Shown one piece after another: positions 1 through 32,625 of a DNA stretch of 32,625 bases. The position numbers were made by a program, and so were the translations under genes. Location: NCBI GenBank assembly GCA_003249795.1, contig QKHZ01000160.1:1-32625 (forward strand). Reading direction: 5' to 3'. The notes beneath the pieces are model-generated. The model was not told the origin of the DNA. It made no database searches and saw only the letters and a list, made by a program, of their open reading frames with translations. Source of the stretch: a bacterium. GTDB lineage: Bacteria > Planctomycetota > SZUA-567. Every line of letters starts with the position of its first letter. Position 1 is the stretch's first letter.

Positions 1-1
1 G

Positions 2-2260
2 GTCATGTACCGCCTGACCCGCTACCGCCAGCACAACCTGCCGATCGACAGCCCCGGTTTTTATGTTTATATCAAAAGTGAAAACGGCGCCGTGTGGAGT
101 CCGGGCTTCAGGCCGTGCGAGGTCAAGCTGGATTCGTGGCAGGCTGTGCACCAACCGGGAGTGACCTCGTTCCACGCTGAATATGACGGCGTAAAAGCGG
201 CACTGACCTTTTTAGTCAGCCAGACCGATGACGTGCTGATCTGGAAACTGGATCTGAACTCCACGGACGGACGTGCGCGGAAACTCGACGTGTACGCCTA
301 CACCGAGTTCTCGCAACTCAGCTGGAAAAACGAAGACCTGTACGGCTATTACGACCGGCTGCAGCTGAAAACATGGTACGATGAAAACGCGTCCTGCATC
401 AACTACCTGTTCCACTCCGGAAATTATCCGGCCGGACACGAAGTGCCGCTGGCGTTCTTTGCCGGTAGCGAGCCGGTCGTGTCATACTCAGGCAACCGCA
501 ATACGTTTATCGGCAATTACGGCAGCGAGGCGATGCCCAAAGGCGTGTGTGCAGACCGTCTCTTGAACGATACCATCTCCTGCGGAGAACCTGCCGCGGC
601 GCTTCATAACCAAGTCGTACTAAACGCGGACGGAAGCACAAAAGAGCTTTGCTTCTATCTCGGCGCGCAACAGGACCCGATCAATAATCTGGAAGAATGC
701 GAAAACAGCCGCAACGCCGTCCTCGACAAACTCCGCTGCGCAGGCGAAACATCGCGCCAGTTGTCGAAGGTGCAGCAGTGGTGGGAACACCACCTGTCGG
801 CGCTGCAGTGCGAAATCCCCGACGCCGCGGGCATGCGGCAGATCAACACCTTCAGCGTCATGAACTCGGTCGTCACCGGACGCTACTCGCGCTCGCTCAA
901 TATCGACGCTCCCGGCGTGCGCGGCGTCGGCTTTCGCGACACCTGCCAGGACATGCTTGCCATCTGCTACCGCGATCCGGCATGGGCAATCGATACGCTG
1001 AAATTTTTGATGAGCCTGCAATACGCGGACGGACATGCACTGCACATGGCATACCGGCACGAGTGGTTTGAACCGGCGACGTCGGTACACTGCGACGACC
1101 ACCTGTGGCTGGTCTATCTCGTATACGCGATCCTTGCCGAGACCGGCGACCTGTCGCTACTTGAAGAACCAGTGCCCTACTACGGCGAAGAAAAGCAGAC
1201 AGCGACGGTATGGCAACATCTGCAGAAAGCACTCGACTTCACTAGCGGCAACCTCGGCCGCCACGGCCTGCCGATTATCCTGCGCAGCGACTGGAACGAC
1301 ATTATCGGCAAGTTCAACCAACGCGGGGAAGGTGAATCCGTCTTCGCAGGACAGCAGTATGTCTATGCACTGCGCCAGATGATCGAACTCGCGCAGGCAA
1401 CCGGACGTGATGCGTCCGAACTTCAGAGCCGCCTTGCAACAATGGAAAAGGCGATCCTTGAGAACGCGTGGGACGGAAAATGGTGGCGGCGCGCCTTTGA
1501 CGACAACGGCGATGCTGTCGGCTCGGACAAATGCAAGTTCGGCAAAATCTTTCTAAACACACAGAGCTGGGCCCTCATCAGCGCAACCGGCACGACTGAG
1601 CAGAACACGCAGGCGATGCAGTCGGCAGAAGCACAGCTGGCGACCGACATCGGCCTGAAGCTGCTCAACCCGAGCTTTGCCGGCTGGAACTCGGAAGAAG
1701 GAAAAACGCCTGTCGGCTACGGCGCAGGCTGCGGAGAAAACGGTGCGATCTTCTGCCACTCCAACACGTGGGCTGTCATCGCACAGGCGCTACTCGGTAA
1801 TGGCGAGAAGGCGTGGAAATATTTTTCACAACTGATTCCGCACAACATCATCAGCAAGATCGGAATTGACTGCTATAAGGCGGAGCCGTATGCATGGGTC
1901 AGCAATATCGTCGGCCCCGAGAACACGCAGTTCGGATGGGGCAACGTCAGCCAGATCAGCGGAACCGCCCCGTGGATGGACGTTGCCGCAACGCAGTATA
2001 TCCTCGGCATCCGCCCGCAACTGGACGGACTGCTGATCAGCCCGTGCGCGCCTGAACAATGGACCGAATTCAGCATCCGCCGCCGGTACCGCGGTTGCGA
2101 CCTGCAGATCAAGATCAAACAGTCCGGAAATGGCGGCACGGTCAAAACGTTCACCATTGACGGAAAACCCGCAGCCCTTGACAGTAACGGCAAAGCGAAA
2201 GTTCCGGCTGAGCTGACACACAACGCGACGAAGCTTGTGATTGACATTGCACTCGGCTAA
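2..2260 (+). CDS. GH94 glycoside phosphorylase (cellobiose/chitobiose phosphorylase-like), 5' truncated by window edge
   Basis: GH94 enzymes reversibly phosphorolyse beta-linked disaccharides or oligosaccharides to a sugar 1-phosphate plus a shortened sugar, in the cytosol. The open frame runs off the left edge. The first visible residues (YRLTRYRQHN) match a block that lies several dozen residues inside family members, so the ATG at 5 is probably internal. Visible family blocks are VWSPGF near residue 31, GFRDTCQDML near 308, and the general-acid region RSDWND with Asp429 and Asp432 (numbered from the ATG at 5). Further blocks are HSNTWAVIAQALLGNG near 590 and GTAPWMDVAATQYILGIRP before the C-terminal sandwich. 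No signal peptide can be judged because the start is missing. Cellobiose, diacetylchitobiose or another disaccharide could be the substrate; sequence reading alone does not decide. The gene converges on the PilZ gene. Confidence 0.9.
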   Translation, partial: VMYRLTRYRQHNLPIDSPGFYVYIKSENGAVWSPGFRPCEVKLDSWQAVHQPGVTSFHAEYDGVKAALTFLVSQTDDVLIWKLDLNSTDGRARKLDVYAYTEFSQLSWKNEDLYGYYDRLQLKTWYDENASCINYLFHSGNYPAGHEVPLAFFAGSEPVVSYSGNRNTFIGNYGSEAMPKGVCADRLLNDTISCGEPAAALHNQVVLNADGSTKELCFYLGAQQDPINNLEECENSRNAVLDKLRCAGETSRQLSKVQQWWEHHLSALQCEIPDAAGMRQINTFSVMNSVVTGRYSRSLNIDAPGVRGVGFRDTCQDMLAICYRDPAWAIDTLKFLMSLQYADGHALHMAYRHEWFEPATSVHCDDHLWLVYLVYAILAETGDLSLLEEPVPYYGEEKQTATVWQHLQKALDFTSGNLGRHGLPIILRSDWNDIIGKFNQRGEGESVFAGQQYVYALRQMIELAQATGRDASELQSRLATMEKAILENAWDGKWWRRAFDDNGDAVGSDKCKFGKIFLNTQSWALISATGTTEQNTQAMQSAEAQLATDIGLKLLNPSFAGWNSEEGKTPVGYGAGCGENGAIFCHSNTWAVIAQALLGNGEKAWKYFSQLIPHNIISKIGIDCYKAEPYAWVSNIVGPENTQFGWGNVSQISGTAPWMDVAATQYILGIRPQLDGLLISPCAPEQWTEFSIRRRYRGCDLQIKIKQSGNGGTVKTFTIDGKPAALDSNGKAKVPAELTHNATKLVIDIALG

Positions 2261-2323
2261 TCGCCTCCGCGAATGTCATCCGCGACCAGCGGACAGTTCA
2301 AAGGGCATCAAACGCACGCTACA

Positions 2324-2356
2324 AAAAAATCCCTCGCGCACAACGAGGGATTTTTC
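2324..2356. terminator. Bidirectional intrinsic terminator between GH94 and PilZ genes
   Basis: A perfect 12-bp stem (AAAAATCCCTCG at 2325-2336 pairing with 2344-2355) encloses a 7-nt loop. It has an A-run on the left and a T-run on the right, so it can stop transcription from both sides. It sits between two convergent genes, where such an element is expected. Confidence 0.85.
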
Positions 2357-2452
2357 CTTCATAAATTCAGATTGATCTGCCCGGTTTACCCTCTCTTTGT
2401 TACAAACTGGATTTGCCAGAACAAAAACGAGCATCACTGGAAACGAAATGGA

Positions 2453-2830
2453 TCAGTCGGAAGCGCTGGATGACTTTTCCGTCACCGCCCGCATCCGTCC
2501 GCTTTCCTGCTGCTTCTTCTCCATCAGCAGATTGATGTAACGACGCAATGCGATTTTGTTCGGCGCCGTCACCTTGATAAACTCGACGCCGATGCCCTTG
2601 GGATGGTCGCGGTTGACCCACCGCACCACCGCCTCCACCTCCACATGCTGCTCGCCACCGGGAAGGACAATCTCAAAATCAACCGTCTGGTTGACCGAAA
2701 ATGACATATTTGTTTCGATAAACGCACCGCCAAAGGAGATGTTCTGCGTCTGCGCCTCTTCACTGGTTCCCCGGCGGAAATGGCTGATCAGCTGCGCCGG
2801 AATCCGGCGGTATTTACGGTTTTGACTCAT
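2453..2830 (-). CDS. Single-domain PilZ protein (probable c-di-GMP receptor)
   Basis: This 125-residue protein is essentially one PilZ domain, the common cyclic-di-GMP receptor fold. The N-terminal basic motif is RKYRR (residues 5-9) and the second binding motif is NISFGG (near 30-35), matching the RxxxR and (D/N)xSxxG signatures. Later beta strands include VEVEAVVRWVN and the segment GIGVEFI. The C-terminus is a charged helix and a Ser-rich tail. A GAGGA ribosome-binding site precedes the ATG at 2830. No diguanylate cyclase or motility gene is adjacent, so the output is unknown; it could act on polysaccharide export, pili or a partner elsewhere. A -10-like TATACT lies on the minus strand at 2860-2855. 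Confidence 0.88.
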   Translation of the reverse strand: MSQNRKYRRIPAQLISHFRRGTSEEAQTQNISFGGAFIETNMSFSVNQTVDFEIVLPGGEQHVEVEAVVRWVNRDHPKGIGVEFIKVTAPNKIALRRYINLLMEKKQQESGRMRAVTEKSSSASD

Positions 2831-2882
2831 GCTGTCCTCGCTTGCTCAGCCGCCAGTATAACGGAACAAGAGTGGACAACGA

Positions 2883-2894
2883 AACAAATTTGTT
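2883..2894. promoter_or_regulatory. 12-bp perfect palindrome upstream of the PilZ gene
   Basis: AACAAATTTGTT is a perfect palindrome about 23 bp upstream of a -10-like TATACT (minus strand, 2860-2855) of the PilZ gene. It is followed on the plus strand by an A-run. It could be an operator or part of a weak terminator for the upstream deacetylase gene. No binding protein can be named. Confidence 0.3.
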
Positions 2895-2921
2895 AAAAAA
2901 GGTACATTGATTTAAAAATAA

Positions 2922-3809
2922 TTACAACTGCGAAAAATTGATCAACTCGATCCCAGACTGCTCAAACGCCGCCTTTACAGCGTCCGAACAAAGTGCGGAA
3001 AGCTCAAGCTCACGGTTCTCCTGAATCCAGCTTGTCCCGATCAACGGACGCAGCGCCTGCATTTCTTTTTCATCATAAATCCCCGGATGAGTCATCAGCT
3101 CCGAGGTTCCGGCTGGAAGGGATTTGGCAAGCGCAAGAAGAAACGGTTCACTGATCTGCCCGATATGGGTTTGTCCGAAAAAGTAGTCGGGCTTGGGAAT
3201 ATCCCTGAATTTCCCGTGCCGCAGCGTCACATACGTCCGCAATTTCGCCGAAGCGACAACGGCAGAAAACCCCGCCCACGGCAACGTCAGCACCGCCCGC
3301 CAGACCGGCTCGTTCAAACTGCGCACCGGAATCCGGTACTCCTGCCCAAGCCGACAGCAAAGCCGGTACAACGGCTTCCAGACCGCGTGATGTTTTTCAA
3401 AGTCCAGATGCGTCGGCGTGATCCCTGCCTGCAGAACCTTCTCAATCTGCGCGCGATACTCGACCTCGGCCTGACGCAGGATTTCAGGATTCTTGACCGC
3501 ACTCCCAAGCGCCGACACGGAATGACAAAACTGCCCGATATCGCCAAGCAGCTTAGCAACGGCAGCCGCATCGGAAACAGGCAGCCCCCGGACAATGTTC
3601 AAATGAACCCCGACGCCAAGAGACGGATTCTCACGCGCAACCCGTACGCCTTCGTCAAAACCTGGGCAGTTTGCCATTAACGTCGCGGAAGTCAGGATGC
3701 CGCTACGGTGTGCAGTCTCGATGCCGCGGCTGACACAGACAGAAAGACCCAGATCGTCTGCGTTGACAATCAGGCGGCGTTTGAAAGAATGGTTAGCGGT
3801 AGTTTTCAT
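2922..3809 (-). CDS. ChbG/HpnK (YdjC) family carbohydrate deacetylase
   Basis: YdjC-family enzymes are metal-dependent deacetylases that remove N-acetyl groups from amino sugars, either chitooligosaccharides (ChbG) or GlcNAc-bearing lipids (HpnK). The metal and catalytic signatures are NADDLG (residues 16-21), GVHLN with His69, a THLDFEKHH block, and MTHPG with His241 near the C-terminus. I place the start at the ATG at 3809, giving 295 aa. The open frame continues 40 codons upstream, but that stretch lies inside the preceding glycosyltransferase gene and does not resemble the family. The two genes overlap by 17 bp, indicating translational coupling. The pair suggests that a GlcNAc-type sugar is transferred to an acceptor and then deacetylated. 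No signal peptide is visible. Confidence 0.85.
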   Translation of the reverse strand: MKTTANHSFKRRLIVNADDLGLSVCVSRGIETAHRSGILTSATLMANCPGFDEGVRVARENPSLGVGVHLNIVRGLPVSDAAAVAKLLGDIGQFCHSVSALGSAVKNPEILRQAEVEYRAQIEKVLQAGITPTHLDFEKHHAVWKPLYRLCCRLGQEYRIPVRSLNEPVWRAVLTLPWAGFSAVVASAKLRTYVTLRHGKFRDIPKPDYFFGQTHIGQISEPFLLALAKSLPAGTSELMTHPGIYDEKEMQALRPLIGTSWIQENRELELSALCSDAVKAAFEQSGIELINFSQL

Positions 3810-4647
3810 AAGAACGGTCGGCGACTTTCTCACGCGCACCACGGCTGAGATCACCGTGATTGCGGTTCCACTCCAGCATCTGCTTGATAATCCCCGTCTT
3901 TTCAAACCGGCGGATCGAGGTATAGGCATATACGTTCGGGGTCCACTTCACCTGAGCGCCCAGCGCCCGCGCCCGAAGGATAAAGTCAGTGACCGTGCCC
4001 TGAGGAAGGTTTTCGTCAAACCCGCCGATTTTGTCAAACAAGGTACGGTGCACACCCGTCGACGGCGCAGGGGGCGACACTTTTTTCAAACGGCAGACAA
4101 GATTGGCCACATGAAACGCCCAGCGCACAACCACCCCGCCGCGGTCAGCCTTGCCGCCGAGAACGGCAAGCGCCATCGGATCGTCGACAATCTCCATAAC
4201 CTGCCGCATAATCGTATCAGGCGTCAGCATCGTATCCGCATCAATGAAAAACAGGATCTGCCCCGTCGCCGCTTTTGCACCGAGATTGCGGCCAAATGAG
4301 ATCCCGGATTTTTCGCTTTCGACAATCGTCACGCCTTCGACGGTTGCAGCCACCGCGCGGGTATTGTCGGTACAACCGTTTAACGCGACGATAACCTCAG
4401 GCTGAGGCCCCGGGTAGATCTGCCCTCGCACCGAGTGCAAAGTCGGGGCGATATATTTTTCCTCATTATGCGCGGGGATGATGACCGATACCGTCGGCCA
4501 GCTCACGCCGGGACGGAAAAACAACGCCTCACGGCGCAGCCAGATCACCTTGCCGACCGCCCAGACAGCAGCCAGCAAAAGAACAATAACCACACACCCC
4601 CAGCCAAGGATTCCGGCCCGGGCAATCACAGTCGACAGTTCATCCAT
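3793..4647 (-). CDS. Membrane-anchored family 2 glycosyltransferase
   Basis: The protein has 284 residues. An N-terminal transmembrane helix (about residues 11-33) precedes a GT-A domain starting SVIIPAHNEE. The metal-binding DxD is Asp136-Ala-Asp138 in FIDADT. A downstream acidic segment (GTVTDFILRARALGA) occupies the place of the ED catalytic motif. Family 2 enzymes move a sugar from a nucleotide sugar to a lipid or glycan on the cytoplasmic face. The stop codon overlaps the start of the ChbG/HpnK-type deacetylase, so both are probably made together. This resembles the HpnI/HpnK logic of hopanoid glycolipids, but no other hopanoid gene is visible. A good Shine-Dalgarno (AGGGGAAT) precedes the ATG. 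Donor and acceptor are unknown. Confidence 0.85.
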   Translation of the reverse strand: MDELSTVIARAGILGWGCVVIVLLLAAVWAVGKVIWLRREALFFRPGVSWPTVSVIIPAHNEEKYIAPTLHSVRGQIYPGPQPEVIVALNGCTDNTRAVAATVEGVTIVESEKSGISFGRNLGAKAATGQILFFIDADTMLTPDTIMRQVMEIVDDPMALAVLGGKADRGGVVVRWAFHVANLVCRLKKVSPPAPSTGVHRTLFDKIGGFDENLPQGTVTDFILRARALGAQVKWTPNVYAYTSIRRFEKTGIIKQMLEWNRNHGDLSRGAREKVADRSYENYR

Positions 4648-4769
4648 ATTCGGGATTCCCCTGAAGTGTTTTAATTTTACTAATTTTCAGTCATCGGCTG
4701 ACAAATGGCATCTGCCACGCACCCATCCGGCACCGCGCAGGCATTTACCGTAATCGTCAGGATCTACCA

Positions 4770-4797
4770 ACTATAACCTCTTTTGCCCAGATTACAA
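4770..4797 (-). promoter_or_regulatory. Predicted sigma-70-type promoter for the GT2-deacetylase pair
   Basis: On the minus strand TTGTAA (4797-4792) and TATAGT (4775-4770) are separated by 16 bp, about 120 bp upstream of the glycosyltransferase start. This is read by eye from consensus resemblance only. Confidence 0.4.
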
Positions 4798-4824
4798 CAA
4801 TAACCGGTTGTTTTCGTTAACCCA

Positions 4825-4852
4825 TTGCCATTACGAGCCGTTACGGTATACT
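4825..4852 (+). promoter_or_regulatory. Predicted sigma-70-type promoter for the FHA gene
   Basis: TTGCCA (4825-4830) and TATACT (4847-4852) are separated by 16 bp. Transcription would begin near 4859 and give a leader of about 50 nt before the ATG at 4909. It lies back-to-back with the predicted promoter of the minus-strand glycosyltransferase gene. Confidence 0.5.
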
Positions 4853-4908
4853 GAACAACATACATACGTATCATGAATGGGCAAGAATGGTGCGCAGGGG
4901 AGGATCGA

Positions 4909-6669
4909 ATGGAGCTGCAATATACAATCGGCGGAGAAACCTTTACCGTCCCGCTCAGTGGCAAGGCGCTGACTATCGGCCGCAAGCCCAGTTGCGACGT
5001 GCAAGTCGAGCACCCGTCGATCAGCTCCGTCCATGTCAAAATCGAGCTCAAAGGACACGAAGTCGAACTGTGCGACCTGGGCAGTTCCAACGGAACGATT
5101 GTCGGCGGCAGCCGCCAGCAACACGCAACGCTCCGCTGCGGAGACCGCTTCCGGCTGGGCGCGATTGACTTTGTCATCACCGGCAAAGGCGGACAGTCAA
5201 ACTCGGACGAACTGCCGCGGATGTATCTGATCGCAAATCTGCAGGGCGAAGAAAAACGCTTTCCCCTGGCAAAATCGGAACTGACTGTCGGACGGAAGGA
5301 AGAGTGCGATATCGAAATCGACGACATCTCCGTCTCCGGCCACCACGTCACCCTGAACCTGACCCGCGACGGACTCAACTTTACCGATCTGGGCAGCGCG
5401 AACGGAACGTTCCTTAATGGCGAGAAAAAAAACTCAGGCATCGCTCATCACGGCGACCGACTGCGTATCGGCAAGATCGAACTCCGGGTCTACTCAGGCG
5501 GCGGACGCACCTCCGCACGACTGCGCTCGGGATACTCCGCAGCCCCCCGCAGCATGACACCGCTATTCCTGTTAATCCCCGACGAGGGCGGCCCGCATGT
5601 AGCCCTCAGCGCAGGACCGGCAACCGTCGGCCGCAAAGACCCGGCATCGGTAATCCTTGACGACCCGTCGATCAGCTCACAACACCTGCGGATCGAAGTC
5701 AGCCCCTCCGGCATCCGCTTTACCGACCTCGACAGCGCCAACGGCACCTACCTGAATGACAACCGGGTCTTCCGCGGTGTGCTGCAACCCGGCGACAGCC
5801 TGCGGCTCGGACGACTTCGCTTTACCATCGCTCAAGCCACAGACGCAGCCCTCAAGGCAGGTTCAGCAAAACCAAAACCGTCGGCAATGGCGATGGTGGG
5901 GATTGCCGCAGCCGCTGCTGCGATCGTCTTCATCATCGGCGGCGCGTTTTTATTCCTGCCCTCAGGATCAAAAAAGCCGTCGACAAAGCCGGACGCATCA
6001 TCCGGTGCGACATCGGGATCGTCCCAGGTCATGGACGAGGAAGCGGCAAAGCTGCAGGCGTTTTTAGCCCAGCAGAAAAAAGAATCAGATCAGGAAGCTG
6101 CGCATAAAAAGCAACAGGAAGAAGCGCGCCGCCTTGCCGAGCAGTCAAGAAAAGCAGCCGAGGCAGCCAAACAGCAACAGGCGCAGAAGGCCGCAGCACA
6201 AACGAAGACAACACAGCAACAACCAACAAAACCGGCAACGACGCCGGCGACCAAACCTGCTGCAACACCGGCAGCGAAAACGACGCCGGCACAAACGACC
6301 ACCAAGCCTGCACAGCCCTCGGCAACGCCAAAAACAGAACCGGCCAAGCCTGCGAGTACAACAACGGCTAAGCCTGCCGCTAAGCCAGTTGTCCAACCCG
6401 CGCCGAAGCCAGCCGTTGACCCGACGGTTGCGCTCAAAAGCGAAGCAGCCAAATCCATGCAGACGGCCGCGCCGCTGATCGCATCGCTTGCGACGGAAAT
6501 GGATCAGGTCGCCGCAACAGAGCTTTCACAAAAAGCAACGGAGGCACTGCAAAAAGCGGGCGAAAACTATCGCAAGGTTCTGGAACTGAAACCGGAGGAC
6601 AAAGAAGCCAAAGAAAAGCTGGAAGAGATTGAGGCCAGCCTCTTCTGGTGTCAGCGTCTTCCGCAATAA
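4909..6669 (+). CDS. Triple-FHA membrane protein with C-terminal helical/TPR-like segment
   Basis: FHA domains bind phosphothreonine peptides. Three copies occur in series at about residues 1-95, 105-205 and 216-315. Each carries the signature of GR near the first strand, an S/H pair, and D-L-x-S-x-NGT (LGSSNGT, LGSANGT, LDSANGT). One transmembrane helix follows (about 326-350). A basic Ala/Gln/Lys-rich segment and a long Pro/Ala/Thr/Lys-rich linker come next, then a helical C-terminus (about 505-586) with a TPR-like KVLELKPEDKEAKEKLEEIE stretch. The start is the ATG at 4909 (586 aa) because GGGGAGG lies 5 nt upstream; the longer frame from 4873 lacks such a site. The topology would put the FHA domains in the cytosol and the linker outside. 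No Ser/Thr kinase or phosphatase is adjacent. Confidence 0.88.
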   Translation: MELQYTIGGETFTVPLSGKALTIGRKPSCDVQVEHPSISSVHVKIELKGHEVELCDLGSSNGTIVGGSRQQHATLRCGDRFRLGAIDFVITGKGGQSNSDELPRMYLIANLQGEEKRFPLAKSELTVGRKEECDIEIDDISVSGHHVTLNLTRDGLNFTDLGSANGTFLNGEKKNSGIAHHGDRLRIGKIELRVYSGGGRTSARLRSGYSAAPRSMTPLFLLIPDEGGPHVALSAGPATVGRKDPASVILDDPSISSQHLRIEVSPSGIRFTDLDSANGTYLNDNRVFRGVLQPGDSLRLGRLRFTIAQATDAALKAGSAKPKPSAMAMVGIAAAAAAIVFIIGGAFLFLPSGSKKPSTKPDASSGATSGSSQVMDEEAAKLQAFLAQQKKESDQEAAHKKQQEEARRLAEQSRKAAEAAKQQQAQKAAAQTKTTQQQPTKPATTPATKPAATPAAKTTPAQTTTKPAQPSATPKTEPAKPASTTTAKPAAKPVVQPAPKPAVDPTVALKSEAAKSMQTAAPLIASLATEMDQVAATELSQKATEALQKAGENYRKVLELKPEDKEAKEKLEEIEASLFWCQRLPQ

Positions 6670-6729
6670 CAAAAATATCCGGCGCCGGTCACGACGGCGA
6701 TGGCACATTGATCTACGCGCATCGCAAAA

Positions 6730-8829
6730 CTATTCCTGCAGCCACAGAATCGACGTGACGCCGCGCGGATAATATTTGCTGCCGTGCGCCACACCGCTGC
6801 GCATCTGGTCGCTCCACGCCCAGTACAGGTTTTCCTCTTTTTTCAGCCACGCCGCATGCGCACGGTCGGCAGACTCTTTCGTTTCTTTTGCAGAGAAACC
6901 GAGGATTTTGCGCGCAACAAACTGGCAAAGATAAATCTTCGACAGCCACGAGTTATCCGCACTGCTGGAGAGCTTCCACCCGCCACCCGGGTACAAACAC
7001 GCGCCTTCACACAGAACCGTTTTCAGATGCGTTTTTAATACACGGATCAAGTCGCCATACGTCCCGCGCTCCGACAGCACCGACTGCATCTTCAGCACAT
7101 ACGGAAAGACCAGTCCTTCGATCGCCGGAATGATTTTCGAATCGCACTTTTCTCCCAGAATCGCGGGAATAAAGCCGGCCGGATTCATGTGCGATACAAT
7201 CGTCGCGGCCGCACGTGCCGCCTGCTTTTCCGCATCCGCGGCATGCGACGGCAAACGGTTTGCACGAAAGATCTCCGCCATCGCCACATACGCCGCCCAA
7301 CTCTTTACCGCCAGATAAACGTTGTTGCGGGCCTGACCCAGCGACCGGTCAAGGCTGTCGTAGGTCGTAATCTCCGCGCCGTTCAGCGTCCGCGAGCTGT
7401 CAAGCCCCATGACGCCGTTACGCTGAGAATCCTTCGGATGGTCACGCCGCATCATCGAGACAAGGCACTTTTGAAAAACAGGAAGGTTCTTTTTCAGCCA
7501 CCGTTTATCCTTCGCCAGCTTTGCATAAACAGCCGCGCACAAGACCCAGTTCACCAACTGCTCGTGCGTCATATGGGAAAAACATCCGGACAGATTATAC
7601 AGTTCATACGTCGAATACCCCGCACGCGAAATCCGGTTGCTGCGTCCCATATCGTGCGTGAAGCTGATGCCGCCGGGGTGGACATTCCCGCCTCCGGGAA
7701 CGTGCAGCTTGTCCGTATAGCTGTAGCGGCGTGTGAACCAATCCAACTCGTTACGAACCGTCCACGGGTTCATCTTCATTTCATAAAACAGTTGGTCGAC
7801 GGTCAGGTCGAAGGTGTTCATCATCCGGTACTCACCTTCGTTGACAACCCAGAAGGGTTTGCCATCCCAATCGAGCAGTTGCGTTGAGCCGTAGTAACTC
7901 CGGATCGCGTGGATCATCTGGAATTTCTGATCATCGCTGAGGCGGGCGCGGCTGACAAGTGCATTTGCATGTTCCGCCCGTTTTTTCAGCGCGGTAAAAT
8001 TGTCCATACCGAAGCGCGCAACCGACGCGAGGGTTTTGAAATAGCGCGAGTACAAGTACGACATCCCTACGCCGGAGGTAACCACGCCGCCACGGTACAA
8101 TGCAATCACAAACCGCGCAGTAACTTTTTTTCCCGCCGCAACCGGAACTAGAAGCGCAACCGTATCACCAAGTCCAAACGTGAGGTTTTCCGGCGTTTTT
8201 TCAACTAGGATATCATTGATCGAAAAGCCCTGCCCAGCCACAGCGTCCGTTGCGTCTGTCACAAGCGCGACGGAGTTGCCTTGCCCCGCGCCTTTCATGG
8301 AGCCGGACAACTCATCCAAAATTCGCGCCGAATCCGCTTCGATTCCACCTGAAGCCTGAAACCCGAAGAACGCGGTTCGCGGCGTTTTTCCTGCGCGATT
8401 ATCCACCGTCAGTTCCGCCAACACACACGGACAGTACGCTGCTTTCAACTCCGCCACAGTCGCTTTATCCGGTTCCGGCGCTGCGGCAACAGGCGAATAA
8501 ATTTTAAACACCAGATCGTCTACCGACCACGTATCGGTGCCGAGTTGATAGTCGCGCTGGATTTTATTTTCCGCGTATGACGAAATTGCGTTCTGCGATT
8601 TCTTTTTGTCGGCAGCGTGGTCGTAGCGCGAGGCGGCGCTTTCGGATTCCACATAAAACGGCAGCGCCTTGAACTTGCCCGGAGTCTTTGTCTCTACGCC
8701 AATGTAAACGGATTGATCGGCAGGACGCCCCAGCTCCACGCCAAAGCCACCGCTTCGGCCGCGACATCCCAAAGTGAAACTTGCATGCGCACCAATCGGT
8801 GAATGAAACGCGTTATAAAAAATCGTCAT
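6730..8829 (-). CDS. GH52 beta-xylosidase
   Basis: GH52 enzymes are retaining beta-xylosidases that release xylose from xylobiose and short xylooligosaccharides. The 699-residue length matches the family (about 700). From memory of the Geobacillus enzyme, colinear blocks run from the N-terminus (NAFHSPIGAHASFTLG) to the C-terminus (GSKYYPRGVTSILWL). The family nucleophile Glu335 corresponds to Glu331 in VVNEGEYRMMNT, and the acid/base Asp495 to Asp491 in TYDSLDRSLGQARNN. Both are present with the same offset of four. There is no signal peptide, so it is cytosolic and needs imported xylooligosaccharides. A CAGGAG ribosome-binding site precedes the ATG. No xylan transporter or regulator is adjacent; it stands alone, convergent with the FHA gene. 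Confidence 0.95.
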   Translation of the reverse strand: MTIFYNAFHSPIGAHASFTLGCRGRSGGFGVELGRPADQSVYIGVETKTPGKFKALPFYVESESAASRYDHAADKKKSQNAISSYAENKIQRDYQLGTDTWSVDDLVFKIYSPVAAAPEPDKATVAELKAAYCPCVLAELTVDNRAGKTPRTAFFGFQASGGIEADSARILDELSGSMKGAGQGNSVALVTDATDAVAGQGFSINDILVEKTPENLTFGLGDTVALLVPVAAGKKVTARFVIALYRGGVVTSGVGMSYLYSRYFKTLASVARFGMDNFTALKKRAEHANALVSRARLSDDQKFQMIHAIRSYYGSTQLLDWDGKPFWVVNEGEYRMMNTFDLTVDQLFYEMKMNPWTVRNELDWFTRRYSYTDKLHVPGGGNVHPGGISFTHDMGRSNRISRAGYSTYELYNLSGCFSHMTHEQLVNWVLCAAVYAKLAKDKRWLKKNLPVFQKCLVSMMRRDHPKDSQRNGVMGLDSSRTLNGAEITTYDSLDRSLGQARNNVYLAVKSWAAYVAMAEIFRANRLPSHAADAEKQAARAAATIVSHMNPAGFIPAILGEKCDSKIIPAIEGLVFPYVLKMQSVLSERGTYGDLIRVLKTHLKTVLCEGACLYPGGGWKLSSSADNSWLSKIYLCQFVARKILGFSAKETKESADRAHAAWLKKEENLYWAWSDQMRSGVAHGSKYYPRGVTSILWLQE

Positions 8830-9000
8830 GACATTGCTCCTGCGAAATCAAGTTTGGACGGATCGGTCTCACGCATAATTCTTTGGCCACGTCATTATTA
8901 TGAACCGTGTTTTCATTCCCGCCAAAATGAAAAACATACCGCCGCCCGACCACTCCATACACTTGACCAAATCGTCCATATCCGCACAAATCCATGTGAT

Positions 9001-9028
9001 AAAAAAACGGCCAGCAAACGCTGACCGT
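9001..9028 (-). terminator. Intrinsic terminator after the flavoprotein gene
   Basis: On the minus strand a 9-bp stem (ACGGTCAGC / GCTGGCCGT, one G-U pair) with a short loop is followed directly by seven T. It lies about 45 bp beyond the stop of the geranylgeranyl-reductase-family gene and separates it from the GH52 gene. Confidence 0.8.
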
Positions 9029-9073
9029 ATTCGTGAATTTTATAAATTTGATTTTCAGGAAGAGGCGAAATGG

Positions 9074-10189
9074 TCAAGAGCGTCCGAGCCGCCGCATCAA
9101 CTCCGCGTAGCCGATGGTACCGCTGAGGAGTTCGACAAACAGTCCGGCCTTGCTCCGAAACGCCGGCAAGCTCATCCCGAAACCGAACAGCCACCCCGGA
9201 ACCTGACGAAAACGCCTGCCTGCACGACGCGCCAGATCCAGCTCCGGAATCAGTTCATCCCGCAGCGCCTTGTCGTAACCGGCTTCTCCACTTCCGTCAG
9301 CGATTGCCTTTGCAACCAGCTGCCCGCTGCGGATGGCGTAAAAAATCCCCTCGCCCGTCAGCGCGTCGACAAAACCGGCCGCATCGCCCACCAGATACGC
9401 ACCGCTGTCGGCATAGCTCTTGCGCGCACCGTCGTAGTCCGGCAACATCCCGCCAAACCAGCGCGCCGGAATCTGTCCGGCAAGCTCCGGCGTTTTTTTG
9501 CAGAAGCGAATCAGTTTGCTGCGAAGCTCGCCTGCGGTTGTCGATGCGCCTCCGATGCCGATGGCCCATTCATTTCCGCGCGGGAAACTCCACGCGTATC
9601 CGTTCTGCAAGCACGCCAGATGAAACGTCGCCATCTGTTTCTGTTGCGGCGTCAACTGCTGCGGCATGGCGACTGCGCCTTCAAAACAAAAGCCCAGTTT
9701 GTTCGGCGTAAAGCCGAGTTGCTTTCCCGACCGCGAAAAAACACCGTCACAGATGCAGACCATCTTTGTACTGATCCGCCCCGACGACGTGTCCAACGCA
9801 AAGCCGTCTGCCTCGCGCCGGATGGTTTTTACCACGCACTTTTCAGAGAGCTTCGCACCGGCATCCACCGCAAGGCGCGTAAGGTAATGGTCGAACTTCG
9901 CGCGGTTGACCACACACGTGCCGTCAACAGGATAAACCTGCCGCCCTGTCCACGCGCCATCAAGAGCAACCGAGGTGATCTCGGACTCTGTCACTTCGTC
10001 AATCGGAAAGTCAAGGATCTGACGCGTCCGTGCCGGAACCCCGCCACCGCAAGGCTTATGCCGCGGCAACGTCTCTTTCTCCAGCAACCGGACGGCACAG
10101 CCAGACCGTGCAAGCTCACGCGCCGCCGTCGCTCCGGCAGGCCCGGCTCCAATCACGACAATGTCTGCGGTCTGATCCATCGCCCTCAT
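9074..10189 (-). CDS. FAD-dependent oxidoreductase, geranylgeranyl reductase family
   Basis: This 371-residue flavoprotein starts with a Rossmann dinucleotide-binding site (VVIGAGPAGATAA). It carries the family block KPCGGGVP near residue 46 and the second FAD motif YLVGDAAGFVDALTGEGI near residue 290. Family members reduce prenyl double bonds of geranylgeranyl chains, menaquinones or polyprenyl/ether lipids; others hydroxylate or reduce unrelated substrates. The specific substrate cannot be read from the sequence. Two in-frame starts exist (10189 and 10180). I keep the first because GGATGG precedes it, but the second is nearly as good. A terminator follows, so it is probably transcribed alone. 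Confidence 0.8.
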   Translation of the reverse strand: MRAMDQTADIVVIGAGPAGATAARELARSGCAVRLLEKETLPRHKPCGGGVPARTRQILDFPIDEVTESEITSVALDGAWTGRQVYPVDGTCVVNRAKFDHYLTRLAVDAGAKLSEKCVVKTIRREADGFALDTSSGRISTKMVCICDGVFSRSGKQLGFTPNKLGFCFEGAVAMPQQLTPQQKQMATFHLACLQNGYAWSFPRGNEWAIGIGGASTTAGELRSKLIRFCKKTPELAGQIPARWFGGMLPDYDGARKSYADSGAYLVGDAAGFVDALTGEGIFYAIRSGQLVAKAIADGSGEAGYDKALRDELIPELDLARRAGRRFRQVPGWLFGFGMSLPAFRSKAGLFVELLSGTIGYAELMRRLGRS

Positions 10190-10272
10190 CCGTCCATCCG
10201 CGCGTCCAGCTTATACCGTTTTTTCAGCCAGTACAAACAAAACCGCCTTAACCGTTTCATCAGCCAAAACAA

Positions 10273-10309
10273 ATACCCGGACAAACCCACAAATGGGCTT
10301 TCCGGGTAT
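10273..10309 (-). terminator. Hairpin, probable terminator of the ffh-rpsP unit
   Basis: A 9-bp outer stem (ATACCCGGA 10273-10281 with 10301-10309) and a 4-bp inner stem (CCCA/TGGG) form a strong hairpin. On the minus strand it is followed by a T-rich stretch (TTGTTTTGG). It lies about 125 bp beyond rpsP and upstream of the flavoprotein gene. Confidence 0.55.
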
Positions 10310-10435
10310 GGAGCACTTTCTGCAGAACCCCGCAGCGCTCCCTGCCCCTCTAAAGAACAGTCGCTCACCGAATCCGCACCGCAACCGGCATCATGAGATC
10401 TTCATCCCGAAATCAGCCGCGATCACGAACACAGG

Positions 10436-10822
10436 TTATTTTGCTGCTGCAGCTTTCGGCTTATTGGAGCGCGGCTTGCGGCCGGTCTTCACTGCACGAG
10501 CCTTCTTCTGTTCTGCACGCTTGAGAGCGGTGCGAACCTTCGGCTTGCTCGCTTTAGTGCGGGCCTTGAGCCACAGATCCGAGGTCAGACCCTGTTCCTT
10601 CAGGATGGTCTGAACGGTTTCACTGGGCTGGGCGCCGACACCGAGCCAGTACTTGGCGCGGTCAACATCCAGACGGATGCGCTCGGTCTTGCTCTCCGGA
10701 TTGAAGAAACCGATCTGCTCCACAGGCGCCCCGTCACGACGCGTGCGGGAGTTGAAAACCCCGATGTGATAAAACGGAAGGTGACGACGACCCTGACGGG
10801 TCAGACGAATCGCTACTGCCAT
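10436..10822 (-). CDS. rpsP: 30S ribosomal protein S16 (bS16)
   Basis: bS16 binds 16S rRNA early in assembly of the small subunit. The first 80 residues follow the family closely (MAVAIRLTRQGRR, then HIGVFNSRTRRDG, IGFFNPES and YWLGVGAQPSETV). A Lys/Ala-rich tail of roughly 40 residues takes it to 128 aa, longer than the usual 80-90. The ATG at 10822 is only 3 bp from the ffh stop, so the two are co-transcribed. The usual downstream partners rimM, trmD and rplS are absent here. Confidence 0.97.
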   Translation of the reverse strand: MAVAIRLTRQGRRHLPFYHIGVFNSRTRRDGAPVEQIGFFNPESKTERIRLDVDRAKYWLGVGAQPSETVQTILKEQGLTSDLWLKARTKASKPKVRTALKRAEQKKARAVKTGRKPRSNKPKAAAAK

Positions 10823-10825
10823 GCG

Positions 10826-12418
10826 CTATCTCCTTTTTTTCTTGCGCTTGTCTTTTTTCTTTTTATCCTGCTGGGCTTTTGTGCCCTTTTTCTTCGAACC
10901 ACCAAACAGGCCGCCCAGTCCGCCAAGGCCACCCATCCCGGGCATCCCGCCCATTGCGCCGCCGCCGGGCATGCCACCCATCCCGCCGAACCCGCCGCCG
11001 CCAAATCCACCGAAACCGCCCATGCCCGCCATATCGCCAGCACCGGCATCGTCCTCATCACCGCCACCGCCGCCAAGACCGCCCATGCCCAGCATATCGC
11101 CAAGAGCGCCGATCTTGCTGCCGAAAAGTCCGGCCTTGCCCATCTGACCGATCATCTTGCGCATCTGGCCAAACTGCTTGAGCATGTCCGACAGGTCTTT
11201 CACCGTCGTTCCCGAACCGCTCGAAATCCGCTTGCGACGGCTTTCACCGATGATCTCAGGTTCGCTCCGTTCTTCTGCTGTCATACTGCCGATCATCGCT
11301 TCGATCCGGGTGAACTGTTTTTCATCCACATCGATATGCTTCAACTGCGCGCCGATGCCGGGGATCAGCGAAAGAAGGTCTTTCATACTGCCCATCTTGC
11401 GCATCATCCCGAGTTGCTTGCGGAAGTCCTCAAGCGAGAACTGGTTTTTCTGCAATTTCTTCTGCAGGTCTTCGGCTTCTTTTTCGTCGACAACCGCCTG
11501 CGCTTTTTCAACAAGGCTGACCACGTCACCCATGCCGAGAATCCGGCCTGCCATCCGCTCGGGATGAAACGGCTCAAGCGCATCCAGCGTTTCACCGACA
11601 GAGACGAACTTCAGCGGAACGCCGGTGACTTCCTTCAGGCTGAGCGCCGCACCGCCGCGGGCGTCGGAGTCGAGCTTGGTCATCACCGCGCCCGTCAGCT
11701 TCAACCGCCGCGTAAACTCCTGCGCCGTGTCAACCGCACTCTGTCCGATCATCGCGTCGCACACAAACAGCGTCTCGACGGGTTTGGTTTCGCGCGCAAT
11801 ATTCTCAAGCTCGGTCATCAGCGCGTCGTCAACATGCAGACGGCCCGCGGTATCGAGAATCACGACATCACAGCCCTGAAGCTTTGCCACTTCCAGCGAC
11901 TGCTTACAGATCCGGACCGGATCGCCGCCGACTTCGGCATGCACCGGCACGTCGATACTCTTGCCCAGAACTTTCAGCTGCTCGATCGCCGCCGGACGCT
12001 GGACGTCTGCTGCAACCAGAAGCGGTTTCTTACCCTCACTTTTCCAGCGCCGCGCAAGTTTACCCGCCGCCGTCGTTTTACCGGCGCCCTGCAGACCGCA
12101 GAGCATGATCACCGTCCGGCCGCTGGTGTTCCACGCAACCGACTCGGCTTCACCGCCCAGCAAACGAACGAGTTCATCGTGGACAATCTTGATAAACTGC
12201 TCGCCGGGGTCAACCGCGTTAAGCACCTTCTCGCCCTGCGCCTGCTCACGCACGCGTTCGATAAACCCGCGGGCGACGTTCATGTTGACGTCAGCCTCAA
12301 GCAGCGCCACACGCACTTCACGCACGGCATCAGCGATATTGTCTTCAGAGATCTTGGCCTTCCCCGCTAGGGTCCGGAAGACTCCGTTCAGTTTGTCCTG
12401 AATTGAATCAAACATCAT
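10826..12418 (-). CDS. ffh: Signal recognition particle protein Ffh (SRP54), with long Gly/Met-rich tail
   Basis: Ffh binds signal sequences of nascent membrane proteins and the SRP RNA, and docks with FtsY. The order is the N domain, the G domain with P-loop GLQGAGKTT and further GTPase motifs (DTAGRLHVD, TKLDSDARGG), then the Met-rich M domain from about residue 325 containing SSGSGTTVKDL. The protein has 530 residues against about 450 for typical members. The excess is a tail from about residue 442 made of Gly/Met/Phe repeats, an acidic patch (DEDDAG) and a Lys/Arg-rich end. Two adjacent ATG codons can serve as start; GGGG lies just upstream. rpsP follows after 3 bp. Confidence 0.97.
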   Translation of the reverse strand: MMFDSIQDKLNGVFRTLAGKAKISEDNIADAVREVRVALLEADVNMNVARGFIERVREQAQGEKVLNAVDPGEQFIKIVHDELVRLLGGEAESVAWNTSGRTVIMLCGLQGAGKTTAAGKLARRWKSEGKKPLLVAADVQRPAAIEQLKVLGKSIDVPVHAEVGGDPVRICKQSLEVAKLQGCDVVILDTAGRLHVDDALMTELENIARETKPVETLFVCDAMIGQSAVDTAQEFTRRLKLTGAVMTKLDSDARGGAALSLKEVTGVPLKFVSVGETLDALEPFHPERMAGRILGMGDVVSLVEKAQAVVDEKEAEDLQKKLQKNQFSLEDFRKQLGMMRKMGSMKDLLSLIPGIGAQLKHIDVDEKQFTRIEAMIGSMTAEERSEPEIIGESRRKRISSGSGTTVKDLSDMLKQFGQMRKMIGQMGKAGLFGSKIGALGDMLGMGGLGGGGGDEDDAGAGDMAGMGGFGGFGGGGFGGMGGMPGGGAMGGMPGMGGLGGLGGLFGGSKKKGTKAQQDKKKKDKRKKKRR

Positions 12419-12679
12419 ATTCCCCGGGCTTATCCCGTTTTTTCAAACTGCACTTTACTGGAAAGGTTTTTTCTTCGGGAACCTTTTTTGCAGAAAAGTT
12501 TCCCGTACCCTTCAAAAAACTCTCAAAATCGCGACAATGGCAATCTCAAAAACAACCGGCGCATCTTTGCCAAGCCTGCCGGAATTTCCGCAAACAACTC
12601 CCACTTCCTGCGCGGAACTTCATTGCCGCAAATCTCAAATCCCTTGCGCCGCGAATTTAAGGGTGCAGCGGCACGCTGC

Positions 12680-13624
12680 CTAGCGCAGGGGCTTGCGCGC
12701 TTTCACAACGCGCGGCACGCCTGCGTAATCGGGCTCCGTGTCGATCTGTTCCAGCAGCGTGTGCTCGCGCATCATCTGCATCACAGCCCCGGCCTGGCCT
12801 GCACCCACCTCCAGCATCACCCAGCCGCCAGGTTCCAGAAACATTTCCGCCTCCGCGAGAATCTTTCTGTAAAAATCCAATCCGTCACTTCCGCCATACA
12901 AGGCCAGCGGCGGGTCATAGTCGCGCACTTCCGGCCAGATCGCGTCGTCGCCCTGAACCAGATACGGCGGGTTCGACACAATCAGGTCAAACGTCTCGTC
13001 GTCCCAGCAGGTTTTATACAGGTCGCCTTCGCGAAAATCAATCCGCAACCACAACCCGATCGACTCGGCATTCTCCTTGGCAACCAGCAGCGCCTCGGCT
13101 GAAATATCTGTCGCCACCAGCAGCGCATCAGGGCAAAACGCCGCCAGTGACAGCGCCACACACCCGCTACCGGTGCAGAGATCAAGCACCTTTTTATTCG
13201 GGCCGCCTAACGGAGCCGGAGCGATCGGGACATGCCCAGCCTCATCCAGCTTCAACACCGGCAAGCCTTTCAGATCCGGCCGCAGCACCTTCAGCGCCTG
13301 CTCAACCAGAATCTCGGTCTCCGGCCGGGGGCTGAGTACGTCAGGACTGACCCGTACAGGCAGACCCATAAACTCGCGCCGTCCCAGAATCCGGCTGACC
13401 GGCTCCCGCACCGCACGCCGGCGAACCAGCTCACGGTATCGGTTCACCTCTTCATCTTCCAGCGGCCGGTCATGAATGCGGCCGTAGAGATCCATCCGGT
13501 TGCACCCGAGTACATGCATCATCAGCACATCGGCATCAAGCCTCGGCTCCGGCACGTCCTTCTTTGCCAGATACTCCGCCGTGGTCTTGATCAGCTCCAG
13601 AGGCGTCCAAGTCCGTTCGTTCAT
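12680..13624 (-). CDS. prmC: Peptide chain release factor N5-glutamine methyltransferase
   Basis: PrmC methylates the glutamine of the GGQ motif in RF1 and RF2 using S-adenosylmethionine. The SAM-binding motif is VLDLCTGSGCVALSLA, and the substrate-binding NPPY is at residues 218-221 (SNPPYLVQ). The N-terminal helical domain carries RLDADVLMMHVLG. The start is the ATG at 13624 (314 aa) with GGTGGTG upstream; a TTG eight codons earlier is less likely. The protein is longer than usual because of an insert of about 30 residues (through VPIAPAPLGGPNKK) just before the SAM motif. It lies directly downstream of prfA, which encodes its substrate. Confidence 0.95.
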   Translation of the reverse strand: MNERTWTPLELIKTTAEYLAKKDVPEPRLDADVLMMHVLGCNRMDLYGRIHDRPLEDEEVNRYRELVRRRAVREPVSRILGRREFMGLPVRVSPDVLSPRPETEILVEQALKVLRPDLKGLPVLKLDEAGHVPIAPAPLGGPNKKVLDLCTGSGCVALSLAAFCPDALLVATDISAEALLVAKENAESIGLWLRIDFREGDLYKTCWDDETFDLIVSNPPYLVQGDDAIWPEVRDYDPPLALYGGSDGLDFYRKILAEAEMFLEPGGWVMLEVGAGQAGAVMQMMREHTLLEQIDTEPDYAGVPRVVKARKPLR

Positions 13625-13741
13625 GGTCACCACCGTCGGATAAAGCAACCCACGTTATGAAGCCTGTTTCAAACGCAAAACAAACTTCATTACAAAAAAT
13701 TCACCCATTTCGGCATCGACAGCCGCATCCGTTACCCGCAC

Positions 13742-14821
13742 TCAGGCGTTGGCCAGATCCTGCTGCTTGCCGTAGTCAATCAGGGCATCGAGAAGTTTCC
13801 CCATCCGCCCTTCAATCACTTCCTCCAGAGGAAAGTTCCGTCCCAGCCGGTGATCGGTACAGCGGTTCTGCGGAAAGTTATACGTCCGCACCCGTTCTGA
13901 ACGGTCACCCGATCCGGTCTGTCCGCGGCGCTCTTTGGCGCGCGCCTCTTCCTCTTCCTGCCGCTTCTGCTCGTACACACGCGAACGCAACACGCGCAAC
14001 GCCTTGGCCTTATTCTTGTGCTGGCTCTTTTCGTCCTGCATATGCACCATGATCCCGGTCGGCATATGCGTAATGCGGACGGCACTGTCAGTCGTATTCA
14101 CCGACTGGCCACCGGGTCCCTGCGAGCGGCAGACTTCGATCTTCAGATCCTCGTTGCGGATCTCGATGTCATACTCTTCGGCTTCCGGCAATACCGCAAC
14201 GGTCGCCGCCGAGGTATGCACACGCCCCTGGTTTTCGGTTTCCGGAACCCGCTGCACGCGGTGGCCGCCGCCTTCATAACGCAAACGCTTGAACACATTG
14301 TCGCCCTGAATGCCGACGATCACTTCCTTGAACCCGCCGACTTCCGCCGGATGCGCGCTGACGTCTTCGACCTTCCAGCCGCACTCTTCGGCGTAGTTGC
14401 AGTACATTCGAAGCAGGTCACCCGCAAACAGCGCCGCCTCATCTCCACCGGTTCCGGCGCGGATTTCCAGCATAACGTTGCGGTCATCATCCTCGCCGCC
14501 GCCGACAAGCATATCGACAAACTCGGTCACCAGCGGCTCGACCCGGTCTTCCAGCTCGGGAATCTCTTCCTCCGCCATCTCGCGCAACTCTGCATCCTGA
14601 CTTTCGTCTTCGGCAATTGCGCGGTTGTCCTCAAGCTGCTGGACAAGGTTCAGGTACTCCTGATACCGCGTCATGGTCTTGCTGAGCGAGCCGTGCTCAC
14701 GCATGTAATCCGGGTATTTCGGGTCTCCCCCGATCACCGCCGGATCGGAAAGCTTTGCTTCCAGATCCTTAAACCGCGCCAGCCGCTCATCCAACTTGAC
14801 TTTCAACCGCTTGTCGAGCAT
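13742..14821 (-). CDS. prfA: Peptide chain release factor 1
   Basis: RF1 recognises UAG and UAA and triggers peptide release. The catalytic GGQ is at residues 237-239 (SQGPGGQSVNTTDSAVR). The stop-codon tripeptide region reads VPETENQGRVHTSAATVAVLPE, with PET in the PxT position, which identifies RF1 rather than RF2. The length, 359 aa, is normal. It lies between rpmE and prmC, a widely conserved arrangement. The ribosome-binding site ahead of the ATG at 14821 is weak (AAGAAGCGG). Confidence 0.97.
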   Translation of the reverse strand: MLDKRLKVKLDERLARFKDLEAKLSDPAVIGGDPKYPDYMREHGSLSKTMTRYQEYLNLVQQLEDNRAIAEDESQDAELREMAEEEIPELEDRVEPLVTEFVDMLVGGGEDDDRNVMLEIRAGTGGDEAALFAGDLLRMYCNYAEECGWKVEDVSAHPAEVGGFKEVIVGIQGDNVFKRLRYEGGGHRVQRVPETENQGRVHTSAATVAVLPEAEEYDIEIRNEDLKIEVCRSQGPGGQSVNTTDSAVRITHMPTGIMVHMQDEKSQHKNKAKALRVLRSRVYEQKRQEEEEARAKERRGQTGSGDRSERVRTYNFPQNRCTDHRLGRNFPLEEVIEGRMGKLLDALIDYGKQQDLANA

Positions 14822-14963
14822 AGTCCGCTTCTTGCTTTCAAAAGGTCACTGCATCACACACCGCCACAAGCGCCGCCTGCATCAGACACAACAAACTCTT
14901 CCGAACAGCAGCCGGAAAAAATTGCCCCGCACACAGACCGCACCCGGATCAGGAAAACCGTTC

Positions 14964-15179
14964 TCAGGCTTTCTTGGTCTTGGCTGCGGCAAAACGACGC
15001 TGGAACTTTTCGATCCGGCCTGCTGTGTCCACGAACTTTTCCTTACCGGTAAAGAACGGGTGGCATGCGCTGCAGATGGTGACGCTCATCTCTTTGCGCA
15101 CGCTGCGGGTATGAATCTGGTTGCCGCAAGCGCAGCTGATGGTGCATTCCTGATAGTTCGGGTGAATATCTTTTTTCAT
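14964..15179 (-). CDS. rpmE: 50S ribosomal protein L31 (bL31, zinc-binding type)
   Basis: This 71-residue protein begins [10 protein letters not shown]. It keeps a Cys cluster for zinc ([11 protein letters not shown] and [12 protein letters not shown]), so it is the zinc-containing C+ type rather than the Cys-free paralogue. GGAGAGG lies 7 nt upstream of the ATG. It is followed by prfA and prmC. A perfect inverted repeat in its leader may have a regulatory role. Confidence 0.97.
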
Positions 15180-15203
15180 TGTACTAACCTCTCCACGTTA
15201 TCG

Positions 15204-15222
15204 TTTGTTGACTACCAACAAA
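15204..15222 (-). promoter_or_regulatory. Leader hairpin upstream of rpmE
   Basis: A perfect 7-bp inverted repeat (TTTGTTG at 15204-15210, CAACAAA at 15216-15222) with a 5-nt loop lies 25 bp upstream of the rpmE ATG. On the minus strand it is not followed by a T-run, so it is not a simple terminator of the EF-G-like gene. It could be part of an r-protein leader or a processing site. Confidence 0.4.
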
Positions 15223-15250
15223 TTTTTCTTTTTAAATTACAAACAACCGC

Positions 15251-17275
15251 TTACTCATGCGAAGCGGCCTCGGCCTTCAGTTGCTGAATGAGTTTCTGCG
15301 ACACATTGCCCGGTACCGGCTCATAGTGCGACAGGGTCATGCTGTACGTGCCCTCGCCCTGCGTAATCGCCCGCAACACCGAACCGTATGACGCCACCTC
15401 CGCAAGCGGTACCAGCGCGTGCAGCACCTGCATCGCACCAAGCTGCTCCATCCCCGTCGGACGACCGCGGCGCGTTGCCAGATCCGCCGAGATGTCACCG
15501 GTACAGTCAGCCGGAAACACAATCTCCATATTCACCAACGGCTCAAGCAGCGCGGGCTTGCAGCCTGCGGCAATCTCTTCAAAACCGTGGCGGCCCGCAA
15601 GCTGGAAGGCGATATCCTTCGAGTCGACCGGATGCTCTTTTCCGTCATACAGCTCAACGATGACATCGACAACCGGGAAGCCCGCAAGAGGCCCCTTCTC
15701 CATCGCCGCGCGCACGCCCTTTTCAACCGCCGGAATAAACGGCCCGCTGATCACGCCGCCGACGATGCTGTTGACAAACTCAAATCCCTTGCCGCGTTCG
15801 TTGGGCTTGACCCGCATCCAGACTTCCGCAAACTGGCCTGCGCCGCCGCTCTGTTTCTTGTGGCGGTATTTGCCGTCGCCCGCTTGCGTAAGCGTTTCCA
15901 GATACGGAATCTTCGGCGCGTGGGTATCAACCTCAACCTTATAACGGTTTTTCAAACGCGAAAGCATCACTTCAAGATGAAGCGGCCCCATCCCGCGGAC
16001 AACCTGCTCACCGGTGAGGTCGTTACGCTCAAACCGGAAGGTCGGGTCTTCCTCCATCAGGCGGTGCAGATTCGCGCTGATCTTCTGCTCATCGTTGCGG
16101 CTCTTGGCCGTGATCGCAAGACCGGCCATCGGCGCAGGAAACGGCAACGGCTTCATGTGCGCATCAAACTCTTTGCAGTGGATGGTATCGCCCACATGCA
16201 GCGTCTCGATCTTCGCAACCGCGACGATATCACCGGTAATGGCTTCTGTAATTTCTTCGCGCTTATCGCCCTGCACTCGATAGATCTGCGCGAACTTCTC
16301 GGGCTTGCCGTCTGAACTGATAAAGGCGCTGCTCTTGGCCGCCAGTGTTCCGGAGAACACGCGGAAGTACGAGAGCTTGCCGATATGCGGATCGCACAAA
16401 ACGCTGAAAACCTGTGCGCACAGTCCGCTCTCGGGCGACGGTTTGAACTGGATCTCTTCCTCGCCGCGGTATGCATGGTGGTGCGCGTGCAGCGGGTCAG
16501 TCCCCCACTCGGCAACACCGGTCATGAACTCCTCAACGCCGAACTCTTTTTCCGCCGCCATGCAGAAGACCGGAACAATATGGCCTTCGGCAATCGCCGT
16601 CTGCATAATATCAACGACTTCCTGATGGCTGATCGGATCGCCGCCGAGGTAACGCTCCAGCAGCTTTTCATCACACTCGACCGCGCTTTCGGTAATCTGC
16701 AGGCGCAGGGCTTCGACATCATCGCCGGTCTGCGATTCATCCATCACGCGGCTGACGCCACTGAACTCGGCACATTCGCCGTGCGGAATCGTAAACGGGA
16801 TGCATTCCTTGCCGAAGGTGTCCTGCACGGCCTTGAGCGCTTCCTGATAGTTAGCGCCTTCTGCGTCCATGCGGGTAATGACAACCATGCGGCCCAACCC
16901 CATCTGCCCGGCGATATCCCACGCGCGCCGAGACATGACTTCCACACCCCTTTGGGCATTAACGCATATGACTGCAAGATCCGCGCCTGTAATGCCGCCA
17001 ATGGTGGCACCGATAAAGCCCATCGCTCCGGGCGTATCAATAATATTGAATTCCTTGCCGCCGTATGAGCAGTGAAGAATTGAGGTAAACAGGCTGTGAA
17101 GACGTTCCTTTTCTTCCGGATCGAAATCGCTGACAGTCGTTCCCGCGCTTGTCGTACCAAGTCGCTGGAGCACTCCTGTCTTGTGGAGCATGGCTTCGGC
17201 AAGCATTGTCTTTCCGGAACCACTGTGCCCGCAGAGGACGATATTGCGAATATCTGATGATTGGTACTTCGCCAT
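15251..17275 (-). CDS. Elongation factor G-like GTPase (EF-G2-type)
   Basis: The 674-residue protein has the EF-G layout: a GTPase domain, domain II, and III-V ending in the EF-G C-terminal fold (PVVDVIVELYDGKEHPVDS). The P-loop is GHSGSGKT at residues 16-23, where canonical EF-G has a GHIDAGKT-type loop. The G3 motif reads DTPGAMGF with Ala84 in place of the catalytic His, and G4 reads TRMD (134-137) in place of NKMD. These changes mark the EF-G-like paralogue group rather than the main translocase, so a canonical fusA should exist elsewhere. Its role is uncertain (recycling, stress or none). The start is the ATG at 17275 because AAAGGA lies upstream; a frame 26 codons longer lacks such a site. 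Confidence 0.88.
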   Translation of the reverse strand: MAKYQSSDIRNIVLCGHSGSGKTMLAEAMLHKTGVLQRLGTTSAGTTVSDFDPEEKERLHSLFTSILHCSYGGKEFNIIDTPGAMGFIGATIGGITGADLAVICVNAQRGVEVMSRRAWDIAGQMGLGRMVVITRMDAEGANYQEALKAVQDTFGKECIPFTIPHGECAEFSGVSRVMDESQTGDDVEALRLQITESAVECDEKLLERYLGGDPISHQEVVDIMQTAIAEGHIVPVFCMAAEKEFGVEEFMTGVAEWGTDPLHAHHHAYRGEEEIQFKPSPESGLCAQVFSVLCDPHIGKLSYFRVFSGTLAAKSSAFISSDGKPEKFAQIYRVQGDKREEITEAITGDIVAVAKIETLHVGDTIHCKEFDAHMKPLPFPAPMAGLAITAKSRNDEQKISANLHRLMEEDPTFRFERNDLTGEQVVRGMGPLHLEVMLSRLKNRYKVEVDTHAPKIPYLETLTQAGDGKYRHKKQSGGAGQFAEVWMRVKPNERGKGFEFVNSIVGGVISGPFIPAVEKGVRAAMEKGPLAGFPVVDVIVELYDGKEHPVDSKDIAFQLAGRHGFEEIAAGCKPALLEPLVNMEIVFPADCTGDISADLATRRGRPTGMEQLGAMQVLHALVPLAEVASYGSVLRAITQGEGTYSMTLSHYEPVPGNVSQKLIQQLKAEAASHE

Positions 17276-17756
17276 GCTCGATCCTTTCATTGCAAGGGTT
17301 TCACGTAAGGCATTCTCCACACAGGGAGCAACACCTGACTCACACTTCCACAACAGCGCGACAATATTCTCGCACTAACAACAACCACACCGGGCAGCAG
17401 CCGCACAGGCGCTCCCGGTCTGAGTAGACGAAAAGTGAGATTATAGCCCTAACTTCCGTATCCGCAAGGGGAAATCGTAAATTGCTGCCCCGCTGTTCTT
17501 TTTTTCGATAAAAATTGAATCGCCGCTCCGGCGTCCTCCGGCGCTCGGATTTACCCGCCGACTTCCTCCACTAACCCGATACACCACAAGAGGAAACAAG
17601 AACGCAAGCCTCGCCACGAAAAGAGCGCACCTTGCAATTCTACAAATATTCACCGTAAAGTGCCTGCCCTACAGACAACAGAAAAAGCGAGTGAAAGTTC
17701 CCAATCAATCAGGATGCCACTGTAGAACTAAAAAGCGCAGTCCAGAATACGTCAGG
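17276..17756. other. Non-coding gap between the EF-G-like and AraC genes
   Basis: I see no convincing gene in this 481-bp stretch. Short open frames here (for example 17441-17653 minus) lack similarity and ribosome-binding sites. It should hold the promoter of the EF-G-like gene and the end of the AraC transcript; a small hairpin near 17521 is listed separately. Confidence 0.5.
17509..17533 (-). terminator. Possible weak terminator after the AraC gene
   Basis: On the minus strand a 5-bp GC stem (CGCCG-GAG-CGGCG, 17533-17521) is followed within a few bases by ATTTTTA. It is about 220 bp beyond the AraC stop, and short, so support is modest. Confidence 0.3.
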
Positions 17757-18617
17757 TTAAATTGAGCGGAAAATCTCTTCCTGTTCTGGTGATTTTCGGA
17801 ATTCGCCGGGGGACATTCCAATGCGCTGCTTGAATTGTCGGTAAAACTGGATACTGCTGGCGTATCCGCAGCGATAGGCAATTTCCTCGTTCGACAGCTT
17901 TCCCTCAACCAATAATTGGCAGACTCGCCGCAGCTTTGCCGACACAATATAGTCGTGAATTGTCACATTGAACTGCCGCATGAAAATACGCGAAAGATGG
18001 CTTCTGGTAACAGAAAGCGCATTTGCAATTTCAGACACATTAACCGGTTGGTCAAGGTGGTCGTCAATAAACGTGCACGCATTGCGGACAAGGCTATGGT
18101 GCTGAACGTTTTTCTTATCCTTTGATTCGCGCAGTTCGCCGATAAGCTGACAGACCAATTGGGTCGCCTCGAATGCATCGATATTGATCGTGCCGCCATC
18201 AGAATACTGTTTATACCACGCAAGCATTTTCCGGATCAGATGGGAATCGGGAGAAAGCGCAAATTTCACCCCGACGTTATCGATCAATGTATTGATGATT
18301 GATTCCATTTGTTCTGCATAAAACTCAAAATAGATTCCCTCCCATTCATCACATCCCTTTGGAGTACTGAAAATAAAGCGGGTACTGGGAAATTTTATAA
18401 ACATTGCCGTTCCGGAAGGTAAACGCCAATTTACGTTTTTTTCGATATCCGCGATATCACCATATCCAGAGAGTGTGTATTTAAACAGGTAATAGCTGTT
18501 TGGGGGACGGATCTTTGCCGAAGTATATCCGCTTACATCCAGAGAATATCCCAGATATAACGGAATCGGGGCGCCTTTGAACTGGTTTTGAACCGTAAAC
18601 TTCACGACATTGAACAT
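17757..18617 (-). CDS. AraC-family transcriptional regulator
   Basis: The 286-residue protein has an N-terminal cupin-like sensor region (about residues 10-160) and a C-terminal AraC DNA-binding domain (about 185-280) with two helix-turn-helix units. These are VNVSEIANALSVTRSHLSRIF and the signature stretch SNEEIAYRCGYASSIQFYRQFK, followed by GMSPGEFRK. The start is the ATG at 18617, preceded by TGGGGA; the frame can be extended 20 codons to a TTG, but with no better site. It is divergent from the prepilin/GH unit, so it most likely senses a sugar released from the locus substrate and controls that unit. The inducer is unknown. Confidence 0.93.
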   Translation of the reverse strand: MFNVVKFTVQNQFKGAPIPLYLGYSLDVSGYTSAKIRPPNSYYLFKYTLSGYGDIADIEKNVNWRLPSGTAMFIKFPSTRFIFSTPKGCDEWEGIYFEFYAEQMESIINTLIDNVGVKFALSPDSHLIRKMLAWYKQYSDGGTINIDAFEATQLVCQLIGELRESKDKKNVQHHSLVRNACTFIDDHLDQPVNVSEIANALSVTRSHLSRIFMRQFNVTIHDYIVSAKLRRVCQLLVEGKLSNEEIAYRCGYASSIQFYRQFKQRIGMSPGEFRKSPEQEEIFRSI

Positions 18618-18685
18618 TTTGTCCCCAAGATGGCGCGAAGCGCCAAGGAAAGCACAAATCGTTAGTAAAAGGCACAAATTGCAAG

Positions 18686-18713
18686 TTGCTTAAGATTTAT
18701 AACAGTTTATATA
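18686..18713 (+). promoter_or_regulatory. Candidate promoter of the prepilin-GH unit
   Basis: TTGCTT (18686-18691) and TATATA (18708-18713), 16 bp apart, lie in the AT-rich 165-bp gap between the AraC start and the divergent unit. AraC-family operators would be expected here, but I could not define repeated half-sites with confidence. Confidence 0.35.
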
Positions 18714-18782
18714 TAAGTCAGAATGTTATGATCGACAACGAAAAAAGACCGTAAAGAGTGATGGTTATAGGAACAATACGCG

Positions 18783-19685
18783 ATGAGACTGATAAAGCAT
18801 GATCCACTCACGGATCCAGATTTCCCGTCGCTGCAGGCTTTATCTCCGTCACAGAAGACAAATGAGAAGATGCCGATACATTGCCAGCCGCGTCGAAGCT
18901 CTTTTACATTAACGGAGTTACTGGTCGTCATCGCGATCATTGCCATCCTTGCTTCTTTTTTACTGCCCAGCCTGCGCAATGCGCTGGCGATTGCAGACAC
19001 ATCTGTTTGTGCAAATAATCAGCGGCAAACAGGAATGGGCCTGCTGATGTATTGCGACGACAACAATGGTTTTTTACCCAATCTCTGGCAGAACAATGAT
19101 CTGATTTTTACCGATGCAATTTCGATATATATTAATTCACCCGGAGTCATCAAACGCACCTGGGCGACATCAGGAACATACGCATATAACAGCCTCTATA
19201 CGCCATATCAGTATATCTATACATCAAAATCGGTTTTTATATGCCCAGAGGCCGCAAAAAATCTGGTGTATCCTTTTACCGGATCATCTGCAGGCTATTT
19301 TATATCGAATTACTCACCGACGTGTACAGACGGTTCAAGTACATCGGGGGCGTATCCGTACGCCTGGTGGCGCAGCAGCAGTCAAACATATGCAAATCCT
19401 GCCGGTCGCAAGCTAAACCAGATCCTGGGAAAAATCATTGTCGGTGAACAGCGCTATTATCATGCGGCGTCAATCGGCGGAAATACCGTTTGCAGAACAA
19501 CACAGGCGATTAAAGACTGGTGTGGTGCAGACTCAATCTATCTGGCTGAAAATCAGTATGCCGCCGGAAATGTGCATAATCGGGGCACAACCGGAAATTG
19601 GCTGTTTAAAGACGGGCACGTCAGCTGCTATATTTTTAATTCAAAAATCATTAACTCATCAAGCAAATATTTTATGGGATTATAA
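18783..19685 (+). CDS. Prepilin-like secreted protein with N-terminal methylation motif
   Basis: The core is a type IV pilin-like N-terminus, SSFTLTELLVVIAIIAILASF, a processed hydrophobic helix with Glu at position +5. The residue before the predicted cleavage site is Ser rather than the usual Gly. The rest is an exported globular part with Tyr/Ser/Asn-rich sequence and a C-terminal HNRGTTGNWLFKDGHVS, reminiscent of the H-X9-DG motif of DUF1559-like prepilins but with 11 residues between His and Asp-Gly. Such proteins are very numerous in Lentisphaeria and Planctomycetes beside glycan-degrading genes; their function is not established. The start is ambiguous: ATG 18783 (300 aa, AGGA 10 nt upstream) or ATG 18870 (271 aa, giving a shorter basic leader). 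It is first in the unit with the two hydrolases. Confidence 0.85.
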   Translation: MRLIKHDPLTDPDFPSLQALSPSQKTNEKMPIHCQPRRSSFTLTELLVVIAIIAILASFLLPSLRNALAIADTSVCANNQRQTGMGLLMYCDDNNGFLPNLWQNNDLIFTDAISIYINSPGVIKRTWATSGTYAYNSLYTPYQYIYTSKSVFICPEAAKNLVYPFTGSSAGYFISNYSPTCTDGSSTSGAYPYAWWRSSSQTYANPAGRKLNQILGKIIVGEQRYYHAASIGGNTVCRTTQAIKDWCGADSIYLAENQYAAGNVHNRGTTGNWLFKDGHVSCYIFNSKIINSSSKYFMGL

Positions 19686-19740
19686 TCCCTCCTCTTAAAA
19701 ATAGTAATTTCGTAGTAACTCTCACGCCTTAATTAAAGAG

Positions 19741-21891
19741 ATGAATATGCAAAACCTTGTGACCGAAGTGAAATTATATCAAAATGTCCCAATAATTTTT
19801 GTAAATGGCGAACCGGTATCGGGACTCATGCACTGGAACCGGAATATGGAGCCTGAAGACGTAAGGAATTTTGCAGAAGCGGGCGTCCATTTTTTTTCGT
19901 TTCTTGGAAATATTGATTTGAAGGATGGCGCCACAGACCGCGTCGATGATGGCCGCCCCTTTTGTCATACGATGACACCGGATTATATCGATTCAGTGAT
20001 GACAAAAATTCTGGGCGCAGACCCGGAAGCGCTGATTATTCCGCGTTTTCGGCTGCAGGCATCTGAAATATGGAAAGCAAACCATCCGAATTCGCTGACA
20101 CAATCGTATCACTTTGAACTAAATGAATATGATGATGTAAAAATGACGTCACTCGGAATTGATGAATGGATCGACGATGCGCTTAACGGCCTGGCCCGGT
20201 CAATCGAACATTGCGAAAATCGGTGGGGAGATCATATCGCCGGGTACCATTCCGGCTTTGGTGACTGTGCAGAACACGTTTATGCTTGGGGATCGCGGAT
20301 TGCGGATTACCACCCTGAAATGCTGAAAAAATTTAAACACTGGCTAAAATACAAATATAAAACAGAGGAAATGCTTTGCGATGCATGGCAAATCGCCGAA
20401 ATAACATTTGACCAAATTGAATTTCCAAACCCGGAAAATTATGCGAAAATATCTCCCGGGCTTTCATGTTTGCTGAATCCTCAACATGAGCAACAGCTTA
20501 TTGATATGATGGAATTTAATTCTGACTATATGGCCGGGCTTGTTGTCAAACAAGCCTGCAAAGCAAAAGAAACATTAAGTAAGCTCAAAAAGAAAAAAAT
20601 ATTCGGCGTCTTTTATGGGTATATGAATTTACCCGCGAATGAGATCGCGCATTGCGCACATGGTCATGACGCGCATGAGAAAGTGCTTACATGCCCTGAG
20701 CTTGATTTCATCTCTGCACCCGTTGGCTATTCAGCCCGACAACCCGGCGGCGTAAGCACGGGCCAACTCGCCCCGGCAAGCGTCCAGTTGGCCGGGAAAT
20801 TATATTTTGCAGAAGACGACTCCGGAACAAATTTAACCGCAAATAAACACAACACGATGCCGGGAACAGCAGAACAGGCGAGTCAGATTCTCACCAGAGG
20901 ATTTCTGGATGTCTGGAGAAGCGGGGGAACGCAATGGTTCATGGATCTGCATGGAGAAGGAGAGTATCGAGACGCCGAACTCATGTCAACGATCGGCAAA
21001 TTGACGGACTTTGCACAGAAACACATTCATGACCGAGAAAGTTGTGCAGAAATTGTCGTGTTCTTTTCAGACAAAAGTTTAAATTATTCAAAAACGTTAA
21101 ATGTATTTTCTGGAAATTTACTTGAACAACAGTTAAATGAAATTTGTTCAATTGGCGCCAGTTTCGATGTTTTCCGCATTGAAGATTTACCAGAACTGGT
21201 TCGGCAAAATCGCCTGAAAAAATACAAGCTGGCAATCATGCTTAATCTTCATTCGGTTTCAGATCCACTGCGTGAAGATATTGAAAATTATCTAAAAAAA
21301 GACAAACGTACACTCCTGTGGTTTCATGCTCCGGGAATTATTTATCATGGCAAGTTTTCGGTAGAGCAATCGAATGCCTTGACCGGAATAAACTGTGTCA
21401 TGCAAGAAAAAGGCAGATTGTCACTGATAACAGAAGTGCTGATTGAAGGCAAACGGTTTAGCTATGGAACGCAGCGCAATATTTATCCAAGACTGATTGC
21501 CGCAGACCCTTGCGCCGAAACATTGGGATATCTTGTTGAAGGCACGACCATTCCGTTCCGGCAGGATTCCGATGGCGGAATGTTTGTAAAAAAAGCATTT
21601 CCGGATTATTGCGCAATGTGGAGCGGATCTCCCAATATGCCGTCAGGATTACTAACAATTATTGCGAAAGACGCCGGCGTACATATTTACTGCAAGTGTG
21701 GCAGTCAAATGTTCAATACAAATAACTGGGTGGGAGTTCATGCAAAGTGGACAGGCGAACTGATATTAAAATTCCCTCAAAAACTAACATTTACAGATGC
21801 GTCAACAGGCGAAATTGTTGTCAATAATGAAGATTATTTCCGCCGTACAGTCGTGCGTGGACAAAACATTCTTTTGGAGATGGTCCAATAA
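19741..21891 (+). CDS. GH42-like (clan GH-A) glycoside hydrolase, cytosolic
   Basis: The 716-residue protein has an N-terminal TIM-barrel-like region (about 1-420), then a flavodoxin-like domain (about 433-535) resembling the beta-galactosidase trimerisation domain. That domain runs from AEIVVFFSDKS to LLWFHAPGIIYHG. A small beta C-terminus follows. Candidate catalytic glutamates are Glu178 in GDCAEHVYAWG (acid/base position) and Glu358 in LYFAEDDSGTN (nucleophile position). These are assigned by location only. No signal peptide is present, so it should act in the cytosol on an imported fragment. It starts 55 bp after the prepilin-like gene and ends 42 bp before the GH2-like gene. Related enzymes act on beta-galactosides, but the substrate here is not known and a newer GH-A family is possible. 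Confidence 0.75.
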   Translation: MNMQNLVTEVKLYQNVPIIFVNGEPVSGLMHWNRNMEPEDVRNFAEAGVHFFSFLGNIDLKDGATDRVDDGRPFCHTMTPDYIDSVMTKILGADPEALIIPRFRLQASEIWKANHPNSLTQSYHFELNEYDDVKMTSLGIDEWIDDALNGLARSIEHCENRWGDHIAGYHSGFGDCAEHVYAWGSRIADYHPEMLKKFKHWLKYKYKTEEMLCDAWQIAEITFDQIEFPNPENYAKISPGLSCLLNPQHEQQLIDMMEFNSDYMAGLVVKQACKAKETLSKLKKKKIFGVFYGYMNLPANEIAHCAHGHDAHEKVLTCPELDFISAPVGYSARQPGGVSTGQLAPASVQLAGKLYFAEDDSGTNLTANKHNTMPGTAEQASQILTRGFLDVWRSGGTQWFMDLHGEGEYRDAELMSTIGKLTDFAQKHIHDRESCAEIVVFFSDKSLNYSKTLNVFSGNLLEQQLNEICSIGASFDVFRIEDLPELVRQNRLKKYKLAIMLNLHSVSDPLREDIENYLKKDKRTLLWFHAPGIIYHGKFSVEQSNALTGINCVMQEKGRLSLITEVLIEGKRFSYGTQRNIYPRLIAADPCAETLGYLVEGTTIPFRQDSDGGMFVKKAFPDYCAMWSGSPNMPSGLLTIIAKDAGVHIYCKCGSQMFNTNNWVGVHAKWTGELILKFPQKLTFTDASTGEIVVNNEDYFRRTVVRGQNILLEMVQ

Positions 21892-21933
21892 ACGTGTAGA
21901 CGAGATATAATTACTTTCAGTGGAGGAAATCTC

Positions 21934-24900
21934 TTGATCCAGAGTAATCGCATCCAGATGCTGTTTATAATATTTTCGGCTTTATTCACCACAGTAACCG
22001 GCTTTGGTGAAGACCGGAGCAATACACACAACAAGGATAAGCCCTCTTCTGCCGGAAAACAAATCGCATCATTTGATTTTGAGTCATCCGCTGATAACTC
22101 CTACTCATTAAATTCAAATGCACAAATCACGACAGATCCGGCTATGGTTATTGCCGGAAACCATAGCCTGCGATGGAATGGCTGGGAAGCCCCGAAAGAA
22201 TGGAATGAATTCCTACACAGCAATAACGCAAAATTTCCACTCAAAGCAAACTCCTCATATACCGTCAGTTTTAAGTACAAAATCATTAATAAGCGAACGG
22301 TAAAGAGCCAACTATACTTTCTGGTTCGTTCTGCTTCAGGTGGGCATGACGCTGATACAGGATGGACTGAAATTAATGACGAGGTTGGAATATCCGGCGA
22401 AAAATCCATCACATTTACTTTGGGTAATTTTGCGGACTATTCTCTAATTATCGGCGGCCACTATCAATGTGAAGTTGTAATTGATAATTTAATGCTTTTC
22501 GAAATCAATCAAGAAAACACTGCAATAAATACAAGCACGCCAATTATTATTCCAAAATCCGAACAATATCTTATCGAACGTGCGCAAAGTATTGCCATCG
22601 ATGGCGATGGGACAGATTTTGGTTCCATTGACAATCTTCATGAATGGCACGCTCCGAAATATCTTTATCTTAACACAAGCCAAAGAATTTTTTCAAAAAA
22701 CGAATGGAAGGGTGATGAAGATTTGTCTGGAAGAGTTACGCTTCAAAAAGATGACTCATACCTCTATATTTTTGCCGAAATCATTGATGATGCGCCCATG
22801 AATCAAACTAACAAATCACAGTGGGAAAACGATTACATTGAACTCTTCTTATCAACCTGTCCACATCAAGGCGATACGAATCAATACGTATCCGGTGATT
22901 ATCAACTTCAATTACTTCCAGGCAACGATAACACCAAGCCATCCGTATTTCTGCTTAAAACAACAGATAACAACAAAAAACTTCAAACACAAGTTTTAGA
23001 TTTTGAAATCATATCAAAAAAAAAGGCAGTAAACATTGATGATAAAAGTAGCATTGGGTATGTCGTTGAAGCAAAAATCAGTCTGAAAAACTTTCCTGAG
23101 CTTGCACCCGAAAGCCCCTATATTATTTTCAATATCGCCGTGGGAGACCGGGATGATGCGATCTTTAAAAAATGTTTTGTTGGAGGGACAGACCAGTCAC
23201 ACATCAGCACGGAAGGTTTTTTGTATGGTTTCATTTATAAAAAAATACCTGTCTATTTGGATCACCATTTTGACATAGGAAATGGGGCAGAAAACTGTTT
23301 GATTCCAGACAACATCCTTCCGGAACGAATGACAGGCCAAAAAGTCCGTATATGGGATATGAAACTTGCGGCCAAGAAGAAATATGAAGCCCGAGAAAGC
23401 ATCTGTCTTGACGGCATTTGGGCTGAACAAACGTTTTCAGAAAAACCCGGATGTCTTGATGACAACGCCTGGAAATATATTTTGGTGCCGATTAGCAGCA
23501 AGGGATTTCGAGAGGATTGGCTTCATCCATATTTTGAAAATAAGGATGGAATGCTATCTTGCATTTCCGGCATTCAAAGCTATAAACTTTTTCCGAAACA
23601 ATATTATCGCGCTTTATTTCGCACATTTTCTCTTCCGTTATCATGGAAAGGGCAGAGTGTTTTTCTGCAGGCAGACAATCGAGGCATTGTTGTCAGCCTG
23701 AGTGTCTATATCAATAAAACTTTGGTTTCAGGCAAATCTGACGATGGATGCTCATGTGTCGATATCAGTAAATATATTCAGTGGGGGAAACCAAACACAA
23801 TTACGATTCTGGCCAATTCAACAGCGTTACGAAAAAGCAGCAACGAATATCCATTATCATTAGGCGATATTTGGCTTCATAAAGGTTCAAAACAAAACTT
23901 TATTTCTTCTGCATTTATTAATTCAGATGTTCCAAACAATTCGATTGAATTTAATCTATCATTGGAAAATGAACTCCATCCGGACTTGAAGATTGATATT
24001 CTTGTATACGACAACCAGTCCGGAGAGATTGCTGCAGAGTGGTTGCAAAATAACGTGGACTCATTCACCATTGATAAAAATTCCGTAAAACTTAAAACCA
24101 TCTGGAACGGATATAAACCGTGGTCGCCGGAACATCCGAATCTCTATACAGCGCATATAAAACTGACAGCCGCAACTGGAGAAATCCTTGATGATGTAAA
24201 ACAACGTTTCGGAATGCACACGACCAGGATTAATGGCAAATATATTTTGCTGAACAACCATCCGGTTCACCTTCGAGGAGTACACATTAATTCTCGAACG
24301 CAAACATATAGCTATTACAAGCACATGAAAGAAATTGGGCTCAATACCTATTTTATTTTTGGCACAAATATTCCTGAATATATTCTCAACTGGTTTGATG
24401 AGCTTGGCATTTTTATTATTCCTCATGCCGGCGGAGCACATGTTGGGCACGCATTTGGCCAAGTGGACACGTCAATCGAACGGAGACGATGGATTGAAAA
24501 GGTTCGGAATCACCCATGCATCCTGATGTATCTTGGCAACATAACCCCTTCCGGCAAGGAATCAGGATGGATCCATTGGAATTTCAGCAAAACGGGGACA
24601 TCTTATTTCCCACAGGAAAATAAAGCGAATCTATTAATGCGCGGTGAAAATTTGAGTACGATTGATTTTTTGCAAAGCGCAGATCCGACTCGCCCTGTTT
24701 TTCATTATTGTGCTGGGAATCAAGAACCTGTCTGGTCAATTATGAATCATGCTGACTTTGGAATGCCTATACAAGAATGTGCCGCAGGTGCTGAATCTTG
24801 GGCGAAGACTGAAAATCCAAAGCCGTTTATCATGGCTGAGAGTTGGCCAATGCCAACAGGTGTGAATATTGATTTAGAACGAGGGGAATCTGCCCACATC

Positions 24901-27618
24901 TATTCGCCATTACGATATAAAGATCGCAAGAATGCAGACAATTGCCTCGTTATCGAAGAGTTATCACAGTACATTGGCGAAAAGGCATATGTTTATTCTG
25001 AGCCAGTGCGTACCTTTTCCTTGCCGAATGTTCATATCAGCATTATGAGTAAAATGTGGGACCGAAAAAATGAAGACATCTGGACACCGTCAAAAAAGTG
25101 GATGTATTGCCACAAAAATCCCGCTGAAATTGCATTAACAAGTATTGCGCTTCGAGAACACGCGCGTTCTGACCGAGGATATGGTTTGAGCGGAAGGAAT
25201 TATTTTACAGATGTATTCCCGTTCTCGTGTTACACCCAAGCAGACTCGCTTGCGGTAACACAAATGAATAATACGGATTCATTTTATACGCCGTTATCAG
25301 AGACTGATAATATTCAAAAACGGAAAATTTGGCGACAATATCGAACCAGCAATTTGTTCGGCATGGCTTCAGATACGGCAGCGCTTAATGATATCAACAA
25401 AATCATTCCAGAGAAAAACGAATACGACAACTATTTCAACGATGCCTTTAATCCATTTTTAATCTACATTGGCGGTGGCCCAAAACCAGAGCAGTTCAGA
25501 TATAAAGACCACAACTATTTCTCGCATGAAAAAATAATCAAGCATATTGTTCTTATTAATGATAGTGAAACTCAAATTGACTGTAAGGTAAATTGGGGGA
25601 TACGGCAAACAGGGAAAGTTCTTTTTGAAAAGCAGTTTGAAATTTGCATTCCTTCCTGTGTCCCGTTAAAAAAAGCAATTGAATTCGAACCCCCTGCTTC
25701 TATGATTCGGCAAGAATATGAGATTTTCATCTCGACAAATGTAAACAATAAGTTGCATGAAGATACCTTTACTATAACAGTTTTTCCTCCAACCAAAATT
25801 ACGGGAAATCTTACGATCTATTTATATGATTCACACGGAGACACACAAGATATATGTCAACGGATAGGGATTAATGCAACTCCATTTCAGTCATTCGATG
25901 CGACAGAAAAGAATAGCGTACTTGTAATTGGTAGAAATTCATTGAATTCACTTCTTGAATGCCATTCGACTGCGGCCCTTCAACAAAAGATTAAAGATGG
26001 ACTTCGCGTCCTTGTCATGGAACAAGCAGCTGGTTCATTATGGTACCCGTTGCAGAAAGAAATACGCGTTCGTCATCAATTTATCAAAGATCGTTATCAT
26101 CCGATTTTGATCGGCCTAAGCGACAAGGACTTCTCTCACTGGCGCGGGCAAGCGACATTGACAGAATCCCATCCGCAATGGGATCTGGCAACAGAATACA
26201 GCGATTTTACTTTACCGCAAATGTTCGGCCATTGGGGTGCAGAGGGCATAGTCAGTACGCTTCCGATGATTCGGCCTCAACATGGGAATGCACGGACACT
26301 TCTCAGCGGCGGTTTTGATCAGGAGTGGTCTGCACTGATGGAGTATGATTATCAAAAAGGAACAGTGATTGTTTCTCAACTCGACATGTGCGGAAGAAGC
26401 GCGGATGATCCTGTCGTTCATACTCTTTTCGCAAACATGATTCACTATTTGATAGATAAAAAAGAAAACCATTACCTGCCACTCGCGTATATCCCTGAAC
26501 AAAATCTCAACCAATTGCTTGATCGCTTTAAACCTGCGACAACCGAGAATCTTTCTGACACACAAGTTCTCGTGGTATCAGCCTCGCAGGAAAACCTCTC
26601 ACAAAAGCATGAATGGCTAGATGTTCAAGTAAGAAATCAGGGAAAAACAATGCTGGTTCTGCTTGCGGAGCCCTCTGATGACCTTGGTTGGTTAAGCCAG
26701 GATATTCAAATTATGAGAGAGGGAGAACACAATAACTGTTATTACAAACACATAATAACGGATGAAGAAAAAAATATGGCGTTTCTTGATGGGATAAATT
26801 CTGATGATTTATATTTCAAGTTCCGACGAGAAGAAATCCCCCTGATTACCAAAGTCCCGAAAAATGGGGAAATCTTTTTCAGTGGACTCGGTGCTTTTTT
26901 GAGGATGGGAAAAGGAAACGTAATTATTCTACAACTCAACCCTGAACGACACAAAGAAGAGCGTAGCTATAAAAAAGTAATACGGGTATTTTCAAGGCTA
27001 TTTACGAATTTAAATATCGGGCTTAATTACGAATTGAATTTCGGAAATAATGATTTAGAAATGTCATCAAGAATGTGGAAATTCTGTATTGACCCGCAGA
27101 ATCGGGGCGATAAAGAACGCTGGTTCTCCGCGGAGTACGATGATAGCGCTTGGCGCGATATTCATGTTGGAAAAAGCTGGGAGTCCCAAGGAGTTACCGA
27201 TACGAATCCGTTGGAAAATGCTTCCTTCGGAACATCATATAACGGAGTGGGCTGGTATCGCATTCAATTTGACGTACCCTCATATATTAAAGGAAAACAG
27301 CTTTATCTTGAAATCGCCGCGGTCGCGGGCGAAGATACGATTTATGTGAATGGGAACGTCATCGGTAAAACAGACAAAACATCCAGCGGTGACAGCCGCA
27401 ATCTAACCAAAATGTTCAGGAACTACCCAATCCCGACTGCGCTGCTGCATCCGAATGGCAATACCCTTGCAATCAAAGTCTACAACAACACGGGAATGGG
27501 TGGATTATCAAAACTTCCGGTGCGAATAATGACACATGATTGCCCCAATGAGACGGCTCTTTATCCAATTGAGAAAAGCAAAAAAACAGGCGACCCATAT
27601 CGTTTTATTATGTGGTGA
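21934..27618 (+). CDS. Secreted giant multidomain GH2-like protein
   Basis: This 1894-residue protein starts at a TTG at 21934, with GGAGG 7 nt upstream; the ATG eight codons later is the alternative. A signal peptide covers about residues 1-25. Then come a jelly-roll carbohydrate-binding-like region (44-190), a CBM9-like domain (219-430) and a GH2 sugar-binding sandwich (487-648). They are followed by a GH2 Ig-like domain (655-756) and a GH2 TIM barrel (from 756, with RGVHINSRTQTY and NWFDELGIFIIPHAGG). Two Rossmann/GATase-like segments (about 1290-1509 and 1509-1710) and a C-terminal galactose-binding-like sandwich (1714-1870) complete it. The nucleophile position is Glu969 in KPFIMAESW. 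At the usual Asn-Glu acid/base site the sequence is LGNITPSGKE (Asn869-Ile870). It may be inactive, use another acid, or bind glycan only. Confidence 0.8.
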   Translation: MIQSNRIQMLFIIFSALFTTVTGFGEDRSNTHNKDKPSSAGKQIASFDFESSADNSYSLNSNAQITTDPAMVIAGNHSLRWNGWEAPKEWNEFLHSNNAKFPLKANSSYTVSFKYKIINKRTVKSQLYFLVRSASGGHDADTGWTEINDEVGISGEKSITFTLGNFADYSLIIGGHYQCEVVIDNLMLFEINQENTAINTSTPIIIPKSEQYLIERAQSIAIDGDGTDFGSIDNLHEWHAPKYLYLNTSQRIFSKNEWKGDEDLSGRVTLQKDDSYLYIFAEIIDDAPMNQTNKSQWENDYIELFLSTCPHQGDTNQYVSGDYQLQLLPGNDNTKPSVFLLKTTDNNKKLQTQVLDFEIISKKKAVNIDDKSSIGYVVEAKISLKNFPELAPESPYIIFNIAVGDRDDAIFKKCFVGGTDQSHISTEGFLYGFIYKKIPVYLDHHFDIGNGAENCLIPDNILPERMTGQKVRIWDMKLAAKKKYEARESICLDGIWAEQTFSEKPGCLDDNAWKYILVPISSKGFREDWLHPYFENKDGMLSCISGIQSYKLFPKQYYRALFRTFSLPLSWKGQSVFLQADNRGIVVSLSVYINKTLVSGKSDDGCSCVDISKYIQWGKPNTITILANSTALRKSSNEYPLSLGDIWLHKGSKQNFISSAFINSDVPNNSIEFNLSLENELHPDLKIDILVYDNQSGEIAAEWLQNNVDSFTIDKNSVKLKTIWNGYKPWSPEHPNLYTAHIKLTAATGEILDDVKQRFGMHTTRINGKYILLNNHPVHLRGVHINSRTQTYSYYKHMKEIGLNTYFIFGTNIPEYILNWFDELGIFIIPHAGGAHVGHAFGQVDTSIERRRWIEKVRNHPCILMYLGNITPSGKESGWIHWNFSKTGTSYFPQENKANLLMRGENLSTIDFLQSADPTRPVFHYCAGNQEPVWSIMNHADFGMPIQECAAGAESWAKTENPKPFIMAESWPMPTGVNIDLERGESAHIYSPLRYKDRKNADNCLVIEELSQYIGEKAYVYSEPVRTFSLPNVHISIMSKMWDRKNEDIWTPSKKWMYCHKNPAEIALTSIALREHARSDRGYGLSGRNYFTDVFPFSCYTQADSLAVTQMNNTDSFYTPLSETDNIQKRKIWRQYRTSNLFGMASDTAALNDINKIIPEKNEYDNYFNDAFNPFLIYIGGGPKPEQFRYKDHNYFSHEKIIKHIVLINDSETQIDCKVNWGIRQTGKVLFEKQFEICIPSCVPLKKAIEFEPPASMIRQEYEIFISTNVNNKLHEDTFTITVFPPTKITGNLTIYLYDSHGDTQDICQRIGINATPFQSFDATEKNSVLVIGRNSLNSLLECHSTAALQQKIKDGLRVLVMEQAAGSLWYPLQKEIRVRHQFIKDRYHPILIGLSDKDFSHWRGQATLTESHPQWDLATEYSDFTLPQMFGHWGAEGIVSTLPMIRPQHGNARTLLSGGFDQEWSALMEYDYQKGTVIVSQLDMCGRSADDPVVHTLFANMIHYLIDKKENHYLPLAYIPEQNLNQLLDRFKPATTENLSDTQVLVVSASQENLSQKHEWLDVQVRNQGKTMLVLLAEPSDDLGWLSQDIQIMREGEHNNCYYKHIITDEEKNMAFLDGINSDDLYFKFRREEIPLITKVPKNGEIFFSGLGAFLRMGKGNVIILQLNPERHKEERSYKKVIRVFSRLFTNLNIGLNYELNFGNNDLEMSSRMWKFCIDPQNRGDKERWFSAEYDDSAWRDIHVGKSWESQGVTDTNPLENASFGTSYNGVGWYRIQFDVPSYIKGKQLYLEIAAVAGEDTIYVNGNVIGKTDKTSSGDSRNLTKMFRNYPIPTALLHPNGNTLAIKVYNNTGMGGLSKLPVRIMTHDCPNETALYPIEKSKKTGDPYRFIMW

Positions 27619-27813
27619 GAATTTAATCATCGAGCCACTCGTCGTGCAAACGATCAGATATTTCTGTATGGTCTTTCTTAAACGTAAGAATTTCACTCTA
27701 TCTCCTGTGCTTTACTATGTACTATAGCGCAGAAGACGTCAACCAAAGGCTTTTTTTCAAATTAATTTAGACGATTGTCATGAGCTTCGTGGGATTCATT
27801 TTCGCCACCGAAT

Positions 27814-29124
27814 TTAATGGACCGTAATTTCCCGACAAAGAATTGTTTTCCGTTTTACGCCGTCTTCATCCGGATAGTAAAAGTCACTATAAAACAGCAT
27901 TGCACTATTGAAGCTAAGCGGCACAATCTCGGGGTTATTGCACGCACCATCCCAATCGTGAAACGTCGGAGTATCTACCTTACAATTTGCCAGATTGCTT
28001 CTGTCTCCGGGATCCATCAGAATAGCCGGCTCGCTCCACTTTGTTCCGCTTTCGTTTTCAGAGACGCAAACGAAGATACCCGGGCGGGCATAACACAAAA
28101 GAGTTTCCCCACATTCAAGGTTGCATAACCTCGGCAGAATGCCGACTTCAGAAAACTTTTGCGGCTTTGACCATGTATAACCGTCATCCGTTGAGCGTGA
28201 GAAATACATCGGTGCCCACTCCCTTCCAGTCGAGCAATACCATGCTGATCTCAGAAACCACACGATAGAACCGTCCGGCATAAACTCAAAATCACTGTCG
28301 CTAAATCCGCCGCTCTGGTACGGATACTCATCCCCATCAGCGTCATATTCCATGTGACCGCGAAGCTGAAACGAACGGCCATTGTCATCTGAACGAAATA
28401 GCTCTGCGGAATAGTACGGGCTGTACTTGCCTGTACGCGGATTGATGTGCCCCTCCCCCGAAAACGCACTGACCCAGATTGCACCATCAGGGCCGAGTTT
28501 CAGATTGCCGCGGGGGAATATCGGCTTGAGAATATTTTCATAATTATTACCGGTAAAAACAACACGCGTAAGAGATGGCCAATCAACCGGTACCATTTCA
28601 GTAACCGGCTCAGATTTACCTGCCGGGATTCGTTTGGCCAGCCATTTTTTTTCAGCGAGACTTGGCGGAAGACGGTCAGCATTATACGCTTTGATGACAG
28701 TTCCGTCGGTCCACCCCGTCATCCCGTCGGGGATTGGAATTGTTCCTTCTTCTGCCTGTTTGCTGAAATCATAACCTGGAGTCAACTGGCTCTGCGGCGT
28801 AAATTTGTAATCACTCAACGAGCGCCCTGACTCCATGGGAAAATAGATGCGGTCACCATTTCTTAACAGTAGCCCGCACTCGGCAGACACCGCAGCATCG
28901 ATTTCCGTCCATGTCATTCCTTTGTCCCTGCTTTCGAACCAGAGGTTTGTCTCGCCAAAGGATTTGATGTTATCATTCGTAACGTGGACAGCTACCACAA
29001 GCCTGTCGCCGAGGTTATAAGGACGGGGAAACTGATAAGGCCCCCAGAGTTTTTCCTCAGGACGAATGCCTCTGACAATAACGCGTTCCTCACCGATGGT
29101 AAGTTTCACCTTCTGCCCACTCAT
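27814..29124 (-). CDS. Sialidase-superfamily (BNR/Asp-box) beta-propeller protein
   Basis: The protein has three recognisable Asp boxes, SRDKGMTW (residues 65-72), SDDNGRSF (245-252) and STDDGYTW (311-318), spread through a repeated all-beta sequence as in six-bladed sialidase propellers. I start at the second of two ATG codons (29124, 436 aa) because AAGGAG lies 5 nt upstream of it but only 2 nt from the first. There is no signal peptide or lipobox, so it is probably cytosolic, unusual for a sialidase acting on polymers. Many proteins with this fold in glycan degraders have other specificities, and I could not assign the Arg triad. It converges on the GH2-like gene and may serve the same pathway. 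Confidence 0.78.
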   Translation of the reverse strand: MSGQKVKLTIGEERVIVRGIRPEEKLWGPYQFPRPYNLGDRLVVAVHVTNDNIKSFGETNLWFESRDKGMTWTEIDAAVSAECGLLLRNGDRIYFPMESGRSLSDYKFTPQSQLTPGYDFSKQAEEGTIPIPDGMTGWTDGTVIKAYNADRLPPSLAEKKWLAKRIPAGKSEPVTEMVPVDWPSLTRVVFTGNNYENILKPIFPRGNLKLGPDGAIWVSAFSGEGHINPRTGKYSPYYSAELFRSDDNGRSFQLRGHMEYDADGDEYPYQSGGFSDSDFEFMPDGSIVWFLRSAWYCSTGREWAPMYFSRSTDDGYTWSKPQKFSEVGILPRLCNLECGETLLCYARPGIFVCVSENESGTKWSEPAILMDPGDRSNLANCKVDTPTFHDWDGACNNPEIVPLSFNSAMLFYSDFYYPDEDGVKRKTILCREITVH

Positions 29125-29127
29125 CAT

Positions 29128-29572
29128 TACTCCTTCAGATGCTGTGATATAATTCAGATAACCGAATCACCAGAATTCCCGCGCCCCCGTTATTTCATTT
29201 TTGCATATGATATATCTCTAATATACCTTGTTATTTATCAAAAAATAGAGAGACTCTTGCTGATAATATTGGACTTTTGGCGATTATATAGATTCAAAGA
29301 CCTGGTTGAGTATTGATATGTTCAACGTCAAAGCAGCATATTTTCTGTGGAAGTCGAAGATTGGATGTGACAATACAGCAGTGATTTCGGACTCGCTCAA
29401 GATCATGCTCCAACGTCCGACACCTCTCATTCTTGACCACATCCCGCCCCTACGCCCGTGCCCTTTTCTGAATAAGTAACTGATACAAAAAACGCCTTCA
29501 CGCGAAGTGAAGACGTTTTCAAAATTTTCCATACAGCAATCATGCTATGCGCAACGCGCTTTCAACAATCCG
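29128..29572. other. AT-rich gap between the sialidase and exbD genes
   Basis: No gene is supported in these 445 bases. The right part holds the exbD hairpin terminator (29488-29519). The left part, AT-rich with several TATA-like blocks (29205-29300), should hold the sialidase promoter, which I could not fix. The 82-codon frame across 29284-29532 runs through the terminator and is rejected. Confidence 0.5.
29487..29520 (-). terminator. Terminator of the last exbD gene (copy A of a repeated hairpin)
   Basis: AAAACG-C-CTTCAC / GTGAAG-A-CGTTTT forms a stem with one mismatch around a 5-nt loop (GCGAA). On the minus strand it ends in a T-run. The same hairpin, with a different loop, occurs at 30312-30344 after the paralogous exbD. 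Confidence 0.8.
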
Positions 29573-30052
29573 TTACTTCCGCATATACAGCGGACGATAG
29601 GACGGATCAGGCGCACCCCACCGGACATCCTGCATCCCGGCCCGATTACAAGCGTCCAGCGCATCCAGCACATGCCGAAACGGGACATTCGGTTTTGCGT
29701 TGATTGAAACAGGCGTATCCAACTGGCCTAAACTCCTTTTTTTCAGAATCTCCGACAGCATTATCCCACTAAATCCTTCTGCATTGCTTTTGCCGACTAT
29801 CCGGTCGTCCACGATATAGATCGCATTCTTTGCGCTATCGGGATCCGGATTGATTCGCAATTGGATATTTTTCCGGAACAGGGAATTCACCGACTGCGTG
29901 CCATCACCAGTCGGAAGGTTTGATCCGAGTTGCAGCTCCGGCGCCTTAAACGGCTGTAAGATAAAAAAGATTAGAAGCAGAAAGACGATATCGATCATCG
30001 AGGTGAATTGACTGGTCGCTTCATCGCTAACCCGGCTTTTGATTTTCGCCAT
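29573..30052 (-). CDS. ExbD/TolR-type biopolymer transport protein (paralogue 1)
   Basis: ExbD-type proteins form, with ExbB, a proton-driven motor in the inner membrane that energises outer-membrane processes. This 159-residue protein has a short cytosolic N-terminus and one transmembrane helix containing the essential Asp21 (SMIDIVFLLLIFF). The periplasmic domain includes TPVSINAKPNVPFRHVLDALDAC. GGGGAGA precedes the ATG. It is closely similar to the next exbD: residues 10-40 are nearly identical and both end GAPDPSYRPLYMRK. Its own 344-bp leader separates it from that copy, so it may have its own promoter. Confidence 0.9.
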   Translation of the reverse strand: MAKIKSRVSDEATSQFTSMIDIVFLLLIFFILQPFKAPELQLGSNLPTGDGTQSVNSLFRKNIQLRINPDPDSAKNAIYIVDDRIVGKSNAEGFSGIMLSEILKKRSLGQLDTPVSINAKPNVPFRHVLDALDACNRAGMQDVRWGAPDPSYRPLYMRK

Positions 30053-30209
30053 TACTCTCCCCTTTTTGCTTACCGCGATATGGCCCCGTAGACGCTGTTA
30101 TGGTTTCAATATCTGGCATTCACTCCGCAATGACTCCCTCCGTGTTCGCACTCAGACAATTTCAGTGACGCCCCTTGTAATCCAATAAACGCCGTATTTC
30201 AGAAATAGT

Positions 30210-30272
30210 TCATTCCTTTCTGGAAATTATTTCAAACCCATATCCTGCGCCCCTCGCCAGCAACATGCGCAT
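30210..30272 (-). CDS. Possible 20-residue leader peptide or gene remnant
   Basis: ATG at 30272 is preceded by AGGAGGTGA (30282-30274), the strongest Shine-Dalgarno I noticed in the window. It opens a frame of 20 codons (MRMLLARGAGYGFEIISRKE). The stop overlaps a second ATG (ATGA) that encodes MNYF and then a stop; a one-base frame change after it would continue for about 17 more codons. It may be a regulatory uORF for the downstream exbD, or what is left of a decayed gene. No homologue is recognised. Confidence 0.25.
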   Translation of the reverse strand: MRMLLARGAGYGFEIISRKE

Positions 30273-30310
30273 GTCACCTCCTCATTTTCACGCATAAACT
30301 GACACCGTAA

Positions 30311-30344
30311 AAAAAACGCCTTCACCTCAAGTGAAGACGTTTTC
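30311..30344 (-). terminator. Terminator of the middle exbD gene (copy B of the repeated hairpin)
   Basis: The stem halves are the same as at 29487-29520, with loop CTCAA instead of GCGAA, and again end in a T-run on the minus strand. It lies about 55 bp beyond the exbD stop at 30397, the same relative position as in the other copy. Confidence 0.8.
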
Positions 30345-30396
30345 AACATGTTCAAAACTGCTCGGACGCCTGAAGAAGCGTTTTTCGACAACCCGG

Positions 30397-30870
30397 TTAC
30401 TTCCGCATATACAACGGCCGGTAAGACGGATCAGGTGCACCCCATTTGACGTCAGGCATTCCGGCCTGATAACATGCATCCAGCGCACTCAGAACATACC
30501 GGAACGGGACATTCGGCTTTGCCTGAATCGAAACCGGCGTATCGGTTTGCCCACCACTGCGGCTTTTCAAAATACCAGCCAACTTGGCTTCCCCCTGAAA
30601 ACGGCTCTTTCCGACAATCCGGCCATCAACCATAAAAATCGCATGTTTCTCACTCTGCGGATCAGGATTAATCTGCAGCGTAATATTCTGACGGATCTGA
30701 GTATCGACCGAAGGGGCACCGCTGTCTTTCGGCAAGTCTGATGCGATCTTCAGTTCCGGAGCCTTAAACGGCTGCAGAATAAAAAAGATCAGCAACAAAA
30801 ACACGATATCAATCATCGACGTAAATTGGCTGGTTGCCTCATCGTTGATCTGGCTTTTGATTTTTGCCAT
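30397..30870 (-). CDS. ExbD/TolR-type biopolymer transport protein (paralogue 2)
   Basis: This 157-residue protein has the transmembrane helix with essential Asp21 (SMIDIVFLLLIFF) and a periplasmic domain containing TPVSIQAKPNVPFRYVLSALDAC. It is the sister of the gene at 29573. The start is the ATG at 30870, with AGGAG 4 nt upstream; the GTG one codon earlier is too close to that site. It probably works with the ExbB encoded at 31675. Divergence from the sister is concentrated in the periplasmic middle part (residues 42-100), where a specific partner could be contacted. Confidence 0.9.
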   Translation of the reverse strand: MAKIKSQINDEATSQFTSMIDIVFLLLIFFILQPFKAPELKIASDLPKDSGAPSVDTQIRQNITLQINPDPQSEKHAIFMVDGRIVGKSRFQGEAKLAGILKSRSGGQTDTPVSIQAKPNVPFRYVLSALDACYQAGMPDVKWGAPDPSYRPLYMRK

Positions 30871-30930
30871 CACTCTCTCCTAAGGCAGCTCTTTAAACAT
30901 TATGCCTATATCGCTGGCAATCAGAAAAAA

Positions 30931-30950
30931 CTGTCTTTCTTTCGCAGTTA
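30931..30950 (-). terminator. Possible weak hairpin between exbD genes
   Basis: On the minus strand AACTG and CAGTT flank a short loop and run into TTTTTT. It lies about 110 bp past the stop of the first exbD. The stem is only 5 bp, so read-through is likely and support is low. Confidence 0.3.
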
Positions 30951-31060
30951 AGGGTGGGCGGTAACCACCTTCTGTACCGCCGTTTTCAAGTTTCCAGTTT
31001 TGCCATAAGCAAGTTCATCAGGAAAGCAAAACCATCGTCTTGTTTTCAGACCGCGGTACG

Positions 31061-31525
31061 TCACTTATCGTGATCGAAACTTGGGTCGCGGGTCGAGAAC
31101 GCAATTCGCCAGATCTGCGCATCCATCAGGTGGGTCATCACCCGCTGCACAGCCCCATACTCCACGTCCTGATCCGCTCGAATCAGCACCGCTTTGTTGG
31201 TAAAGGCTTCGCCAGCCGCTTTGCCAAAGTCATGATGCATCTTGAAGGTTTGCCTCATGGACGCATCATCATACGGCGCCTGGTTCATCTCCACCACGCC
31301 ATCCTTCAGGATATTGATCACCAACCGGCCAGGAATCACTTCATCATCAATTTCAGCTTTGACAGCAGCGGGCAATTTCAGCTTTGACTTCGATGAATCC
31401 GCCATTTCCGTAACACACATGAAGAAGATGATCAGCAGAAACGTCACGTCGATCATCGACGTCATGTCAAAGCCGCCGCCTTCACTGGCTTCTGACGGAT
31501 CCGGCCTGCCTTTCTTAGCACCCAT
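31061..31525 (-). CDS. ExbD/TolR-type biopolymer transport protein (distant paralogue)
   Basis: This 154-residue protein has a longer Gly/Ser-rich cytosolic N-terminus and the transmembrane helix with Asp26 (TSMIDVTFLLIIFF). Its periplasmic domain (KLPAAVKAEIDDEVIPGRLVINI and the later KAVLIRADQDVEYGAVQRVM) is the usual ExbD/TolR fold. It is clearly different from the two sister genes downstream. GGGGAG lies upstream of the ATG. It is the gene nearest exbB and is likely to be its primary partner. Confidence 0.92.
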   Translation of the reverse strand: MGAKKGRPDPSEASEGGGFDMTSMIDVTFLLIIFFMCVTEMADSSKSKLKLPAAVKAEIDDEVIPGRLVINILKDGVVEMNQAPYDDASMRQTFKMHHDFGKAAGEAFTNKAVLIRADQDVEYGAVQRVMTHLMDAQIWRIAFSTRDPSFDHDK

Positions 31526-31674
31526 AACTCACTCCCCGAATGTCAACATGTTGCAAGCGGAAGTTCGATTGCAGCTCAGATGAATACGGCGTTTGACAGT
31601 TTTTACACACCTGCACTTACGCACATTCACCGCAGAAAACTGCAACCATTCCCACAGCCGACTTGATAATGCGA

Positions 31675-32502
31675 TTATTCGGCTGCTTCTTCCACCGGAC
31701 GGAAACGGTCGAGGATTTCGCTGTTAATCAGCCCCATGACCATCAGGATCTTCACAACACGACCGCGGAAGAATGTGAACATAACGGTTGCAGGAATAGC
31801 AACAACCAGCCCTTCCATTGTCGTCATCAGAGCGACATAAATACCGGCAGCAAGGTCGGATGCGTTTGACTGCGGGTTTTTCGCAATCGTACCGAACGCG
31901 GCGACCATACCCTGAACCGTACCAAGCAGACCCAACGACGGAGCTGTCGCGGCGATCAGGTTGATCCAGCCAAGCTTCTGGTGCAGAAGTGTCGCCTGAC
32001 TGTCGGCTTCTTCCGCCATCGCATCAGCCATACGGTCAAAGCCGTGCGCCATCTTGCCAAGACCGGCACCGATGATCCGTGTCATCATGCAGTCTTCGTT
32101 CTGGCAGATATTCAACGCGCCTTCGTAGTCGCCTTCGTCCAGAGCGTTTTCGATCTCACCCAGCAGGTCTTCCGGCATCATCTTGTTGCGGCGGATCGAC
32201 ATGAGATTTTCGATCGCAAGCCCGACAACGACAATACTCAGAAAACAGATGAAGATACCGATGGCACCTGAATTCAGAATCAGGGCGACCGGGCCTTCCG
32301 GAACCTTGGAGGTCTCGGCTGATTTACTTTCCGTTTTGCCGGTTGCAGCATCAGCAGCAGGAGCCGAAGCCGCCGCAGGAGCGGCCGCTGCATCCGCGGG
32401 AGCATCTTCCGCCCACACTGAAGCCATCGGCACTGCAAGAGCCATCACCGCAACCAACGCCAGTACCCCAAACAGGGCGCGGCCAAAACCAAACTTCTTC
32501 AT
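31675..32502 (-). CDS. exbB: ExbB/TolQ/MotA-type proton channel protein with cleavable signal peptide
   Basis: ExbB forms the pentameric stator around ExbD and couples proton flow to work at the outer membrane. The 275-residue protein begins with a signal peptide (cleavage likely after Ala31, ASVWA). An Ala/Pro-rich periplasmic stretch (about 32-70) follows, then three transmembrane helices: about 75-98, LGWINLIAATAPSLGLLGTV, and GIYVALMTTMEGLVVAIPAT. The cytosolic loop carries ENALDEGDYEGALNICQNE. GGAAAGGA precedes the ATG. Signal-peptide-bearing ExbB variants are familiar in several phyla. With three ExbD genes downstream, it probably powers TonB-like uptake or a Tol-type function. Confidence 0.93.
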   Translation of the reverse strand: MKKFGFGRALFGVLALVAVMALAVPMASVWAEDAPADAAAAPAAASAPAADAATGKTESKSAETSKVPEGPVALILNSGAIGIFICFLSIVVVGLAIENLMSIRRNKMMPEDLLGEIENALDEGDYEGALNICQNEDCMMTRIIGAGLGKMAHGFDRMADAMAEEADSQATLLHQKLGWINLIAATAPSLGLLGTVQGMVAAFGTIAKNPQSNASDLAAGIYVALMTTMEGLVVAIPATVMFTFFRGRVVKILMVMGLINSEILDRFRPVEEAAE

Positions 32503-32565
32503 GCGTCTTTCCTTTCCGGGTTCTCTCTGAGGTGACAGAATCCATATTGATTAAATATCTTTTCG

Positions 32566-32583
32566 TTGCAAGGAGTTTTGCAA
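32566..32583. promoter_or_regulatory. Paired TTGCAA palindromes upstream of exbB
   Basis: TTGCAA occurs twice with a 6-bp spacer. Each copy is itself a palindrome, so the element reads the same on both strands apart from the spacer. It lies about 65-80 bp upstream of the exbB ATG and is followed, toward the gene, by the AT-rich ATATTTAATC. It could be an operator or -35-like elements. Confidence 0.25.
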
Positions 32584-32625
32584 CCAGTTTCTTCTTTCCG
32601 TAATGATTCAGGCGTTTTTATTTCC

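Follow-up and report, generated by a model that had tools for sequence, protein, structure and literature searches.

The locus described here, which lies in a planctomycete genome, raises the question of what a protein with a glycoside hydrolase family 2 (GH2) barrel may do when the acid/base glutamate of the family is missing. A sequence-only reading of the window, by which we mean the whole stretch of 32,625 nucleotides analysed, had noted an apparent loss of this kind in a GH2-like barrel with a nucleophile-like Glu969, and had suggested that the protein is a glycan-binding pseudoenzyme, that Glu876 or another acid takes over, or that the substrates have a good leaving group. The loss was borne out, as no carboxylate is found at the position in any alignment.

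The GH2-fold protein of 1894 amino acids (aa) is encoded on the plus strand (21934..27618) by an intact open reading frame (ORF) that begins with TTG. The true start may be the ATG at codon 9, as it is followed by a stretch which by eye resembles a signal peptide, and the protein and its group are presumably secreted. A frame shift or decayed gene was rejected, as the ORF is open across 1894 codons. The protein is composed of a CBM9-like domain (aa 252-422, 22687..23199, PF06452, E=2.3e-13), a GH2 immunoglobulin-like domain (aa 656-761, 23899..24216, PF00703, E=4.7e-10), a deviant TIM barrel with approximate limits at about aa 773-1102 (24250..25239) and, at the C-terminus, a second GH2_N-like jelly roll (aa 1714-1826, 27073..27411, PF02837, E=2.1e-15), all on the plus strand. 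The GH2 barrel model PF02836 gave no match to the window barrel at E<=0.1.

The gene belongs to a stretch of three genes on the plus strand, encoding a prepilin-like protein (18783..19685, PF07963, E=1.2e-06), a GH42-like protein of 716 aa (19741..21891, PF02449, E=2e-05) and the GH2-like protein, separated by gaps of 55 and 42 bases, with an AraC-type regulator on the minus strand (17757..18677, PF12833, E=4.1e-21) divergent from it. The GH42-like neighbour has weak Pfam support, a PDB search with it returned no useful match, and it has matches in 16 of 99 genomes, its own included. On the other side the GH2-like gene is adjoined by a BNR-repeat-like protein (27814-29127, minus strand), and three ExbD-like ORFs and one MotA/ExbB-like ORF stand in a row at 29573-32502 (minus strand). 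The window also contains a strong GH94 match (5-2260, plus strand), a 598 aa protein with three FHA-domain matches (4873-6669, plus strand) and a strong GH52 match (6730-8829, minus strand, E=6.1e-156). In a related locus (L082) a prepilin-like ORF (2323-3153) is found directly upstream of the GH2-like gene, with a melibiase-like gene downstream; in the window and in L082 alike, glycosidase-like genes directly follow a prepilin-like ORF. The neighbours scanned, 20 ORFs from 15 of 80 loci, include in some related loci GH95, GHL6/GH42M and melibiase-like proteins, LacI regulators, an SSF symporter and an ABC permease, while several have no sugar-related match or no match of any kind. This context is consistent with sugar use but gives no exact indication of the substrate, the class of which would, judged from the neighbouring genes, be a glycan.

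A chance resemblance of the barrel to GH2 was rejected on a profile-profile match and a structure match. The profile with the window row first matched the canonical GH2 profile with 100% probability (E=1.3e-48), and the window model matched the GH2 entry 6b6l with Z 25.2 and rmsd 4.7 over 399 aligned residues. Structure prediction, one of the checks proposed together with the original claim, gave a GH2 fold both for the window barrel, in an AlphaFold2 model of middling quality (pLDDT 66.9, pTM 0.71), and for a typical member of the group described below, in a good model (pLDDT 86.0, pTM 0.89; Z 22.6 against 6b6l). The best matches among solved structures are GH2 galactosidases and glucuronidases, and entry 6hpd, which we take to be the characterised GH2_21 enzyme T2KN75, ranks 18th among the PDB matches, below ordinary GH2. 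Helix 6 of the window model starts at model residue 411, corresponding to aa 946, and in both models a Gln-Glu pair occupies the first turn of the helix following strand beta6; by topology this pair probably faces the active-site side.

In canonical GH2 the acid/base Glu stands ten residues after the Pro of the NHP block (P+10) in 13 of 13 control rows and is preceded by Asn in all of them, the Pro itself being replaced by Ala in one. The corresponding beta4 block of the window protein is RNHPCILMYLGNITPSGKE (24505..24561, plus strand), which starts with RNHPCILMYLGN (aa 858-869, 24505-24540) and ends with GNITPSGKE (aa 868-876, 24535-24561). Residues 869, 870, 876 and 969 are N, I, E and E exactly as the sequence-only reading had them, and Glu969 lies within KPFIMAESW (aa 963-971, 24820-24846). 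The assignment of Ile870 to the acid/base position stood less well. Positions P+8, P+9 and P+10 of the window protein are Asn869, Ile870 and Thr871, so that by ungapped spacing the residue equivalent to the canonical Glu is Thr871 (24544-24546), and Ile870, which requires a gap of one residue, was demoted to an alternative. The profile-profile alignment does prefer a one-residue gap in the group, pairing Asn with Asn, and the exact residue equivalence is thus ambiguous between spacing and gapped alignment. The loss itself holds either way, as neither Asp nor Glu occurs at P+10, P+11 or P+12 in any of 117 group rows; the alignment of homologues, another check proposed with the original claim, in this way confirmed it.

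Among the matches of the window barrel, in the genome of the window and in related ones, there are two kinds: ordinary GH2 proteins, which have GNE, and a set that lacks it. The seed profile (A1) was built from nine rows picked from matches without the Glu, the GNE matches L009 and L018 being excluded, and the group is therefore defined partly by that choice. The profile matched 57 rows: 41 with scores above 200 were taken as the group set, 13 served as canonical controls, and the partial rows L065, L066 and L067 were left out. All 41 group rows score at least 220 and the next row, a canonical one, scores 149. In the tree the 41 rows form one clade against the 13 canonical rows (support 100/98), and this together with the gap in scores supports the group as a natural one. 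The window row sits on a very long branch (2.4), and its joining with L064 was regarded as a meeting of long branches and not relied on. A scan of named genomes gave 440 relatives among 480 pattern matches, from which 80 loci were taken; after rows scoring below 300 and 5 duplicates were dropped from loci L068-L149, 76 rows were added to the 41, giving 117. As one of the two scan patterns was PLQER[ES][ED]W, which inflates Gln947 and Glu948 in the 76 added rows, the 41-row set provides the fair count for this pair.

By the names in the genome records, the group is found in Planctomycetota, Verrucomicrobiota, Cyanobacteria (Microcoleus, Tychonema, Oscillatoria), Armatimonadota and Spirochaetes, in bins named Sphingobacteriales and Chitinophagales, and in one Acidobacteriaceae bin; the three best candidates were scored per genome and counts per genome are lower bounds. 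No close relative of the window protein was found among 149 relatives, the nearest barrels being 24-28% identical. A second search centre of 119 genomes contributed one short match (34% identity across 153 residues), and no match there was closer across the barrel. For a plasmid collection, no group member was recognised among the 10 of 82 records listed, and the sole listed record covering 80% of the query is 22% identical in that place. PF00703 matches all 37 group members scanned, and these 37 match general GH2 models only. By its sequence, the window protein belongs as a divergent member to a well-supported and widespread group, and the pattern across that group suggests that the acid/base loss is a group trait and not the decay of a single gene.

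Comparison of the 117 group rows with the 13 canonical rows showed which parts of the site are lost, kept and gained. The acid/base column has Asn in 114/117 rows (38/41 in the profile set) and Thr in the window, and the column before it, Asn in 13/13 canonical rows, is Asn in none of the 117, which have Pro, Gly, His or Ala. The beta3 Glu, present in 12/13 canonical rows, is acidic in 0/117, and the beta2 Arg falls from 11/13 to 3/117, the group having Glu in 80 rows and Tyr in 19, and the window Phe. Conserved from GH2 are the nucleophile-position Glu969 on beta7 (24838..24840, plus strand; 116/117 rows, 40/41 in the profile set), the beta6 Tyr (115/117) and the beta8 Trp (110/117). Specific to the group is the pair Gln947-Glu948 at the start of helix 6 (24772..24777, plus strand): Gln947 is found in 116/117 rows and column 948 has Glu in 112 and Asp in 3 of them, and in the profile set, which is free of the scan pattern, the counts are 40/41 for Gln947 and 38/41 for Glu948. 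Canonical GH2 shows no conservation at column 948 (Glu in 1/13). Invariant in the group are Glu1008, an acid after beta7 (24955..24957, plus strand), and Arg1081, both in 117/117 rows and 41/41 of the profile set, and column 878 in the loop after beta4 is Asp in 101/117 rows and Gly in the window. After removal of rows more than 60% identical, 64 rows with a mean pairwise identity of 0.32 remained, of which 63 have Glu969, 59 Glu and 3 Asp at 948, 63 Gln947, 64 Glu1008, 64 Arg1081 and 61 the Asn of the acid/base column. That the nucleophile-position Glu persists across phyla at 32% identity argues for a chemical role.

The window row is one of the two most eroded of the group, with substitutions in 7 of the 12 site columns (Thr for the acid/base Asn, Gly for Asp878, His for Tyr939, Tyr for His925, Met for Asn937, Gly for Trp952 and Phe for Trp1097), and keeping Gln947, Glu948, Glu969, Glu1008 and Arg1081. 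The only row deviating more is L041 (G152:C258), which has Thr in place of both Glu969 and Glu948, has lost the beta6 Tyr, keeps Glu1008 and Arg1081 and is the only row without Glu969; by these residues it is likely a pseudoenzyme within the group. L015 keeps Glu969 and has Ala in place of Glu948. A relative from the same genome as the window, L195 (G000:C287:11675-13111), with an open frame of 1884 aa and outside the 117 rows, has Ala at P+10, lacks the beta4 Asn and Glu, and by eye keeps the Gln-Glu pair and the nucleophile-position Glu of beta7. In these few sequences the pair Glu948/Glu969 tends to stay when beta4 erodes.

From this residue pattern we infer, at not quite an even chance, that the group hydrolyses or transfers glycosides with a rebuilt site in which Glu969 is the nucleophile and another acid the proton donor. 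The beta7 Glu, beta6 Tyr and beta8 Trp of the GH2 pocket are retained in it. Of the other residues of the classical enzymes, the beta4 Asn-Glu pair and the beta3 Glu are missing and the beta2 Arg nearly always so, while Gln947-Glu948 at the start of helix 6 has been fixed together with Glu1008 and Arg1081. Glu969 would attack the anomeric carbon and a second acid would protonate the leaving group, Glu948 being the first choice and Glu1008 the second, with the loop Asp after beta4 as a further candidate in most rows but not in the window. Glu948 is the likeliest candidate for a relocated proton donor, while it could also be structural rather than catalytic. Of the three readings offered at the outset, that of another acid is accordingly the one which fared best as a suggestion, with Glu948 and Glu1008 as conserved candidates for what would be the donor role. 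A more specific version, which we regard as rather doubtful, is an unnamed family of clan GH-A in which the beta4 Glu has become Asn, the beta2 Arg mostly Glu or Tyr, and the donor has moved to the helix-6 Gln-Glu pair.

The main competitor is a non-catalytic, glycan-binding descendant which retains the pocket for lectin-like binding, a possibility which for the window protein we consider serious, if well below even. As a decayed enzyme it is unlikely for the group, in which the loss is common to widespread members and Glu969 is kept. For the window protein the changes at 7 of 12 site columns, second only to L041, make it a real rival, and the very long branch and the extra CBM9 and jelly-roll domains point the same way. 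A precedent is available in GH5_30 and in a GH5 module which, lacking its acid-base residue, serves an anti-sigma factor by binding cellulose (PMC3526467). The window protein nevertheless keeps Gln947, Glu948, Glu969, Glu1008 and Arg1081, and its ORF is intact over 1894 codons. For this protein alone the pseudoenzyme reading stands close behind catalysis with a relocated donor. The group may alternatively need no enzyme proton donor, because of a good leaving group, the substrate's own acid or a cofactor acting as base, as in the GH1 myrosinase; the absence of an acid from the acid/base position in 117/117 rows and the substrate-assisted catalysis of myrosinase (PMC6522968) would agree with this, but other acids, Glu948 and Glu1008, are fixed in the group and would be superfluous for such a mechanism, which we consider unlikely.

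The least probable candidate for replacing the acid/base residue is Glu876, which the window protein has in the loop following beta4. The acid is there, two residues ahead of the column which is Asp in 101/117 rows, so that acids of this loop may play a part in the group. It does not align with that column, however, which is Gly in the window, it is absent from the other divergent rows compared, and the window model around it is of middling confidence (blocks of mean pLDDT 63-68). Hardly more probable is some other sugar chemistry on the GH2 scaffold, for example that of a lyase or an inverting enzyme. Not only the acid/base residue but also the beta2 Arg and the beta3 Glu have disappeared, which makes the -1 subsite unlike that of GH2, but the nucleophile-position Glu, the beta6 Tyr and the beta8 Trp are retained. 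The rebuilt glycosidase site with Glu969 as putative nucleophile is our preferred reading for the group.

The group carries the GH2 name by general models, though the residues justifying that name are gone. If it is active, a clan GH-A barrel can swap nearly its whole catalytic set yet keep one Glu, and the group could become a new CAZy family; if inactive, it would represent a widespread set of glycan-binding pseudoenzymes. A search of the literature found no description of the group, which does not prove that there is none.

With canonical GH2 (LacZ/GUS, clan GH-A) the group shares the fold, the immunoglobulin-like domain, the beta7 Glu and the NHP block, as well as the beta6 Tyr and beta8 Trp, and it differs in being without the beta4 Asn-Glu and beta3 Glu, in having the beta2 Arg in three rows only and in its own invariants, the Gln-Glu pair, Glu1008 and Arg1081. 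PMC12243196 (2025) divides GH2 into 23 subfamilies and describes the Glu nucleophile as invariant and the Arg of beta2 as strictly conserved outside GH2_22. Replacement of the acid/base residue within GH2 is already on record there for two of the subfamilies. In GH2_21, the ulvan-active beta-glucuronidase type, the acid/base Glu is Trp in the characterised member and elsewhere Lys, Arg or Asn, and another conserved Glu has been proposed as substitute (PMC12243196). Replacement of the acid/base Glu is shared with our group, but the presumed column of the substitute (E402 of T2KN75), which spacing alone would equate with the beta3 Glu, is acidic in 0/117 group rows; membership in GH2_21, though conceivable, is not supported. 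In GH2_19 some members have TV, NA or NQ instead of NE, with a meaning left open (PMC12243196); as far as that account goes, the loss is there a minority variant, whereas it is found in every row of the present group. Compared by published description alone, the group fits none of the 23 subfamilies. The literature offers parallels in GH97, where the mechanism changes inside one family (PMC2670981), in the acid/base loss of myrosinase (PMC6522968) and in migrated catalytic residues of other enzymes (PMC10211241). GH5_30 and other inactive GH5 modules (PMC3526467) likewise have a clan GH-A barrel without catalytic residues, but the present group differs from them in retaining the nucleophile-position Glu in 116/117 rows. 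Judged by its sequences, the group is unusual for the extent to which the GH2 active site has gone while the nucleophile-position Glu stays.
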